Source: Methanoculleus sediminis
GTDB taxonomy: Archaea > Halobacteriota > Methanomicrobia > Methanomicrobiales > Methanoculleaceae
DNA length: 64,000 bases
Direction: 5' to 3'
NCBI RefSeq assembly: GCF_001017125.1
Contig: NZ_JXOJ01000003.1
Coordinates: 1-64,000 of the forward strand
Each line of letters begins with the position of its first letter. The first letter of the stretch is position 1. A model generated the notes under the pieces. It made no database searches and was not told the DNA's origin. It worked only from the letters and a program-made list of their open reading frames with translations. Below are positions 1 to 64,000 of the stretch, one piece after another. Both the position numbers and the translations under genes were made by a program.

Positions 1-198
1 CCACCCCCCTGCGTGGCGATATTCCCACGGTCCACTGCATCGGATTTACTCTCGTTTCTACTATCCGAGAAGCATGAGAATGGCTAGACGGAGCGCGGGA
101 ATCCCAGCACCGGGTCATAACCCTCTAGCATAAGAACGCCCGATCCCTCTAACCGCAGCCCGACAGAGATCCAGCCTAAACTTACCCCTCCTGTCCCC
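1..198. other. non-coding edge of window
   Basis: I see no gene, RNA or convincing promoter here. It lies downstream of the msrA stop codon and is cut by the window edge. Confidence 0.5.
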
Positions 199-693
199 CT
201 ACCACACCGTCCGGCACTGCCCGCCCCCGCGCTTCGCGAAGTACTGCTGGTGGTACTCCTCCGCCCGCCAGAACGTCCCCGCGGGCTCGATCGCGGTGAC
301 GATGGGGCGGCGGAACCTCCCCGAGCGTTCCATCTCTTCCTTCGACGCCCGGGCCTCGGCCTCCTGCTCGGGGGTGCGGTAAAAGATCACCGACCGGTAC
401 TGCGTCCCGATATCGGGCCCCTGCCGGTTCGGGGTGGTCGGGTCGTGGGCGTTCCAGAATACGTCGAGGAGCTCCCGGTACGAGACCCTGCCGGGATCGT
501 AGGTCGCCTGCACGACCTCGGCGTGCCCGGTCCTTCCGGTGCAGACCTCGGGGTAGGACGGATTCTCGACGGTGCCGCCCATGAACCCCACTGCGGTATC
601 CACGACGCCCGGCACGCGCCGGAACGTCTCTTCGACGCCCCAGAAACATCCCGCGCCGAACGTGGCGGTTTCAAGACTCTTCTCCGGTGCCAT
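199..693 (-). CDS. msrA: peptide-methionine (S)-S-oxide reductase MsrA
   Basis: This 164-residue cytoplasmic enzyme reduces the S epimer of methionine sulfoxide in oxidised proteins, a repair function useful to a strict anaerobe exposed to oxygen. The MsrA signature GCFWGVEE is at residues 15-22 with catalytic Cys16. A Cys near the C-terminus (GGGQC, about residue 160) is placed to resolve the sulfenic acid by disulfide exchange. The GHAEV and YH..Y elements of the family are also present and the length is normal for a single-domain MsrA. It is divergent from the DUF2148 gene across an 85-bp gap, so each has its own promoter. The start is the first Met of the conserved frame. Confidence 0.95.
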
Positions 694-778
694 GACAGAT
701 CCGCCATAGATGGATCTGTAAAAAAGGTATCGACCCCTCCGGGCATACCCTTATCTGGGGTCGGGGCCACGTACACAC

Positions 779-1330
779 ATGGTCTTTGAATCAGACGCCG
801 TAGAGGTGGTCGCCCGGCTGATGGCGCTCTCTGCCCGCACCGCCCCGAAGGCAAAGGGCACCGACGTCATCAGGACGATGATCGTCACGGGTGGGGAGAA
901 GGAGCAGCTCGCCGGGGCGATGCGGGAACACGGCGAGAAGCACGATTTGGGTTTCTTCATCAGGGACTCGGGCAACGTCGCGGCAAGCGACGCCTGCCTC
1001 CTCATCGGCTCGCTCCTCGCCGACGCCGTGGGCCTGGACTGCGGCGGGTGCGGCTACGCAACCTGTGCGGAGATGCTCGACGCCCAGCGCGAATTAAACC
1101 CGCCGGCCACCCCGTTCCGGGGCCCGAACTGCATCGTCAGGATGGCGGATCTCGGGATCGCGGTCGGTTCCGCGGTGAAGACCGCGAGCCTCCACAACGT
1201 CGACAACCGGGTCATGTACTCGGCCGGAGTCGGGGCGCTCTCGCTCGGGTGGCTGGACGGCTGCGGGGTAGCCTACGGCATCCCGCTCCGGGCATCGGGA
1301 AAGGATATCTTCTTTGACCGTACACGCTAA
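779..1330 (+). CDS. DUF2148 domain protein with clustered cysteines (putative Fe-S protein)
   Basis: This is a 183-residue cytoplasmic protein of the DUF2148 (ferredoxin-like) family common in methanogens and anaerobes, whose role is not established. The central motif DCGGCGYATC, around residues 87-97, gives a compact cysteine cluster able to bind an Fe-S centre. A further Cys occurs in the GPNC segment and another in DGCG near the end. The C-terminal half (ADLGIAVGSAVKTAS, NRVMYSAGVGAL) is the family's conserved core. Its stop is 12 bp before the mptG start, so the two are probably co-transcribed, although no functional link to methanopterin synthesis is proven. Confidence 0.85.
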   Translation: MVFESDAVEVVARLMALSARTAPKAKGTDVIRTMIVTGGEKEQLAGAMREHGEKHDLGFFIRDSGNVAASDACLLIGSLLADAVGLDCGGCGYATCAEMLDAQRELNPPATPFRGPNCIVRMADLGIAVGSAVKTASLHNVDNRVMYSAGVGALSLGWLDGCGVAYGIPLRASGKDIFFDRTR

Positions 1331-1342
1331 CCGGGTATCAGC

Positions 1343-2425
1343 ATGCCTGTTATGAAGATCCGGGGCGGGGACCTCGACCTCGTCGAGTACGAGTTCACCT
1401 CCTTCTCCCCCGGCGAGAATATCCGCCCGTGCGGCCTCAAAAAGGACTACCGGCTCGCGCCGGTCTCCGGAACCGTCGTCGCACGCGCCCCGGCGAGGAT
1501 TCACCTCACCGTGCTCGACATGAACCGGTTCTCTCCCGACCGCCCCGGGGGAGGCGGGATCGGGTTTGCGATCGGGGTCTACTGCACCGCCGAGGTCGAG
1601 TGCACGGATTCGGGGCTCGAGATCGACTATACCCGCGAACCGATCCTCCGGCACTTCGCGGAGGCCTTCCGGCAGGTCGTCGGATACGAGGGCGGTTTCA
1701 AGATCCGCGCACGCGACCACCAGTACGAGCACGTGGGGCTCGGGTCGACGAGCACCATCCTGATCGCGGTCGCGAACGCTCTCAACGTCGCCGTGGGCTC
1801 GCCGCTGACGAGCGACCAGCTCCGCCTCCTCCTCGGCTGCAACTTCGTCGAGGAGACGGTGGCCGGGAACGTCGCGTTCGGGTTCGAGACCGGTGTCGGT
1901 CCCGCGGCGAGCACCCACGGCGGCATGGTGGTAATGGGCGACGAACTGGCGCTCATCTACCGGCACGCCTTCGGGATGGGCAAGAACGTCTACATTGCCA
2001 TCCCGTCCTCCGAGATCTCGTCGGCGGGGGAGAAGGAGTTCGACCTCCTGATGAACAAGGCCCGGACGCTCGACTACCGCGACCGGGAGCTGAAGTCATA
2101 CCTCGTCCTGATGGACCTCATCCCCGCGCTGGAGCGTGGGGACCTCAGAAAGATCGGCGACGTTATCTGGGAGATCGAGTTCCGGGGCTCGAAGCGCGCC
2201 GAGGTGGAGCACCACGGGTTCGAGATCTACCGCTACATGGCGGCGCTCCGTGACGCCGGCCTCGAGTTCGTCGGGATGAGTTCGGTCGGCCCGTCGATCG
2301 CGGTCATCACCGGCCGGCCCGAGGAGGAGGTGGCGAAGATCCTCGCGTCGGCAGGCCTCCGGATCGCGATCGCCACGACGGTCGAGAACGAGGGGCTGAA
2401 GGTCCACCTGGAAGAGCGGGCGTGA
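1343..2425 (+). CDS. mptG: beta-ribofuranosylaminobenzene 5'-phosphate synthase (methanopterin biosynthesis)
   Basis: This 360-residue enzyme condenses 4-hydroxybenzoate or p-aminobenzoate with phosphoribosyl pyrophosphate, the committed step that builds the arylamine half of methanopterin, the one-carbon carrier of methanogenesis. It belongs to the GHMP-kinase-fold family. The N-terminal APARIHLTVLDMN segment (about residues 50-62) and the glycine-rich GLGSTSTILIAVANALN stretch (about 132-148) are diagnostic for RFAP synthases, and the C-terminal GMSSVGPSIAVI matches the GHMP C-terminal motif. The length is typical. It follows the DUF2148 gene at 12 bp and is followed by a T-run terminator. 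The paralogous GHMP sugar kinases lack the long N-terminal extension seen here. Confidence 0.9.
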   Translation: MPVMKIRGGDLDLVEYEFTSFSPGENIRPCGLKKDYRLAPVSGTVVARAPARIHLTVLDMNRFSPDRPGGGGIGFAIGVYCTAEVECTDSGLEIDYTREPILRHFAEAFRQVVGYEGGFKIRARDHQYEHVGLGSTSTILIAVANALNVAVGSPLTSDQLRLLLGCNFVEETVAGNVAFGFETGVGPAASTHGGMVVMGDELALIYRHAFGMGKNVYIAIPSSEISSAGEKEFDLLMNKARTLDYRDRELKSYLVLMDLIPALERGDLRKIGDVIWEIEFRGSKRAEVEHHGFEIYRYMAALRDAGLEFVGMSSVGPSIAVITGRPEEEVAKILASAGLRIAIATTVENEGLKVHLEERA

Positions 2426-2450
2426 GGGGGGGCCGTCAGCCCGAAACCTC

Positions 2451-2456
2451 TTTTTT
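2451..2456 (+). terminator. T-run terminator after mptG
   Basis: Six consecutive T residues, preceded by another T and a C, lie 26 bp after the mptG stop, matching the oligo-T signal of archaeal intrinsic termination. There is no strong hairpin before it. Confidence 0.5.
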
Positions 2457-2597
2457 GAACCTTAACGGCACGTTCTACCCGTCCTCTGCCAGAAGAGCCT
2501 GCACCTCGCCGGCGAGAACCGGGAGGTATCCCTCGACGACACCCCAGACAACTTCGTCCGATACGCCTGTGGACAGTCGTCAGGGTTGGTCGCTCGT

Positions 2598-2750
2598 CTA
2601 ACTTCCCCCGCGCCTCGCACTGAAAAGAGCGATGCCAATCCCGGCAATGGCCGCAACCGCCCCGCCCGCGGCTCAAGAGGGTGATCCGCCCGCGATGGGC
2701 TCACAATCCGCGACACAGAGTATCGGGCGCATCTCAATTATTTGCCATAC
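2598..2750 (-). pseudogene. possible remnant of a membrane-anchored protein C-terminus
   Basis: The roughly 470-bp gap between mptG and the secreted-protein gene has no intact gene. On the minus strand, the codons ending at 2598 read as a hydrophobic segment followed by a positive tail (core VAAIAGIGIALFSARR, then stop), which looks like the anchor of an archaeal surface protein. The same frame is broken by TGA about 25 codons upstream, and no start or secreted domain can be found. I treat it as a decayed fragment. Chance hydrophobicity is the alternative. Confidence 0.25.
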
Positions 2751-2922
2751 CCTGGAGAAACCGGAGCAGACCCGGAGTTCCAATAAAGGCGCCGGCGAGC
2801 ACGCCCACAACCTGTATGAATCTCATTCCCAACCCGGCTATCCCGGCTTGTTTTTATTAATATTACGAACATCGCCGATGCCATCCACACTGCAGTCTCC
2901 GGACTGCAAAAAAAGGGTTGAG

Positions 2923-3321
2923 TCAGGGGAGAACCGTGAACGATCTCGTCTGGCTTATTGCAGGGTTCGGAAGATTCCAGGGCGGGAATCCGACCCAGGG
3001 AGCCGAAGCCCAGACGCTCCACCTCCCCTCGCCCAGGTACCTGGAATCGATAGTGGCCGTGTAGCGGTTGTTGACGACAGGCGCCGAGAGCGGTACAACG
3101 GACTTCTGTGCACTCTCAAAGTTAAGGTCCAACATATATCCGTCAGGGATATTCTTCGTCTTTCCGGATATCACAAAGAAGTCCCCGACATGGCATGTGC
3201 CTTTTATCGGGTCCATCTTCACGTGACATTTCTGCCCGTGCTGTGCTGCCAGGCAGGGCGTGACCAGCAGCAGAGCAACGCATACGCACACGATCCCTGC
3301 AAGGAGAATCTGTCTCTTCAA
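2923..3321 (-). CDS. small secreted protein of unknown function
   Basis: The protein has 132 residues. The first 25 form a clear signal peptide: basic MKR, a hydrophobic stretch of I, V, C and L, then a small-residue cleavage zone near TPCLA-AQ. The mature part has Cys35 and Cys45, which could form a disulfide, and a beta-rich pattern (FVISGKTKNIPDGY, YTATIDSRYLGEGRWSVWAS) reminiscent of small immunoglobulin-like or S-layer-associated domains of Methanomicrobiales. There is no C-terminal anchor, so it is probably released or held by another protein. I do not recognise a named family. It stands alone. Confidence 0.7.
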   Translation of the reverse strand: MKRQILLAGIVCVCVALLLVTPCLAAQHGQKCHVKMDPIKGTCHVGDFFVISGKTKNIPDGYMLDLNFESAQKSVVPLSAPVVNNRYTATIDSRYLGEGRWSVWASAPWVGFPPWNLPNPAISQTRSFTVLP

Positions 3322-3522
3322 ACCATCGTCCTCCTGCCCCCACGGGGCATACCCTGATGCGCCACCGGGACATAATACTTACCGGCCAACCGGTAAGCCT
3401 GTTTTAAACCGGCCCCGGCAATGAGGTAGACCGGCAGGGGAGAAGGCCTTGCCGGGGCTTGAATGTCGGGCCTTCTGATTTTTCGGGGCGGGTACTCTGC
3501 CGGAACCCCTTTTCCGCCCAGA

Positions 3523-3711
3523 TCAGATACTGTTCTTCCGGCAACCCTCCTCCCCGCTCGCGATCCGCTCCATAACGGTCTCGCCGATGGCGGCAAGGCG
3601 GCTCCCGGAGAAATATCCCGAAGATATGCTCGCTTTCCCGACCGCCGAAAGCAGGTACACCTCCCCCCGGGCAACGCCGAAGAGCCGGGCTACCTGGCCG
3701 GGAAACGACAT
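3523..3711 (-). CDS. small hypothetical protein (62 aa), possibly a fragment
   Basis: This 62-residue ORF has gene-like composition (MSFPGQVARLFGVARGEVYL at the start, with an amphipathic helix GSRLAAIGETVMERIASGEE). Overlapping frames are less protein-like. No strong ribosome-binding site precedes the ATG. The family is not recognised, and it may be the end of a once longer gene. Confidence 0.35.
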   Translation of the reverse strand: MSFPGQVARLFGVARGEVYLLSAVGKASISSGYFSGSRLAAIGETVMERIASGEEGCRKNSI

Positions 3712-3814
3712 GGTTATCCGTTGCCGTTTCGCTCACGCTAACCTATTGTCCGGGACGGTTTCTGTCGCCGCAACACCGGCTCCTCTCCGGCGGGAAAAAA
3801 AGATATCGGCCGAC

Positions 3815-4996
3815 TTAGAAGTCGGTCATGATTCTGAACTGGTCGATCTCTTCGGTGCTCAGTTCCTGGAGGAACTCTTCGGCCGCGTGCTGGATGTTCT
3901 TGCTCGCGGTGATGGCGCGGCCGACGACCAGGATATCGGCGCCCGCCTTCCTCGCGTCCTTCACGACGCCCTGCCGGATGCCGCCCGCGGTCGCGACCAG
4001 CAGCCGCTCGCCGCCGGCCTTCTTGATCGCGGGGATGTCTCCCCAGGCGTAGGCGGTATCCTCGACGTCGATGCCCCGGTGGAGTTCCACGACGTCCGGC
4101 TTCACCTTCAGCTGCTTGACGACGGCGACGGGGTCTTTGACGTTGAGCATGTCGATGACGGTGTAGATGCCGGTCTTCCGGGTGTCTTCGATAGCCTTCT
4201 CGATCGTCGAGATGGGCGCGAGACCGGAGATCACGACGGCGTCGGCGCCGGCGTCGGCGGTCATCCGGGCCTCGAGGTTGCCGGTGTCGAGGGTTTTGAG
4301 GTCCGCAACGATGAACGCGTTCGGGCGGCGTTCACGGATCTCGGAGATGATTGAGAGGCCGAACTTCTTGATCAGCGGCGTCCCGGCCTCGATGATCAGG
4401 TGGTCGTTCTGGGGCAGTTCGTCGAGAACCCTGTTCATGTGGTTTCTGTCGACGAGATCCATAGCAACCTGGAGGTACGGCGGATCCCAGAGCCGCTGGA
4501 CCTTGAATCCCATGACCGCGTGGGCCGCCCGGTCCTTCTCGTGCAGGAGCGTCTCGACGTCGGGGAACCGGTCGAGCGCCCGGCGGAGCGCGAGTTTCAT
4601 TGCGCCGTAGTTGAACCGGTAGATCTTGTTGTAGTCCTCTGCGGTCGGGTGAACGAAGACGCTCGCCATGACGACGGTGTCCTCGATGTCGATCCCCTCA
4701 AAGACGCCCTCCTCGACCGAGTCGGCGACGGCTTTCGCCACCGCGGCCTGGACGGGCCCGAACATCTGGTTCACCTGGTACTCTTTCTTTAAGGTGACCT
4801 TCGGGATGATGAGCGTCGAGGGTTTCGCCGGCAGGTTCGGCCTGACGACCGCGAGGAGCGGTGTGTGCCCCTTCGAGAGCTGCGAGATGGAATTCGCAAA
4901 CGCCTGCCCCACCGCGCCCTCTTTGTTTCCTATTAACAGATCTATGTGCGCAAGTTCTGCGCCGTCTCCAACCAATGCTTCACCGATGAGATACAT
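3815..4996 (-). CDS. fae-hps: bifunctional formaldehyde-activating enzyme / 3-hexulose-6-phosphate synthase
   Basis: This 393-residue cytoplasmic fusion has an N-terminal Fae domain (residues 1-160) that condenses formaldehyde with tetrahydromethanopterin, and a C-terminal Hps domain (about 165-393) that interconverts D-arabino-3-hexulose-6-phosphate with ribulose-5-phosphate and formaldehyde. In methanogens lacking the oxidative pentose pathway the Hps direction makes ribulose-5-phosphate. The opening GEALVGDGAELAHIDLLIG is the Fae signature, including the conserved active-site His. The Hps half shows IIEAGTPLIKKFG, FIVADLKTLDTG and the phosphate-binding VATAGGIRQG and ILVVGRAIT loops of the orotidine-decarboxylase superfamily. 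A TATA-like TTTAATACC on the minus strand lies about 45 bp upstream of the ATG. Confidence 0.95.
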   Translation of the reverse strand: MYLIGEALVGDGAELAHIDLLIGNKEGAVGQAFANSISQLSKGHTPLLAVVRPNLPAKPSTLIIPKVTLKKEYQVNQMFGPVQAAVAKAVADSVEEGVFEGIDIEDTVVMASVFVHPTAEDYNKIYRFNYGAMKLALRRALDRFPDVETLLHEKDRAAHAVMGFKVQRLWDPPYLQVAMDLVDRNHMNRVLDELPQNDHLIIEAGTPLIKKFGLSIISEIRERRPNAFIVADLKTLDTGNLEARMTADAGADAVVISGLAPISTIEKAIEDTRKTGIYTVIDMLNVKDPVAVVKQLKVKPDVVELHRGIDVEDTAYAWGDIPAIKKAGGERLLVATAGGIRQGVVKDARKAGADILVVGRAITASKNIQHAAEEFLQELSTEEIDQFRIMTDF

Positions 4997-5235
4997 ATGG
5001 ATGCCCTCAGATAGTGCTGAAATATTGGTGAAGCAGGTATTAAAGACCTCCCGGTCAGGGCGAAACCATTATGTGCGGGACATCCGGTTTGAGAGGAAGC
5101 GTATCCTGCCTGTGGGTATAGGTAGGCGTCTCCGGGACGGGTTGCCGGGTTTCGCATGCCCGCACCCCGGCACCGGACGCGAACGTCTCTCTAAAACAGG
5201 GGAAGGTATAATCCGGCCCCGGTTCACTCACGCTC

Positions 5236-5788
5236 ATGTCGGAACTCTTCGTCCTCCAGACGCCGCTCCCCGAACTCATCCTCCGGGCGGCGGTGATCTA
5301 CTTCTTCCTCCTGCTTGTCATGCGGGTCATCGGCAGGCACGAGTTCGGGCGGCTGACGCCCTTCGACCTGATCCTCCTGCTGATCATATCCGAGAGCATC
5401 TCGGAGGCGCTCACCGCGGGCGACGACTCGCTCCTTGCCGGGCTGGTCAGCGCATCGACGCTGCTCCTCCTCTCGGTGCTCGTCTCCTTTGGGCAGTTCA
5501 AGAGCAGGCGGTTTCGCAGCATCGTCTCCCCGGACCCGCCCAAGAACGGCCACGTGATCGAAAGAAGCCTCAGGCGGGAACTGATGACCCACGACGATCT
5601 CTTCGAACGGCTCGCACTCTTCGAGTGCTCGAGCTCCGGACGTCCCGTCCATCGCACTCCGTGCCCGGGGCATCGAGAAGGTGCGGGTGGCCTATATCGA
5701 GAGCGACGGCGACATATCGGCGCTCACCTATAAGGAGAGCCGCCGGCACCGGGCGGCCGCGGCCGCAGAGGAGGAGAAGGCGGAATGA
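5236..5788 (+). pseudogene. DUF421 (YetF-like) membrane protein, frameshifted
   Basis: The first 125 or so codons encode a normal DUF421 protein with three N-terminal membrane helices (LRAAVIYFFLLLVMRVIG and following), the family motif GRHEFGRLTPFDLILLLIISE, then the soluble domain up to RRELMTHDDLFERLALFE. The annotated frame then degenerates and stops at 5733. From about 5620 another frame continues the expected C-terminus: SIALRARGIEKVRVAYIESD, then GDISALTYKE, ending at TGA 5788. A single-base indel in the GC-rich stretch 5615-5645 would restore one gene of roughly 184 codons. It may be a real pseudogene or a sequencing error. A T-run at 5789-5796 terminates it. Confidence 0.75.
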
Positions 5789-5796
5789 TTTTTTTA
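5789..5796 (+). terminator. oligo-T terminator after the DUF421 gene
   Basis: A run of T residues directly follows the reconstructed DUF421 stop codon, which supports that frame as the genuine end of the gene. Confidence 0.45.
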
Positions 5797-5802
5797 GGAT
5801 AT

Positions 5803-5966
5803 CTTCGCGTTCTTCGCGGCTTCGCGTGAACTAATTGGTGCCGATAACGATACGGTCTCACGCGAAGGACGCGAAGCCGCGAAGGGTATTACAGAACCCC
5901 TCTACCGATCTTCGCGTGAGTCATTAGTATAGATAAACGATACAGCCTCACGTGAGGTACGAAGGA
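5803..5966. repeat. two diverged tandem copies of a TTCGCGTGA hairpin element
   Basis: The first copy has arms 5803-5829 and 5858-5884, both built from TTCGCG/CGCGAA modules, around a loop containing GATAACGATACGG. The second copy (5910-5966) repeats the same order more loosely: CTTCGCGTGA, an AT-rich loop with GATAAACGATACAG, then CTCACGTGAGGTACGAAGG. It lies between the DUF421 terminator and the tRNA-Trp 3' end. Confidence 0.7.
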
Positions 5967-6013
5967 GAAGTTCCCGGGATACCCTGCGGTATCGGATTAA
6001 GATCGTAAGAATG

Positions 6014-6167
6014 TGGGGTCGGTGAGATTTGAACTCACGATCGACGGGTCTCTCCGAACATGCATCAGTGCTCCAACGGGTCATCATCTCGTTATCAGGA
6101 GACCCATTGTTCATCACGTGCAAAGACCGCTGGAGCCCGTCGCCATTCCGGACTAGGCCACGACCCC
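6014..6167 (-). tRNA. tRNA-Trp(CCA) with an 80-nt intron
   Basis: Reading the minus strand from 6167, a 7-bp acceptor GGGGTCG pairs with CGACCCC, leaving discriminator A at 6014. The D stem is GCC/GGC, the anticodon stem ACGGG/CCCGT, the anticodon CCA at 6133-6131 and the T arm GTGAG-TTCAAAT-CTCAC. The anticodon loop is interrupted after purine 37 by about 80 nt (6050-6129), the canonical 37/38 position cut by the archaeal splicing endonuclease. CCA is not encoded. Without the intron it is 74 nt. The intron carries a box C/D guide RNA, as in other euryarchaeal tRNA-Trp genes. Confidence 0.95.
6061..6120 (-). ncRNA. box C/D guide RNA inside the tRNA-Trp intron
   Basis: In order on the minus strand: box C GTGATGA (6117-6111), box D' CTGA (6098-6095), box C' ATGATGA (6087-6081) and box D CTGA (6068-6065), bounded by TGCA repeats that can form the terminal stem. 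The guide before box D (GTTGGAGCA) pairs with GCTCCAGC around the anticodon, and the D+5 rule lands exactly on C34. The guide before D' (GGGTCTC) pairs with GAGACCC across the intron/3' exon border and lands on position 39, a C here. It therefore directs 2'-O-methylation of its own pre-tRNA, as established in Haloferax for positions 34 and 39. Confidence 0.9.
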
Positions 6168-6227
6168 CTTGCCCTCTATACCTTTGACGGCCATGCAGTA
6201 TAAGGATTGCGCCGGAAAAAACCAGTA

Positions 6228-6261
6228 ATCATATAACCGTCCCGGCACCCATTTATATAGA
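6228..6261 (+). promoter_or_regulatory. TATA promoter of the acyl-CoA synthetase gene
   Basis: Two TATA-like elements precede the ATG at 6262: CATATAA near 6230 and TTTATATAG at 6252-6260. Only the first has the usual 25-30 bp spacing to the start codon, implying a nearly leaderless message. The second would start transcription inside the annotated gene and would favour the Met at 6328 as an alternative start. Confidence 0.5.
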
Positions 6262-7962
6262 ATGGTTGAGGGCAGTTACGCGTGTGGGAACTCGCAGATA
6301 CCCCTGCTCGGCATCACCATCGGTGAAATGCTGAACCGTATAGCGGCGGAGCATCCGGAGAGCGAAGCACTCGTCTCCGTCCACCAGGGTACCCGGTGGA
6401 CGTACGCGGAGTTTCTCGAGCGCGTCGATATCCTCGCGCGCGCCCTCATGGCGCTCGACGTGGAGCGCGGTGACCGGGTCGCCATATGGGCGCTGAACTA
6501 CGCGGAGTGGGTGCTCGTCCAGTTCGCCACGGCAAAGATCGGCGCCATCATGGTGAACATCAACCCGGCATACCGGACCTACGAGTTCGAGTACGCCATG
6601 AAGCAGTCGGAGGTGCAGACGCTCTTCATCCAGGGGCGGTTCAAGACCTCCGACTACGTCGGGATGTTCTACGAGTCCTGCCCGGAGGCGTTCGAGGCGA
6701 AGCCCGGCCGGATCAACAGCGACAAGTTCCCGTTCCTGAAAAACGTCGTTTTCCTCGGCGACATCCCCTACAACGGGATGTACACCTGGGACGATCTCAT
6801 GGAGAAGGCCGACCTCATCAGCCCCGAGGAGCTCCGGGAGCGGGAGGTCTCGCTCGACTTCGACGACGCGGTCAACATCCAGTACACCAGCGGGACGACC
6901 GGGTTCCCGAAGGGGGTCGTCCTGACCCATCACAACATCTTAAACAACGGCTTCATCATCGGCGAAGGGATGAAGTTCACCCACGAGGACCGGCTCTGCA
7001 TCCCGGTGCCGTTCTACCACTGCTTCGGTATGGTCCTCTCGAACATGGCGAGCGTCACCCACGGCGCCGCGATGGTGCTCCCCGCGCCGGTCTTCAACGC
7101 CGAAGACGTCCTCCGCGCCATCCAGGACGAGCGGTGCACGGCGGTCCACGGCGTGCCGACGATGTTCATCGCCGAACTCTCCCACCCGGACTTCCCGAAG
7201 TACCGGCTCGAGACGCTCCGCACCGGGATCATGGCCGGGTCGCCCTGCCCGACCGAGGTGATGCGGGAGGTCAACAGGAAGATGCACATGTCCGAGATCG
7301 TGATCGTCTACGGGCAGACGGAGACCTCGCCCGGCGTCACGATGACGACGACCGCCGACCCCCTGGAGCGGCGGGTCTCGACGGTGGGCAAGCCCTTCCC
7401 CCACACCGAGATCAAGATCGTCGACCCGCACACGAAGAAGATCGTCCCCCGCGGGGAGACCGGCGAGATCTGCGCCCGCGGCTACTGCGTGATGCGGTGC
7501 TACTACAACAACCCGAACGCCACCCGGGCGACGATCGACGAGCACGGCTGGAACCATACCGGCGACCTCGGGACGATGGACGAGGAGGACTACGTCAAGA
7601 TCGTCGGCCGCCTGAAGGATATGGTGATCCGCGGCGGGGAGAACATCTACCCGCGCGAGATCGAGGAGTTCCTCCACAACCACCCGCAGATTGCCGACGC
7701 CTACGTGATCGGGGTGCCGGACCAGAAGTACGGCGAGGAGCTGATGGCCTGGATCAAGACCGACAACGGCGCGGTCCTGACGGAGGCCGGGGTGAAGGAG
7801 TTCTGCCGCGGCAGGATCGCGCACTTCAAGATCCCGCGCTACGTCAAGTTCGTCGACGACTTCCCGATGACGGTCTCGGGCAAGATCATGAAGTTCAAGA
7901 TGCGCGAGATGGCGATCGAGGAACTCGGGCTCGAGAGCGAGTCGAAGATCGAGACGGCGTAA
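6262..7962 (+). CDS. acyl-CoA synthetase (AMP-forming), long-chain type
   Basis: This 566-residue ANL-superfamily ligase activates a carboxylic acid to its acyl-adenylate and then to the CoA thioester. The P-loop-like motif YTSGTTGFPKGVVLTH is near residue 207. VYGQTETSPG provides the acyl-adenylate motif, and TGDLGTMDEEDYVKIVGRLKDMVIRGGENIYPREIE is the hinge and C-terminal lid region, here named by its ends only for length. The catalytic Lys of the lid is in SGKIMKFK near the C-terminus. It most resembles medium/long-chain fatty acyl-CoA ligases. The physiological substrate in an autotroph-like methanogen cannot be read from sequence; organic acid salvage or lipid turnover are possible. It converges on the deaminase gene with only 20 bp between stops. 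Confidence 0.9.
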   Translation: MVEGSYACGNSQIPLLGITIGEMLNRIAAEHPESEALVSVHQGTRWTYAEFLERVDILARALMALDVERGDRVAIWALNYAEWVLVQFATAKIGAIMVNINPAYRTYEFEYAMKQSEVQTLFIQGRFKTSDYVGMFYESCPEAFEAKPGRINSDKFPFLKNVVFLGDIPYNGMYTWDDLMEKADLISPEELREREVSLDFDDAVNIQYTSGTTGFPKGVVLTHHNILNNGFIIGEGMKFTHEDRLCIPVPFYHCFGMVLSNMASVTHGAAMVLPAPVFNAEDVLRAIQDERCTAVHGVPTMFIAELSHPDFPKYRLETLRTGIMAGSPCPTEVMREVNRKMHMSEIVIVYGQTETSPGVTMTTTADPLERRVSTVGKPFPHTEIKIVDPHTKKIVPRGETGEICARGYCVMRCYYNNPNATRATIDEHGWNHTGDLGTMDEEDYVKIVGRLKDMVIRGGENIYPREIEEFLHNHPQIADAYVIGVPDQKYGEELMAWIKTDNGAVLTEAGVKEFCRGRIAHFKIPRYVKFVDDFPMTVSGKIMKFKMREMAIEELGLESESKIETA

Positions 7963-7982
7963 TCACTTTTTTAAAAATAGGG

Positions 7983-9290
7983 TCAGGAGGCCTCTTCTGC
8001 CCGGTCGACAAGCGACCGTGCCGCGGCGGCGGCTTCCCGGACGATCTCCTCTTCTCCGGGGACCTCCCGCTCGTGCATCAGGATCCTTCCTCCGCAGAGG
8101 ACGGTCATGACCGCGCCGCCGTTGCAGGCGTAGACGGCGTTCGAGTCGGCGTGGAAGAGCGGGGTGTTGCAGACCGCACGGGCGTCGAGGAGGACGATGT
8201 CGGCCGGGGCCCCCACGGTCAGGGTGCCGGGGCCGGTGCCGAGCGCCCGGGCGCCTGCACTCGTCGCCATGCCGATGGCCTCGCCCGCAGGCAGCAGGGT
8301 CGGGGAGTTCCAGGCGAACTTCTGCAGGAGCGCTGCGAACTTCATCTCCTCGAGCATGTCCAGGTTGTTGTTCGAGGCGCAGCCGTCGGTCCCGAGAGAG
8401 ACGTTCGCCCCGTACTGTTTCAGCCAGTGGTAGGGCATCGCCCGGTTGACGGCGAGTTTCATGTTGCTTGCGGGGTTGTGGGAGGCGGAGACGCCGCGCT
8501 CCCCGAGGAGCCGGCACTCGGCCTCGTCGAGCCAGCAGCAGTGCGCGGCGACCGTCCGGGGGGTGAGGCAGCCGCACTCGTCGAGGAGGTATGCCGGGCG
8601 TTTGCCGAACTGCGCGACGCAGTCGACGACCTCCTTCTCGGTCTCGGAGAGGTGGACGTGGATGCCGATATTCTGTTCGGCCGCGTATTCGCCGCACCAG
8701 CGGAGGCCCTCGGGGGAGACGGTGTAGATGGAGTGGGGGCCGACGGCGGCTTTGATCCGCGGGTTATCAAGCGATCGGATCCGGGCGACCAGGGCTTCCG
8801 TCGCTCTTATCTCGGCCTCCCGCTTCTCCTCCATCCCGAGGTCGATGAACCCGTAGGCGAACGTCGCCCGCATGCCCATCTCGTCGACCGCCGCTGCCGC
8901 CCGGTCCATGAAGAAGTACATGTCGTTGAACGCGACGGTGCCGCTCCTGATCATCTCCAGGCACGCGAGTCTGGTGCCGGCATAGACGTCGTCGCCGGTG
9001 AGGTGGGCCTCGAGCGGCCAGATCTTCTGCGAGAGCCAGTCCTGCAGCAGCATATCGTCCCCGTAGCCCCGCAACAGGGTCATCGCGGCGTGGGTGTGGG
9101 TGTTGACCATGCCGGGCATGGCGAGCCGGTCGGAGCCGTCGATGACGGTATCGGCGTCGATCGTCTTCCTCGCGTCCTCGCCGATTCCCGCGATCAGGCC
9201 CTCCTCGTCGATCGCGATATCCGCAGTCGATCCGTCGATGATGACCCCGGCGATCAGGACCGATCCCGGGGCGGTGAATATCTCGTTCAT
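7983..9290 (-). CDS. dadD: 5'-deoxyadenosine deaminase / SAH-MTA deaminase (DadD-like amidohydrolase)
   Basis: This 435-residue metal-dependent amidohydrolase deaminates 5'-deoxyadenosine, the by-product of radical SAM enzymes, and usually also S-adenosylhomocysteine and methylthioadenosine. Metal ligands are visible in order: NTHTHAAM (about 63-70), GIHVHLSETE, AAHCCWLD and GTDGCASNNNLDM. The start at 9290 is chosen because the ATG overlaps the stop of the upstream phosphorylase gene (ATGA), and conserved sequence begins there (MNEIFTAPGSVLIAGVIID). A longer in-frame extension runs through the neighbouring gene and is not real. Co-translation with the phosphorylase implies one salvage pathway, with inosine-type products passed on for phosphorolysis. 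Confidence 0.9.
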   Translation of the reverse strand: MNEIFTAPGSVLIAGVIIDGSTADIAIDEEGLIAGIGEDARKTIDADTVIDGSDRLAMPGMVNTHTHAAMTLLRGYGDDMLLQDWLSQKIWPLEAHLTGDDVYAGTRLACLEMIRSGTVAFNDMYFFMDRAAAAVDEMGMRATFAYGFIDLGMEEKREAEIRATEALVARIRSLDNPRIKAAVGPHSIYTVSPEGLRWCGEYAAEQNIGIHVHLSETEKEVVDCVAQFGKRPAYLLDECGCLTPRTVAAHCCWLDEAECRLLGERGVSASHNPASNMKLAVNRAMPYHWLKQYGANVSLGTDGCASNNNLDMLEEMKFAALLQKFAWNSPTLLPAGEAIGMATSAGARALGTGPGTLTVGAPADIVLLDARAVCNTPLFHADSNAVYACNGGAVMTVLCGGRILMHEREVPGEEEIVREAAAAARSLVDRAEEAS

Positions 9291-9958
9291 GCAAGTCGCT
9301 CCACGATATTTTCGAGGATGATCTCGGTTCTCCGGCAGTTCGCCCGGGAGGTCGCGAGGATGTGCTCGTAGGTCAGGGTCTCTTCCCCGAGGCCGTTGGC
9401 GTAGTTGTCCACGGTGCAGACGGCGGCAAACCGCATCCCGAGCTCGAGGGCGAGCGTCGCCTCGCTTGCAACCGTCATCCCGACGATATCCGCCACGCGG
9501 GCAAGCGCGTTGACCTCGGCGACCGTCTCGATCCGCGGCCCGCGGGTCTGGGCGTAGACGCCGCCGGTCCGGGCGTCCGGCACCAGTTCGGCGAGGGTGC
9601 GGATCAGGTCTGCGTCCAGTTCCGGCCGGACGTGGTCGATGGTGCACTCGTGGATGGACGGGATGTCGGTGACGCTTAAATAATCGGTGGGGATGACGAT
9701 CGAGCCCGGCGGGATCTCGTGCTTCAGGGACCCGGCGGAGCCGAAGGCGACGACTTCGTCCACCCCGAGGACGGCGAGCGCGGCGAGGCACGCGCGGTAG
9801 TTGATCCGGTGCGGGGGGAGGTTGTGCTGGTGGCGCAGGAGGAGCGCGAACTCTCCGGTATGCACCTCCGCCTTCCCGTAGGGCGTGGCGACGGCCGTCT
9901 TCTCGAGCGGCGGCAGGTCGGCGAAGAGGAGGCTCGTGCCCCCGATGATCCCGAGCAT
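9287..9958 (-). CDS. MTAP/PNP-family nucleoside phosphorylase (methylthioinosine-type)
   Basis: This 223-residue cytoplasmic purine nucleoside phosphorylase opens with the family's phosphate loop MLGIIGGTSLL and keeps GSAGSLKHEIPPGSIVIPTD and the substrate region GMTVASEATLALELG. Near the C-terminus CTVDNYANG has Asn where adenine-specific MTAPs place Asp, which suits a 6-oxopurine substrate. That agrees with the downstream deaminase converting 5'-deoxyadenosine or MTA to inosine analogues first. The product, 5-deoxyribose-1-phosphate or its methylthio analogue, feeds sugar-phosphate salvage, which in methanogens connects to aromatic amino acid precursors. Substrate specificity is my inference from this motif and the operon. 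Confidence 0.85.
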   Translation of the reverse strand: MLGIIGGTSLLFADLPPLEKTAVATPYGKAEVHTGEFALLLRHQHNLPPHRINYRACLAALAVLGVDEVVAFGSAGSLKHEIPPGSIVIPTDYLSVTDIPSIHECTIDHVRPELDADLIRTLAELVPDARTGGVYAQTRGPRIETVAEVNALARVADIVGMTVASEATLALELGMRFAAVCTVDNYANGLGEETLTYEHILATSRANCRRTEIILENIVERLA

Positions 9959-10112
9959 CAGGCCCGCCCCCGGCCGGCCGGTATTGCTGTGTACGCTTCT
10001 CCGTGCGACATTCTCGTTAGAGTGTGTGACGTCCTACTGCAAAAGATTCACCTTTGCGCCGGCGCGGGATCGGTTCAATAAGGATTTACGCCATCGCGAT
10101 AACCGGAATATC

Positions 10113-11240
10113 ATGGGCTGGTTTGAGGTGGTCGGCGAGGACGCCATCAAGAACGGAAAGTGCACGGATATCTACTTCCGGCGGGTCGTGGAGGTGATGG
10201 AGCGGGACGGCATCAACCCGCACGTCACGATGGAGGTGACGGCGTCGATGCTCCCCGACCCATGGGGGGTCTTCTGCGGGCTTGACGACGTCATAAAACT
10301 GCTCGAAGGCCTTCCGGTGGACGTGGACGCGATGCCGGAGGGCTCGATCTTCTTCAAAAACGAGCCGGTGCTCCGGGTCTCCGGGCGCTACCGGGACTTC
10401 GCGGTCTACGAGACGGCCATCCTCGGGTTCCTCTGCCACGCCTCGGGCGTGGCGTCGGCGGCCGCCCACATGAAACTGGCCGCGGGGGGCCGGCCGGTCT
10501 TCTCCTTCGGCTCGCGCCGCCAGCACCCGGCGATCGCGGCGATGATCGAGCGGGCGGCCTGGATCGGCGGGGCGGACGCCGTGAGCAACACCTGCGCGCC
10601 GGACGGGATCCCGCTCGCGGGCACGATGCCGCACGCGTTCGTGATGTGCTACCCGGAGCAGGAGGACGCCTGGCTCGCGTTCGCCCAGGGGGCGGGCCCG
10701 GAGGTGCCGCGGATCATGCTCGCGGACACCTTCTCCGACGAGACGGACGAGGCGGTCAGGGCGGCGGCATGCGGGGCGGCGGCCGTCCGGCTCGACACGC
10801 CGCGGTCGCGCCGCGGCGACATGCGGGCGATCATCGAGGAGGTGCGCTGGGAGCTCGACGTCAACGGCTACCCGGACGTGAAGATCTTCCTCTCGGGCGG
10901 TCTGTCGCGCGCAGAGGTCGCCGCCTACCGCGACGTCGCCGACGCCTTCGGGGTCGGGGGCGCGATCGCGAACGCCCCGGTGATCGACTTCGCGATGGAC
11001 ATCGTCGAGATGAAGGGCAGGCCCTACGCGAAACGCGGGAAGCGCAGCAGCGCAAAGCAGGTCTACGACCTCCCCGGCGGCCGGCGCCTCGTGCTCCCCG
11101 CCCGGACCCCGGCGCCGAAGGGCGCGGTGCCGCTCCTCGCCCCCTGCATCAAGAACGGCATCGCCGTGGTGCGCCCGAAGATGGAGGATGCGCGGGAACG
11201 GGTGCTCTCCCGGCTTTCCGGCCTTGCCGGGGAGGGATAG
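10113..11240 (+). CDS. nicotinate phosphoribosyltransferase family protein
   Basis: This 375-residue enzyme of the type II phosphoribosyltransferase fold should join nicotinate, or a related base, to phosphoribosyl pyrophosphate for NAD salvage. The conserved SFGSRRQHPA segment is near residue 132, followed by GGADAVSNT and the GTMPHAFVM motif with the active-site His. LSGGLSRAEVAAY supplies the phosphate-binding loop. The C-terminal CIKNGIAV motif is typical of archaeal members. The start is set at ATG 10113, where conservation begins (MGWFEVVGEDAI); the longer frame upstream overlaps the phosphorylase promoter region and is not conserved in character. It is followed 58 bp later by tRNA-Ala. 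Confidence 0.85.
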   Translation: MGWFEVVGEDAIKNGKCTDIYFRRVVEVMERDGINPHVTMEVTASMLPDPWGVFCGLDDVIKLLEGLPVDVDAMPEGSIFFKNEPVLRVSGRYRDFAVYETAILGFLCHASGVASAAAHMKLAAGGRPVFSFGSRRQHPAIAAMIERAAWIGGADAVSNTCAPDGIPLAGTMPHAFVMCYPEQEDAWLAFAQGAGPEVPRIMLADTFSDETDEAVRAAACGAAAVRLDTPRSRRGDMRAIIEEVRWELDVNGYPDVKIFLSGGLSRAEVAAYRDVADAFGVGGAIANAPVIDFAMDIVEMKGRPYAKRGKRSSAKQVYDLPGGRRLVLPARTPAPKGAVPLLAPCIKNGIAVVRPKMEDARERVLSRLSGLAGEG

Positions 11241-11298
11241 GGGGGCGGCCCGCCCCAATCCTTATTATGTGATCACGATCAACATTGTAGGGTAACAG

Positions 11299-11370
11299 GG
11301 GCCGATAGATCAGGGGTAGATCGCTACCTTGGCATGGTAGAGGCCGCGGGTTCAATTCCCGCTCGGTCCA
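11299..11370 (+). tRNA. tRNA-Ala(GGC)
   Basis: The 72-nt cloverleaf has acceptor GGGCCGA/TCGGTCC with the G3:U70 wobble that identifies alanine tRNAs, a D arm GATC/GATC, an anticodon stem CTACC/GGTAG around loop TTGGCAT (anticodon GGC), a T arm GCGGG-TTCAATT-CCCGC and discriminator A. There is no intron and CCA is not encoded. A TATA-like CCTTATTATG lies about 30-40 bp upstream and a T-rich stretch follows. It borders the AT-rich island. Confidence 0.95.
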
Positions 11371-11650
11371 TCTTATTTTCTGCAAGAATTGTTATTGATG
11401 GTTGAATCGATAGAGTAGCGTTGCGGATAGCCGTACCGATGAATTAGCTGAGGTTGCTGGCGCGGTTTTTCGGGTGGTCGTGGACGTCGGGTGTCACGGT
11501 GATGTGGAGCCGTTTCTGTATACGGTGCTCTTGGGATTTGTTGTCATTCTTTGGTAATTAGGGCTTGATGGTTGGGAGGGTGAAGAGAGATTGGATGCGC
11601 TATGACATGCACTCGGATGCCCGTACTGGGTTTTTCTTGGAATGACTGTC
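11371..11650. other. gene-free junction between tRNA-Ala and the AT-rich island
   Basis: After the tRNA's T-rich 3' flank, about 280 bp has no credible gene on either strand. Base composition changes to AT-rich as the island begins. I found no copy of the tRNA 3' end at the far side of the island. Confidence 0.5.
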
Positions 11651-14600
11651 TCATGAGTCAGTTTCATTAACGACCACACATTTTTTGATTAAGCCCTCAA
11701 TACCCATATCCAATTCACTAAGTAATTCGGAATTCCCGCTGGTTACTCTTGAAATGCTTCGACCAATTATTTGTAATATCCTACCAACTTTTCGGCCCAT
11801 TTCGTTAATCATTTCATAATCGTCACAGATTTCTGTATGCCCAATTAACCGGCCGAGAGCAAATAGATCATCCGGGTTTTTGAAGTAATAGTGATTTTGT
11901 TCATTTAACGCTAGAGAGCAGTACTGCTTAAATGTATTTTCTGCGATTGAAATCCCTAATTTCTTCGCAACTTTATACAGTTTTGAATACGTTATGATAT
12001 TATTCCCTTCGCCAAATATTTCCTCTAATTCATTAAATGAAATAACTGGAGCCCAAAATATATTTTTCTCAACTTCGTTGATCAGGTTGTCCTCGTTATA
12101 GGGATTTACAAGAGATGTAATTGTAATAACTAACTTTTCTTTTTCTTCGTCAGAGAGCCAGTAAATTTTTTCCAGTTCGGACATAGTATTTGTTTCTTGC
12201 TGGTTTATGGATTTTAAGGCATTATAGAATATTTTAAGGCATGTGAATGGTTCTAAAATTTGCTCAATCGATAAATCTTGGGTATCAAAAAAGTCGTTCA
12301 ATACATAGTTGTCAATGGTTAGCTTATCGCTCGTTTCGATGTATAGAATCTCGTCACCTGTTTTTAAATCCTCTACTGGGCAAAGTAGATAGAGGCCATC
12401 AGTTTTCCTTCTAATGAGAGTGTCTTTTGAAAAGGCGATTTGTTCCGTTGTCCCATTATCAAATTGGACCTTAATGGACAACATATCACGGTTGGAATGA
12501 GGGCAGTATCTATTCGAGAAAGAGAGTTTTTCCTTTCGTGCGGATCTATCTTTCAACCTATCCCAAATACTTTTTAGGGTTATTATCTCTTGCCTTTCAT
12601 CATCATCGTGCGCATTGCGCTCATTAGTTAACTCTTCCCTTACTGCAACATCAAAAGATGTATCTTCGATAATTAGTTGGTCAATAGGTTCATCCAACTG
12701 CTCTATTGGCTTTGGCAAGTCGATAGTGTGACAGTTGTGTGTTTGCTGAAGTGAATACGAAAGGTCTCTAATGGAGATGTCGGTGAGTTCTTTTTTGAAG
12801 AATGGGTCAATTGCCTTTAATTGACGAGTTATTCGTTTAAAATTGATGCCTGGATATGCTAAGAAGATAATTTTTTTGAATGGCAATAATAGCGATGCAT
12901 ATCCTTTGGTAATTATGATGCCTCTATCAGTTATCGTTTGAAATGGAATAGGGCCTGGAATCAACAAGATAGATTGTTTTATTTCATCCTTATCTAATGT
13001 ATATAAATCTGATAAATCATGATGTGAAAAATGCATAGAGGCCATTGTTTTCTTTGTGCCTCTTGGATCTTTCACGCTTATGTCAAGAGATACTTCAAAT
13101 GTTTTGGTGTTGAGGTTAGATTTCATCATTGTGTTTGAAAGGGTATATTCAGAATAGTATCCATCTGTTTTTATGTGCAATCTGTAGATATCCAGCCTGT
13201 CAAGAATTTGTCTCGTTAATTCTGGATTTTCGGATATATTCTTGATTTTTATAAATCGTTCATCGAGTTTAATCGAAACGGAAATGATTAGTGAACCATC
13301 ACAGATATATTGAGAGACTTCCACGGGGAACCTTAAATATCGATTTAATTCTTGCTTAACAAAAATATTTTTAGGCGTCAGTTTTCTTCCATCAAATATT
13401 TCTGCCTCTTTTTTATGAACCTTTAGAAATATCCTCTGCCCTCTCTTGATTATTCTTGGTAGTTCTGAAGAACTGAGTATATCATTAAGACCTGAGAAAA
13501 AATAACGAATCGAATCGAAAATGCCTTTACGAGTTTCAAAATAGGGATGATTTTTTGCGATAACGAATTTTATCAATGGACCTTGTAACTGTTCATCATG
13601 ACTATTCTCATCCAATAGATTTTCAATGCTACTTTGAAGCCACTCAAATACACACATTTGAAAAAGCGTTTTTTTACTCGGTGAAGCATTAGTATGGAGG
13701 CCCCGCAGATAGCGGGAGAGATCCTTACAGGAGTCTAATTCTGAAAAGATGCCAAAAACAGGGCGTAAAAACTTTTCATCAATCGTTGTTTGACTTAGTA
13801 AGTAATCCCTTATTGGAATATATCTCCAGGAGTGAATATCCTCAATATAACTCCTAACTTTAAGTTCAGACGGGTGAAGAAAGACATCTATTACTGGAGG
13901 GAATCTTAGAATGTTCTTTGCCACGTTTGAAGATATATCTCCGCTTGTATCCATTTTCCATATATCACGTAATCGCTCATCAATGGGCCACGTTGTATTA
14001 ATGATACTAGCAGCGCTGCTTTCACTATTAATTCGGTCGGTATAAGGCAAATAGACCTCTACCAAAAATCTACCTGTATCATTTGGATAATATAGTTTAT
14101 CCCACTGATTTCCCTCTAATGAGAGATGTAAAATAGACTCTGGAGGTTTTCTGAATTTCTCTCTCATCTCAAAACAGAGTCGCTTCCCAAGATGAAACAC
14201 TGCAACATTGTGCCGATGAGTTTCTTTTAGTTCACTTAAAAGAGAATTGAGCCCTCCTAAATATGGCCAAGAGAAATGAAGAACAATCTTTTTACCAGAA
14301 CCGATAATGTTTTCAGAAATTTTTAAGAGGTGCTCAAATTCAAATCTTCTTTCATTAATTGATTCGAGGAATATCAAATGGGGGTCGTAGTTGAGTGGCT
14401 GATACTCCTCGCTGATAAATGTGATCTCTTTTTCTCCAGTCATATTTGAGGGTATAGATGTTTCAATTGGTATGCTCAATATAATTGGATTTTGAGTCAG
14501 TTGGCTGTTAGTGAGCCTTTCTCTCATTAGGAGATTATATTTCTCTTTGAACTCTCGTTTACCCTGAGTAGGATATGTCTCGATATCGATATTATTTACA

Positions 14601-14986
14601 GCATCAGTAGAAAGATCAATTTTTCCCTTACACCAAAATAGATCACTATAGAAGAAAAAAGGGTTGGAAATAATCCTGTTAATAATTTTTTGATACGTAA
14701 GGGAAAAATAAGCCTGAGTATATCCCTTATATACTTCGTTGAATTTCTTTTTTGGTATACCAATTAATACATCATGGTTTTGTTTATATGCGTATAAACA
14801 CGCAATTAAGGGAGTGATATTTAGTGAACTCTGGGATAATATTATTGTAACCTGATGTTCAAAAATTGCATTCATGATTTCCAATGAAAAAGGGGATAAG
14901 TTCGAAGAAATGCCATTACTCTCTGTTTTCAATAATACTTCAGAACAATCCTTGTCAATATACTCTATCGAACGTAGTTTCTTCAT
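11651..14986 (-). CDS. large DISARM-associated protein, DrmE-like
   Basis: This 1111-residue protein is the last gene of the drmA-B-C cluster and overlaps drmC by 4 bp (ATGA), so it is translationally coupled. I see no methyltransferase motif, no canonical Walker A and no membrane helix. The N-terminal third resembles a degraded Rossmann/helicase-like fold (VTIILSQSSLNITPLIACLY, then KKIVLHFSWPYLGGLNSLL). A beta-rich region at about 855-915 (QIAFSKDTLIRRKTDGLYL, then VEDLKTGDEILYI) looks like a small Hint- or SH3-like barrel. Position, size and this tail fit DrmE, the poorly understood class 2 DISARM subunit, but similarity was not tested. Codon use is strongly AT-rich, unlike the flanks. Confidence 0.6.
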   Translation of the reverse strand: MKKLRSIEYIDKDCSEVLLKTESNGISSNLSPFSLEIMNAIFEHQVTIILSQSSLNITPLIACLYAYKQNHDVLIGIPKKKFNEVYKGYTQAYFSLTYQKIINRIISNPFFFYSDLFWCKGKIDLSTDAVNNIDIETYPTQGKREFKEKYNLLMRERLTNSQLTQNPIILSIPIETSIPSNMTGEKEITFISEEYQPLNYDPHLIFLESINERRFEFEHLLKISENIIGSGKKIVLHFSWPYLGGLNSLLSELKETHRHNVAVFHLGKRLCFEMREKFRKPPESILHLSLEGNQWDKLYYPNDTGRFLVEVYLPYTDRINSESSAASIINTTWPIDERLRDIWKMDTSGDISSNVAKNILRFPPVIDVFLHPSELKVRSYIEDIHSWRYIPIRDYLLSQTTIDEKFLRPVFGIFSELDSCKDLSRYLRGLHTNASPSKKTLFQMCVFEWLQSSIENLLDENSHDEQLQGPLIKFVIAKNHPYFETRKGIFDSIRYFFSGLNDILSSSELPRIIKRGQRIFLKVHKKEAEIFDGRKLTPKNIFVKQELNRYLRFPVEVSQYICDGSLIISVSIKLDERFIKIKNISENPELTRQILDRLDIYRLHIKTDGYYSEYTLSNTMMKSNLNTKTFEVSLDISVKDPRGTKKTMASMHFSHHDLSDLYTLDKDEIKQSILLIPGPIPFQTITDRGIIITKGYASLLLPFKKIIFLAYPGINFKRITRQLKAIDPFFKKELTDISIRDLSYSLQQTHNCHTIDLPKPIEQLDEPIDQLIIEDTSFDVAVREELTNERNAHDDDERQEIITLKSIWDRLKDRSARKEKLSFSNRYCPHSNRDMLSIKVQFDNGTTEQIAFSKDTLIRRKTDGLYLLCPVEDLKTGDEILYIETSDKLTIDNYVLNDFFDTQDLSIEQILEPFTCLKIFYNALKSINQQETNTMSELEKIYWLSDEEKEKLVITITSLVNPYNEDNLINEVEKNIFWAPVISFNELEEIFGEGNNIITYSKLYKVAKKLGISIAENTFKQYCSLALNEQNHYYFKNPDDLFALGRLIGHTEICDDYEMINEMGRKVGRILQIIGRSISRVTSGNSELLSELDMGIEGLIKKCVVVNETDS

Positions 14987-15786
14987 AGAATAACACGTCC
15001 ATTAGAATACATTGAATCAAACACTTCACAAAGCCCAAACACAACGGGGCCAGAGAGTAAACAACCGACTTCAAAGTTAGCAATTAAACTATTACGTCTG
15101 AACTCCGCACTTCCGATGTACGCAACACCACTGTCAGCAATTAGCATCTTGGCGTGTGTACTTGAAACCACCTTCCCAGTATCAGAGGTATGATGATAAT
15201 CAACAATTGTGACACTATTCTCTAACTCTAATGCTCTGGCGAGTTCTTTTATCCAGGACACTTCAGCATATCGCCTTTCAATAAGTTCTCGAGTCAATAT
15301 CCGGATCTTTACACCCCTAAGCAGCGCCTCCGATAAGTGGTGCTCTAATTCAGGATATGCGTCCTCCTGAATTACGTCCTTTTGTAAAAATGGTGAACAG
15401 ATCCGTAATACACGATGTGCAGATGAAATAACTTGTTGAAAGCACTCAGTAGTTTCAATAAACTGATTACGATACTCAATTCCAGATAAGCTAAGCTCGC
15501 GAAGTCTAGGTTTCGAAATTACAACGACAACTGAGTTTAGTAATTCCTCCGGTTGATAGATTTTAATTTGAGAGATTAAATTGCTGTACTTATCTATAGC
15601 ATTTTTTTCAACTTTTAGGTACCCCTCCTCAATTCCTGTAGTTACTACTCTCTTTAATTCAAATTCGCTTATTGGAGTAGACTCACGGTAATTACGCAGC
15701 AAATCTTCTATCGTAGCAGAACCATGTTCTGCTAGGTACGATCGGATATACTCCATAATCCTTCTATAAACACTAGGATTGATCAT
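14983..15786 (-). CDS. drmC: phospholipase-D-fold protein, DrmC-like
   Basis: The protein has 267 residues. A winged-helix-like N-terminal part (residues 1-90, including ATIEDLLRNYRESTPISEFE) precedes a PLD domain with one HKD motif: His-x-Lys-x4-Asp in STHAKMLIADSGVAYIGSAE, near residue 211. One HKD motif per chain means the active site would form at a dimer interface, as in nucleases of the family. DISARM DrmC has exactly this PLD fold. Its start overlaps the drmB stop by one base (TAATG) and its end overlaps the next gene by four, so all are one transcript. The likely role is nucleic-acid cleavage or binding within the defence complex. Confidence 0.75.
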   Translation of the reverse strand: MINPSVYRRIMEYIRSYLAEHGSATIEDLLRNYRESTPISEFELKRVVTTGIEEGYLKVEKNAIDKYSNLISQIKIYQPEELLNSVVVVISKPRLRELSLSGIEYRNQFIETTECFQQVISSAHRVLRICSPFLQKDVIQEDAYPELEHHLSEALLRGVKIRILTRELIERRYAEVSWIKELARALELENSVTIVDYHHTSDTGKVVSSTHAKMLIADSGVAYIGSAEFRRNSLIANFEVGCLLSGPVVFGLCEVFDSMYSNGRVIL

Positions 15787-17726
15787 TACGAAAGATACCC
15801 GCGAGTATACCTGGGTCCTCCAATTAAGGCTGATCGATCAAGATTTTGGTTGAAATTCGCACACACAAACTCCGGCAGATAACTGCAAGCGTTACAGGAT
15901 CCACCTTCATGGATCATACATGCCGGGTCTTGTGGACAATCTGAAGCGAGGTCGACGGTTCTATTCAGCCAGTCTTCGAGATGATAGTGATATGTGTTTT
16001 CAAGTCCGCCAATGTTAATACTACTTGTTGAGTATATGAAGAACGATCCAGTTTTTGGATAAATGATCTCTGCAAGACTTTGAATATCTAATCCTGTGTT
16101 TATAGTTGATTGTTGGATTAACATATGAGAATACGTGTGCAGCAGAGTGTAAACAGCGTCTTTAAATTTATTGTTATAAGTTATTAAGGATCGATATAGA
16201 ATCTCCTCATTATTGTCATCAAGATTAATTTGAAGACTTTCATCGATGTGCATTTTGTTTGCTTCTGCCCACTCCAAAATTTTGCCATAATCTAGATGGA
16301 AAAGGATTCCCTCGGTTAAAAATTCCCTTAAGAATGTAGTTGGTCTTCTAGAATCGCCGCTTCCTGTAAAAATTAGTTCAAAAAGCAGAGGATCTCGCCG
16401 TGTCGAACCTTTAATCGTTCCTAGAACGGCTTGGACCATGTTGAAATTCGCGACATGCATTATCTCCTTTAATCCAAACCTCTTTAGAAACTGAGAGTAG
16501 TCATTCGGTTTTAAATTTGGTGTGAGCTGCTTCCTCGGGAGCAATGGTGAATCAATATTCTGTTCCCCGGATGGATGCATACCCAAGTATATCCCCTGTA
16601 AATCATTTTCATCAAAGTCTACATCGTTCGTGTCGGTTAAAGCGCGTTCTATTAGATTAATGCCAAATCGCGCTATAACCGCGGCTGAATCGCCTCCAGC
16701 ATCGATAAAGTGGTTGGCAGTTTTTATTATCGTTTTAATTAAATTAATAAATTGGATTTGTGACCATTGGTTTTTTATTTGAACTTCTAAATTTAAGTCT
16801 TCACATGAAGCGATGATTCTTGCTAGAACCCAGAATTCCTCAGTATTGATCATATTTGCCTTAAATTCGGGCAAAAACAGGTGGTGTTCTCCCTCTAAAT
16901 TAGGAAATAAAGCATGAAATGATTCTGAAAAGATTCTCCCTTGTGTATTTCGCCTCCCGGAATTATCAATTTCCTCTCTACTAGGGATATCTGGAATAGA
17001 ATGTACATATGGGTGAATTATTGTTGAAGCTCTTATTGCAACACCTTTGAAGTGTCTTCGTGGTTTGGTGGACAACGTTCTCTCTGAAGTTCTGATATAA
17101 TGATCGCAATATATGAAGTTCAACTTTGTTTCGTGGCCACATTGAGTGCATTTTACTTTGTATGTAGATATTGAGTCCGATTTATCCCAGAGAAGAATAT
17201 TTAGGCTTCTGTCTGCATGACATCCTGGACAGTCATTTCGAAGGTTTGTCATCGAATGGAGTGGAGCAGTTCTCCCGCACTCGTCACAGTATGCGACAAA
17301 TGTAATTTGTTTAAAAGGATCAATGTCATTGTGCCCGCATCCTCTTGGTTTACCCAATTCGAAATAGTGATTACAATATTGGTTATTAGGTAATTTTTTT
17401 CTGCAAATTGCTGTTCTCGGTTCAATCCTATAGTAACCCGAAATCTCTTCTTCCAGGTCATCTACAAATTTTACTGCTTGTAGTTTGAGTTGGTCGGAGA
17501 GAATTTGATGTTGCTCCCAACCATCTCTGGATCTTAAAGCGATGAATTTATTGATTATTCTACAGAATATTGGACGGAATTTCGGGATATTAATATTATC
17601 GGTCTGAATTCGATCCTCAAAATTCAAAAAGACCTGATAACTCATCTTACTTTTAGAGAAGTACTGATCGACATGTCCCTGGAAGAAAGCACTACTCTCG
17701 GGGATAGAGTGTTCAAATTTATTCAT
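15786..17726 (-). CDS. drmB: DUF1998 zinc-binding protein, DrmB-like
   Basis: The protein has 646 residues. The N-terminal half carries several zinc-ribbon pairs (CRKKLPNNQYC, CGH, CDECG, CPGC, CTQCGH; about residues 108-205). The C-terminal 120 residues are a DUF1998 domain: AVYTLLHTYSHMLIQQ, YSTSSINIGGLE, then the Cys cluster CPQDPACM...CNAC and VCANFNQNLDRSALIGG. DUF1998 proteins partner with DISARM helicases, and the DrmA-DrmB complex forms the DNA-loading core. The gene overlaps drmA by 8 bp and touches drmC. It is AT-rich like its neighbours. A generic DUF1998 protein of another helicase system is the alternative. Confidence 0.8.
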   Translation of the reverse strand: MNKFEHSIPESSAFFQGHVDQYFSKSKMSYQVFLNFEDRIQTDNINIPKFRPIFCRIINKFIALRSRDGWEQHQILSDQLKLQAVKFVDDLEEEISGYYRIEPRTAICRKKLPNNQYCNHYFELGKPRGCGHNDIDPFKQITFVAYCDECGRTAPLHSMTNLRNDCPGCHADRSLNILLWDKSDSISTYKVKCTQCGHETKLNFIYCDHYIRTSERTLSTKPRRHFKGVAIRASTIIHPYVHSIPDIPSREEIDNSGRRNTQGRIFSESFHALFPNLEGEHHLFLPEFKANMINTEEFWVLARIIASCEDLNLEVQIKNQWSQIQFINLIKTIIKTANHFIDAGGDSAAVIARFGINLIERALTDTNDVDFDENDLQGIYLGMHPSGEQNIDSPLLPRKQLTPNLKPNDYSQFLKRFGLKEIMHVANFNMVQAVLGTIKGSTRRDPLLFELIFTGSGDSRRPTTFLREFLTEGILFHLDYGKILEWAEANKMHIDESLQINLDDNNEEILYRSLITYNNKFKDAVYTLLHTYSHMLIQQSTINTGLDIQSLAEIIYPKTGSFFIYSTSSINIGGLENTYHYHLEDWLNRTVDLASDCPQDPACMIHEGGSCNACSYLPEFVCANFNQNLDRSALIGGPRYTRGYLS

Positions 17727-20700
17727 TTGATTCCCTCCTTTCTGCCAAATATTGTCGATCTGCTTCGGCCAGAACTAGTCCCAGGTTTTTCTGTATTCCT
17801 CTCATCCCGGACTGATTCCTATATAGGGGATCTCCTGTTTTAGCTAGTAATTTTGGGAAGAAATCAGTGTTACTACCTTGACCTAAAACAACTTCATTGA
17901 TCCGTTCTTCTACCTCCTTTCGAAGGTTTACATCCAGAGCGTTCCTACCGTACGCACTATGCATAAATTGTACAATTCGTTCCTTATCTTCTGGGGTAAG
18001 GTCAGCAATGTCTTGCTTATGATATAGCGGCTTTCCTTTAAGATTTGACATATATGTCAACACACTTGCACAAAACATTGAGTTTAATGTTTGATATATA
18101 CCCAACCGAGAGAACCGATTTATAGGAACTGGTCTGACTTGATGATCTAATGTGTCATGATATCGAGAAAAATTCCTAAAAAAACTATCATCGCGAACCC
18201 GATTTGGGTAAAACCAAACAAGGACAATCCCTAGATGTTTCCTGCCAACCCTTGAAAGAGCTTGGATGTATTCAGCTGTAGAATACGGGAGTCCTTGAAA
18301 TATCATAAAGTTTAACTCTTCAAGGTCCACACCGTGAGAGACAACAGACGTTGAGTAGATCGGTTTTAGAGTTAACTGATGATTTTCAATCAAGTCAGGA
18401 GAATATTCAGTAACATAACTCTTGATGTCATCGATAGTTTGCTTTAACTGCTCTAAAGAATTATCACCTGTTAACGGTACACCTTCGACACCTGCACCAT
18501 AATGTTGGGTGAGAGGTTCTGCAACCACAGCATCCTGTAGGCGCTGCATGTCATATGCATCCTGTTTTTTCAAGTGATATGTTAAGGGGATAATGAATTG
18601 TTTTATCAATTCCTGTGCATTGTTAACATTCTCTAGTAAGTATTCTTCACAGAATCCATCTGGATCGGTGTTTAGGCTAGACTGCGCGTTGATTACGAAT
18701 TCCGCATAGTGAAGTAAAGTTCTCAATGCCGCATAGTGGTTATCTCTTAGATTCGGCTTAAATCCATAGATAACCCTTTTTGGGCCAGTTCGTTTCTCAA
18801 AGAAAACATCATTACTGCTACCGACACCTTCAGGACACCTTCCCGGAATGACAAAGGTGTTCTTCAGATATAATTCCTGTATCTGATTGGATGTACCATT
18901 TAACGTCGCACTCATTGAGATGTGTTTTAACTGCCGACCAGACGTATGTTTGACTATCGATTCGATGAGGCCTTCAAAATGAGAAGATATTGTTCCGAAT
19001 CCCTCTCGTAGTAAGTGCATTTCATCTTGAATTGACAAACGTGGCCCATCTGAACTAGGACGTGATTCACCAATGTGCTCACAATGGAATGCTTCATCTT
19101 TACTATTAGTTTGACACTTGTCTCCCGAGATTATGAACCCATGACCCTCTGAGCATAGACTGCCTCTACCTCCAAGGAGAGCTCTAACTCGCCTTTGCTG
19201 AGCTAAACTGGCCCATTTATCGACAGTAGATACTATAACAGTGGGTCTCCAACGGAAGATTTCGTAGTCGCTAAAGTAGATATAGAACTCCTTATTGCAC
19301 TGATCACACTTATGAATCACTCTACTTCGTGCAGGGTCGTCAATTAGTCTTACTTTACTATTCAGTTCTGCTGCACATAAGGGACACTTCGATACAATCA
19401 GTGATTCTGGAGCTGGCGTTAAAAGCGATTTCCCAGAATATAACTTCTTCTTGACCTCCTTGTAGGTCTTTGGAAAATCATCACTTTGATTACCAACATA
19501 ATAACCAAGAGAGAAGACTTCTCCTGGAAAAATTTGGGGATGTTGCGCACGGACTGCATCCGCATGAATTATGAGGCTAGACAATCTCTCTAGTTGTTGA
19601 ATTGAGAGCATTCTCAAAGGAAATTTTACAATAGCGCTAACTCCATCTTTCTTGTTGTTGATTCTATCGTAAAATGCAGTGAATAACACCAACCCAAAAT
19701 AAGCCTCAGATTTCCCTCCTCCAGTATCGACATGTAGTACATCAACTGTGTCAAGATATTTTTCTTGTACAACTGAAGGAAGGCTTGCAAGAATAAAGGT
19801 CAACTGAAATATTCGCCAACCGGATCCTGGAGTGCCATTATTGTTGTAATAGTTATCAAAAGACAAATTTGTCTTATAAAACGCTTCTTTGACTTTAGGG
19901 TCACACTTGATTAAATCAACTCCTTGACTGACGCGTCCAAGAAGGTTTTTAAAGTGAGATATCTGCTGTTGTTGCTCTCCCCAGGTTCTCTCCTTATGAC
20001 CTTCCCGTGGCTTGTATTCGTTATCATTCACATCATCAGGACAGGCATTTTCGTATGTTTCATGCATTAAATGCAATTCACGTAAGAAGTTATCCAGAAT
20101 TGGAATTGCTGTTTGATCGCTGGTGAAATCATTGAATCGGAACTTAATCTCCTTAATAGATTCTCTGGGTCCAATGTTTTCTTGCTCAAAATAACCATAG
20201 TGCTGCGTAATAAGGGACTCACCCTCTGAAACCCAACGTGCTTGGCAATTAATCGTACGGAAATCGTAATGGTACTTCTGGTGATATTCTTCGTAAAGAT
20301 ACTCATCTTGAAACTCACTCGGAATCAGAGAATGTAACTTGACTTTGATCACGCAATCAAATAATGTTCGTTCAAAGTCGTCTGCTGATTCTGGCTCAAC
20401 ACTTTTATTACAAAAAGTGATTGTGGCAATCAGCCGTTCTTCATCATATTCATGTATATGTACTGAGACCTCCGCTTGCCAAGTCCCAAATGGGATACTG
20501 GTTTTCGTTAACGGATCATTATTGATAACACTAATAGTTTCGGCAAAGTTGAGTCGCTCGCTAAACGAGCTCTGATTATCCTGAGTTTGAGAAACTAAAT
20601 ACAATATATCGACGTGGCATGAATGAGAGAAGGGGCACCTCTTCCAAAGGTAACTCTGAGTTGTTGCCTCTTCATTGCGATCTGGCCGAATCTTATAATA

Positions 20701-21003
20701 TACATGACCAGTAGCAGTTATCGAAAGACTAGACTCTTCAGTTATGCTGCTTTTAGTTAATAATATGGATACTCTGATCTGTTGAGCTCGAATTGAGGCA
20801 GCTTTCTTGTCTGAATCATAGTTATCAGGCTCATCAACTTCGTTAACACGATCTCTAAGCCGTTGGGCCGCAAGGCATCCGAGAATGAAATATTTACTCG
20901 GCTTTTCACTAATGATCCCATCATCATCGTGGGTTCCAGACATTCTAGCTGCTATATACTGGACAAGGTTGTTAGCAAATCGAGATTCTGAAGCGACGTC
21001 CAT
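17719..21003 (-). CDS. drmA: superfamily 2 helicase, DrmA-like
   Basis: This 1094-residue helicase heads the drmABC-E unit. Motif I is VDTGGGKSEA (about residues 418-428), motif II is DEMH (about 659-662, IQDEMHLLREGFG), motif III is SMSATLNG (about 694) and motif VI is QALSRVGRK (about 915), so both RecA lobes are complete. A zinc ribbon (CPLC...CDQC, about 540-575) sits between motifs I and II, and CEHIGE follows further on. The N-terminal 350 residues are a beta-rich domain of unknown role. This layout is that of DISARM DrmA, which loads on DNA ends and blocks phage DNA. A TATA box about 30 bp upstream implies a nearly leaderless message. Confidence 0.8.
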   Translation of the reverse strand: MDVASESRFANNLVQYIAARMSGTHDDDGIISEKPSKYFILGCLAAQRLRDRVNEVDEPDNYDSDKKAASIRAQQIRVSILLTKSSITEESSLSITATGHVYYKIRPDRNEEATTQSYLWKRCPFSHSCHVDILYLVSQTQDNQSSFSERLNFAETISVINNDPLTKTSIPFGTWQAEVSVHIHEYDEERLIATITFCNKSVEPESADDFERTLFDCVIKVKLHSLIPSEFQDEYLYEEYHQKYHYDFRTINCQARWVSEGESLITQHYGYFEQENIGPRESIKEIKFRFNDFTSDQTAIPILDNFLRELHLMHETYENACPDDVNDNEYKPREGHKERTWGEQQQQISHFKNLLGRVSQGVDLIKCDPKVKEAFYKTNLSFDNYYNNNGTPGSGWRIFQLTFILASLPSVVQEKYLDTVDVLHVDTGGGKSEAYFGLVLFTAFYDRINNKKDGVSAIVKFPLRMLSIQQLERLSSLIIHADAVRAQHPQIFPGEVFSLGYYVGNQSDDFPKTYKEVKKKLYSGKSLLTPAPESLIVSKCPLCAAELNSKVRLIDDPARSRVIHKCDQCNKEFYIYFSDYEIFRWRPTVIVSTVDKWASLAQQRRVRALLGGRGSLCSEGHGFIISGDKCQTNSKDEAFHCEHIGESRPSSDGPRLSIQDEMHLLREGFGTISSHFEGLIESIVKHTSGRQLKHISMSATLNGTSNQIQELYLKNTFVIPGRCPEGVGSSNDVFFEKRTGPKRVIYGFKPNLRDNHYAALRTLLHYAEFVINAQSSLNTDPDGFCEEYLLENVNNAQELIKQFIIPLTYHLKKQDAYDMQRLQDAVVAEPLTQHYGAGVEGVPLTGDNSLEQLKQTIDDIKSYVTEYSPDLIENHQLTLKPIYSTSVVSHGVDLEELNFMIFQGLPYSTAEYIQALSRVGRKHLGIVLVWFYPNRVRDDSFFRNFSRYHDTLDHQVRPVPINRFSRLGIYQTLNSMFCASVLTYMSNLKGKPLYHKQDIADLTPEDKERIVQFMHSAYGRNALDVNLRKEVEERINEVVLGQGSNTDFFPKLLAKTGDPLYRNQSGMRGIQKNLGLVLAEADRQYLAERRESNE

Positions 21004-21030
21004 ATTTCACACAGTTAAACCTTCTCTTTG

Positions 21031-21041
21031 GTATATATAAA
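21031..21041 (-). promoter_or_regulatory. TATA box of the drmA-B-C-E operon
   Basis: On the minus strand TTTATATATAC is centred about 33 bp before the drmA ATG, the normal archaeal distance if transcription starts within about 10 bp of the start codon. No TATA-like element or gap separates the four genes downstream. Confidence 0.65.
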
Positions 21042-21250
21042 TGCTACTTATTCGTATCGGAAATTTAGCATTGGGAATAAGATATACTGCGAAAAACGTG
21101 CTCATATAGAGCAAAAGGATAAGACTGTAGTGAATTTGAATGGTATCGGATCTGCAATTAGATCAAAGAATACCCTAGAGCATTCCAAACCCCGATCAAA
21201 AATGTTTAATGAGCTTATTCAAGGATCGTTTCTCCTTGATCATTTACTGA

Positions 21251-22681
21251 CTATGCTTCATTTACTTCTGCAACTTTGACTAACTCTATCATCATCTCCT
21301 TGGCCCTTTTCACACCTTTCTTCCCCGCTAAGATAGCAAATGGGGAAGTTTCTATACTCCAGTCAAAGTTCTTCAATGGATATAGATAAGATCTCAAGTT
21401 CTCTTTCAAAAAGGGGTCCACATGTCTATTTAAACAATGATTAAAGATATCATTAGCCAGATTATTGAGCGAGTAGATACCTATCGATTTTGTTAGCAAA
21501 AATTTATTATAAGATTCTTTGTCAAAAGTCTCAGGGATAATTTCTCTAATCATTCCCCAATAGGCGTGCAGAAACTCTCTTTTCTTCTCGGCGGTTAAAG
21601 AAGTGAAATGCTCGTTGGAAAAGAGAGACTTTAACGAGGTCACAAAGCCATTCAATTGTATTGGTTTCTTCAGTCCAGGAACCCCACCTAAGTTAATAAG
21701 ACCCTCCAAGGGCCCCTGCTCACCATTCAGAGAATTTGCGATCGGAACAACTTCTGTTCTCCATAACTCTTTTTCAATAACTGGTATTCCTCTTATCCCC
21801 GCAGAAATTGTTTTGTATGCCAATTCATCTTTTAGCGAGGCATTCACCGCTTTTTGCGTTTTATTGATAATGAAAAAGAAAGCTCTTTCAATATCAGTAG
21901 GATCAATATCTTCTGGAAGTTTCTTTTCAGTTCGAACTTTATCAGATATTTTTATTGAGTTGATTAACACAATTGGGAGTTCAAAATTAAATAACTCATA
22001 ATATTGTTCTATAATTCCATTGTCTACATCAAAACCGTTGTTTTTGATAAATTCTTTGAACTCTTGAAACACAACTTCAAATCCACTTGTTCTCTGCTGG
22101 CCATCCAGAAGGGCGATTGACCCAGGTATTATCGGCAATTCCAAGTGTCCAAAGCAGTCACCATTTTCCGGTATGAACTGCCCATCTTTTATACTGCCAA
22201 GAATTGCAGGAACTAAGGGGATTGGACACTTTTGGAGATAATCTTTTATTTCTCGTTTCTTTGAGTTATATTGGTTCCTTTGATAACCCTCACAATCATT
22301 GTCGCTCCATTGATCAACCGCAGAGAGTAACAACAACTCATATGCCTTGATTTTACCAAAGTATAGTAAAATATTTTTCTGTCGTGCCCGCATTGCAGGT
22401 ATTTTTATACGCTGCTTCCCAAGGACCTGCTCCCAGATGTCTGAAACCGCTCTATTTGGATTAATCGACTGTTGTCTATAGAGATCTATTATTTCAATTA
22501 GATTGAGTTCTTCGTTGGAAAGACGGGGGCCCTTAAAGGTACAACGTTGAATAATTTTCCCTGGTTTATCGGGAAAGAATAAACTCGGATCGTACCAACA
22601 GCGCTCACAATAATATTCATTATTCTGATATGGTCCAAATTTTTGTCCAAGAATTTCCATCCCACAGCATGCGCATCTCAT
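21251..22681 (-). CDS. DGQHR-domain (DndB/ParB-like) protein with N-terminal zinc ribbon
   Basis: The protein has 476 residues. It starts with a two-knuckle zinc ribbon, MRCACCGME and YYCERCW (residues 3-28). The central domain carries the hallmark IALLDGQQRTSGFEVVFQE (about 190-210), then ELPIVLINS and FFFIINKTQKAVNASLKDEL, the order seen in DGQHR/DndB-type proteins linked to DNA phosphorothioation and 7-deazaguanine modification systems. Those relatives act as regulators or DNA-modification-linked factors; catalytic activity is not assured. Its start overlaps the radical SAM stop by 4 bp (ATGA), so the two are made together. A 248-bp gap with its own TATA box separates it from drmA. Confidence 0.75.
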   Translation of the reverse strand: MRCACCGMEILGQKFGPYQNNEYYCERCWYDPSLFFPDKPGKIIQRCTFKGPRLSNEELNLIEIIDLYRQQSINPNRAVSDIWEQVLGKQRIKIPAMRARQKNILLYFGKIKAYELLLLSAVDQWSDNDCEGYQRNQYNSKKREIKDYLQKCPIPLVPAILGSIKDGQFIPENGDCFGHLELPIIPGSIALLDGQQRTSGFEVVFQEFKEFIKNNGFDVDNGIIEQYYELFNFELPIVLINSIKISDKVRTEKKLPEDIDPTDIERAFFFIINKTQKAVNASLKDELAYKTISAGIRGIPVIEKELWRTEVVPIANSLNGEQGPLEGLINLGGVPGLKKPIQLNGFVTSLKSLFSNEHFTSLTAEKKREFLHAYWGMIREIIPETFDKESYNKFLLTKSIGIYSLNNLANDIFNHCLNRHVDPFLKENLRSYLYPLKNFDWSIETSPFAILAGKKGVKRAKEMMIELVKVAEVNEA

Positions 22682-23763
22682 AGTATGCCCCCCTCTTCTT
22701 TTGGCTTTCTTAGTTCGAAAGCTTCGTCAAAGTTACCCGCTCGCTCAAATTTGTCGATCAATGCCCTATAGGGCGGAAAAATTCCTCTAAAACCTATTAC
22801 GCGGCGTGCCTTTTGAACTGCTTCCACTTGGCCTCTTGTCCAATTTGAGGAAATGTATCGATTTTTTTCCTTTGCTTTTAGTGGCTCGTATCTCATTGGA
22901 TAACATATTGCTCCCCAATTGAGGATGTTGATAACTCTCTCTAAAAACTCTTCAGGAGTATCATGATAATTAAATAATGTGTATACGAAGATTTTTCTTT
23001 TTGGTATACCATTCTCGTTCAATAGTCGAATTGCCTTTTCTACTGAGTTTTTTTGTTCTTTTAAGTCGTATGCAAGTCTTACACTTGCTGCTTTATTCAG
23101 TGGAAGCATGCTGAGATTTTCTGCCAAGTCATTATCGATTAAACGAGCATCTAGACCCTGGTTAAAGTCTACAGTCTTATTTAACTCCCTTAACTCCGCG
23201 AAAATCTCGTGCTTATGGGGATTCCAGAGGAAGTTATTATCAAAGAAAAATATTCTTGAATGTGTTGGCCAAACAAATTCCTTAATAGACGACTTACATG
23301 CATTCAATTTTCCTTCGATTTTTGGAACAGCACAAAATCCACAGTTACGATTACATCCACGTGAAGAAAAGACGATACTTCCATCCCAATCTGGTTTCAG
23401 ACTATAATCTGGTATCAAATCTTCGGTTTCATGGAAAACACCTTGGAAGATATGATCTGCTCCAGATAGCGCTGCGTGCTCAGGGTCTACGGAGGCATAT
23501 ATCCCTCCAAGCCAAATAGCAACTTTTGGAAATAGACGTTTATAATATTTGATCGCTGCCCATACTGGCTTCCAAGTCCATGTAAAAAGACTTGTTACGT
23601 AAATCAAATCGGGTCGCTTTGTAGGTGGCCTACAACCTGTGATCAATTCGACAGAATTTCCTTCTTGCTTGTGATATGAGGCTAATTTCAAGAGGCCTAT
23701 CGGAGGAAACGGCGAATAGTAATCAGGCTCTACTAAAAGGATATGTTTTGGCATATACCTCAT
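22678..23763 (-). CDS. radical SAM protein with B12-binding-like N-terminal domain
   Basis: The 361-residue protein has a Rossmann-like N-terminal domain (residues 1-115, with KHILLVEPDYYSPFPPIGLL and WLGGIYASVDPEHA), arranged like cobalamin-binding domains but without an obvious cobalt-ligating His motif. The radical SAM core follows, with the 4Fe-4S ligands C137, C141 and C144 in RGCNRNCGFCAVPKIEG. FFFDNNFLWNPHKHEI and YTLFNYHDTPEEFLERV are typical of COG1032-like members found in phages and mobile elements. The substrate is unknown. Its coupling to a DGQHR protein beside drmABC suggests DNA or nucleotide modification, which is my inference only. AT-rich codon use marks transfer. Confidence 0.8.
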   Translation of the reverse strand: MRYMPKHILLVEPDYYSPFPPIGLLKLASYHKQEGNSVELITGCRPPTKRPDLIYVTSLFTWTWKPVWAAIKYYKRLFPKVAIWLGGIYASVDPEHAALSGADHIFQGVFHETEDLIPDYSLKPDWDGSIVFSSRGCNRNCGFCAVPKIEGKLNACKSSIKEFVWPTHSRIFFFDNNFLWNPHKHEIFAELRELNKTVDFNQGLDARLIDNDLAENLSMLPLNKAASVRLAYDLKEQKNSVEKAIRLLNENGIPKRKIFVYTLFNYHDTPEEFLERVINILNWGAICYPMRYEPLKAKEKNRYISSNWTRGQVEAVQKARRVIGFRGIFPPYRALIDKFERAGNFDEAFELRKPKEEGGIL

Positions 23764-23778
23764 TTAATTCTTTATTGA

Positions 23779-23800
23779 GGATCCTATTTAAAGGGGATCC
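23779..23800 (-). promoter_or_regulatory. TATA box inside a palindrome, promoter of the radical SAM/DGQHR unit
   Basis: The 22-bp GGATCC-TATTTAAAGG-GGATCC is near-palindromic and embeds a TATA element (TTTAAATAGG on the minus strand) about 25 bp before the radical SAM ATG. The symmetric arms flanking the box could be an operator or chance BamHI sites. Confidence 0.5.
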
Positions 23801-23956
23801 TTTACGAATAGTCAACCTATCGATACAGTATCAAAACCAACTGAGCTGCCTAATCTTTTTGTAATTCAGGAAATGTTGTATGCTATCAAATTGTTCATCA
23901 ACTGCTAGCCGCCTGTATTCAGTCAGTATCAGATGTCAATGGTTAAATCACCATAG

Positions 23957-24673
23957 GTGCATCGTTTTCTTATGGAAGAGTCTCGTAAGAAGAAGATACT
24001 CGATATTCTCAGTGGTCCTTACTTCAGAATTGAGGCGACCACTGAAGAAGCTCTTGCTCTTTATGATACCACACTCACGCATAGTTCACTCGCCAATGAG
24101 ATGAAACAGAGGGGGATAATGTGTGACGATTACGAGCGGTTGGAATTCTTCGGGAACTATCTCCTGGATTTCATCGTTGCAGAGCACCTGTATTCCACCA
24201 CATGCCTTCCGGAAGGGGAGATGAATACGCGGATAAAGGTGACAGAAAATTACAATCTGGCGGACATTGTGATGGAATATGATCTGTGACTGGATGACGC
24301 CGTATTATTGTCAAAAAGCACACTGTTGACAGATTCTATCATTGCTGATGTCTTTGAGGCCTTTATTGGCGCGATATACCATAACGTAAGCCCGGAAAAA
24401 GCCAGAGAAGTGATACTTCGGATATTTACCCCTGAAATAGAAAAGGTTTCCGGGGATAAAAACGCGAAAGGGTTACTTCAAGAATATGTTCAGTCGCACC
24501 AACAAGAGAAACCGGAATATACGTATGCGAAATATGGTCCGGATCACGAACCAACATGGACTGCCAACGTCTTCATCGGCGGTAAGAATTATGGTGAAGG
24601 TTCCGGCCCGAAGAAGCGACAGGCCGCCATGAATGCCGCACGCGAGGCGCTACAGAAACTGAATGTCGTATAG
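23957..24673 (+). pseudogene. rnc: ribonuclease III with in-frame TGA and altered catalytic residue
   Basis: Two consecutive reading blocks in one frame make a complete RNase III of about 238 codons, split only by TGA at 24287-24289. The catalytic domain has TLTHSSLANEM and the signature YERLEFFGNYLLDF, where the usual Asp of the ERLEFLGD motif is Asn. ADVFEAFIGAIYH after the stop keeps the second acidic pair. The C-terminal dsRNA-binding domain is intact (AKGLLQEYVQSHQQEKPEYT to KKRQAAMNAAREALQKL). CGA to TGA would explain the break. The gene is divergent from the radical SAM operon. The start may be GTG 23957 or ATG 23972. RNase III is sporadic in archaea. Confidence 0.85.
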
Positions 24674-24820
24674 CGACATCATGAAGGGCACGAACGTCGT
24701 CATGGGACCCGAGGTTGGATCGGAACGCAAGAAACATGAGCATCCTCATACAGTATTTCATACGGGGCAAGCGGGGATGGCAGCCCCCCGGCGCTCCTGC
24801 AGGGCTGAAAGGATTGAATA

Positions 24821-25039
24821 ATGTATCGATTTCTTGTCATCGTCGAGCAGACCGACGGCAACTACTCGGCATACTCCCCGGACATTCCGGGATGCGTGGC
24901 GACCGGAGCGACTCGCGAGGAAGTGAAAGAGCGGATGCACGAAGCGATTGAGTTCCACATCGAAGGGCTCCGGGAGGATGGGCTCCCTATTCCGCCGTCA
25001 CGGTCTTCAGCAATCTACGTGGCGGTCGGTAGAGGATAA
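24821..25039 (+). CDS. hicB: HicB-family antitoxin-like protein, solitary
   Basis: This 72-residue protein has the HicB partial RNase-H-like fold: YRFLVIVEQTDGNYSAYSPD, then IPGCVATGATREEVKERMHE and AIEFHIEGLREDGLPIPP. HicB normally binds and neutralises the mRNA-interferase HicA and represses its own promoter, but no HicA reading frame is visible on either side and no C-terminal DNA-binding domain is present. It may be an orphan or act on another partner. A purine-rich GGCTGAAAGGATTGAATA stretch precedes the ATG. Its 3' end is duplicated near 31.8 kb. Confidence 0.85.
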   Translation: MYRFLVIVEQTDGNYSAYSPDIPGCVATGATREEVKERMHEAIEFHIEGLREDGLPIPPSRSSAIYVAVGRG

Positions 25040-25109
25040 CGTCCTCCTGTCACCAAACCCCTTCTTTTCCAGAATCTTAACGGCTTTCCGGGCCGTGAGC
25101 GCCGGAAGT

Positions 25110-25463
25110 TCAGGCATGGGCCTCGACGGTGAGGGTGTATTCCAGGAGCCCTTCCTCGGTGGGGATTTCCTCACCTCTCGCTAGCATGCCCTCAATGTAG
25201 AGTTCAATTGCCTCCCGTGCCATCATCGGTTCGGTGAGGAGCGGGTTCGCCGGCACCGACCCGTGAGCCTGCCGGAGTTTTTCGAGAGGGACGGCGGGAG
25301 GGTACCAGGGTTCCAGATCTCCAGGCGGTCGGAGAAGAGCATCACCTGGACGCTGGCCGGTGTAGTCGCGGTGGGCAACGGCGTTCGCGATCGCCTCCGC
25401 TGCCACCTCCTTCGGGACCTCGTAGCGCACCGGGGCCTGTTGCCGGGTAGCGCAGGCGGTCAC
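25110..25463 (-). pseudogene. chimeric remnant: RecG-like ATPase C-domain fused to a HicB-like tail
   Basis: The opening YEVPKEVAAEAIANAVAHRD matches the ATPase part of the upstream neighbour (YEVPPEAVGEAIINAIAHRD). The homologous continuation is then in another frame (ASVQVMLFSDRLEIWNPG) and the original frame resumes with LRQAHGSVPANPLLTEPM, so two opposite frameshifts have occurred. The last 38 codons (REAIELYIEGMLARGEEIP and onward) look like the end of a HicB-type protein, joined by deletion. It overlaps the neighbour's stop codon by 4 bp. I regard it as a decayed duplicate, not a working gene. Confidence 0.7.
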
Positions 25464-26962
25464 GGCGTATCCCTTCCGGCAAGCAGGGCACGGCCCCTCT
25501 CAGTGATCCGGTACTTCTGGTTGCTGCTCCGGGGCCTGTCGGGGATGGTCATCTCGATCAACCCCGCCTGCATCAGTGGCTTCAGTACGGAGTTTCTGAA
25601 CTTGGTGCGGTTCGTCCTTCCTGCAACGTCCATAAGTTCGGAAATGGACATCTCCGCCACGCAGGTGCGCAGCACTTCGACTTGGTCCCCACTTAGTCCC
25701 AACTTGGTCCCCACCAGGTCCCCTGTTTGAGCACCTATCACCAGGTCTCGTCCCGGGCGCCATAGAACCTGGATGAATTGCCCGCCGTTCTGCCGGAATT
25801 CCGGGGGCGGCAGGCCGGCCCTGGCACACTGCTCGATCATATCGAGGGTTCCGGTGCCGGCTTTCTCGATATAGCGGGTCAGGAAGAGCGGCTCTGCGAT
25901 GAGAGGGTTGCGCGGGATAGAGGGGTGCGGGACACGGAGTGCCTCGGGCGAAAGGGACGGCGGCAGCTGACCGGGATTCCACACCTCCAGCCGGTCGGCA
26001 AAGAGCATGACCTGAACCGAGGCGTTCGAAGCATAGTCGCGGTGCGCAATGGCGTTGATGATGGCCTCGCCCACAGCCTCCGGGGGGACCTCGTACGTCG
26101 CCGGTGCCGTTGGCCCCCCGACCCGGGTGCCGATAGAACGGGCAATCTTGGAGAGTACGAAGTCAAGCGATTGATCGACCAGCTCAAAGACGGTGCCCTT
26201 GTAAATCTGGTAGGAAGGAATGGGTTTACTCACCTCAGTGCCGTGGAAATGAAGGCACTTGACCTCGGAACTGGCGAGAAAACGCTGAGGCTGTTTCCCG
26301 AAGAGGAGCACGGCCGCGTTGTTGGGGAGACCCCCGTCAAGCAGGTTCAGGTGCGCAAGCGCTTTGGGCACCGGGGTATCGGGGCTGAGGGCATACCCTC
26401 GACTCTGCTGAGCCCGGGAAAGAAACTCCACGATCTTCTCCTGCGAGATATCGTCGAGCGTAGCATCAAGACATGCGGAGGCATCAAACGGGCGGGTTCG
26501 CAGTGTGCCGGTGCGGTCCAGGTGTTCGATAAGGCTGGCATAAACCTCCGCGGTCAACTCCGGCACACTGTTGAAACGGCGACGGATGAGCTGGCCGTCA
26601 ACCTTGCGGAGAAGAGCCAGCACCTTCGGGTCGCGCACTGAGTCGTCACTGCCTTTGACGAAGACCAGGCGTTCCTTACCCCCGGCAGTGGCACGATCGA
26701 ACTCGCGTTCGGTGGGCGAGCGACTGTCAGTATCCGCACGGCCGTACTCGTTGCCGAGCAGGCAGAGGTAGATGCCGCAGCGGTCCACCTCTGCCAGGTA
26801 GGTCTCGTCCGGCCGGCGCCCGGAAGCCGGCAGGTCTTCGAAGAGGAATACTTCGTAAAAACGACGCAGCAGGGGATCCTTCCTTATGTAATCGAATAGC
26901 GCCCGCCGCTCGTCGGCGAACTCCTTCTGCACACTGCTGATGAAGATGCGGACGGGGTTCAT
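25460..26962 (-). CDS. DUF4062 domain - RecG-C-like ATPase domain - HTH protein
   Basis: The 500-residue protein starts with a DUF4062 module (residues 1-130: RIFISSVQKEFADERRALF, YLCLLGNEYGR, ERLVFVKG), a TIR-like fold found in signalling and anti-phage proteins. The middle (about 175-400) is the divergent GHKL-type ATP-binding domain of the RecG-C/AlbA-linked family, with NNAAVLLFGKQPQRF, GEAIINAIAHRDY and EKAGTGTLDMIEQC. The C-terminal 90 residues form a winged helix (LGLSGDQVEVLRTCVAEMSI). This plan occurs in predicted regulators and defence proteins of archaea and bacteria. No operon partner is intact. The ligand and target are unknown. Confidence 0.8.
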   Translation of the reverse strand: MNPVRIFISSVQKEFADERRALFDYIRKDPLLRRFYEVFLFEDLPASGRRPDETYLAEVDRCGIYLCLLGNEYGRADTDSRSPTEREFDRATAGGKERLVFVKGSDDSVRDPKVLALLRKVDGQLIRRRFNSVPELTAEVYASLIEHLDRTGTLRTRPFDASACLDATLDDISQEKIVEFLSRAQQSRGYALSPDTPVPKALAHLNLLDGGLPNNAAVLLFGKQPQRFLASSEVKCLHFHGTEVSKPIPSYQIYKGTVFELVDQSLDFVLSKIARSIGTRVGGPTAPATYEVPPEAVGEAIINAIAHRDYASNASVQVMLFADRLEVWNPGQLPPSLSPEALRVPHPSIPRNPLIAEPLFLTRYIEKAGTGTLDMIEQCARAGLPPPEFRQNGGQFIQVLWRPGRDLVIGAQTGDLVGTKLGLSGDQVEVLRTCVAEMSISELMDVAGRTNRTKFRNSVLKPLMQAGLIEMTIPDRPRSSNQKYRITERGRALLAGRDTP

Positions 26963-27143
26963 GCCACAGCTCTTATAGATGCTCCCAAATGAGTCCGAGC
27001 GCCGATCTTTTCGACTGCCATGTCTCCCCTCTATATGCCTCTGATTTCTTTCTGAGTAATCTCTCGGGAGTGAAGAAGAATCTAATGCCGGTCGATCACG
27101 GCATCCTCTCGCGAGAGGGGTATCGTTGCGCTACCATATCACA

Positions 27144-27518
27144 TCATGTATCCGCCGCCGGCGAGGACCTCGATCGGCCGGTGAACTTCACCGCGCATTG
27201 GACAGCCCCGCACGAGGGGGAGAGCGGGGCAGAGACAGCCTCCCCGCACGCCACCCGCCGAAAGGAAACAAGCGGGACGATCCAGGCCCCCGCCCGGACC
27301 CGGATCACCACCGCTCTCCCGGCGGGGTTCACCGCCGCATACCCCTCGATCGTCAATCCGGTCCCACCTTCATGCCGCTCCCGCACCACCTGAGCCGGCC
27401 GGCCGGAAAAGATCAAACTTTTTACATCCCCGGCCTCGATCCGGTAGCGCTCCCCCTCCACGTCGACGACGAGCCCGCCCGCGGCGGTACAGGCGAGCGT
27501 GCCTGCCTCCGAAATCAC
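27144..27518 (-). CDS. hypothetical protein, second of a coupled pair
   Basis: The 124-residue ORF begins at ATG 27518, overlapping the stop of the upstream small ORF (ATGA). The first 85 residues have convincing protein character and a beta-rich pattern (GGLVVDVEGERYRIEAGDVK, RAVVIRVRAGAWIVPLVSF). The last 35 are of low quality, so the true end may be disrupted. The family is not recognised. Confidence 0.45.
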   Translation of the reverse strand: MISEAGTLACTAAGGLVVDVEGERYRIEAGDVKSLIFSGRPAQVVRERHEGGTGLTIEGYAAVNPAGRAVVIRVRAGAWIVPLVSFRRVACGEAVSAPLSPSCGAVQCAVKFTGRSRSSPAADT

Positions 27519-27811
27519 GGCCGCCCCCGCTCGACGCTGACGATGTACTGGTGGTTCCGCGTCCGGCGGACGTTGATCTCCCGGACGGCCCGGCCGTGCC
27601 GCCGGATCTCGTCCGCGACCGCTCGCGGGACGAGGAAGAGCGGCACCGGGGAGACGTTTATCTCTTCCGGTGAGGATGTACCAGTGGCGGCCTGGCCGAC
27701 GGTGCGGTCACACTTCCGGTTCGGGCTGCCGCCGCTGGTTCTCGGTTCGGTTCTTCTGGTTTCGTGCTGCATGGTTCTGTACCTCGCGCACCGGGAAGGT
27801 TCCCGGCGCAT
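27515..27811 (-). CDS. hypothetical small protein, first of a coupled pair
   Basis: This ORF of up to 98 residues has a protein-like C-terminal half (VPLFLVPRAVADEIRRHGRA, INVRRTRNHQYIVSVERGRP). The N-terminal half is Arg-, Thr- and Ser-rich and may be untranslated, so the start is uncertain. The overlap with the following gene and an upstream TATA box support expression. No function is assigned. Confidence 0.4.
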   Translation of the reverse strand: MRREPSRCARYRTMQHETRRTEPRTSGGSPNRKCDRTVGQAATGTSSPEEINVSPVPLFLVPRAVADEIRRHGRAVREINVRRTRNHQYIVSVERGRP

Positions 27812-27875
27812 GCATCATCCTCGGGAACCGGGGGTTAAAAGGGTGAGCCGATGGCCCCGGATTAGACAACGGGAA

Positions 27876-27884
27876 TTATATAAA
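27876..27884 (-). promoter_or_regulatory. TATA box for the small-ORF pair
   Basis: The minus strand reads TTTATATAA preceded by a purine/C stretch, about 65-70 bp before the ATG at 27811, in an otherwise GC-rich region. The remaining roughly 230 bp up to the hepT end contains no gene I can support. Confidence 0.45.
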
Positions 27885-28114
27885 CGTTACTTTGCCGGAA
27901 ACCACGATCCTGGAGGTACGGGCCGGGATCACGGATTCCGGGCAGGATCCGGTTGACGATCGATCCGGGTTTTTCCGGTGAGACGTCACCCGGTCCGGCA
28001 CTCACTTTGGAGAACCGGATCTCCTATCCCGGGTTCTGCAAAAGATGTTGCCGGCCGTTGAGGATCCTGTCCTCCCGGCGGAGCGTACCCGGCGTGACCT
28101 GCATCTTCGCGATG

Positions 28115-28477
28115 CTACCCGGTGGAACGGATGCGGTCGATCTCATCGAGGATAGACCGGATCTCCCGCTTGAGCACCGGGAGATCATCCTGTATGGTCA
28201 GGAATACCGCTTCGTAGTCCACACCGAAGTAGTGATGGATGATTTTATCCCGCATCCCCGCGGCCTCTCTTCAGGGAGCCTCCGGATAACTCTCGCGCAA
28301 CTCCGGGGAGATCTTCTTTGCCGCCTCGCCGATAATGGTCAGCATGCGCTCGATCCCGGCGCGTTCCAGCCGGCGGTTCCGGAGGTCCTGCGCCGACGAA
28401 ATTCCTTTGGAGAACTCCTCGATGCTTATGATGGCATCAAGGATGTGGCGGAGATATGCGGGGTCCTCCGGCGTCAT
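28115..28477 (-). pseudogene. hepT: HepT-like toxin (DUF86) with in-frame TGA
   Basis: One frame of 121 codons encodes a full HepT protein: YLRHILDAIISIEEFSKGI, AGIERMLTIIGEAAKKIS, then ELRESYPEAP, a TGA at 28273-28271, and REAAGMRDKIIHHYFGVD to the TAG at 28115. The family usually has Trp at the stop position (PWRE), so TGG to TGA explains it. The RX4HXY ribonuclease motif, RDKIIHHY, lies entirely after the stop, so the truncated 68-residue product lacks the catalytic site. The gene overlaps mntA by 41 bp, the standard antitoxin-toxin order. Confidence 0.85.
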
Positions 28478-28766
28478 AGATCACCACGGCATCACGGTAT
28501 ATTGCATCGGCAAGGTAAGGGCTCACGGCGTTCTCGGTGACAAGATCCACGTCTCTCCCGAGAGCACGCCGGAGTTCGTCCTCGATTCGAACAAGCTGGA
28601 AGAGACTTTTTTTGCGGGCGAACCTGACCAGGATGTCGATGTCACTTGCTGCGCCGGCATCTCCCCGGGCATAGGAGCCGAAGACTGCAATCCAGTCGGC
28701 ACCGTTCCGGGTGAGTATACGAACGATTGCCTCACGGGACTTCTCCGTTAACCTGCGTTCAGCCAT
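28437..28766 (-). CDS. mntA: MntA-like minimal nucleotidyltransferase antitoxin
   Basis: This 109-residue protein has the nucleotidyltransferase signature VFGSYARGDAGAASDIDILV (GSX10DXD, about residues 28-48) followed by the third acidic site in GRDVDLVTE. MntA enzymes neutralise HepT by adding AMP to its active-site Tyr. The start is set at ATG 28766 because GGGGTGAG lies just upstream and conserved sequence begins there; the longer frame adds unlikely residues. Its partner HepT overlaps the 3' end and carries a premature stop, which would leave this antitoxin without a working toxin. Confidence 0.85.
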   Translation of the reverse strand: MAERRLTEKSREAIVRILTRNGADWIAVFGSYARGDAGAASDIDILVRFARKKSLFQLVRIEDELRRALGRDVDLVTENAVSPYLADAIYRDAVVIYDAGGPRISPPHP

Positions 28767-28883
28767 TCGCTCACCCCTCATCCTTATGCTACTGTCAGTA
28801 TTACCGCGCTCCGTCATCAGTCTTTTGAAAGGTGAAGCGAGTCCGGCCTGGTACAAACGCACCGGGCAAAACTCCGGTAACGA

Positions 28884-30053
28884 TTAACGGTCAAAATTAC
28901 GGGCCGCGGGCAGGATCCGGAGGTCTTCCTGGCCTGCACAGGCCGCGGCCACCTCGGCGGGATCGTAGCGGAGCCGGATCTCCCGCCCCCGCCCACGGCC
29001 GGTCCCGGGCACCAGGTCGACGATCCCGGCCTCTGCGAGCCTTTTCAGGTGCTCATGGTAGGCCGTTCGCCCGACCGGGAGGTAGTCCTTCACCTCCTCA
29101 AAGACCGCTCCCCCCGTCATATCGGAACCCGCAAGCGACTGCTCCGCGATCCGCGAGAGCAGCGCCCGCTCGCTCTCCGAGAGCCCCGCGGCCCTGGCCC
29201 GGAGCACCGGGGCCACCACTGCCCGGGCGGCGGCCGTCACGTCGGCCGCGGTGACCTGCCGGCGCCCGTCCCCCTCCGCCCGGAGGACCGCCAGCCGGAC
29301 GAGGTCGATCCCGACCCGGACGTCCTGTTCGCCGGCGGCGATTCCCGCGATGCGGTCGAGCAGGGACTTCGGGACCACTCCCGGGTAGAGCCCCTGCCGG
29401 ACGCGGTCGGCGAGGATCCCCCGGACCTCGGCCTTCCCGTAGGGCGGGAAGAAGACCTCCGTCGGGTGGAAGACCGATCGCACCCGCTCGTCGGCCTCCG
29501 CGTAGAGGTTCAGGGAGAGATCGCTCGCGACCGCAACGACCCCGGGCTTTCTGACGTCCCACTTCTCGTAGAGCCGGAGGATCTGGTAGAGGAGGGTGTT
29601 GTAGGTTCCTGCCGGGATGAGGTAGTTCGCGTCGTCGAGGCAGACGACGAGACGTGCGTCCTCGTCCCGGAGCCGGGCGGCGATCGCCTGTTTGATCCCG
29701 TCGAGATGCCGTGACGGTGGGGCGTAGCCGAAGATCTGCTCGAAGATGCATCGAAAGACCGCAAGCGCCGTGCGGTCATGCTGGCAGTTGACCCGGATCG
29801 GGACGACCCGGTGGGTAACCTCGGCGACCTCGGCGAAGATCCGGCGGACGGTGGTGGTCTTCCCGGTCCCCGGCGGGCCGCGGAGGACGGCATTTTCCGC
29901 GCTCCCGCCCCGGAGAGCCGGCCGGAGAAGGGAGGCGAGTTCCCTGACCTGCGCGTCGCGGTAGTGAACCTGCTCCGGAACGAACGTGAACTCAAAGACC
30001 TCGGGGTCGCGGAAGAGGGTCTCGTCGTGGCGGAGAAGCGCCGAGTGCGTCAT
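28884..30053 (-). CDS. cdc6: ORC1-type DNA replication protein (Cdc6/Orc1)
   Basis: The 389-residue initiator binds origin recognition boxes and loads the MCM helicase. Its AAA+ domain has Walker A RGPPGTGKTTT (residues 58-68), Walker B LVVCLDDANYL (about 137-147) and sensor 1 VVAVASDLSLN. The C-terminal winged helix spans about 300-389 (SERALLSRIAEQSLAGSD to GRGREIRLRY). Length and architecture are standard. The Walker B reads DDAN rather than the usual DE, a variation seen in divergent paralogues. Methanomicrobiales often have more than one copy. Its place in an accessory zone may mean a secondary initiator. An origin would be expected just upstream. Confidence 0.9.
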   Translation of the reverse strand: MTHSALLRHDETLFRDPEVFEFTFVPEQVHYRDAQVRELASLLRPALRGGSAENAVLRGPPGTGKTTTVRRIFAEVAEVTHRVVPIRVNCQHDRTALAVFRCIFEQIFGYAPPSRHLDGIKQAIAARLRDEDARLVVCLDDANYLIPAGTYNTLLYQILRLYEKWDVRKPGVVAVASDLSLNLYAEADERVRSVFHPTEVFFPPYGKAEVRGILADRVRQGLYPGVVPKSLLDRIAGIAAGEQDVRVGIDLVRLAVLRAEGDGRRQVTAADVTAAARAVVAPVLRARAAGLSESERALLSRIAEQSLAGSDMTGGAVFEEVKDYLPVGRTAYHEHLKRLAEAGIVDLVPGTGRGRGREIRLRYDPAEVAAACAGQEDLRILPAARNFDR

Positions 30054-30058
30054 ACGTC

Positions 30059-30078
30059 ACTCTGGAGAAGAGGGGGTA
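30059..30078 (+). other. weak origin-recognition-box-like G-rich motif
   Basis: ACTCTGGAGAAGAGGGGGTA, just upstream of cdc6, shares the TGGA core and GGGGG-T tail of archaeal ORB elements. A second G-run follows at 30085. Only one imperfect copy is seen, so an origin is not established. Confidence 0.25.
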
Positions 30079-30123
30079 GTTAAAGGGGAGCCACGTGTGG
30101 GATGAAAGTGAAGGGGAGAATGA

Positions 30124-30142
30124 GCAGGGGGGTAGTCCCTGC
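30124..30142 (-). terminator. hairpin directly after the 168-aa gene
   Basis: GCAGGG and CCCTGC arms with a short loop start 2 bp after the stop codon of the neighbouring minus-strand gene. No strong T-run follows, so termination or mRNA end protection are both possible. Confidence 0.4.
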
Positions 30143-30143
30143 T

Positions 30144-30650
30144 TCAGTCCAGCGTGCCGACGTTGTCGGCCCACGCCTCGACCGCAGTACGGATGGCGTC
30201 GTCCTGGTAGGACGAGATCCGGACGGTCTTCCGGGTGAAGGTGACGTAGTAGTCGTCACCCGAGGGGTCGTGGCACCGGAGCTGACAGTAGTAGGTCTCG
30301 CCGGGGCCGTTCCGGACGGCCTCGCCGCCCATCGCGGCCGCGATGGTTGCGTCCTCCATCACCGCGGCGGCGTTCGCCTCGAAGGCGGCGATCGTCGGGG
30401 ACTGGAGCGAGACGGTCCCGACCCTCTTGCCCTCGCCGTCGAGGAAGTTCACCTTCGCGGTGTAGTGCTCGCGGTTGCGGACGACCGGAGCAACGGCCTC
30501 GCCGTCGGCACCCGTATACCCGACGCACCCGAAGGGGTTGTCGTCGATGACGGTCTCGACGAGGTTGTTAAACGACGTTACGTCGGCGATCGGGACGGCG
30601 AGGTCCCGGACCGCCGTTTTGTTCACGGTTGTCTGAACGAAGTCTGCCAT
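30144..30650 (-). CDS. conserved-looking hypothetical protein (168 aa)
   Basis: This soluble protein without signal peptide or membrane helix looks compact and well conserved in character (TTVNKTAVRDLAVPIADVTS, then EHYTAKVNFLDGEGKRVGTV, GETYYCQLRCHDPSGDDYYV, and an Ala-rich helix AVEAWADNVGTLD). The strict, low-Lys composition and the GGAGTGAAAAACC leader suggest good expression. I do not recognise the family; two Cys in CQLRCH might bind metal. Its 5' region holds three copies of a 55-bp hairpin repeat, an unusual setting for a cytoplasmic gene. Confidence 0.7.
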   Translation of the reverse strand: MADFVQTTVNKTAVRDLAVPIADVTSFNNLVETVIDDNPFGCVGYTGADGEAVAPVVRNREHYTAKVNFLDGEGKRVGTVSLQSPTIAAFEANAAAVMEDATIAAAMGGEAVRNGPGETYYCQLRCHDPSGDDYYVTFTRKTVRISSYQDDAIRTAVEAWADNVGTLD

Positions 30651-30664
30651 GGTTTTTCACTCCT

Positions 30665-30829
30665 CACGGCACAACCCTCTGGGTCGTGCCTGACAGGAAG
30701 ACGCGAAGCATCTTCCGTGGCACGGCTCAACCATCTGGTTGTGCCTGTTAGGAAGACGCGAAGCATCTTCCGTGGCACGGCTCAACCATCTGGTTGTGCC
30801 TGTTAGGAAGACGCGAAGCGTCTTCCGTG
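30665..30829. repeat. three tandem 55-56 bp repeats with two hairpins each
   Basis: Copies run 30665-30720, 30721-30775 and 30776-30829. Each contains an ACAACC/GGTTGT-type stem (copy 1 has changed bases) and a GGAAGACGCGAAGCATCTTCC stem given here by its ends, GGAAGA and TCTTCC. Copies 2 and 3 are nearly identical and copy 1 has diverged. They sit immediately upstream of the 168-aa gene. Confidence 0.9.
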
Positions 30830-31114
30830 CCTGCATGTTCCCGGGAATATGACAGACAACTATAGGGTAGACCCGGAAGGGCATCAGCCTGACTTTATCG
30901 GGGAGCGCGGATCGGGCTCCGATTATGGAATATAACCGTTACGGTCAGCCTTTTTGTCTCCGGCTCCCTATAGCCCCCCGGGAGGGTAACCAGGATGACC
31001 GAAGAAAAAACCACCCGGGAGCCCGGTCTTACGAGACGAACCGCGATGTGAAGTGGAGGCGCCGGGCGTTGTAGCGGATGGAGGAGTGGGACGCGACCGG
31101 CCGAAGGGTGCGAT

Positions 31115-31372
31115 GTTCCGTAGGAACGGAGCAGGAGCACCGAAGGTGCGGGGCGGGAGCGTGAGAAGACCGAAGGTCTTCGAACGAGGATTTCGAGGCC
31201 CGGCTCCGGGTGCTGGAGGGATGGCGGGCGGAGAAGGCCGGAGAAGAACGACTGGCCGAAGGTGCGACGTTCCTCCGGAACGGAGCTTGAGCGCCGGTAG
31301 GAACGACATTCCATGGGAACGGAGTTCGAGCACTGGGGGTGCGAGGGCAGGAGTTCGAGCACCGTAAGGTGC
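31115..31372. repeat. field of short perfect palindromes (hairpin array)
   Basis: At least six small hairpins lie within 260 bp: GTTCCgtaGGAAC (31115-31127), GCACCgaaGGTGC (31137-31149), GAAGACCgaaGGTCTTC (31165-31181), GTTCCtccGGAAC (31269-31281), GCACtggggGTGC (31330-31342) and GCACCgtaaGGTGC (31359-31372). Between them recur GGAGTTCGAGCAC-like words 29 bp apart (31321, 31350) and relatives at 31128 and 31283. The surrounding 30.9-31.49 kb has no credible gene; long frames through it are arginine/proline-rich noise. Confidence 0.8.
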
Positions 31373-31492
31373 GAGAGAAGAGGATCTCGACGATCAGCGC
31401 CGGGCCGGCGGGGTCGTGGCGGTGCTGGTGAAGGTGCTCGGCGGGGGGTGAGCCTCCTGAATTTCAAGAAGCTTCTCCCCGCGGCACCATCT

Positions 31493-31660
31493 TCACACCG
31501 GAGGAGTATCGCCTTCCTCCCCACATTCCAGGATGAACGCTCCCTGATACCCGCACTGCTTGCAGTGATACAGCGTCGCATACAGGCCGCGGGCGTCCCA
31601 GTAGATATCGGTGCTCCGGCATACCGGGCAGCGGAGAACGTTCCTGGCCATCTCACTCAT
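31493..31660 (-). CDS. 55-residue zinc-ribbon protein
   Basis: This short gene encodes a single zinc ribbon: CPVC at residues 11-14 and CKQCGY at 33-38, with aromatic residues between (DIYWDARGLYATLYH), a spacing like transcription-factor-type ribbons. A further Cys in LECGEEG follows. AGGAGCAGAGAG lies upstream of the ATG as a possible ribosome-binding site. It may bind nucleic acid or act as a transcription accessory factor; the family is not identified. Confidence 0.7.
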   Translation of the reverse strand: MSEMARNVLRCPVCRSTDIYWDARGLYATLYHCKQCGYQGAFILECGEEGDTPPV

Positions 31661-31756
31661 GCTATTCTCTCTGCTCCTCCAGGATTTGAGAGTATTGCAT
31701 CTCTCCCGCTCAACCCGAACAACAGGGCCACAACGTCCGGCAAAGAGCAGGGCGAG

Positions 31757-31860
31757 GAGTAGGGGAGGAAAAATGTCCCTATTCCGCCGTCGCGCCCTTC
31801 AGGTATCTACGTAGCGGCCGGTAGAGGATAACCGCTGCCGGTCGCCAGACCCCTCTTCTC
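31757..31860 (+). pseudogene. duplicated 3' end of a HicB-like gene
   Basis: About 100 bp resembles the end and downstream flank of the hicB gene at 24.8 kb: both read CCCTATTCCGCCGTC, then ATCTACGT and GGTAGAGGATAA, continuing into similar C/T-rich flank. The reading frame gives PIPPSRPSGIYVAAGRG then stop. No start or N-terminal domain exists. The remaining DNA up to 32041 shows no gene. Confidence 0.75.
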
Positions 31861-32041
31861 TGATTCACACGAACGAGGGCTTTTTCTGCTACATATTGGA
31901 GGTCTGATCACTCCCTGATTCAAAAAAGGTCAATACGGTTGAAGGCAGAAACGTTGACGCGAGCATCTCCATCGCCGGAACGGTTCGTTCCCCGGGGCAG
32001 CATGGCGATGTTCTCTCGATCCAGCAGGAACGGTGCGAGCC

Positions 32042-32692
32042 ATGGAGATGCATAAGGAGATTCTTGCCGCCTTCCCCGGTCTCTCGGTTGCAGAAGGTGA
32101 TGTCGGGCCGCTGTCGGTTCAGGAGGAGAGTCCGGCCCTGGAAGCCCTGAAAGACGGGATCGTCCGTCTGGCAAGAGAACAGTATACGCTGGAGAGGATC
32201 AAAGATGAACCCCTGTTCAGGGCGTACCGGGACTTCTTCTGGAGGGTGGGCGTCGATCCGACCAAGACGCGGCCCGCCTCGGAAGCGCTGGTGAGAAGGA
32301 TCCTGGGCGGGAAGATGCTCCCGGCGATCAACACCGCGGTGGACGCCTATAACCTGGCCTCGGTCCGGACAGGCATACCCATTGCCGCGTTCGATGCCGA
32401 CACCCTGGGCGGGGAGCTCGTTATGAGGTTTGCAGGAGAGGGCGAGGAGTTCCTCGGCATCGGGATGGCGGCACCCGTCGTGCTCCATACGAACCAGGTT
32501 ATCCTGACGGATGAAGACGCGATCGTCGCCGTCTACCCGTACCGCGACTCTGATGCAACAAAGATCACCCCCGCCACAACGACGGTTCACATCGTGGCAT
32601 GCGGCGTGCCGGGGGTTGAGCGGGAGAAGGTGTATTCGGCATACGAACTGGCTGCTGCATACCTGCGGGAATACGCTCCGGTCCGGGGATGA
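32042..32692 (+). CDS. stand-alone B3/B4 tRNA-binding domain protein (COG3382-like)
   Basis: The 216-residue protein consists of the B3/B4 domain otherwise found in the beta subunit of phenylalanyl-tRNA synthetase, where it forms the editing module. Family features include FRAYRDFFWRVGVDPTKTRP (about residues 58-77), the SEALVRRILGGKMLPAINTA stretch and NLASVRTGIPIAAFD. Free-standing copies are thought to deacylate mischarged tRNA or free aminoacyl derivatives, which has not been shown here. The start is ATG 32042, preceded by GGTGCGAG; ATG 32048 is also possible. Confidence 0.85.
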   Translation: MEMHKEILAAFPGLSVAEGDVGPLSVQEESPALEALKDGIVRLAREQYTLERIKDEPLFRAYRDFFWRVGVDPTKTRPASEALVRRILGGKMLPAINTAVDAYNLASVRTGIPIAAFDADTLGGELVMRFAGEGEEFLGIGMAAPVVLHTNQVILTDEDAIVAVYPYRDSDATKITPATTTVHIVACGVPGVEREKVYSAYELAAAYLREYAPVRG

Positions 32693-32746
32693 TTCGGACC
32701 AACCGGTTGCCGAAACCTACATATGGTCCTCCGAATATGGGCGACC

Positions 32747-33139
<393 letters not shown>

Positions 33140-33240
33140 ACTACTCTACTGGAGGCGGCCCGCTCCTGAACCGGTGGGACCTCTAATTTTTACCCGCACC
33201 ATGAGCCGCCCTCCCGGATCCCAGTAACATAACAAAATCG

Positions 33241-33260
33241 TTATATAACACATCTGTTAT
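33241..33260 (+). promoter_or_regulatory. TATA box overlapped by a palindromic operator
   Basis: TTATATAA at 33241-33248 is a strong TATA box about 40 bp before the ATPase start. It is overlapped by the inverted repeat ATAACA-CATC-TGTTAT (33245-33260), and a third ATAACA is at 33229-33234. A repressor bound here would block TBP. Confidence 0.6.
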
Positions 33261-33283
33261 ACGACACTCTCATTGGGTGCAGC

Positions 33284-34471
33284 ATGTTGCCTGTAGGTAG
33301 TCCCGCAACGGGAGACGACTTCATCGACCGCGAGCGCGAGACCGCGTTCATCCTGGACACGATTGAGAAAGACCACGTCATGCTCGTCGCTCCCCGGCGG
33401 TTCGGCAAGACCTCGATCATGCGTAAGATCGAAAGAGACCTCGAAAGCAGACATAAGCCGTGCGTCTTCCTCGAGGTCGAGAGCGTCAACTCGCCGGGGG
33501 AGTTCATCACCGATCTCGTTACGGCGCTCGTCGAGTGCGGGGAAGCAGGGCACAAGACCCGGATCTTCTCGGCGCTCGAGAAGGCGTTCGCCCGGCTGCA
33601 GGAGAACATCGACGAGATCGAGACCCCGGTCTTCAGGGCAAAACTCCGCAGCCGTCTCCGGGCGGAGTTCTCGGACGACTGGCACGAGAAGGCGAAGAGG
33701 CTGGATGCGATCTTTGCAGGGATCGACCGCCCGGTCTGCATCATCCTGGACGAGTTCCCGGTTGCCATACAGAACATGGAGGCCGACGACGCGAGAACGT
33801 TCCTGCACTGGTTCCGGCGGCTGCGGCAGGACTCCCCCGGGGTGAGGTTCATCGTCGGGGGCTCGGTCAGCATCGATCACGTCGTCTACGATGTCGGCGG
33901 AACCCCGGTCATCAACGACTTCCGGAGGGTCGGCATCGGCGGGTTCGAAGAGGGCGTCGCCCTGTCCGTCGTCGAACGCGTTTTTCAGGATGAAGGGTGG
34001 TCGTATTCCCCGGAGACCGGGCGGGCCGTCCTCGACTGCGTGGGCGACCCCTGCATCCCCTACTTCCTCATGATCGTCCTCTCCGGCCTGAAGGAGGAGA
34101 TCGAGATCTCCGGCGGCGCTCCCTCCCCGGCGCTGGTCGATCGGGTCTACAACAAACGAATCCTCGGCAGCGAGGGGCGCCATTACTTCGAGCACTACTC
34201 GCGCCGTCTCCGGATCACCTACTCCGATGCGGAAGCGAAAGCCGCACGGGCCATCCTGGGCAGGGTGAGCGCCGCAGAATCCCTGTCCGTGGGCATCGCC
34301 TACGAGATCTTCAGGCGGAGCACCGCATCGGAGAGCGAAGATGCTTTTTTAGCGCTGCTCGCGCAGTTGAACCACGATTTTTACGTCGCCATGGATACCC
34401 CCGGCGAGTTGCGGTTCTACTCGAAGATGCTCCGGGACTGGTGGAGGATCTACCATGCCGGCACCGGGTAG
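33284..34471 (+). CDS. archaeal AAA-type ATPase, first of an overlapping pair
   Basis: The 395-residue cytoplasmic NTPase is of the archaeal ATPase/STAND-like type. Walker A is APRRFGKTS (residues 36-44) and Walker B is CIILDEFP (about 150-157), followed by FIVGGSVSID as sensor. The rest is helical with a C-terminal winged-helix-like end (AFLALLAQLNHDFYVAMDT). There is no membrane helix. Family members vary from regulators to defence ATPases and none has a firm biochemical role. Its stop lies 17 bp inside the next NTPase gene, so the two are translationally coupled and likely form one complex or an effector-sensor pair. Confidence 0.8.
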   Translation: MLPVGSPATGDDFIDRERETAFILDTIEKDHVMLVAPRRFGKTSIMRKIERDLESRHKPCVFLEVESVNSPGEFITDLVTALVECGEAGHKTRIFSALEKAFARLQENIDEIETPVFRAKLRSRLRAEFSDDWHEKAKRLDAIFAGIDRPVCIILDEFPVAIQNMEADDARTFLHWFRRLRQDSPGVRFIVGGSVSIDHVVYDVGGTPVINDFRRVGIGGFEEGVALSVVERVFQDEGWSYSPETGRAVLDCVGDPCIPYFLMIVLSGLKEEIEISGGAPSPALVDRVYNKRILGSEGRHYFEHYSRRLRITYSDAEAKAARAILGRVSAAESLSVGIAYEIFRRSTASESEDAFLALLAQLNHDFYVAMDTPGELRFYSKMLRDWWRIYHAGTG

Positions 34472-36008
34472 TGCGGCCGCCTGCCGCTACTTCCCCGGGG
34501 CGCTGGACAACGAGACGCTCCGGCACCTCCTCGTCGGCCGGGAAGACCTCCTCGGGGAGATGCTGGAAGAACTGGACCGGGCGTCCCGGAGCGGAACGCC
34601 GCGGTTCTTCCTCCTGACCGGCTCCCGCGGCGCCGGGAAATCCCACCTGATGAGCCTGCTCTACTGCAGGGTTCGCGACGAGCTCTGTGGGCGGATAACC
34701 CCCGTGAAACTCGCGGAGGAGGAGTACTCGATATTCAGGGCGTCCGACTTCTTTCTCCGGGTGCTCGAGGAGATGGGAATCGATACTTCGGAGATCGTCG
34801 CGCTCGGCGACGACCCCCTGGTCCGCGACGCCGCGGTCGACACCCTCGCCGAAGCGGCCGCCGGAAGACGGATCGCGATATTCGCCGACAACGTCCACGA
34901 AATCTTCACCCAGATGGACAGAAGCGAGATCCGGGCGCTGCGGTCGGTATTCCAGCGGACGGATCTCTTCTCGGTGGTCGCGTCGGCACCGTCGCTCTTC
35001 CCCGGGATTGCAGATCACGACGAGCCGTTCTACAACTTCTTCCGGGTCTTTCGCCTCCGGGAACTCGAACCTGCCGAAGCGAAGGAACTCATGAAGAGGG
35101 TCGCACGGCTGGACGGCAACACCGCTTTCATCGAGAACTTCCCCGATTACGAGCCCGGCATCGAGGGGCTGCTGCACCTCGCCGGCGGCAGCCCGCGGCT
35201 GGCCGTCCAGGCGTACGAGACCGTCTCCCGATGCGGGACCGATGATATGGCGGCAGTCTTCTTCAGGATGATGGACGAGCAGACGCCCTACTACCGGGAA
35301 GTGTTCGGGAGGCTTCCCGGGCAGCGGAGGATCATCTTCGATACCGTCCTCGGTGCGGATACCCCCCTTACGCCGAAGGATATCGCGGAGCGTGCCCGGC
35401 TGAATCCGGCGACGGTGACCGCGCAGCTCCGGAGGCTGGAGGCGGACGGCTACGTCGTCTCCCGCCCGATGAGGAAGCGGACGTCGTACGAGGTCCGGGA
35501 CCGCCTCTTCTGGCTGTGGCGGGCGATGCGAAGACCGGCCGGCCGGGACCGTGTCGGCGCTCTTATCGAGTTCCTGGAGGCCTGGCACGAGCGGGAGCCT
35601 TCGTATGCCGCCGGGACGCGGGCGCAAATGGCGCGGCTCTCGCTCGATCGCGCACGGGAGGAACTCCTGGACGGGAACGAGGCGAACGGCCTCTCCCTGA
35701 TAGGTGAGGCATACGGGCACGCGGAAGGCCTGGACCCGGGCACGGTGCGGCGGATCACGGCGGATTTCCTGAAAGGGATCGTCGGTGAGGGGCGGGTCCC
35801 CGTGATCAAAAGCGCCGTTCGCGGGATCGTCGCGTCCGGGGGCGCCGGGTTCGAGCGGTTCTTGAAACCGGTCGCGGACGCCGTGGCAATCGTCGAAGCG
35901 AACGACACGCGGCTGTACTACACGAGACTGCAGCCGGAAGAGAGGTCGGTCGTCGCCGGAATTGTTCAAAAAATTACGAAGTGCGGTGAATTGTTACCCG
36001 GACTCTGA
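34455..36008 (+). CDS. AAA ATPase with winged-helix C-terminal part, second of the pair
   Basis: The 517-residue protein has Walker A TGSRGAGKS (about residues 55-63) and a Walker B-like RIAIFADNVHEIF (about 138-150), where Asn replaces the usual catalytic Glu directly after Asp. VVASAPSLFPG is a sensor strand. A winged helix (about 305-345, LTPKDIAERARLNPATVTAQ and RRLEADGYVVSR) is followed by about 170 helical residues resembling TPR-like repeats. Such proteins often recognise a target through the helical end. The overlap with the upstream ATPase and a single regulated promoter indicate joint function. Confidence 0.8.
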   Translation: MPAPGSAAACRYFPGALDNETLRHLLVGREDLLGEMLEELDRASRSGTPRFFLLTGSRGAGKSHLMSLLYCRVRDELCGRITPVKLAEEEYSIFRASDFFLRVLEEMGIDTSEIVALGDDPLVRDAAVDTLAEAAAGRRIAIFADNVHEIFTQMDRSEIRALRSVFQRTDLFSVVASAPSLFPGIADHDEPFYNFFRVFRLRELEPAEAKELMKRVARLDGNTAFIENFPDYEPGIEGLLHLAGGSPRLAVQAYETVSRCGTDDMAAVFFRMMDEQTPYYREVFGRLPGQRRIIFDTVLGADTPLTPKDIAERARLNPATVTAQLRRLEADGYVVSRPMRKRTSYEVRDRLFWLWRAMRRPAGRDRVGALIEFLEAWHEREPSYAAGTRAQMARLSLDRAREELLDGNEANGLSLIGEAYGHAEGLDPGTVRRITADFLKGIVGEGRVPVIKSAVRGIVASGGAGFERFLKPVADAVAIVEANDTRLYYTRLQPEERSVVAGIVQKITKCGELLPGL

Positions 36009-36081
36009 TAATTTGATTCCGGGATGGCTCACCAATACCCTGATGAGGCATTCGCACCCATGCTCTCCAGGAAGTGCCGGG

Positions 36082-36825
36082 ATGGATCTTGCGACGTTCT
36101 TTGGAGATGAGGGAATCGACGTCTTCTCCTGGGTTGCCGTCGAGGATATCCCCGATGCCGACAGGGCATCGGTGCTGGAGTTCTTCCCGCCCGCCCGGTC
36201 CGTGATCGTCTTCGGGAAAGAAGTCCCGGTCCCGGTGTACCGGATGCCGCAAAAGGAGAAGACCCGGGAGATGCTCCGGATTGCAGAGAGCCTGGACGAC
36301 GCTGCCGGACGGCTCGCCGGCCGCCTGGATGCGGAGCAGATCCCGGCCCGCCCCGTCCCGCTCTACCTGCCTGTCCGGGTTGTCGACGGGAGGGTGCAGG
36401 GGGTCGTCCGGCTGAAGCATATTGCAGCGGCCGGGGGGCTCGGGGAGATTGGGAAGAATACCGTTCTCCTCACGCCCCGCTTCGGCCCGCGGCTGCTCCT
36501 CGCCGGTGTTGTGGCCGGCTCCCCGGTTCAGGAACCCGGGTACAGAAATAGCGGTGCGCCGCTCTGCACCGGGTGCGGAGCCTGCATCCGGGCATGCCCG
36601 GAAGGGGCGATCGGCCCGGACGGCGTCGATGCGTTCCGGTGCCGGACCGTGCGTGCATGGGTGCCGCCCCCGGTCGTCCCGGCCGTGAAGTGGCTGCTCC
36701 GGCGGCAGTTCCTGATCAGGAGTGTTGCCCCGCTTGCGCCGCTCGTCGCCCGGACGGCAACGATCCGGTGCAGCCTCTGCGTCACCGGGTGCCCGAAATT
36801 TCCCGGGGTTGAGGGGAAGGGATAA
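36082..36825 (+). CDS. Fe-S protein of the epoxyqueuosine reductase (QueG)-like family
   Basis: The 247-residue protein has an N-terminal domain (MDLATFFGDEGIDVFSWVAV, then RSVIVFGKEVPVP) like the B12-binding part of QueG-type proteins, and a C-terminal ferredoxin with two sites: CTGCGACIRACPEGAI (about 165-180) and CSLCVTGCP near the end. It lacks the QueG C-terminal HEAT region and is short, so it is more likely a methanogen-specific reductase relative than true QueG. The start at 36082 has AGGAAGTG upstream and lets the domain begin normally; the longer frame overlaps the ATPase gene. Redox partner and substrate are unknown. Confidence 0.8.
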   Translation: MDLATFFGDEGIDVFSWVAVEDIPDADRASVLEFFPPARSVIVFGKEVPVPVYRMPQKEKTREMLRIAESLDDAAGRLAGRLDAEQIPARPVPLYLPVRVVDGRVQGVVRLKHIAAAGGLGEIGKNTVLLTPRFGPRLLLAGVVAGSPVQEPGYRNSGAPLCTGCGACIRACPEGAIGPDGVDAFRCRTVRAWVPPPVVPAVKWLLRRQFLIRSVAPLAPLVARTATIRCSLCVTGCPKFPGVEGKG

Positions 36826-36979
36826 GGGTCCGATTGTTCCCCGGGTTGCGATGGACCGTGAGATCCGCTCCCCCGGTTGCGGCCGGACCGTATGGTTCGT
36901 GCACCCGGAACGGTTATCCGGTTTGCCACCCGTTCGCATCCTGCGGAACCGGTTAAATCGTTCCCGATCAATATAACAT

Positions 36980-37567
36980 ATGGATATCTTCGACTCGGTC
37001 TACCACGGCACGCCACCCTGGGAGATCGGCCGGCCCCAGAAGGCGTTCGTCGAGCTCGCCCGGGCGGGAGAGGTTGCCGGCTCCGTCCTGGACGTGGGAT
37101 GCGGAACGGGGGACCATGTCCTCTTTTTTGCAGAGGAAGGGCATGAGGTGCTCGGGATCGACACCGCCGCTCTTGCGATCAGGAAGGCAGAGGAGAAGGC
37201 GGCCGGAAGGGGACTCCCGGCGCGTTTTCTCGTCCATGACGCACTGGACCTCTCCGGGCTCGACAGGAAGTTCGACACCGTCATCGACTCCGGGTTTTTT
37301 CATACCCTCTCCGACGAAGACCGGCCGGTCTTCGTGGAGAACCTCGCGGCCGTTCTCGCGCCCGGCGGGCGATACTTCATGCTCTGCTTCAGCGACCGGA
37401 ACCCCGGCGAATACCCTCTGCCGAGGAGGATCGCGAAGGGAGAGTTGCGGGATGCTTTCCGGGACGGGTGGCGGATCAACTCCATCCGGCCGGCGGTCTT
37501 CGAGAACAGTATCCAGGCCGAAGGACACCATGCCTGGCTCGCGTCGATGACCCGGTCCGGGGAATGA
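36980..37567 (+). CDS. class I SAM-dependent methyltransferase
   Basis: The 195-residue cytoplasmic enzyme has motif I VLDVGCGTGDHVLFF (about residues 36-50), the acidic end of strand 2 in VLGIDTAALAI, motif II FLVHDALDLSG and FDTVIDSGFFHTLSD. It resembles small thiopurine/tellurite-type methyltransferases (opening MDIFDSVYHGTPPWEIGRPQ), which act on small molecules. The substrate cannot be deduced. An AT-rich stretch AATATAAC just before the ATG could be the promoter, or belong to a leaderless transcript. Confidence 0.85.
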   Translation: MDIFDSVYHGTPPWEIGRPQKAFVELARAGEVAGSVLDVGCGTGDHVLFFAEEGHEVLGIDTAALAIRKAEEKAAGRGLPARFLVHDALDLSGLDRKFDTVIDSGFFHTLSDEDRPVFVENLAAVLAPGGRYFMLCFSDRNPGEYPLPRRIAKGELRDAFRDGWRINSIRPAVFENSIQAEGHHAWLASMTRSGE

Positions 37568-37627
37568 CGTGAGCGGCTGCCCCGGAACGATTATCCCGCA
37601 AGAAGCGCTATCTCTCTCGCGAGGATC

Positions 37628-38107
37628 ATGGAAGATATTCCGCTCCGGAGGTTCTGCCCCGGAGATCTGGAGGGCGTGAGCAGGCTCGTCGTCGAGACGA
37701 TAGAGGTTTCGTACGCGGAAAGCTACCCGCGGGAGGCAATCGATTTCTTCCTTGCATATCACACGAAGGAGGAAATCCTCGAGGATGCAACCCGGGGCTG
37801 CACCTTCGTCATCGAGCCCGGCGGCCGGATCGCCGGCACCGGAACCCTGCTCGGCACGACGATCAAACGGGTCTTCGTGCACCCTTCCCGCCAGCGCAGG
37901 GGATACGGCGCCCTCCTGATGCATGCCCTGGAGAGCGAGGCGATCCGCCGCGGCATCGGGAGAGTCGATCTCTCCGCTTCGCTGCCGTCGAAACGGTTCT
38001 ATGACCTGCTCGGGTACGCGACGGAATGCGAGGATTACATCCCCGTCCGAAACGGGAAAAGGCTGGACTACTACACGATGGTGAAGGCCCTGGGCGAAGG
38101 CCGGTAG
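37628..38107 (+). CDS. GNAT-family N-acetyltransferase
   Basis: The 159-residue acetyl-CoA-dependent acetyltransferase has the core motif A IKRVFVHPSRQRRGYGALL (about residues 78-96), with the RRGYG acetyl-CoA pyrophosphate loop, and motif B SLPSKRFYDLLGYATECE. The N-terminal helices vary as usual in this family. Neither protein nor small-molecule substrate can be assigned. A purine-rich GCGAGGATC precedes the ATG. Confidence 0.88.
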   Translation: MEDIPLRRFCPGDLEGVSRLVVETIEVSYAESYPREAIDFFLAYHTKEEILEDATRGCTFVIEPGGRIAGTGTLLGTTIKRVFVHPSRQRRGYGALLMHALESEAIRRGIGRVDLSASLPSKRFYDLLGYATECEDYIPVRNGKRLDYYTMVKALGEGR

Positions 38108-38121
38108 GCCGCCCCTTCACG

Positions 38122-38424
38122 TTATCGGTCGCCCGGCGGTTGTGCATCGCCTGTTTTATTCCGGGTAAGGTGCCTGCCGATATGCCGGAAGAACTTCCAG
38201 TGCAGGAGCAGGTGGACGATTACCAGGGCGGCAAACACGAGGCTTGAGTTGTCGTGCATGGCAACCCACTGGTTGCGGGGGATGTCGAGGAACAAGTCCC
38301 ACCCGCTGCCGGGTCCTCCTCCGGAAGGCAGGACAAGATAGAGCACGAGTCCCGAGATGACCGAGGGAATGAACGTGATCAGGCATCCGATGTCGACGAG
38401 CGCGTTGATGGCGATCTTTTTCAT
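38122..38424 (-). CDS. small membrane protein, DUF4405-like
   Basis: The protein is about 100 residues from the preferred start (MKKIAINALVDIG). Two hydrophobic helices, CLITFIPSVISGLVLYLVLP and SSLVFAALVIVHLLLHWKFF, carry His residues (MHD, VHLLLHW) that look like heme b or quinone-site ligands, as in DUF4405 and related cytochrome-b-type proteins. The longer frame adds 13 residues. It converges on the GNAT gene. The heme assignment is inference. Confidence 0.65.
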   Translation of the reverse strand: MKKIAINALVDIGCLITFIPSVISGLVLYLVLPSGGGPGSGWDLFLDIPRNQWVAMHDNSSLVFAALVIVHLLLHWKFFRHIGRHLTRNKTGDAQPPGDR

Positions 38425-38737
38425 GGCCATCCCTGTCATTTTCAGGATATATATCCCGCGCACCCCGATGGTACTGCGTCGGCGTTCCGCTGCCTGACCG
38501 GGCAGGGCGCCGGGCTTTCCGGGTTACGCTGCAGAAGACCCGGAGCACCCGGGTGCGGCAGACCGCCCCGGACGTGCCGGATTCGCCGGCGGTTCCCGGG
38601 AGACGGCCCGGCAGTACGCCATTGAACGGTATTCGTCAGGATCCCGCCGTATTCGTCGCCGGAAACGAATAAAAAACCATATCTGAACTATCGGCAAAGT
38701 ACGATCAATCGCCGATCGCAGGCGCCCGGACACTGCC

Positions 38738-40921
38738 ATGAATCCACGATCCCCGTTCCCAGGCCCCGGCCCCGTTCTGACTTTTGCGCTCCTCTGTATC
38801 GGTATCCTCGCAATCTGCTCCGCCGGATGCATCGCGGCGGCCGATCCCGGCCCCGTCCGTATCGGCGTCCTGCTGCCTGCAAGCGGCCCGTCTGCCGTGC
38901 ATTCCGTGGAGGGACTCGAGTGGGCGGCGGATGCGATGACCCGGCAGGGCGGCCGCACGATCGAGCTCGTCTACCGGGACACGAGCACCGGCAACATCTC
39001 TGCATACGCGGAGGAACTCGCCGGACGCGCCGATATCGACATCATCATCGGCCCCGCAACGAGCGCGGAACTCGCACGGGTCGCTCCCGTCGTCACCGGA
39101 CGGGGCAAGCTCCTCATCTCCCCGAGCGTCACGACGGGACTCGTCACGGCCGAGTTCAAAGAGAACGACCTCTTCTGGAGAACCTGCCCCGCCGACGGCC
39201 GGCAGGTGGAGGCAGTCTTCCGGCTCCTCCGCGAAGACGGCGTCGAAACCGTCTCGCTCGTCACGGCGAACACACCCTACGGGGAGACGTTTGCACGGCT
39301 TGCCCCGGCGGCGGCCGCGATGAACGGGATCCGGATCGCCGGAGCGGTATCCGTGGGGGCATCGGAGAACTTCACAGTGATTGCCGAACGGATCGGCGAA
39401 GAAGAGACCGGGACGGTCGTCGCTGCCGTGAGCCCGGAGGAGGCGGCAGGCCTTGCCGATGCTCTCGCCGCGGCGGGCTCGACCGCCGGCCTCTTCCTGA
39501 CCGATGCCGGCCGCTCGCCCTACCTGCTCGCGAACCTGGGCGAACGGGCGGACGGCATCCGGGGGACGTCGCTCTCCCCCGACCCCTCGACCGGCTACGC
39601 CGTCGCCTACGAGGAGATCTTCGGCGAAGCGCCGCCGCCGTTTGCCGCACAGACCTACGACGCCCTCCTCCTCGCCGTCTACACCGCGGCACGGCAGGAG
39701 GCGGCCCCGACGGAGCCGCTCGCCGAATCCCTCCGGTGGGTCGTCTCCGGCGACGGCACCGCCAAAGGCTGGGACCCCCAGGAGGCGGGCGAAGCCGCGT
39801 CGATGATCCGGGCGGGCAAGCACCCGGCCATCACCGGCGCCTCGGGCCCCCTCCGGTTCTCAGAAACCCCCTCGGCAGGCCCGATCGTCGGCTACTACGC
39901 CCGCTGGACGGTCGAAGGCGGAGCGTTCTCGGAGGGCACCCCGGTGCCTTCCGCGGACGTGTCGGCGGCCCTGCCCGGCCTCTCCTGCGACCCGGCCGCA
40001 GGCACCGGCGATGAGCCGGTGATCTGGATGGCCTACCCGCTGGCGAAGGGCGACCGGTCGTTCGCCGACTCCGCGTACCGCGGCCTCTTCCGGGCGCAGG
40101 AGTCGTTCGATTTCACCAAACGGGAGTTCTCCTACGACGATCTCGCCCTCCTCGACGCCGTCTTCTCGGAACGAAACTTCACCGAGAAGCCCGGCCTCGT
40201 GATCACCGAGGGGTTCCAGTTCACCGACGCCTCCCGGGCGTGGGCGGAGAAGAACCCCGACATCCGGTTCTTCACCCTCGAGCAGGCGGACTTCGGTCTT
40301 GCGAACGCCTGCGACGTCGTGATGGTTCCCTACGGGGCGTCCTACCTCGCGGGCGTGATGGCGGCGGATATGACCGAAACCGGGCGGATCGGAGCGGTTG
40401 CCGGTGCGCCGGTTGCGGTCATCGATCCGTTCGTCGAAGGGTTCCGGGCGGGGGCGAAAGCCCGTGATCCCTCCGTGACCGTCACGGTGGCGTATGTCGG
40501 CGAGAGTTTCGAGGGATTCGGGATGCCGGAGCGTGCGGGTGACCTCGCCCGGGAACTCCGTGCGGATGATGTCGACGTCATCCTGATGATCGCGGGCTCC
40601 GGAAACACCGGGATCGTGGATGCCGCCCGGGAGACCGGTGACGTCTACCTCATCGGCGAGGACACCGACCAGTCCTACCTCGCCCCGAACCTCGTCGCCG
40701 CGTCGGTGGTAAAGAAGATCGACGCGATCGTCCACCACGCGGTGGAGAACGAGATCGACGGCACGTTCACGCCGGGACAGGAGGTCTGGACGCTTGAGAA
40801 CGGCGGCACCGGGCTGTTCGTCTCGCCGGGATTCGATGAGAAGTATGCGAGGATCCCCGTCGAGTGGCGGGAGAGGGCGATCGCCGCGGAGAACGACTAC
40901 CTGAAGACGGCGGTGCTCTGA
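38738..40921 (+). CDS. two-domain extracytoplasmic solute-binding protein (Peripla_BP_6 plus BMP/PnrA-type)
   Basis: The 727-residue exported protein has a lipobox-like signal sequence (helix LTFALLCIGILAICSAGC, with Cys28 as possible lipid anchor). Residues about 40-400 are a branched-chain amino acid-type binding domain (VRIGVLLPASGPSAVHSVEG, VSLVTANTPYGETFARL). Residues about 425-720 are a BMP/PnrA purine-nucleoside-type domain (VDPFVEGFRAG-like segment, AYVGESFEGFG, VILMIAGSGNTGIVDAARE, YLIGEDTDQSYLAPN). Each is normally a separate protein. No ABC transporter permease or ATPase gene is next to it, so it may be a sensor or use a distant transporter. Confidence 0.8.
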   Translation: MNPRSPFPGPGPVLTFALLCIGILAICSAGCIAAADPGPVRIGVLLPASGPSAVHSVEGLEWAADAMTRQGGRTIELVYRDTSTGNISAYAEELAGRADIDIIIGPATSAELARVAPVVTGRGKLLISPSVTTGLVTAEFKENDLFWRTCPADGRQVEAVFRLLREDGVETVSLVTANTPYGETFARLAPAAAAMNGIRIAGAVSVGASENFTVIAERIGEEETGTVVAAVSPEEAAGLADALAAAGSTAGLFLTDAGRSPYLLANLGERADGIRGTSLSPDPSTGYAVAYEEIFGEAPPPFAAQTYDALLLAVYTAARQEAAPTEPLAESLRWVVSGDGTAKGWDPQEAGEAASMIRAGKHPAITGASGPLRFSETPSAGPIVGYYARWTVEGGAFSEGTPVPSADVSAALPGLSCDPAAGTGDEPVIWMAYPLAKGDRSFADSAYRGLFRAQESFDFTKREFSYDDLALLDAVFSERNFTEKPGLVITEGFQFTDASRAWAEKNPDIRFFTLEQADFGLANACDVVMVPYGASYLAGVMAADMTETGRIGAVAGAPVAVIDPFVEGFRAGAKARDPSVTVTVAYVGESFEGFGMPERAGDLARELRADDVDVILMIAGSGNTGIVDAARETGDVYLIGEDTDQSYLAPNLVAASVVKKIDAIVHHAVENEIDGTFTPGQEVWTLENGGTGLFVSPGFDEKYARIPVEWRERAIAAENDYLKTAVL

Positions 40922-41020
40922 TCGGGCTGGGGAAACGCCGCGCACCCGGCCGCGGATCGGATGGACTGATATGTTCATAGGTCGATATCTCCAGGCTGCA
41001 CCGCGCGTGCACGGGACGGC

Positions 41021-41407
41021 GTGATCAAAACGACCTGGCAGGACTTTGCAATAACCGGCATCACGATACTCTTTGCGGTCATGCTCCTGCCGCAGCTCCG
41101 CGACGTGCTGTCGCGCGGCGCTGTGCTGAACTTCTTCTCGGCGCTCTTCACGAGCATCCTCGGCTACAGCATGGCGCTGGTCTTCGCCACCCTCGGGCTC
41201 TGGATCTCGATGGTCGGCCAGGGGCTCGTTGCAACCGTATGGATGCTGCTCGCGTGCTTTTCGCTCCGGAACGTGCGTAACCGCATGTTCCCCGAACAGT
41301 CGCTCGCATCCGTTGCCCTGGATTTCTTCACGGTCTGGGTGCGGGGCGTCGCCTTCATCGTTTCGGGAAGCGTGAAGGATATCTTCTCGCGGATCAGCCG
41401 GGAATGA
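41021..41407 (+). CDS. small membrane protein of unknown function
   Basis: This 128-residue protein is read from GTG 41021. Hydrophobic segments are FAITGITILFAVMLLPQLRD, FFSALFTSILGYSMALVFAT and the following LGLWISMVGQGLVATVWMLL, plus a C-terminal amphipathic end with VRGVAFIVSGSVKDIF. There are no recognised motifs. It lies downstream of the binding-protein gene on the same strand, with about 100 bp between. Confidence 0.65.
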   Translation: MIKTTWQDFAITGITILFAVMLLPQLRDVLSRGAVLNFFSALFTSILGYSMALVFATLGLWISMVGQGLVATVWMLLACFSLRNVRNRMFPEQSLASVALDFFTVWVRGVAFIVSGSVKDIFSRISRE

Positions 41408-41490
41408 CCGGTTCCGGCCCGCAATCCTGCCGGTGAAGCAGGCTGCCGTCGTTCCGGAAAGGATAACTCCTCGTGCGGTGAGGGCGTAGT

Positions 41491-41802
41491 ATGGAGCGCA
41501 CCACTTCCGGGGCAGGCCGGTGCACGGCAGGATCGCCGGAGCAGAGGGCAGGAACGGATCGAATGGCTCTCCTCGAGGAGATCGCCGCGTTCGTCCGTGA
41601 ACATGGGGAGATCCTTGCCCGATACCATCTCTATTCGATGGACGACCTCAAGCGCATCGAGCAGGAGTGCTGGAGGCTGCACGACGAGGCGTGCAGGAGG
41701 GGTGCCTGCGGGAGCGCCGGGGGACTCGTCGAACTGGAGTACCTCATCGGCCGGGCGAAGGAGATGAAGGCGAAGAGGATGGAGGAGGAGAGGGGCCCTT
41801 GA
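41491..41802 (+). CDS. small hypothetical helical protein
   Basis: The protein has up to 103 residues. From Met25 on it is convincingly protein-like and helical (MALLEEIAAFVREHGEILAR, then DDLKRIEQECWRLHDEACRR), with a Cys-x5-Cys pair. The GGTGAGGGCGTAGT leader favours the first ATG, while protein character favours ATG 41563. No family is recognised. Confidence 0.55.
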   Translation: MERTTSGAGRCTAGSPEQRAGTDRMALLEEIAAFVREHGEILARYHLYSMDDLKRIEQECWRLHDEACRRGACGSAGGLVELEYLIGRAKEMKAKRMEEERGP

Positions 41803-41882
41803 TCGGGGGTCACGGGATCTGCGCCCGCGGGCTATGCAGCCCCTGGCGGGGCCGGGCGGATATATGGCCGCCCACACCCTTC

Positions 41883-44276
41883 TTACCAGACTTCGCGGCC
41901 CCCGGCGAAACGGGCGGTGAAGATCCTGCCCGGATCGTCCGTCTCTTCTACGTTGGGGATCTTCATACCCGCGAGACGCCCGAACCCCGCGGGCACGTAG
42001 AGGGTGAAGTCCAGGGGGGCCGCACCGTTTGAGGCGGCCTCGATGTATAGAGCGACGGCACGGGGGTCGGAGACCGCCTGATCGACGCTTCCGGTGTATC
42101 CGCCGTTGTTCAGGGTCTTATCGGCGTACCTGAACGCCGTCCCGTAAAGAGAACCGGGGCTGACCAGGTCGGGGGACATTCCGCCGTATACGAACCCGGA
42201 GAGCAGGTGCCGGGTCGCGAGGCTCCAGCCCGGCCACATGCCCTTCCCCCACTTCATCCCCGGCACGAAGGGGTCGTCGCTCACCGTCCCGGCCTTCGAC
42301 ATCTCGTAGGCCCTCGTCGCGATCCAGACCAGCATATACTCGCGTGCGAAATCGTGGCCCCGGGGGTTCCATCGCGGATCGGTATGCTTCAGGGAGTAGT
42401 TCGCCGTCCGGTAGAAATCCCCTTCGAGCATACCGTAATCCCCGGCCATCTGGAGGTCCAGCGCATGGGACAGGATGCTGAACCCCGGCGTCCAGAATCC
42501 CTTTCGTCCGTTCTCGTCGTAATCGATGACGCCGTCGCGGTTCTCATCGAACCCCTCCATGAACTGCCCGACGAGCGAGGAGCCGGTCAGGCGATCGTGC
42601 GCCTCTGCGTAGCTCAGGAGCGTCTTCTGCATGTCCCAAAGCATGCAGGAGGGGTTGTAGTACATCGTCGTTGTCATGAGTTCGACGAAGGCCGCGCCCT
42701 CGATCCTCCCCGGGTGGCCGGCGAGCGACGCGAGCGGCGTCCCGGTGGTGCCGTCCCACCCGGTGACGTAGTACTGCTGCCGGCCCACCCCCCGCTCTTC
42801 GGCATACCGGTAGAGGTTGTACCGGAAAAGGGGCGAGTCGAGCCCTTCTGCGGTCACGATATTCTGCCCTTCGATGGCCGCCACCGGAACGTGACGGACG
42901 AACTCCGTGACCCAGCCGTTCTCTTCTTTGAGCCTCAGCCCTTCGGCCATGGGAACGGTCTTGAAGCAGTACCGCGAGCAGAGATGATCCATCGCAACAC
43001 AGTCGAGAGACGCCCAGATGTAGCCCTCGGGGATTCTGACGGCGATGCCCTCGGGGTTGTGGTTGAGGTTGATCATGTCGATAGCATCGGAGACGTGCAC
43101 CATGAAGACCCCCTGGTTCTGCACCGCCCTGATGACGTCGGCCTGGGTTCCCGGCATCCCTGCGGTCTTCGTCGCGGCGTATGCTCCGTTCCCGTCCTTC
43201 ACCGGCAGGTTGGCGGCGGTATCCATCTCGACGACCCAGGGCATATGCGGCAGTTTCGCCTTGAAACTCGGCGTCGCGGAGGGGGGCAGCGCGTACTTCC
43301 ACGAGGTCCGCCCGTGGGATGCGCCCGAGGGGCACTGCGTCGGGTAAAGGCCGATACCCAGGTTCTTTATCGCGTTGGTGATGAGGTCCTGGGCGTGGAT
43401 CTTCAGTTTCGGGACGTTGACCAGGACGCAGCCGGGATAGTCCCCGCGATCGTCGGCGTCGCCGCCCACGATCGCCTTATGGAGGGTGATCTCCGGGAAG
43501 TTCGCCCCTCCGGGAACGCCGACCGTCCTCCCCCGCGACGGGTCGTCGCCGAGCTTGTTCAGGTCGTAAACCATCAGCCGGTCCCCCGCCCTGCCCGGCG
43601 GGAGGTACCTGCCGGCCACGCTCTCCTCGTACCCTCTCATGGGGTCGTCGGTATGGGAGGGAGGGTGGCGATCCGCGAGGTAGCGGCGAACGAAGTAGAA
43701 GCCCCAGCCGCCGTAGAAGTCCCCGCTCCGCCCCTCGAAGATCGCCTCGGAGGTGATGGTCCGCCCGGCCTGCCGGCTGAAGGCGCTCTCGAGGAGAAGC
43801 GAAGATGTCGACGCTTCCCCGAGAGCCATCCGGTGGTAGTCGATGCCGAGGTTGTCGTGGAACCACCGCATCAGGGCGGCTATCACCGACCAGTCGGTGC
43901 AGACGGGGGCGCCGAGGTCTTCACCGTGCGTCCCGGGATCGATCACCTGCGGTCCGACCAGGTTGGGCTTGAAGAGGAGTTTCTTGCCGGATCGCACCTG
44001 CGACTCTACCCCGGCGATGAAACCGGTCTCCCGGTCGAGGCTGTCCAGGGCGTAACCGATATGCGTGTAGATGTAGTCGATCTTCTCCGTAATCTCCGCC
44101 CAGGCGGCGGTGTCATCATCATCGATGACTTTTTGGAGCAGCGCGGGGATGCCGGCATAGGCCCGCGAAGCGTCCATCCTGGCTCCGCATACGGGAGATC
44201 CCTCCGCGTCGGTAGGTCTCTTCCCGATATCCGTCTCCACCAGGGCCCCTTTTACATACTGTTCGGTTGCAGTCAT
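41883..44276 (-). CDS. DUF362 domain protein with an EF-hand-like loop
   Basis: The 797-residue protein has no signal peptide. The DUF362 core contains KKLLFKPNLVGPQVIDPGTH (about residues 85-105), YPGCVLVNVPKLKIHAQDLI and ITNAIKNLGIG, the conserved elements of this Fe-S-associated family of unknown activity. Near residue 595 DENRDGVIDYDENG matches the EF-hand calcium loop. Ferredoxin Cys clusters common in DUF362 proteins are absent. The start is set at ATG 44276; TTG 44306 is possible. Its large size and lack of an operon partner are unusual. Function is unknown. Confidence 0.75.
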   Translation of the reverse strand: MTATEQYVKGALVETDIGKRPTDAEGSPVCGARMDASRAYAGIPALLQKVIDDDDTAAWAEITEKIDYIYTHIGYALDSLDRETGFIAGVESQVRSGKKLLFKPNLVGPQVIDPGTHGEDLGAPVCTDWSVIAALMRWFHDNLGIDYHRMALGEASTSSLLLESAFSRQAGRTITSEAIFEGRSGDFYGGWGFYFVRRYLADRHPPSHTDDPMRGYEESVAGRYLPPGRAGDRLMVYDLNKLGDDPSRGRTVGVPGGANFPEITLHKAIVGGDADDRGDYPGCVLVNVPKLKIHAQDLITNAIKNLGIGLYPTQCPSGASHGRTSWKYALPPSATPSFKAKLPHMPWVVEMDTAANLPVKDGNGAYAATKTAGMPGTQADVIRAVQNQGVFMVHVSDAIDMINLNHNPEGIAVRIPEGYIWASLDCVAMDHLCSRYCFKTVPMAEGLRLKEENGWVTEFVRHVPVAAIEGQNIVTAEGLDSPLFRYNLYRYAEERGVGRQQYYVTGWDGTTGTPLASLAGHPGRIEGAAFVELMTTTMYYNPSCMLWDMQKTLLSYAEAHDRLTGSSLVGQFMEGFDENRDGVIDYDENGRKGFWTPGFSILSHALDLQMAGDYGMLEGDFYRTANYSLKHTDPRWNPRGHDFAREYMLVWIATRAYEMSKAGTVSDDPFVPGMKWGKGMWPGWSLATRHLLSGFVYGGMSPDLVSPGSLYGTAFRYADKTLNNGGYTGSVDQAVSDPRAVALYIEAASNGAAPLDFTLYVPAGFGRLAGMKIPNVEETDDPGRIFTARFAGGREVW

Positions 44277-44518
44277 GGTATCGCCAACTTCGGCAGGGGC
44301 ACTCAAATTATTCTCAATATCGCCCGGATACTGGCTCTTCCGGGGTTCAACCCGGTCTGCGGCGCATTAAGCCGTCTTTGATCTGCCCGGATAATTTCAA
44401 TATCCACATCAGGCTTATACTTTCTGCTTTTCTCCCTCCATTAATCACGGCGATAACGCGAACCGGGACGTTTCGGGAGGGCCTTTTGGGAAAAAAGGGT
44501 GTCGTAACCCCGGTTTCT

Positions 44519-45127
44519 TCACCCCAGCTTCAGAAGGATGGATGCCAGGACGAAGAGGAGCAGGCCGTTGATCACGACGATTCCCGCAATGATCATGCCC
44601 GGGACGAGGCCCGGCAGCAGCATGCTGATACCGAACGCGATCGCCACGACGTTTAAGACCGTCAGGGTGACCAGGAGCCGTTTGAGGATGGGCGGGAGAG
44701 AAGCCGCCGGTTCGGCGGCACCCTGCAGCATCGGGAGGAACCGCTTCGTAAGGAGTATCGCTCCCCCGGCGATGTTGAGGGTCGCAAGAAGGAGCTGGAT
44801 CACGCCGGTCAGGATGCCCGGAACGATGCAGGAGAAGATCCCCATGGCGGCGAAGACGATCCCGATGACGATCAGCAGCCACGAACGTCTGTACTGGCCC
44901 ATCGGGGTCTCCCCCAGGGCCAGCATCTGGATGGCCATGATGACGAGCAGCAGGCCGAGCTGGCCGTCCGGGGAGAACGGGAGCGTCCCCAGGTTCACCG
45001 GAACGAGCAGCAGCCCGAGGAGCACCAGCAGCACTCCGACCGGGATGACCAGGGCAATCGAGAGGGGGAGGGAGGCCTCCCTGAAGAATCCGAACCCGTC
45101 TTTTGCGTGAAGGTCGTCTGTTGTCAT
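44519..45127 (-). CDS. six-helix membrane protein, paralogue of the next gene
   Basis: The 202-residue protein has about six hydrophobic helices (SIALVIPVGVLLVLLGLLLV, LGLLLVIMAIQMLALG, WLLIVIGIVFAAMGIFSCIV and three more). The internal motif GETPMGQYRRSWLLIVIG matches GKTPFGDLRRSWAAILIG in the neighbouring protein, so they are tandem duplicates. The ATG overlaps the neighbour's stop (ATGA), which fixes the start and implies a heteromeric complex or coupled function. Family unknown, not a recognised transporter. Confidence 0.8.
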   Translation of the reverse strand: MTTDDLHAKDGFGFFREASLPLSIALVIPVGVLLVLLGLLLVPVNLGTLPFSPDGQLGLLLVIMAIQMLALGETPMGQYRRSWLLIVIGIVFAAMGIFSCIVPGILTGVIQLLLATLNIAGGAILLTKRFLPMLQGAAEPAASLPPILKRLLVTLTVLNVVAIAFGISMLLPGLVPGMIIAGIVVINGLLLFVLASILLKLG

Positions 45128-45759
45128 GCCGGGTTTTCTCCGGGAGGATACGTCCGGGCAGCCTTCTGGATGCCCCAGGAGAGGTAGAAGAAGCCGATGC
45201 CGTAGACGATGAGGAGGACTGCAGTCTGTGGGTCGGTCGTGATCCCGGGAAGGAGCGTGACGAGACCGAGGATTATCGAGAACACGTATACGATGATGCA
45301 GGCGATCGTCAGGTGCCGGAGTACGCCGGGGATCTTCAGCCACAGCCGGGCCTTATCTTCGGAGAGGAACAACTGCGCGAGAAGAGCGATCCCCCCGGCA
45401 AAGAGGAGTAATCCGACGAGGATGCGGACCGGTTCGGCCAGCAGTCCGGGAATGAAGCAGGCGGCCATCCCGATAACCGCAGTGCACACCCCGATGAGTA
45501 TGGCCGCCCACGAGCGCCGGAGATCGCCGAACGGGGTCTTTCCCATCGTGATCACCTGAAACGAGATGATGACGAGGAAAAGCCCGTAGGTGCTGTCCGG
45601 GGCGTACGGGAGTTCGCCCGTATGAATTCTGAAGAGGACCAGGCCGAACAGGAGCATGAATACCCCGTAGACGAGCAGGATGACGACTTCGAGGGAAAGG
45701 TCGGACTCCGCTCTCGTAATCGCCCCGGTCTTTCCTTCCGGCTGGCTGATATGTCCCAT
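45124..45759 (-). CDS. six-helix membrane protein, first of the tandem pair
   Basis: The 211-residue protein has a short charged cytoplasmic start (GHISQPEGKTGAITRAESDL) and helices such as EVVILLVYGVFMLLFGLVLF and HLTIACIIVYVFSIILGLVT. It shares the layout and the GKTPFGDLRRSW loop with the following gene. AGGGAGGTAC just before the ATG is a good ribosome-binding site. A TATA-like TATAAATA lies on the minus strand about 90 bp upstream. Role unknown. Confidence 0.8.
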   Translation of the reverse strand: MGHISQPEGKTGAITRAESDLSLEVVILLVYGVFMLLFGLVLFRIHTGELPYAPDSTYGLFLVIISFQVITMGKTPFGDLRRSWAAILIGVCTAVIGMAACFIPGLLAEPVRILVGLLLFAGGIALLAQLFLSEDKARLWLKIPGVLRHLTIACIIVYVFSIILGLVTLLPGITTDPQTAVLLIVYGIGFFYLSWGIQKAARTYPPGENPA

Positions 45760-46094
45760 AATTGTACCTCCCTGGTTCTATCCAGCGACAGATGGCTAAA
45801 TAGCGTTAATCGGGTAAATACTCTGATCTGCATTCGGCATTTATTTATAGATATGTATTTCCGCTCCCGTTGAGCCTCTGTCGCATTGCAGGCGCGACTC
45901 GCCCCCGATCTGCGTTCTCTTCTCTCTGTTATAGTATTACGCCGATTCGGCAGCCCCATTTCAAATCATGAAAATTTTCCGCATTTCGGGTTATAACGAT
46001 GTAAAAACACGCATTTTCCAGATCAGGCGCAGGAGGAACAAGATTCAAAAGGTATATGCCTAATGGGATAGCATGCAATTGATTGGAGAACGTT
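45760..46094. promoter_or_regulatory. AT-rich divergent promoter region
   Basis: This 335-bp gap is AT-rich against its surroundings. TATAAATA near 45845-45853 on the minus strand fits the membrane-protein pair. On the plus strand GGTATATGCC (about 46050) lies about 40 bp before the decarboxylase-like ATG, and GGAG is 7 bases before that ATG. No small gene was found. Confidence 0.5.
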
Positions 46095-46889
46095 ATGTTC
46101 CGACCGCAAGACGATTTTACATACCTGATGCCGGTCCATTTCGGGGGCGGCAAATTCGACCCGGAAACCCTGGTCACGCAGAAGGCAACCGGCCTCTCCG
46201 TCAGTTACGAAACCGAGAGAGACCTTCTTGAGAACTACATTCCGGAGGGATTCGAACTCCTGGCCCCCGAGGTGCAGGTCGCGTTCAACAAATTCACCGA
46301 GATCAACTGGATGCACGGCGGCCAGTACAACCTGATCAACGTGGCGGCGCCGGTCCGGTTCCACGGCAAGAAGGACGAGCTCGACGGCGCCTACACGCTG
46401 GTGGTCTGGGAGAACAAGACCGCACCCATCCTCGGCGGGCGGGAGCAGACCGGCATCCCGAAGATCTATGCGGATATCGAAGACCTGCACATCGTCCGGC
46501 CCAACTACGCCACGACCGTCAGCTACGAGGGGAACACCTTCCTCAACATGGACTTCGAGGCCACGGGATCGATAACCGGGCGGGATCTCGATGCCCTGAA
46601 GTCGCAGTTCCTCACCATGAACACCCTCGGGTGGCGGTACATCCCGAAAGTCGGCGCTCCGGGAGCGGAACTCTCCCAGTTCGTCCTCTACCCCCAGGGC
46701 ATGGAGGTGGAGACGGCGCAGGTCGGAAAAGGCAGCCTGAAGTGGACCGAGCTGACTCCGATGCAGAGTCCGGCCCAGTACTACATCGTCAACAGCCTCG
46801 CGGCCCTGCCGATAAAACGGGTGACGCAGTCGGTAATGGTCGAGGGAAGGGCCATCCTCCGTGCGATGGGCGCAAGGGTCATCGAATAA
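46095..46889 (+). CDS. acetoacetate decarboxylase-family protein
   Basis: The 264-residue protein has the ADC fold: a [20 protein letters not shown] segment, [15 protein letters not shown] strand and [16 protein letters not shown], where the Lys of GIPK matches the Schiff-base Lys of acetoacetate decarboxylase (about residue 131). Many ADC-like relatives act on other beta-keto or enol substrates. The stop is followed after 15 bp by the SDR gene, so the two are probably one operon and may process the same carbonyl compound. The ATG is preferred over the in-frame TTG 46083 because GGAG is correctly spaced. Confidence 0.85.
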
Positions 46890-46904
46890 GGGCAGGTAGG
46901 GATT

Positions 46905-47735
46905 ATGGTCGATTACTATACGGGCAAAGTCTGCCTCGTCACCGGCGCGAACTCCGGGATCGGGTATGCGATCAGCGAAGAACTCTTAAAGAGGGGAGCA
47001 ACCGTCTACATGGCCGGCCGCAGCCGGGAGAAGGTTGCCGAGGCCGTCGCCCGGCTCTCCGCATACGGGGATCGGGCACGCCCGCTCGTTATGGACGTGA
47101 CGAAGCAGGAGCAGGTGCAGAAGGGTATCGAGGATACGGCAGCGGAGGCGGGCAGGCTGGACTTCCTCTTCAACAACGCGGGCGTCGGGGGAACCATCCC
47201 GTTCGAGATGGCCACCCTCGACGACTGGAAGGCGATCATCGACACCAACATCTGGAGCGTCGTCTACGGTGTCCATGCCGCCGTGCCGATCATGCTCAAA
47301 CAGGGGTTCGGGCATGTCGTGAACACCAGTTCGATAGCGGGCATCGTCCCGCCCCCGTTCCAGGCGCTCTACTCCCTGACGAAGTACGGCGTCACCGGCC
47401 TCACCGAGTGCCTGAAGTACGAGTATGCGGAGAAGGGACTCTACTTCTCGACGATCTGCCCGGCAAATATCGCGACCCCGATCTTCAACAAGGGTATCGA
47501 CGGGCAGGCCCGCGGCGAACTGCGGATCCCCGACGACGCGTATCCCGCCGATAAAGCGGCGTCGCTCATCCTTGATAGGGTCGCGGAGCACAGGGGGATC
47601 ATCGTCGTGCCCGAAGAACCCTACACCGACCTCTGGAAGGGGTACATCCTCGGCACCCCGGAGGTGGAGGAGCGGCTATCGCAGATGGCACGCGAGCGGC
47701 GGGAAGCCTTCGAGAAGGGCGGGACGTACTTCTGA
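46905..47735 (+). CDS. short-chain dehydrogenase/reductase
   Basis: The 276-residue NAD(P)-dependent oxidoreductase has the TGANSGIGYAISEEL cofactor motif (residues 12-26), an Arg in AGRSREK after strand 2 that favours NADP, NNAG (about 88), and the catalytic Ser in VNTSSIAGIV and Tyr-x3-Lys in YSLTKYG (about 158-162). It is a classical SDR. With the decarboxylase-like gene just upstream, the likely substrate is a ketone or beta-keto compound. This is an inference. Confidence 0.9.
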   Translation: MVDYYTGKVCLVTGANSGIGYAISEELLKRGATVYMAGRSREKVAEAVARLSAYGDRARPLVMDVTKQEQVQKGIEDTAAEAGRLDFLFNNAGVGGTIPFEMATLDDWKAIIDTNIWSVVYGVHAAVPIMLKQGFGHVVNTSSIAGIVPPPFQALYSLTKYGVTGLTECLKYEYAEKGLYFSTICPANIATPIFNKGIDGQARGELRIPDDAYPADKAASLILDRVAEHRGIIVVPEEPYTDLWKGYILGTPEVEERLSQMARERREAFEKGGTYF

Positions 47736-47858
47736 TCCTCTCTTTTTGCCCCGGGTCCTGGTACCGGCCGGGTACCTTTAAGTAATTCTATCCGATCCAT
47801 CCTCGATAGAGGTGAGATTATCAATCGCGAAAAGCCCGGAACGGCTGCTCCGGAACGC

Positions 47859-49052
47859 GTGGGTCTTGAGCCGGTCGCCGATGGATTCACCATGCCCGTT
47901 GCGCTCGCGTCTCCCGGCGACGGGACCGGACGCCTCTTCGTCGCGGACCTCCCCGGCACCGTCCGGGTCATCGGCGCCAGTGAGCCGTTCCTCGATATCA
48001 CCGACCGGGTCGTCGACCTCCGCACCGGCTACGACGAACGCGGGCTCCTCGGTCTCGCGTTTCACCCGCGGTTCGCGGAGAACGGCAGGTTCTTCGTCTA
48101 CTACAGCGCCCCGCTCCGGGCCGGGGCGCCGGAGGGCTGGGACCATACGAGCCGGATATCGGAGTTTGCCGTCTCCACCCCCGACCGGGCGGATCCCGGT
48201 TCGGAGCGGGTGATCCTGGAGGTCGACCAGCCGCAGGCGAACCATAACGGCGGCTCGATCGCTTTCGGCCCCGACGGCTGTCTCTACATCCCGCTCGGCG
48301 ACGGCGGCGGCGCCCGCGACGTCGGAAGAGGCCACCCGCCGGGGGGAAACGGGCAGGATATCACCACGCTGCTCGGGAGCATCCTGCGGATCGACGTCGA
48401 CGGCCCCGGGCCCTACGGGATCCCGGAAGACAACCCCTTCGTCGGAAGAGAGGGGCGGGACGAGATCTACGCCTACGGGCTCCGCAACCCGTGGCGGACG
48501 GCCTTCGATGCCGGAGGCGGGCACCGCCTCTTCGCCGCCGACGCCGGGCAGTACCTCTGGGAGTCGGTGAAGATCATCGTCCCGGGCGGCAACCACGGCT
48601 GGAACCTCCGGGAGGGCAACCACGCCTTCGACCCCGAAAACCCCCGCGAGTCGCCGCAGGACGTGCCCCGAACCGGCCGGCGCGGCGAGCCCCTGGTCGA
48701 CGCGATCGTCGAGTACCCGAACGCCGGCCAGCCCGGCGGGATCGGGCAGGTCGTCATCGGCGGCTACGTTTACCGCGGCAGCGCAATTCCCGGTCTTTTC
48801 GGGCGCTACGTCTTTGCAGAGTGGAACCGGGCGGGTGCCGACGGCGACGGGATCATCTTCGCCGCGACACCGCCCGGGACCCCCGGGGGGATGTGGGAAT
48901 TTGCCGGGGTCGAGGTGGCCGGAAGCCGGACAGTCGGGTCTTACGTCCTCGCGTTCGGAGAGGACGCGGAGCACGAACTCTACGTCCTGACCTCGAAGAG
49001 CCGGGGGCCGGCCGGGAAGACGGGGCGCGTCCACCGAATCGTTCCGTCCTGA
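47859..49052 (+). CDS. PQQ-dependent sugar dehydrogenase-like (GSDH/sorbosone) beta-propeller
   Basis: The 397-residue six-blade beta-propeller has the family blocks GLLGLAFHPRFAENGRFFVY, NHNGGSIAFGPDGCLYIPLG (about 128-147) and YAYGLRNPWRTAFD (about 205). The soluble-glucose-dehydrogenase His, Gln and Asn/Asp positions around NHNGG are kept. No export signal is visible, although such proteins are normally extracytoplasmic. GTG 47859 has no ribosome-binding site, while GAGGTGAG lies about 45 bp upstream in frame with ATT/ATC codons, so the real start may be non-standard or the 5' end damaged. Physiological PQQ use in a methanogen is doubtful. Confidence 0.8.
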   Translation: MGLEPVADGFTMPVALASPGDGTGRLFVADLPGTVRVIGASEPFLDITDRVVDLRTGYDERGLLGLAFHPRFAENGRFFVYYSAPLRAGAPEGWDHTSRISEFAVSTPDRADPGSERVILEVDQPQANHNGGSIAFGPDGCLYIPLGDGGGARDVGRGHPPGGNGQDITTLLGSILRIDVDGPGPYGIPEDNPFVGREGRDEIYAYGLRNPWRTAFDAGGGHRLFAADAGQYLWESVKIIVPGGNHGWNLREGNHAFDPENPRESPQDVPRTGRRGEPLVDAIVEYPNAGQPGGIGQVVIGGYVYRGSAIPGLFGRYVFAEWNRAGADGDGIIFAATPPGTPGGMWEFAGVEVAGSRTVGSYVLAFGEDAEHELYVLTSKSRGPAGKTGRVHRIVPS

Positions 49053-49056
49053 ACAC

Positions 49057-49530
49057 CTACTTTGCGAGATCCTCCCGGACAGCCCGCATCGTCGCCTCGA
49101 AGTCCCGCATGCGGGCGAAGTCCGGCGTAGTGAAGACCAGGCGGTAGCCGTCGGGGTCGCGCACCACGACGTCGCGGGTGTTCCAGGGCCGGTCGACCGG
49201 GCCTTCGATGACGGCCCCGGCATCTGCTATCCGTTCGGCAAAGGCGTTAAGTTCGGGGATCCGGTCGACCGCCCCGGCGGAGAACGCGAGCGTGACGGCG
49301 ACGCCGGAGCACGGTTCGGTGCGATCGTCACGGCGGGGCACGAGGAGGATATCCTGGTGCTTCAGCCGCCGGAGATGCGCGAGGTGCGTTCGCCCCCCGG
49401 GGTCCTGCATCCGGTAGACGAGGGAGAATCCGAGAATCCGGGTGTACCACTCCACGGACGCCTCGATATCCCGGACCTCGAAGGTGGGAAAGAGCATCAT
49501 CGGGTAGATCTCGTGCTCGGTCGGTTCCAT
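49057..49530 (-). CDS. VOC-family (glyoxalase-like) protein
   Basis: The 157-residue protein has two VOC half-domains: FPTFEVRDIEASVEWYTRIL opens the first and AERIADAGAVIEGPVDRPWN, then RDVVVRDPDGYRLVF, closes the second. The final RDPDGYRLVF contains the usual metal-ligand region. The start is at ATG 49530 because the frame upstream is not conserved-looking; it lies over 50 bp from the next gene. Substrate unknown; bleomycin-resistance-like and glyoxalase-like roles both fit. Confidence 0.85.
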   Translation of the reverse strand: MEPTEHEIYPMMLFPTFEVRDIEASVEWYTRILGFSLVYRMQDPGGRTHLAHLRRLKHQDILLVPRRDDRTEPCSGVAVTLAFSAGAVDRIPELNAFAERIADAGAVIEGPVDRPWNTRDVVVRDPDGYRLVFTTPDFARMRDFEATMRAVREDLAK

Positions 49531-49586
49531 GTGGTTTCTCTCTGTTTTCAAAAGACATCTGGTTATCGAACCGTTCCCGGCAGGCT

Positions 49587-50207
49587 CTACGGATCCGTCG
49601 TTGTATCGCAGACCATGGTCAGGACGCCGAGAGTCCGATGCGGCACCCACGCCCTGTGGATGGATACGATGCGAAACCCTGCTCTCTCATACAGTCGCAC
49701 CGCTGCCGGATTGGGGGCGATGACGTTCAGGGTTATCGTTTTGCCCCCGCGGGACCGGACCTTCCGGACGGCGTCTTCGAGCAGAGCCGTGCCGATCCCG
49801 CTGCCCCGCTCTGTCGAAACGACCGAGAGGCTTGAGATGTAGTATCCGGGTTCCGGCTCTTTCATCAGGTAGTCCGGCGCGAAGATCAGCCACTCGGCGA
49901 GAAGGAACCTGACGGCGGTGGCGAGGCCGGCCGCACGGGCGACGGCGAACAACTCCTCCCGGAGTCCGGGAGCATCCGGGGTCTGCATGACCAGGACACC
50001 GACGACCCTGCCTGCCCGGACGGCGCAGGCGATGTTCTCGCGCCCGAAGGCGTTGCCGCCCGCCAGGACCAGTTTTGCAATTTTTCGGAGGGCTGGTGTG
50101 CGATCTCTGCCGAAGACGAGGGGGAAATACACCGGCCCGGTATCGTAGATGAGGGCGGCAACCTCTCGAATGGAGTGCTTTTCCGGGCTGAATGGTTCGA
50201 GGATCAT
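49587..50207 (-). CDS. GNAT-family N-acetyltransferase
   Basis: The 206-residue protein has the acetyl-CoA loop SVVSTERGSGIGTALLEDAV (about residues 128-147) and the C-terminal motif NPAAVRLYERAGFRIV. The N-terminal half has FGRENIACAVRAGRVVGVLV. It resembles ribosomal-protein or small-molecule acetyltransferases; no specific substrate. It is a plain single-domain enzyme with normal composition. Confidence 0.88.
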   Translation of the reverse strand: MILEPFSPEKHSIREVAALIYDTGPVYFPLVFGRDRTPALRKIAKLVLAGGNAFGRENIACAVRAGRVVGVLVMQTPDAPGLREELFAVARAAGLATAVRFLLAEWLIFAPDYLMKEPEPGYYISSLSVVSTERGSGIGTALLEDAVRKVRSRGGKTITLNVIAPNPAAVRLYERAGFRIVSIHRAWVPHRTLGVLTMVCDTTTDP

Positions 50208-50453
50208 CGATGGCGTTCCAGGTGCTCTCGTGGCGGAATCCGGTATGGATTTCGATGGAGGGGATGTATTCGAGCGGTCTCTCTGGGGGTATGGTATTGC
50301 GGGTCGCGATGACGGATAAGGGATGTCCGTGCGATGTATCTATATCACCTGCCCGAGCTGTTTTCCGCCGATTCGTGGAGATGCGTGATCACGCGGAGGA
50401 GTTGCTTTTCGACCGTTTTTATCATATGCCGGAGATTCCCGAAGCTGTGCGTT

Positions 50454-51605
50454 CTACTTGGGGAAGAGGACATCAACTGCAAGATATATCTTTTCAAAAA
50501 TCGCAATTATCGGAAGGATGAAAGAACTTATAAATTGAACGACAGTTTTTGGGTTGTACCCTTTACTCTGATAGTAAAGGGAGAGCAATCTTTCTCTCTC
50601 CGTGTACAGGGTGTCCAGTGAGATTTTTATTCGCGTGATTTCATGCTCGATATCGCTTTCATTTTCTTCCGATATAAGATCTAATAGTTTCCGGTGCTGA
50701 CGACCGTATTTCTCATTGATTCGCTCAATCTGATCTTCGAGGTGTCCCCTCAAAATTTTCCTGATACTTCCTATGCTGGAAATAACGTAGTAAAAACTCA
50801 GAGCATAGAGCGCCAGTAAAATATAGGTCTCGTACAATATGCTGAACGGGTTGACGTATGAGAGAACCAGGAACGCTATTACAATGGAATACGTCACATG
50901 GGATGTCACGATATAATTCCTCAACTGCTGCAACCCCCCGAGCCTGTCGATACACAATATATCCAGGGCTAGAGAGCGACGATACTCCGTGTTGCTGAGC
51001 GTCATGAGAGTCCGGACAGTATTCAGTAAAATCCAGACCATTGTCGCCAGTAAAAAGATATTGATGAAAGAAACCGCTTGATTGACGAAGTCGAGAATAG
51101 CACTCCAGATCGTTGGCTCCTGTAGATAAAACAGATGAGTGAGGCCTTGCAGCAATTCGACACCTTTGATCAGGATAAATAAAGCCATAAACGGCACAAC
51201 CGTCATGAGATAGCCTTTTGCAGACCCAACCCCTTCCTTAAATGTTGAGCGGATATGACCCGGATCGCAACTGTTTTGAGAAGCAACTACGACCTTTGAG
51301 AACGCATGCTCCGCTCTGCTAAGGATATAGTTAATACCAAAGATCTGAAAGCCGACCAGAATACTCATTGAGAAGAGCTCTGTGAGAGTCCACGGGTTTA
51401 AAGGGAACCATTTTACATTTACGCTCAGAATCAAGAAGATTATGGCGAGAGCACCCGACACCGATACCGATAATACGGGATAGGAGAGAGAACTCCGACA
51501 GAAGATCCTTTCGATCCAGTTCTCATATTCTCTTCCGGTCATTTCGCTACCGCTGTTTGCTTTCAAGTGCGGGATCCACAAAAATTTGTATGGTATGTCC
51601 CTCAA
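50454..51605 (-). CDS. multi-helix membrane protein with cytoplasmic coiled coil
   Basis: The 383-residue protein has about seven hydrophobic segments (YPVLSVSVSGALAIIFLILS, TELFSMSILVGFQIFGINYI, YLMTVVPFMALFILIKGVEL and others), and a charged helical part at about 285-345 (RGHLEDQIERINEKYGRQHR and IEHEITRIKISLDTLYTERE) that looks like a coiled coil, before a final hydrophobic stretch. The family is unknown. The gene overlaps the PEGA gene's stop by 4 bp, so a secreted PEGA-propeller protein and this membrane protein are made together. Composition is more AT-rich than the neighbours. Confidence 0.75.
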   Translation of the reverse strand: MRDIPYKFLWIPHLKANSGSEMTGREYENWIERIFCRSSLSYPVLSVSVSGALAIIFLILSVNVKWFPLNPWTLTELFSMSILVGFQIFGINYILSRAEHAFSKVVVASQNSCDPGHIRSTFKEGVGSAKGYLMTVVPFMALFILIKGVELLQGLTHLFYLQEPTIWSAILDFVNQAVSFINIFLLATMVWILLNTVRTLMTLSNTEYRRSLALDILCIDRLGGLQQLRNYIVTSHVTYSIVIAFLVLSYVNPFSILYETYILLALYALSFYYVISSIGSIRKILRGHLEDQIERINEKYGRQHRKLLDLISEENESDIEHEITRIKISLDTLYTERERLLSLYYQSKGYNPKTVVQFISSFILPIIAIFEKIYLAVDVLFPK

Positions 51606-53032
51606 AAAAAGGGGAAAAGTGACGTTTCGGCGGGAATAGTTGTCAACGACCAGATTTGATGCTCGTCACAGGTTACGTTGACCGTCATGGATTCCTGCAC
51701 ATCGATGGTCTGGTTATAGGGTGGATAACCTTCCAGGCTTAAACCCAGTTCGTAGGATCCCTTTTCACTGAGCGTTTTTATGAACGGAGTTTGCCCCAGT
51801 ACCTTGTTATCCAACGACACGGTTGCTCCGCTTGGCACCGATTCGATGTTCAACGTAATCTGCGGCATAAGGTCGTAAAAAACCCGGGGTGCCGGCCTGA
51901 CGATGGTTGTGTTATAATGAGCGATATCAGGATAGGACTCCCAGACGACAGTGCTTTCGTCCATATCGGTCCAATAGAGATCTGCCGGACCGGTCATCAA
52001 CGTTGTACCTCTTGCGCTCATGTTGTCAAGATAGATCTCCGTCATGTATTCGCCGGACGAGAGATTCAAGGATAAGCGCTCCGTAACGATCGATCCGCCG
52101 GATATGGAACAACCTAACAGGGGATCCGATGACGATTGGAGGACGGTCTCTCTGCCGGAAGAAGCATTGTGCCCGTAGAGCGCATACTCGTCCCCCTGCA
52201 TCGTCCCCCATATTATTACGTCGTTTGACATACGGAGAAACTGCGGACGGTAAATCCCGTAGTGGGTCAGTTCGGAGGAGGTGTTGCTCGAAATGTCGTA
52301 ACTGTGAAGGTCATAGATCAGGTTGTCGGCGTCAGCCGGATCGGACTTTTCCCACCAGATAACCCGCTCCCCGGAGATCTTTGGACAACCGCTTACCGGA
52401 GAAGAATCCGAATAGTGCGTGATCTGTGTCACTGAATCGGTAGCGATGTTGTACAGGTATATGTTCGAACTGTTGGAATCTCGATCGATCCCGTGCCAGA
52501 CCACATAGTCTCCGCTGATGCCCGGGGGCTCACCGATGACTCCGTGTGCCCACGTATCCCCGGTCGGGATGGTGTCGGTGAACGCTTTCTCTTCATTGCT
52601 TGTGAGGTTCAGCAGGGTTAGGCCTGGAACGGCTTTACAATCTGTAACTGGCGTATCCATGCAGTAGTCTACCCAGACAGCGTAGTTCCCCGATGCTTCC
52701 ACACGCTGAGGATTGAACACGTTCTCCTTTAATTTAAACTTCCGACCTGTCGTCAGGTTGTATACGGCCAGATCGAACCTGTTGTTGTCACTCCCAGGAC
52801 CTTCGGTATATTCCCACCAGAAAACCCGGTCGCCCGATATCGATGGGAGCGAGCGGGTGGCGTTGTCACCCGGGTCACGCGGGATGGTGGAGTAGCCCGG
52901 GTCTTCCGTTTGAGGTTCGTCGGATGAATTTTGCCCAATAATGTCTGTTGCATCTACTGTTGTGGCAATAAGGGTGCAGGATACTATCACGAGCGCTACG
53001 GAGCAGAATAGCAATGAGATTATTTTTGTCAT
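51602..53032 (-). CDS. secreted TolB-like beta-propeller with C-terminal PEGA domain
   Basis: The protein has 476 residues from ATG 53032, where a signal peptide begins (TKIISLLFCSVALVIVSCTL). The next 330 residues hold repeated propeller blades (PSISGDRVFWWEY, PPGISGDYVVWHG, PKISGERVIWWEK, NDVIIWGTMQGDEYALYG). A PEGA domain follows (LNIESVPSGATVSLDNKVLG, then GSYELGLSLEGYPPYNQTID). Many Asn-x-Ser/Thr sites suit a glycosylated surface protein. No C-terminal anchor is visible; the coupled membrane protein downstream may hold it. The longer upstream frame lacks a signal. Confidence 0.8.
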   Translation of the reverse strand: MTKIISLLFCSVALVIVSCTLIATTVDATDIIGQNSSDEPQTEDPGYSTIPRDPGDNATRSLPSISGDRVFWWEYTEGPGSDNNRFDLAVYNLTTGRKFKLKENVFNPQRVEASGNYAVWVDYCMDTPVTDCKAVPGLTLLNLTSNEEKAFTDTIPTGDTWAHGVIGEPPGISGDYVVWHGIDRDSNSSNIYLYNIATDSVTQITHYSDSSPVSGCPKISGERVIWWEKSDPADADNLIYDLHSYDISSNTSSELTHYGIYRPQFLRMSNDVIIWGTMQGDEYALYGHNASSGRETVLQSSSDPLLGCSISGGSIVTERLSLNLSSGEYMTEIYLDNMSARGTTLMTGPADLYWTDMDESTVVWESYPDIAHYNTTIVRPAPRVFYDLMPQITLNIESVPSGATVSLDNKVLGQTPFIKTLSEKGSYELGLSLEGYPPYNQTIDVQESMTVNVTCDEHQIWSLTTIPAETSLFPFF

Positions 53033-53217
53033 AGCGAACCCCTCCGAGGGGCAGGGGAGGTTGCTGGGGAGATCTATTATATAATCATAACCTCCCCCAA
53101 TTTCCGCCGTCCCGGTACTCACCTGCCATGCATCAGCATGCCAGGTGAGTCAATCCTGGAGATGAATGCTCATACTGCTTGTATGGTGCAGAACTGTCGC
53201 CTGATAGAGAGACCCGA

Positions 53218-54681
53218 TCAGAAACCGGGATCGCAGGTTCGATCATCCGCCGGCACCGGCCCCGGATCCTGCGTCTCGCTTCGTCGGCCGTGCGCAAAAT
53301 AACTGCAGATCAGTGCCGGAACGGTGAGGGCAGCGGCAAACAGGAACGTGGCAGCGTAACCGCTCCTCATGAGTGCCGGGGTAAGCCGCGGGATGATATC
53401 GCTGCCGTCATCCGGCAGGCCCGCACCGTAGACAACGGATTCGAAGACCAGGAGAAAGAGAGCGATCCCGATCGTGTACGCCGCATACCGGCCGGTCAGC
53501 AGGATCCCCGACCCGCTTCCCACCCGGTCTTTCGGGCAGCTGTCGAGGATGAGGGTCGTGGCCGGGGCATAATAGAGGGCAAGGGCGATGCGAAAGAGTG
53601 CGATGAGAACGATCCCGTGCAGGAGGGAACCGTGCAGAACCTCGACGAAGCCAAAGAGCGTACAGCCCGTGAGAATCACTGCCGCAATGCAGACCGGCCG
53701 CGGACCATACCGGCCGGCGAGATATCCCGCAACCGGCGCAACGAGTATCCCGGCAACCGAGGCCGTCATCAGGATGATGCCCGCGGTAATCACCGACTGG
53801 TGCAGGCCCATGATGAGAACGAACGGCAGAAGGAACATGATGCCGCCGAAGATGATGTACATGAGGAAGGATGAGGCAAGCCCGGCGGAGAAACGCCGGT
53901 CGCGGAAGAGGGCGAGGCTGATGACCGGGTCCTCGACCCGGCGAACGTTCAGGATGAACGCGGCGGCGCACAGGATCGCGGACCCGTACAGGATCCGGGG
54001 TATCGTGTCCGAAACGCCCGGGTGGTAGTCCAGCGACAGGCCGGAAAGGAGCGTGGTCAGGGTACCGAAGAGCAGGACCGAGCCGGTATAATCGAACGGC
54101 GCCGACCCCGGCCGGGGTGCCGGACCGGCGAGGCATATCCTGCCGATCAGGTACACGCCGACACCCAGGACGATCATGATGACGAAGAGGGGACGCCACC
54201 CGACAAGGCCGCTGATGACCCCTCCGGCCCCGATGCCGGCGGCGGTCCCGAAGAGAGAGGCCGAGGTGACCCACGACTGCCCGACCGCCCTGCCCGACCC
54301 GGCGATGGTGGCAGAGATCAGCGCCGGGCCGCCGGCGATGAACATCGCGGCGCCGAGGGCCTGCAGGGCCCGGGCCATGATCAGGGTCAGGATGTCCCAT
54401 GCAAGGAAGCAGAGGAGCGATCCGATCGAAAAAAGAAGAGTGCCTTCGAGGAAGGTGCGTTTCAGGCCGCGGGTATCCGCACCCCTCCCGATGATGACGC
54501 AGAACCCGGCAAGGACGAGCATGTACCCGTTCAGCACCCAGGAGACCACCCCCAGCGTCGAATCGAACTCCTGCATGATAAGGGGAAGGGCGATGTTGAC
54601 GCTGCTCATTGCCGCCGTCCCCATGAACGCACTGAGTGCGATGACGAATACGCTGAGCCGGTCGTTCTCTGTCGGGGCCAT
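53218..54681 (-). CDS. MFS transporter, DHA2-like drug exporter
   Basis: The 487-residue protein has about fourteen membrane helices, starting SVFVIALSAFMGTAAMSSVN. The DHA motif GRGADTRGLKRTFLEGTLLF (helix 2-3 loop), the motif C region SWVTSASLFGTAAGIGAGGV and the VAGYLAGRYGPRPVCI repeat of the loop motif in the second half are clear. It is a proton-coupled exporter of the DHA2 family, with substrate unknown, possibly drug, dye or osmolyte. It lies between a long gap and the CPBP gene and has no adjacent regulator. Confidence 0.88.
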   Translation of the reverse strand: MAPTENDRLSVFVIALSAFMGTAAMSSVNIALPLIMQEFDSTLGVVSWVLNGYMLVLAGFCVIIGRGADTRGLKRTFLEGTLLFSIGSLLCFLAWDILTLIMARALQALGAAMFIAGGPALISATIAGSGRAVGQSWVTSASLFGTAAGIGAGGVISGLVGWRPLFVIMIVLGVGVYLIGRICLAGPAPRPGSAPFDYTGSVLLFGTLTTLLSGLSLDYHPGVSDTIPRILYGSAILCAAAFILNVRRVEDPVISLALFRDRRFSAGLASSFLMYIIFGGIMFLLPFVLIMGLHQSVITAGIILMTASVAGILVAPVAGYLAGRYGPRPVCIAAVILTGCTLFGFVEVLHGSLLHGIVLIALFRIALALYYAPATTLILDSCPKDRVGSGSGILLTGRYAAYTIGIALFLLVFESVVYGAGLPDDGSDIIPRLTPALMRSGYAATFLFAAALTVPALICSYFAHGRRSETQDPGPVPADDRTCDPGF

Positions 54682-54908
54682 GGGACGGTCACTCTATGGG
54701 GAAGGATCGTGTGCAGTTATGGTGAGGGTTTTGGTTTATAGTTCATTAAACGTGCAGGTTTGCTGCTGCAACGTATCCGGGCGCTCCCCGGCATATGAGC
54801 GGGACGCGGCTCCCGGCAATGGTTCCCGATGCGGGGATCGCCTGTGATCCGGCAGCGCCGGGTGCGCGGGCCGCCTGACCGAGGAAGGCGAACTCCCCCG
54901 GGTCTTCG

Positions 54909-55685
54909 TCACCGGTAAGCACGCCTCCACCGGGCAAGCGTCTCCGGGCCCCAGAGGAACGTCACGACGACCGCGATCGCCGCCGCGATCGCCCCGGTGA
55001 CGACCGGGTCGTAGTGGGAACCGTAGTTCGGGAACGAGAATTCGGCAACGTTCATCATGCCGTGGAAGAGGGTCGCGGCAAAGACGCTTCCGCCGGTGTT
55101 GTTGTAGAGCCAGACGATCAGGACCCGGAGCGCGACCGTCGAGAGGGCCTGCCCCGCCGCCCAGACCGGGGTATTGAGCAGGAGCCAGGGGATGGAGTGC
55201 CACGCCGCCCAGACTACCCCGAGGATGAGCGCGGTGAAAAGAGCGCTGCGCCGCTCCTGCAGGGGGTCGGCGGCGTAGCCCATCCAGCCCGTCTCCTCGA
55301 ACGCAGCGGTGATGAAGAAGAGAACGATGAAGACCGGGATCAGGAGATACGGAACAAAAGGCCCGGCGGGGAGCGGCCGCCCGGAGAGGAGCATCACGGC
55401 GTAGGAGAGGAGCATGATGCCCGGCATCAGGAGGAGGATGGGAAGATACCAGAGCGCACGGATCTTTCGGAAGTCGGCGACCCGTGCAAACAGCCGCGCG
55501 ACACCGCTAGCCCCCTCCTCCCGAAAGACCAGGATCGCGGCCGCCAGGCCCGGACAGACGAGCATGAGGGCGCTCACGGGGAGGTTGAACGGTCCCGGGA
55601 GAGGCGTTCCGGAAAAGATGAGGAACGGGATGGAGAGAAGGAAGATGAGGAGGAAGAACGCCGGGGGCGACCGCCCGGTGCTCAC
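54909..55685 (-). CDS. CPBP-family intramembrane metalloprotease-like protein
   Basis: The 258-residue protein has about eight helices. The family motif EETGWMGYAADPLQERRSAL (residues about 125-144) has the Glu-Glu pair and Arg, and VWAAWHSIPWLLLN gives the catalytic His. A third conserved site, FHGMMNVAEF, contains another His near the end. CPBP proteins process prenylated or bacteriocin-linked peptides; the substrate here is unknown. The start overlaps the remnant hydrolase gene upstream by 4 bp. Confidence 0.85.
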   Translation of the reverse strand: MSTGRSPPAFFLLIFLLSIPFLIFSGTPLPGPFNLPVSALMLVCPGLAAAILVFREEGASGVARLFARVADFRKIRALWYLPILLLMPGIMLLSYAVMLLSGRPLPAGPFVPYLLIPVFIVLFFITAAFEETGWMGYAADPLQERRSALFTALILGVVWAAWHSIPWLLLNTPVWAAGQALSTVALRVLIVWLYNNTGGSVFAATLFHGMMNVAEFSFPNYGSHYDPVVTGAIAAAIAVVVTFLWGPETLARWRRAYR

Positions 55686-55686
55686 G

Positions 55687-55981
55687 CTACCCGCCCTCCG
55701 GCACGGGCGCGTCGAGGAACTCCCCGATCATCTCTAGCAGCCGGTCGGTGCGGTCGATGAGCGTGATGTGGGTCGTGCCGGGGAGGACCGCGAGCCGGGA
55801 GCGCGGAAGGCCCGCGGTTCGCGGCCCGCGACGGGAGCATCCTCCCAAACGAGCTCTCGATCGTCGTGAGCGCCCCATGAAGGAGCACGAGCGGGCGGCC
55901 GGTGCCGTGGACCTCGTAGTAGATCGAGAGACTGTTCACGGGGGCGTAGCGGCCCGGGGCTGTTTCCATCTTCGTTGCCAT
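55687..55981 (-). pseudogene. alpha/beta hydrolase with large internal deletion
   Basis: The N-terminal 45 residues are a typical alpha/beta hydrolase start (LSIYYEVHGTGRPLVLLHGA, with the oxyanion HG motif). After SSFGRMLP the frame becomes Arg/Pro/His-rich. In the adjacent frame the normal C-terminus appears: LPRSRLAVLPGTTHITLIDR and LLEMIGEFLDAPVPEGG, then stop at 55687. The middle, including the nucleophile elbow and about 170-180 residues, is missing. The piece cannot be active. It sits between two intact membrane/hydrolase genes. Confidence 0.8.
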
Positions 55982-56002
55982 GATCGTTTCACCAATTCAC
56001 TT

Positions 56003-56974
56003 TCAGGGTGGAGTGCGACCGGGAATGCCGTTGTCGTGCAGGAACTCCGTGATCCCCTGCCTGACGTCTTCGTCATGCCCGAGCAGCATGTGACCGCCCC
56101 CCGGCACGGCAAGGAGGCGGGCGTTCGGGATCTTCCCGGCAAGGGCACGCGCATTCTCGTGGAGAGCCAGCGGATCGTCCACGGCGCTGACCACCAGCGT
56201 GGGTGCCCTGATGCTGCCGACCGGATAATCGTTGCCCTCCTGGTCGTTGAGCAGTCCGGGGGTTGAGACGTAGATGTCAAATAAACTGCCGTCTATCCGG
56301 GCGCTGACCGGCAGGAGACTCATGAGCAATGCCCTGACGTCGCCCTTGTCTTCCGGGGTGAGCCGCTTTCCCCGGGGGACACCGGCCCATGCTCCCCCCA
56401 CGATCGGCTGGAAAAAGGTGACCGTTGCCCAGTAGATGAAGTTGTTCTTGAAGAAGACGGTGAAGATGGGCTTTTGCATGACCGGCCCCTTTCCCGGGGC
56501 GACGGGCTCGACGAGGACGAGAGCCGGGACGCGCTCCGGGTGGCGAACGGCGAACTGGAGCGCCGATGCGGACCCCGCCGAGTAGCCGACGACGGCTGCC
56601 TCCCTGATGAAGAGGGCGTCCAGCAGAGCGGCAAAGGCATCCGCCTGCATGGCGACGCTCGCGCGCGAAGGCATGGGCGAGCCGGGGTAGCCGAACCTCG
56701 AGGGCGTGATGACCTGGAACCGCGGGTCGATGGTCCGGCCGGCGAGCATCAGTCCCTGGTCGAACCCGCCCGCGTTGCCGTGGACGGCCAGCACCGGATA
56801 CCCGGATCCCACCCGGGCGTATGCGATGCTTCCGTAGTCCGTCCGGGCCACCCGGCTCCCCGACCTCTCGATACGTTCCCGGGCGGCACGCATAACGCTC
56901 CGGTAGCGCACCGCGACCGCCGCCCCCGCGACGGCGATACCGAGCAGGACGAGAACGATCAGGACGTCGGCCAT
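56003..56974 (-). CDS. alpha/beta hydrolase with N-terminal membrane anchor
   Basis: The 323-residue protein starts with a hydrophobic helix (VLIVLVLLGIAVAGAAVAVR) acting as anchor or uncleaved signal. The alpha/beta hydrolase domain follows: VLAVHGNAGGFDQ oxyanion motif, nucleophile Ser in VVGYSAGSASALQFA (about residue 133), acid Asp in VVSAVDDPLALHE, and His in VPGGGHMLLGH. It is a complete catalytic triad. It may be an esterase or epoxide-hydrolase-like enzyme. The truncated hydrolase beside it is a different member of the superfamily. Confidence 0.88.
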   Translation of the reverse strand: MADVLIVLVLLGIAVAGAAVAVRYRSVMRAARERIERSGSRVARTDYGSIAYARVGSGYPVLAVHGNAGGFDQGLMLAGRTIDPRFQVITPSRFGYPGSPMPSRASVAMQADAFAALLDALFIREAAVVGYSAGSASALQFAVRHPERVPALVLVEPVAPGKGPVMQKPIFTVFFKNNFIYWATVTFFQPIVGGAWAGVPRGKRLTPEDKGDVRALLMSLLPVSARIDGSLFDIYVSTPGLLNDQEGNDYPVGSIRAPTLVVSAVDDPLALHENARALAGKIPNARLLAVPGGGHMLLGHDEDVRQGITEFLHDNGIPGRTPP

Positions 56975-57005
56975 GGGAATAACCGCTACCGGCCACGCCG
57001 GGTCT

Positions 57006-57518
57006 TCAGGCGCCGATGTTTCCCCTCGAACGTTCCTTCAGGACTTCTGCAAGCTTGTCGAGGGACTCGTTCCAACCGACTACGGCCATATCGCGGTCCT
57101 CGTCCGCCGGGACGCCGGGCTCCCGTATGGTCAGTTTTGTCCCGCCGTCGGCGTCCTCGAACGTCACCGTCGCCACCAGTTCCAGCGGCCAGTCCCCGGT
57201 CATCCCGTAGTACGAGGCCGGGACCACGTTGCCTTCCGCGTCCGAGAACGAGTCGGTGAAGACGAGCCGTTCCGCGGGGGCGATCTCGCGGTACTCACCC
57301 GTGCTCCAGAAATCCCGGCCTTCGGGCGATCGCATGCCAAACAGGTACCTGCCTCCCACGCGGAGGTCGATCCTGACGACCGGCTCGGTGAAGCCCTTCG
57401 CCCCCCACCAGCGCCTGACATACCCGGGCTCTGTCCATGCCTTCCAGACGAGTTCGCGCGGAGCGTCGAAGACGCGCTCGATGAGGATCTCCGGCCTGAT
57501 CTGCTCTGCTTCTTCCAT
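57006..57518 (-). CDS. SRPBCC-family (AHSA1-like) protein
   Basis: The 170-residue START-like protein has the AHSA1 opening ILIERVFDAPRELVWKAWTE, YVRRWWGAKGFTEPV, and the later strand LVATVTFEDADGGTKLTI. The family contains ligand-binding and Hsp90-cochaperone-like proteins. It is one of two SRPBCC genes here; the two are paralogous but only moderately alike. ATGG start with GGTGAGTAACC upstream. Confidence 0.85.
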   Translation of the reverse strand: MEEAEQIRPEILIERVFDAPRELVWKAWTEPGYVRRWWGAKGFTEPVVRIDLRVGGRYLFGMRSPEGRDFWSTGEYREIAPAERLVFTDSFSDAEGNVVPASYYGMTGDWPLELVATVTFEDADGGTKLTIREPGVPADEDRDMAVVGWNESLDKLAEVLKERSRGNIGA

Positions 57519-57689
57519 GGTTACTCACCCTGCAGGCGCCCCTATGACGGCCGGGTGGTTATTAACCCATCGGCGAATACCCCGGCGGGGTTGCCGGAGA
57601 TCCCCTCCCCGGGCGGCCGCCCGGCAGCGGAGTCCTGCGGCAGGACCCCCGCGTGAAAATCCGTCTGGCTGAGACCGGCTGCTCCGCAC

Positions 57690-58181
57690 TTATCGCGCCG
57701 GCGCCTCCTGTTTCAGCGACTGCAGGAGTCCGGCAAGGCGTTCCATGGGGTCGAGCATCTCTTCCTGCGATCCCGCCTCGAGCATCCCGTCGCGGTCCTC
57801 GACCGACTGGAAGATCAGGTGGTCGGTCAGCCTCGTCCTGCCGCCGCCGAGGTCTTCGAGCGTCTGCGTCTCGAGCAGGACGTGGCCCGGCATGGCCTCG
57901 TACTCGAAGGTGTCGACGATCCGTTCGGGCGTAACCTCGTGGTAGACGCCGTGGAAGGCATACTCGTTTCCTTCGGCATCGCGCTGGGTGACGCGCCACA
58001 TCCCGCCGGGCCTCGCGTCCATCTTCTCGACCGTGGTCGTGACGCTCTCCGGCCCCCACCACTGCGATACCAGCTCCGGGTCCGTGCATGCCCTGAACAC
58101 GAGGTCCCGCGGGGCATCGAACTCCCGCGAGATGACGACATCCTGTTTTCCCGCTTCAGCGGTGAGACTTGTTTCTGCCAT
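57690..58181 (-). CDS. SRPBCC-family (AHSA1-like) protein, second copy
   Basis: The 163-residue protein has DVVISREFDAPRDLVFRACT, LVSQWWGPESVTTTVEKMDA, and TFEYEAMPGHVLLETQTLED, the same plan as the next gene. AGGGAGATAC just upstream of the ATG is a strong ribosome-binding site. The pair probably arose by duplication; ligands unknown. Confidence 0.85.
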   Translation of the reverse strand: MAETSLTAEAGKQDVVISREFDAPRDLVFRACTDPELVSQWWGPESVTTTVEKMDARPGGMWRVTQRDAEGNEYAFHGVYHEVTPERIVDTFEYEAMPGHVLLETQTLEDLGGGRTRLTDHLIFQSVEDRDGMLEAGSQEEMLDPMERLAGLLQSLKQEAPAR

Positions 58182-58366
58182 TGTATCTCCCTCCGATGGT
58201 TCCCGGGCTTCATGCCTTCTTCATGAAAAATTTTCCCCTCACGGGTACGCCGGTGAAAACAACGACGAAGGCGGCAAAACCGGAATATCCGCCCGGGATG
58301 CGGCACTTCCGCGGTATGCCCCGGGTGCGGGCGGAGGCTCCCGTCCGGGGACGTGCCTCCTCTCTC

Positions 58367-59326
58367 TCACCAGAACCAGGCCAGCAGGAAGATCGCCGCC
58401 AGCAGGAGGCCGTCCTGGAGAACGACGGAGAGGATCATGATCCTGGCGCCCAGTTTCGGGCCGAAGATCGCGGCGTAGAACGACCCGAGCCATCGCAGGT
58501 AGGTGACGACGCTGGTGAGCAGGTTCGCCACGAGCAGCGTGATGACGATATCCCTGCCCGACAGCTCGCCCGCTGCGAGGAGGCCGGACGCGAGGCTTGC
58601 CGCGGCGACGTACGATCCGAACTTCGCGGCGACGATGGCGAGCCCTTCGGGGGGTATGGGGAAGAGCCGGCTTGCGCCCTCCAGGTACGCGGCGACGGCG
58701 TCGAAGACGCCCGCCTCGACCAGAAACGCCACGACGACGATCGTCGGGATCATGATGCCGAGGATACGGCGGAGGGTCTTCACGGTCGGCCCGAGAGAGG
58801 CTCGCACGGCCTCGCGAACGGGCGGGGTCGGCCCGGGAGGTTTCTCCGGCGGCCCGGACGCCGGAACCCCGGGAAGGAACACTCTCCCGGCCACCATGAC
58901 GATCCCGGTCTTGAGAAACCCGATCCCCATCAGGATGCCGAAGTAGATCAGGCCGAAGACCCCGAGCAGCGGCACATAGACCGGGATGAGGTAGCGCCAG
59001 TGCATCACGACGGACGGAAAGGAGTTGATGAGCGCCGCGACGACGAGCTCGCTCCTCCCGATCATCCCCCTGTGGTGGTAGTCGACGAGCATCGCGTCCG
59101 CCGCCTGCGGCGAGACGAACGCCAGGAGAAAACTCGCTCCGCACTCCCGGGGGAGGTGAGAGAACGTCGTGACCGGGTAAGCGACGCTCGCGATCCGGTC
59201 GGTGATCCGGAGAGCAATCAGGATTTCGGCGATCAGGACGCCGGCGACGACGATCGGGACCGTCCGGACCAGGAGTTCGAACGAGAGGCCCAGTGCCGCT
59301 GAAACGATCTCCGCCGTGCCGTCCAT
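58367..59326 (-). CDS. Gate-domain (nucleoside-recognition) membrane protein
   Basis: The 319-residue protein has eight or so helices in two related halves, each with a Gate/nucleoside-recognition segment (TVPIVVAGVLIAEILIALRI, and RRILGIMIPTIVVVAFLVEA in the second). GASFLLAFVSPQAADAML and AAKFGSYVAAASLASGLLAA are the small-residue core helices. It is related to spore-maturation SpmA/B and FeoB-like gate domains; transported solute unknown. A GTGAACC leader precedes the ATG. It is a single gene between other membrane and soluble genes. Confidence 0.8.
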   Translation of the reverse strand: MDGTAEIVSAALGLSFELLVRTVPIVVAGVLIAEILIALRITDRIASVAYPVTTFSHLPRECGASFLLAFVSPQAADAMLVDYHHRGMIGRSELVVAALINSFPSVVMHWRYLIPVYVPLLGVFGLIYFGILMGIGFLKTGIVMVAGRVFLPGVPASGPPEKPPGPTPPVREAVRASLGPTVKTLRRILGIMIPTIVVVAFLVEAGVFDAVAAYLEGASRLFPIPPEGLAIVAAKFGSYVAAASLASGLLAAGELSGRDIVITLLVANLLTSVVTYLRWLGSFYAAIFGPKLGARIMILSVVLQDGLLLAAIFLLAWFW

Positions 59327-59518
59327 GGTTCACCTCGCCTTACGGCTTTCGTCCAGAAACAACATCCGGTACGCCGTCCGTGCATATCACCGTTCTGGAT
59401 GGCCGCGATGGGATCCTGCCGCTGCTGTTGTGGCCGGTATTGCAATCGGGGCTCTGTTATGGGAGAAACCCGGCAACGATGCGGTCTCCCACCGGTTGAG
59501 AGGGCAGAAAATCGGATG

Positions 59519-59526
59519 GTTTAAAT
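59519..59526 (+). promoter_or_regulatory. TATA box upstream of the symporter locus
   Basis: GTTTAAATACAATGG contains a clear TATA element about 36 bp before the small ORF and about 200 bp before the symporter accessory gene. The transcript would contain the leader ORF and a 15-bp palindrome (59610-59624). Confidence 0.55.
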
Positions 59527-59557
59527 ACAATGGATCGAGAACGTGTTTAGGTACTCG

Positions 59558-59653
59558 ATGATTGGCAACGATTTAGAGTCCTATCGCACGGCAGTGCAGA
59601 ACTGTCCGAACGTGCAGTGCACGTTTGCGCAGAACGCATTCTTCTTTAGATAG
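59558..59653 (+). CDS. possible leader peptide ORF
   Basis: This 31-codon ORF from ATG 59558 (MIGNDLESYRTAVQNCPNVQ to NAFFFR, TAG) lies where the transcript should begin. It includes the perfect palindrome ACGTGCA-G-TGCACGT. It may be a leader for control of the symporter or just chance. No family known. Confidence 0.3.
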   Translation: MIGNDLESYRTAVQNCPNVQCTFAQNAFFFR

Positions 59654-59721
59654 GGAACCGGCCTTTTTGCTGAGTTCCCGTGTAATGTAACGGTTTTTCC
59701 GTTACCGCCAGGTGGTTTGTT

Positions 59722-59850
59722 ATGTTCGGCATCACTGATCCCGCGATCTGGGTTGGGTATCTGCTTGCGCTCGTCTTTACGCTCGCATGCTTAGTGTACG
59801 GCCTCTTGAACTGGAACAACGGCGTGGAGGGAGAGCAGGATGGCAGTTGA
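59722..59850 (+). CDS. symporter small accessory protein
   Basis: This 42-residue, single-helix membrane protein (MFGITDPAIWVGYLLALVFT, then LACLVYGLLNWNNGVEGEQ) is encoded directly before the symporter and overlaps it by 11 bp. Small one-helix companions of this type accompany sodium:solute symporters in many archaea and bacteria, probably stabilising or regulating the transporter. AGGTGG precedes the ATG by a good distance. It is too short for most ORF cut-offs. Confidence 0.85.
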   Translation: MFGITDPAIWVGYLLALVFTLACLVYGLLNWNNGVEGEQDGS

Positions 59851-61423
59851 TACGGGGCTCTTCGTCGCGATGACGCTGGTATACCTCGTCCTCATCATCG
59901 GCCTCGGCTACCTCGGCTACCGCCGGACAAAAGAGAACGACGACTACATGGTCGCCGGGAGGAAGATCCATCCCGTGGTTCTCGCCCTCTCCTACGGCGC
60001 GACCTTCATCAGCACCTCCGCCATCGTCGGGTTCGGGGGGGTTGCGGCGCAGCTCGGCATGGGGATGATCTGGCTGACCGTTCTCAACATCGGGCTCGGG
60101 ATCTTCATCGCGTTCGTCTTCTTCGGAAAACGGACGCGCCGGATCGGGCACAGACTCCGTGCCGTGACCTTCCCCGACCTGATGGGGAAGTGCTACGGGT
60201 CGCCGTTCATGCAGTATGCCGCGGGAATCGTCATCGTCCTCGGCATGCCGCTCTACACGGCGGCGATCCTGATCGGCGGCGCCCAGTTCATCACGAGCAC
60301 GCTGCAGATCCCCTACACCACCGCGCTCCTCGGCTTCGCGGCGATCGTCGCCCTCTACGTGGTGCTCGGGGGGCTCATCGCCGTCATGTACACCGACGCG
60401 CTGCAGGGCGGGATCATGCTCGTCGGGATGACCATCCTCCTCGTGCTCACCTACGTCCAGCTCGGCGGGATCGTCGAGGCGCATACCGCCCTTGCCGGGA
60501 TGTCCGCCCTCGTCCCGGAGGCGCTCGCCGCCGGGGGGATGACCGGGTGGGCGTCCATGCCGGCGTTCGGATCGTCCATCTGGCTCACGCTGGTGACGAC
60601 GCTCGTTCTCGGGGTAGGCATCGGGGTGCTGGCGCAGCCCCAGCTGGTCGTCCGGTTCATGACCGTCAGGGACAGCCGGGCGCTGAACCGTGCGGTCCTC
60701 GTCGGCGGGCCGTTCATCCTGATGATGACCGGGGTCGCCTTCACGGTCGGGGCGCTCACGAACGTCTACTTCTACCGGGACCAGGGCGTGATCGCGCTCG
60801 CGGCGGCCACCGGCGGCAACGTCGACACGATCATACCGAACTTCATCAACGCGTCGATGCCGGACCTCTTCATCGTCATCTTCATGCTGGCGCTCCTTGC
60901 CGCAGCGATGTCCACGCTCAGTTCTCTCTTCCACACGATGGGAACGTCGCTCGGGTTCGACGTCATACGGCGCACCGGAACAGAGAGGGCGACGATGAGG
61001 CCGATCCGGCTGGCGACCGTCGCCATGATCGCCGTGAGCATCGTTCTCGCCTTCATCATGCCCGGCAGCATCATCGCCCGGGCGACGGCGATGTTCATGG
61101 GCCTCTGCGCATCGGCGTTCCTGCCGGCCTACGCCCACGCCATGTACAGCAGCAGGCCGTCGCTAAAGGCGGCAAAGATGAGTCTCGTCACCGGAACGGT
61201 CGCCTGGTTCGCGTGGACGGCCTTCGTCCACGTCAAGGAGTCGGCGGCGCTCGGGCTCTCCAACCTCCTCTTCGGGGTGCCGGCGGTTCTCTCCGCCCCG
61301 TGGCAGGACGTGGATCCGCTCGTCATCGCCCTCCCCCTCTCGACGGCCGCGCTGCTGGTCGGGTGGGTGCTCGATCGCCACGAGGTGACCGCGGATACGG
61401 AGGAGTCGGCCGGGGCGGCCTGA
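59840..61423 (+). CDS. sodium:solute symporter (SSS family)
   Basis: The 527-residue protein has about thirteen helices of the LeuT-type SSS fold. SYGATFISTSAIVGFGGVAA (about residues 53-72) is the first sodium/substrate helix, followed by RRIGHRLRAVTFPDLMGKCY (the family's short helix loop), and LLAAAMSTLSSLFHTMGTSL (about 355) is the second sodium-site helix with the conserved Ser/Thr. The family includes proline, pantothenate, acetate and sugar carriers; the substrate cannot be picked. Translational overlap with the 42-residue companion fixes the start. Confidence 0.9.
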   Translation: MAVDTGLFVAMTLVYLVLIIGLGYLGYRRTKENDDYMVAGRKIHPVVLALSYGATFISTSAIVGFGGVAAQLGMGMIWLTVLNIGLGIFIAFVFFGKRTRRIGHRLRAVTFPDLMGKCYGSPFMQYAAGIVIVLGMPLYTAAILIGGAQFITSTLQIPYTTALLGFAAIVALYVVLGGLIAVMYTDALQGGIMLVGMTILLVLTYVQLGGIVEAHTALAGMSALVPEALAAGGMTGWASMPAFGSSIWLTLVTTLVLGVGIGVLAQPQLVVRFMTVRDSRALNRAVLVGGPFILMMTGVAFTVGALTNVYFYRDQGVIALAAATGGNVDTIIPNFINASMPDLFIVIFMLALLAAAMSTLSSLFHTMGTSLGFDVIRRTGTERATMRPIRLATVAMIAVSIVLAFIMPGSIIARATAMFMGLCASAFLPAYAHAMYSSRPSLKAAKMSLVTGTVAWFAWTAFVHVKESAALGLSNLLFGVPAVLSAPWQDVDPLVIALPLSTAALLVGWVLDRHEVTADTEESAGAA

Positions 61424-61459
61424 AGGCCCCATCCTGTTTTTCAAGACGTCCGTCGGGAA

Positions 61460-62197
61460 TCAACCGGGAAGCCGCTTCCTCTTCTCCAGCACGTCCGCGA
61501 AACAGGAGCACTCGAGGTAGCCGGCCTGCGTCCAGTAATCGAGATCCCCTGCAAGGACGCCCTCTCCGGCAGCCTCGATCTTCTGCTTCATGATACCGAA
61601 GACCTCTTCCAGGTACTCGTCGGTGGTAACGGCACGCTCCCCCGTCACGTAGGAATAGATCGCATCGGCCAGAGCGCGGGCGTCGTTTCGTGCCCCGTCG
61701 GGGTCGTAGAGGTGCCCGGGAAGCGACCCGTACGACCCGAGCGTTCCGACGGTCTTGACCCCGAGCGAGGCCATCATCATTCCGAGGTAGTTCTGCACCT
61801 CGGGAAGGCCGCTCCCCGCCGTGGTCGCAACGGTCACGCCGGCTTTCCCGGCGAGCCGCATCGTGTGGAGCCAGGCCGGCAGGCGGTCGAAGAACGTCTT
61901 CATCTGGCCGGAGACGTTGATCGCATACACCGGCGACCCGAGGACGATGAACGAGGCGTTCTCCATCCGCTCTCTGAGCATCGCCATATCGTCGTGCTCA
62001 TCCTGCGGGCAGAACCCTTTTGTCATGCACGTCCAGCAGCCCCTGCAGTAGCGCACGGCCGTCTCGGCAGGGGTGAATATCTCGCACCGGACTGCGTCGT
62101 CCTTCTCCGCCAGGCGGTCGAGCATCATCTTCGCCAGTGCGTACGTGTTGGAGCGGCTGCCGTGGGGACTGCCGATATACGCAAACACCGTTGGCAT
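61460..62197 (-). CDS. flavodoxin-family NAD(P)H-dependent FMN oxidoreductase
   Basis: The 245-residue protein has a flavodoxin-like fold with FMN phosphate loop GSPHGSRSNTYALAKMM (about residues 9-25), a Cys pair YCRGCWTCMTKGFCPQ (about 50-65) that may hold Fe-S as in iron-sulfur flavoproteins, GSPVYAINVSGQMKTFFDRL and ATTAGSGLPEV. C-terminal residues extend the usual length. It probably transfers electrons to small acceptors or detoxifies oxygen species. No operon partner. Confidence 0.85.
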   Translation of the reverse strand: MPTVFAYIGSPHGSRSNTYALAKMMLDRLAEKDDAVRCEIFTPAETAVRYCRGCWTCMTKGFCPQDEHDDMAMLRERMENASFIVLGSPVYAINVSGQMKTFFDRLPAWLHTMRLAGKAGVTVATTAGSGLPEVQNYLGMMMASLGVKTVGTLGSYGSLPGHLYDPDGARNDARALADAIYSYVTGERAVTTDEYLEEVFGIMKQKIEAAGEGVLAGDLDYWTQAGYLECSCFADVLEKRKRLPG

Positions 62198-62263
62198 GCA
62201 GAAAAACTGCGGTTGATGGGATTTAATGCATGCGATTCGATCCGGTAGAGGCCGGCGGCAGGG

Positions 62264-63181
62264 TTATTCCGGTTGCCCGGGGCGAACTCCCGTAGAGAGG
62301 ACATACTCCCCGTCGATCCGCACCTCTCCCCGCCCGCCGAACATGAGCCCCCCGTCGTCGGGGCGGAGCAGGCGGACGATGTTCGGGTTCTCCCGGTCCG
62401 GCCCCTGCTCGATGACGAGCGTCCGGTTTGTCCAGAGGTTCTCCCGGATGAGGAAGTTGCCGAGGGCGGCGTTCCCCGAACCGGTCGCCGGGTCTTCCAG
62501 GTACCCGAACGTCGGGGCGAAGACCCGGGTGTGCAGGTCGTGCCCCCGAAACGCCGTCTCGCGGGTGTAGACGACGACCACGTCGACGGCATGGGCAAGA
62601 GCGAACGCACGGAGCGTCGCGTAGTCGGGAGAGCACCGGATGCAGGCGTCGAGCGAGGCGAGGGGGACGAGCAGGGTTTCGAGGCCGGCGTTCACGACGC
62701 CGGGGGGTATCGCGGGATCGATCTCCCGGACGCCGAGTGCGAGGGCGGCAGCGGTCTCTGCGATGTTGGGGCATGCGCCGGAGAAGACCGGTTCGGGTGC
62801 CCGGATGTAGACCATGCCGTCCTCGCCCGTCCGGTTCAGGACGGTGACGACACCTCTGTTCGTCCGGAGGAGGAGGCTCTCCCGGCCGCGGAACCGGTCT
62901 TCGCTATGCACCACGTCGTCCATGATGGCTATCGTCGCGTGGCCGCAGAAGTCGACTTCCCGCTCGCAGGAGAAGTAGCGGATCGAGAGGTCGCACTCGC
63001 CCGGCGTCCCCTCGCGGAGAAAACCGACCTCCGAGACGAAACCCTTCAGTTCGCGGGCGATCCGCTGCATCTCGTGGTCGGCGATCTCCTCCCCGGGAGC
63101 AAGGCGGACGTATCCCGCGGGGTTTCCTGCCGATCCGGCTGCTGCAAAGGCGTCGATCTTCTTGAACCGGTAGCGTTTCAT
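62264..63181 (-). CDS. PhzF-family isomerase-like protein
   Basis: The 305-residue two-domain protein has KKIDAFAAAGSAGNPAGYVR at the start and the catalytic Glu in GFVSEVGFL (about residue 46). CGHATIAIMDD follows, and the second domain has the matching DPATGSGNAALGNFL. This is the standard PhzF/DapF-like fold; substrates of archaeal members are unknown. The ATG at 63181 is chosen because GGTGGAGTC precedes it and the frame upstream is unlike the family. Confidence 0.88.
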   Translation of the reverse strand: MKRYRFKKIDAFAAAGSAGNPAGYVRLAPGEEIADHEMQRIARELKGFVSEVGFLREGTPGECDLSIRYFSCEREVDFCGHATIAIMDDVVHSEDRFRGRESLLLRTNRGVVTVLNRTGEDGMVYIRAPEPVFSGACPNIAETAAALALGVREIDPAIPPGVVNAGLETLLVPLASLDACIRCSPDYATLRAFALAHAVDVVVVYTRETAFRGHDLHTRVFAPTFGYLEDPATGSGNAALGNFLIRENLWTNRTLVIEQGPDRENPNIVRLLRPDDGGLMFGGRGEVRIDGEYVLSTGVRPGQPE

Positions 63182-63317
63182 GACTCCACCCGCGTGTTCA
63201 TCGAGCATCTGTCCTCCTCCGGAAGGGAAAGAATTTGTTATCTGTTCCGGCACGATGACGGCGGCAGAATGCTCCGCTGTAAGGACGACGGGTGGAAGTT
63301 CCGAAAAAAGAGTAGGG

Positions 63318-63995
63318 TTAGTTCTTTCTCCAGGTAACCAGCACCAGCCCGGCGATCAGCAGGGCGGCGCCGGCAAGGGCCGGCGAGAGGGGCGCCTGCT
63401 GCGTGGGGGGCGCGGTGTTCAGGTTCACGTGGAGGTCGACGGTCTCACCCTTGCCGGGGTACTGGTCGACGGCCGCCGTGTAGGGGAGATACCCTTCTTT
63501 GGTCACGGTGTAGGTCTTGTACGGGGTTCCGGTCACGTAGACCTGCACGGTGAGGACTCCCTGGCTGGTGGTGCCCTTGATCTCGTTGTCGAACTGGACG
63601 GTTGCCCCGTCAACGTTGACGTGGACGGCGTACCAGCCGACGTCGCCGCCGATCGGGGCGGGAGGCGCTGCGGGGTTCAGGGTCGCGTAGAGGTCGAAGA
63701 CCTCTCCTTTGCCCGGAACCGAGGTTACGTCCCCGTAGTGGGTCGCGTATCCGTCCTTCTCGACACGGAACGTCTGGTAGGGTGCGCCGGTGGTGTAGAC
63801 CGGGACATACAGCACGCCGGCCTCGATCGTGCCCTTGTATTCGTCGTCGAAGTAGACGTCGGCTCCATTCACGTTACAGTTGACCGCATACCATCCGTTG
63901 TCCCCGCCTACGGGCGGTTGAGCACTCGAAGGAAGGACAATGAGGAAGCAGGCGATGAGAGAAAAGACCAGAAGATTGCGTACAGTGCTCTGCAT
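63318..63995 (-). CDS. PEGA-repeat surface protein with C-terminal anchor
   Basis: The 225-residue protein has an N-terminal signal peptide (TVRNLLVFSLIACFLIVLPS), two PEGA-like repeats (GWYAVNCNVNGADVYFDDEY and GWYAVHVNVDGATVQFDNEI, each ending YPGKGE or VPGKGE), a proline linker (TAPPTQQAPLSPA) and a C-terminal helix ALAGAALLIAGLVLVTWRKN with positive end. It is exported and held on the outer surface. The start is near the window edge and may not be complete upstream, but a Met with signal is present. Confidence 0.85.
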   Translation of the reverse strand: MQSTVRNLLVFSLIACFLIVLPSSAQPPVGGDNGWYAVNCNVNGADVYFDDEYKGTIEAGVLYVPVYTTGAPYQTFRVEKDGYATHYGDVTSVPGKGEVFDLYATLNPAAPPAPIGGDVGWYAVHVNVDGATVQFDNEIKGTTSQGVLTVQVYVTGTPYKTYTVTKEGYLPYTAAVDQYPGKGETVDLHVNLNTAPPTQQAPLSPALAGAALLIAGLVLVTWRKN

Positions 63996-64000
63996 AAAAG

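Follow-up and report, generated by a model that had tools for sequence, protein, structure and literature searches.

How does a defence island that carries DISARM genes tell host DNA from foreign DNA when no methyltransferase accompanies them? DISARM and Pbe are thought to separate self from non-self via DNA methylation or phosphorothioation. The question arises for an island of Methanoculleus sediminis contained in a 64,000-nucleotide stretch of contig NZ_JXOJ01000003.1 (hereafter the window), in which DISARM-like genes lie beside a radical SAM (rSAM) enzyme and a DGQHR protein.

Gene content and setting of the island

Six minus-strand genes occupy positions 11651–23763, and all of the ORFs are present as predicted. 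In transcription order, they encode the rSAM enzyme (361 aa, 22678–23763), the DGQHR protein of the DndB/DpdB family (476 aa, 21251–22681), DrmA (the SF2 helicase of DISARM, 1094 aa, 17719–21003), DrmB (an MZB/DUF1998 protein, 646 aa, 15786–17726), DrmC (a PLD-fold nuclease, 267 aa, 14983–15786) and orf1111 (11651–14986), a putative, very divergent and enlarged DrmE-like subunit. A 247-bp gap (21004–21250) separates the rSAM-DGQHR unit from the drmABC-orf1111 unit; within the units, consecutive genes overlap by 4 bp (rSAM/DGQHR), 8 bp (DrmA/DrmB), 1 bp (DrmB/DrmC) and 4 bp (DrmC/orf1111). The island has a GC content of 34–41% vs 60–70% in its surroundings and is flanked by tRNA-Ala (11299–11370) on one side and a broken RNase III gene on the other. 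The original prediction of an AT-rich insert adjoining tRNA-Ala, with a complete drmA-drmB-drmC trio and an 1111-residue gene joined by overlaps and an overlapping radical SAM-DGQHR pair upstream, is thus borne out. The tRNA-Ala 3′ end is present as a single copy, with no second copy (att repeat) found within the window. A promoter and terminator scan with bacterial models, which are unsuited to archaea, returned no more matches than were obtained in shuffled sequence.

DrmA was identified with PADLOC (DrmA, E value 7.6e-98) and scored 296 bits against NF038325, under the cut-off of 950, and is therefore considered a divergent DrmA. DrmB (PADLOC DrmB, 5e-21; NF038324, 2.7e-22) and DrmC (PF13091, 48.7 bits; PADLOC DrmC, 3.8e-13) complete a core encoded by overlapping genes in a single operon, a core feature of DISARM. 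For orf1111, no Pfam, PADLOC or NCBIfam match was returned; full-length profile comparison with DrmE gave a probability of 91% over the N-terminal 200 residues, and hhalign comparison of its N-terminal, middle and C-terminal thirds gave weak colinear matches (7%, 53% and 54%, respectively). Its AlphaFold model (pLDDT 56.5) was too poor for use in a fold search, and a PDB sequence search with orf1111 and with the DGQHR protein found no usable match. Pfam DrmE_C is found in two sister DISARM loci that carry the rSAM gene (L239 and L240). It is plausible from these profile matches that orf1111 is a strongly diverged, enlarged DrmE; the predicted label 'DrmE-like' is kept here as tentative, with the colinear matches in its favour and the lack of any family match against it.

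The island was also predicted to lack a methyltransferase, and family searches (Pfam, PADLOC and NCBIfam) agree, returning no match among the island genes, while a motif scan found no credible methyltransferase ORF in the window. The DndC PP-loop enzyme is likewise absent among the island genes.

The rSAM enzyme and its partners

The rSAM protein comprises an N-terminal B12-binding-like Rossmann domain and a radical SAM core, matching Pfam B12-binding (PF02310) at 34 bits (cut-off 32.1) and Pfam Radical_SAM at 26.6 bits, just under the cut-off of 29.5. Both features of radical SAM membership are present, namely the core fold (AlphaFold and Foldseek) and the CxxxCxxC motif (residues 137–144), which is kept in 105/105 relatives. 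The AlphaFold model is of high confidence (pLDDT 93.7), and its best Foldseek hit is TsrM (6wtf, E value 1e-11), followed by MTAB and RNA-bound MiaB (7mjw), with TM-scores of about 0.6. Sequence and model together make it likely that this is a class-B, cobalamin-type radical SAM enzyme; its use of cobalamin is uncertain because the DxHxxG motif occurs in just 1/105 relatives. No invariant or near-invariant cysteine was found besides CxxxCxxC in alignments of 40–45 rows. A MiaB/RimO methylthiotransferase was rejected as an assignment on the absence of the three N-terminal auxiliary-cluster cysteines, and PPR matches of the C-terminus in the PDB were discarded, as no stretch exceeded the threshold alone. 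The protein belongs to PHROG 9298 (E value 6.5e-64), a phage family annotated 'radical SAM domain protein'.

The DGQHR protein exceeds the cut-offs of TIGR03187 (73.1 bits, cut-off 58.85) and of PF14072 DndB (42.2 bits, cut-off 29.1). It has an N-terminal CxxC...CxxC zinc-ribbon-like segment and a DGQQRT motif that is invariant in 9 homologues. By analogy with DndB and DpdB, it may bind DNA or open the strands with the help of a nucleotide. A point against its having a part in writing a mark is that the family also includes, in DndB and GmrS among others, regulators or restriction NTPases rather than writers.

Across 84,980 species genomes, 323 rSAM relatives were retrieved, distributed over archaea, Chloroflexota, Bacillota, Planctomycetota, Thermodesulfobacteriota and others, of which the best 80 (L034–L113) were taken as genome loci for neighbour counts. 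Among these 80, neighbours included a ParB/DGQHR protein (28), a GHKL ATPase (36), Drm (7) or Pbe (10) proteins, an SNF2 helicase (ZorD/DpdE-like, 13), a NERD-helicase (4) and NurA-HerA-like proteins (13), the last named after annotated genes of Marinitoga camini virus 1 rather than from Pfam matches. A DGQHR/ParB or GHKL gene lies ≤300 bp from the rSAM gene in 52/80 of these best loci, and no partner was recognised in 15/80, some of which are on truncated contigs. The density of partner matches is 0.38 per kb up to 1 kb from the rSAM gene vs 0.02 per kb at 3–6 kb, as obtained with profiles partly built from rSAM neighbours themselves, and 48/49 adjacent matches are on the rSAM strand. Because of the origin of these profiles, the RefSeq naming of DGQHR, radical SAM and ATP-binding genes in this order on alphaproteobacterial plasmids of Novosphingobium and Rhizobium provides independent support for the partner class. 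RefSeq names the same DGQHR/ATP-binding arrangement on a Roseomonas plasmid, with the rSAM gene itself unnamed; there, the DGQHR-rSAM-GHKL operon and an SNF2-nuclease operon have opposite orientations, indicating two separable units.

Recurrence with DISARM, exchange of effectors and exclusion of marking genes

Among 199 genomes of the order, with neighbourhoods examined over 20 kb, the rSAM protein occurs at 48–75% identity in nine further loci, in 8/9 of which a DGQHR gene follows directly, the gene ends mostly overlapping. In three of them (L021, L022 and L028), the neighbours are drmABC-orf1111. The association also holds in the reverse direction: orf1111 occurs in 6/393 genomes of the phylum, with drmABC and rSAM in 6/6, and the nine DrmA proteins closest to that of the window (E value ≤1e-145) have rSAM in their cluster in 9/9 cases. 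The next thirteen DrmA loci fetched (L241–L253) have it in none, and several of these carry methylases and DrmE. The link between the two units, originally drawn from proximity, shared strand and shared composition, is thus real. The recurrence of radical SAM and DGQHR beside drmABC, proposed as a check, was observed with rSAM constant and DGQHR less so: five divergent rSAM-DISARM loci (L235–L239) have no recognised DGQHR neighbour. The rSAM-DGQHR and drm units are arranged in a permuted order in L028 and L038, indicating that they are separable cassettes.

We also considered a methyltransferase encoded elsewhere and paired with these drm genes. Genome G000 encodes C5 as well as N6/N4 methylases, located on other contigs; no C5 methylase was found in 4/6 of the orf1111 genomes, and no methyltransferase is consistently paired across them. 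With no credible candidate in the window, a hidden methyltransferase for the island was rejected.

The rSAM gene is not confined to DISARM. In L024, L026 and L027, it is found with a PLD-helicase, an SMC-like ATPase and a small protein, and PADLOC identified PbeA (E value 3e-224) and PbeC (E value 2e-123) in loci of this type. As PbeC is a CxC ABC ATPase and PbeD is DndE (PMC10853773), the small protein would match PbeD/DndE by position. L023 and L025 pair rSAM with a second DndB protein bearing a HEPN match. Closely related rSAM proteins have different effectors, being 85% identical between L027 (Pbe) and L028 (DISARM) and 82% identical between L022 (DISARM) and L023 (DndB-HEPN), while L025 and L026 have different effectors within one genome. 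DGQHR identity is 71–80% in the pairs whose rSAM proteins are 82–85% identical but whose effectors differ. Across a tree built from 65 rSAM proteins, 28 changes of effector type are counted, where the minimum would be 4 and shuffles give 39 on average.

Known marking genes are absent where rSAM is present. With methylases (amino- and C5-) and the DndC PP-loop detected by sequence motif only, a methylase or DndC motif was found in 0/12 Pbe loci with rSAM vs 21/27 without (Fisher p=5e-6), or 0/10 vs 20/23 when short contigs were dropped (p=3e-6). DISARM loci of sufficient length gave a marking motif in 0/17 with rSAM vs 7/13 without (p=8e-4; p=0.016 once near-identical loci were collapsed and clearer motifs only were counted). 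Against this exclusion, L046 has a type IIG restriction-modification gene near rSAM. The mutual exclusion with methylases and DndC indicates that rSAM takes the position otherwise filled by the marking enzyme.

Phages carry the gene too. Viral contigs contain 452 rSAM relatives, and in about 15 of these contigs the gene overlaps, or directly adjoins, one for a ParB-like protein of 200 aa. ParB without a recognised effector was found in 20/79 viral rSAM loci, as expected for the pattern of a protective modification. Marinitoga camini virus 1 encodes a 47%-identical rSAM protein beside HerA- and NurA-like genes.

Several described systems come close to the island or its cassette. It shares with DISARM the DrmA helicase, DrmB DUF1998 and DrmC PLD proteins in order, plus a large, tentatively DrmE-like fourth subunit, but rSAM (with DGQHR in the clade of the window) is found instead of a methyltransferase, and the proteins fall far under NCBIfam equivalog cut-offs. 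Sister rSAM-DGQHR cassettes resemble DndCDEA-PbeABCD in having PbeA, PbeC, a DndE-like protein and a DGQHR/DndB protein (PMC6459918, PMC10853773), except that the 12 rSAM Pbe loci have rSAM in the place of DndC. Methylases have been noted as replacements for phosphorothioation, with no radical enzyme mentioned (PMC10853773). The DGQHR protein of the window resembles DpdB of the Dpd system (PADLOC, 8e-13), whereas a match to the DpdA transglycosylase was found in none of the six island genes, rSAM being present instead. Triads of DUF1998, helicase and PLD proteins are common to Dpd and DISARM. PHROG 9298 is the same protein family as rSAM, and in many viral contigs its gene overlaps one for a ParB-like protein, although most phage copies have no effector module. 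Finally, the HATPase_c_3 GHKL partner of rSAM in 36 of the best 80 loci recalls the MORC-like GHKL ATPases of restriction-modification operons (PMC2292703), a paper that mentions no radical enzyme; the system of the window has DGQHR instead. The island is accordingly described as a DISARM-type variant in which one feature, the methylase, is missing, with an undescribed candidate marking module. Our literature search found no link of radical SAM to DISARM, Pbe or such a host mark; preprints and subscription papers lay outside it, and an earlier description is possible.

Possible functions of the cassette

We favour, with somewhat better than even confidence, the reading that the island is a DISARM-type defence in which the methyltransferase is replaced by a two-gene rSAM-DGQHR self-marking cassette common to several effectors. 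The DGQHR protein, of the ParB/Srx superfamily, would bind or open DNA using nucleotide; rSAM, probably cobalamin-assisted, would then modify host DNA chemically at chosen sites; and DrmAB-DrmC-orf1111 would treat unmarked DNA as foreign and block it. DNA as the substrate and the product as the self mark are what we infer here, together with the chemistry, the target base or backbone atom and the part played by DGQHR; gene content, recurrence, the swapping of modules, the exclusion of known marking genes and the fold class are observed. Precedents for mark-gated effectors exist, the DrmAB ATPase being stimulated by unmethylated and lowered by methylated DNA (PMC9142583), and Pbe requiring host phosphorothioation and sparing phosphorothioated virus (PMC6459918). 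A cassette that changes effectors of this kind, is not found together with the known marking enzymes and travels in phages by itself is most simply read as writing a DNA mark. The fold resemblance to MTAB and MiaB, enzymes of nucleic acids, also favours this reading. Against a DNA substrate, the nearest solved rSAM enzymes act on tryptophan or tRNA. The original prediction of a DISARM variant using an rSAM-derived mark is supported by recurrence but is too narrow, since the cassette also replaces Pbe marking genes and is found with further effectors, and its description of the mark as 'non-methyl' is unproven. B12-type rSAM enzymes often methylate.

Alternatively, the substrate of rSAM might be not DNA but one of the system's own proteins, either DGQHR or a subunit of the effector, which the modification would switch on or off. 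Many B12-rSAM enzymes modify peptides, and the best fold match, TsrM, acts on an amino acid. However, rSAM accompanies five unrelated effector types and, in orphan phage copies, pairs with a ParB-like gene only, leaving ParB/DGQHR as the sole possible common protein target, and GHKL-only systems lack ParB/DGQHR; we regard this possibility as unlikely. Much the same low probability is given to rSAM making a diffusible, viperin-like nucleotide analogue or signal that blocks virus or activates effectors, with DGQHR sensing or regulating it. Antiviral rSAM enzymes are known in the prokaryotic viperins, DGQHR-like proteins are NTPases, and widely different effectors would fit a common signal; yet the exclusion with methylases and DndC places rSAM in the marking slot, effector-free phage rSAM and ParB pairs would be odd for a virus-killing signal, and the fold is nearest MiaB/TsrM, with a B12-binding-like domain. 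Less probable still is that rSAM-DGQHR reads or erases virus-specific base modifications, with the effectors attacking the DNA thereby exposed. In favour of this, the rSAM class includes enzymes that reverse DNA lesions, spore photoproduct lyase among them. It could also draw on DGQQR motifs in GmrS/DUF262 enzymes acting on modified DNA (PMC10952713), and it leaves the DndC/methylase exclusion and the phage carriage unexplained. That the two units are unrelated neighbours, as the 247-bp separation, the permutable order and the clustering of defence genes might suggest, is very improbable, and chance proximity was rejected on recurrence in both directions (9/9 and 6/6), over archaeal and bacterial phyla, and on the partner densities given above.

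Returning to the self-marking cassette, rSAM with DGQHR/ParB, or rSAM with a GHKL ATPase, would form a general module with interchangeable effectors. We give roughly even chances to the broader proposal that this is a new DNA modification and a widespread self-marking module, replacing methylation or phosphorothioation in systems whose effectors (DISARM, Pbe, NurA-HerA, SNF2-nuclease and DndB-HEPN) have been swapped onto it, and that phages acquired the pair for their own genomes. Carriers of the cassette include Novosphingobium aromaticivorans DSM 12444 (plasmid pNL1; rSAM gene SARO_RS17525), Rhizobium leguminosarum WSM1325, Methanohalophilus euhalobius WG-1MB and Marinitoga camini virus 1. 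If true, the proposal predicts a new DNA modification, and the rSAM cassette would account for part of the PbeAC loci without a modification component (165/553; Xiong et al., PMC6459918).

DISARM-type and NurA-HerA loci carrying the radical SAM enzyme

Clusters from Clostridia (Gemmiger and Dysosmobacter; loci L107, L109, L110, L111 and L154) have the order DrmA, DrmB, NERD/UvrD helicase, radical SAM enzyme (rSAM) and GHKL ATPase, the rSAM protein being 685 aa in length. These clusters are a second, bacterial form of rSAM-DISARM.

rSAM also occurs with a NurA-like and HerA-like gene pair, at L078, L081, L082, L088, L090, L093, L098–L100 and the phage locus L230; the bacterial loci among these carry a GHKL ATPase as well. 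In Marinitoga camini virus 1, HerA and NurA genes adjoin the rSAM gene.

Pbe modules and viral contigs

Bacterial loci combining rSAM with the PbeA/PbeC/DndE-like (Pbe) module (L083, L089, L097, L108 and L112) encode a large uncharacterized protein (c16, 1026–1308 aa) upstream of PbeA, which returned a match resembling the RNA polymerase alpha CTD. In the bathyarchaeal rSAM-Pbe locus L041, a small PbeD/DndE-like protein (8728–9672, + strand) is fused to a C-terminal segment in which a Schlafen AlbA_2-like domain was recognized by eye.

In viral contigs L120, L121, L123, L126, L128, L129, L132, L146, L147, L157, L158, L166, L168 and L191, a ParB-like gene overlaps or abuts the rSAM gene. A DNA amino-methylase lies near rSAM in 14 viral loci.

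The island boundary

The RNase III gene adjoining the island boundary (window 23957–24673, + strand; RNase III and dsrm domains) is interrupted by an in-frame TGA near 24287 and is probably decayed. Just beyond the island, a short ORF (window 24822–25040, + strand) resembles a HicB-type antitoxin, judging by eye from its sequence. A second AT-rich stretch (47–53 % GC) occupies window 50001–53000.

A recurrent SNF2 helicase set

A four-gene set encoding a ParB-like protein, a possible nuclease of ~136 aa, an SNF2 helicase and another ParB-like protein recurrently adjoins rSAM (L043, L044, L050, L075, L085, L096, L102, L104, L105, L137, L167, L232 and L283). Its sole PADLOC match was a weak candidate, PDC-M38A; together, the four genes beside rSAM form an apparent defence system.
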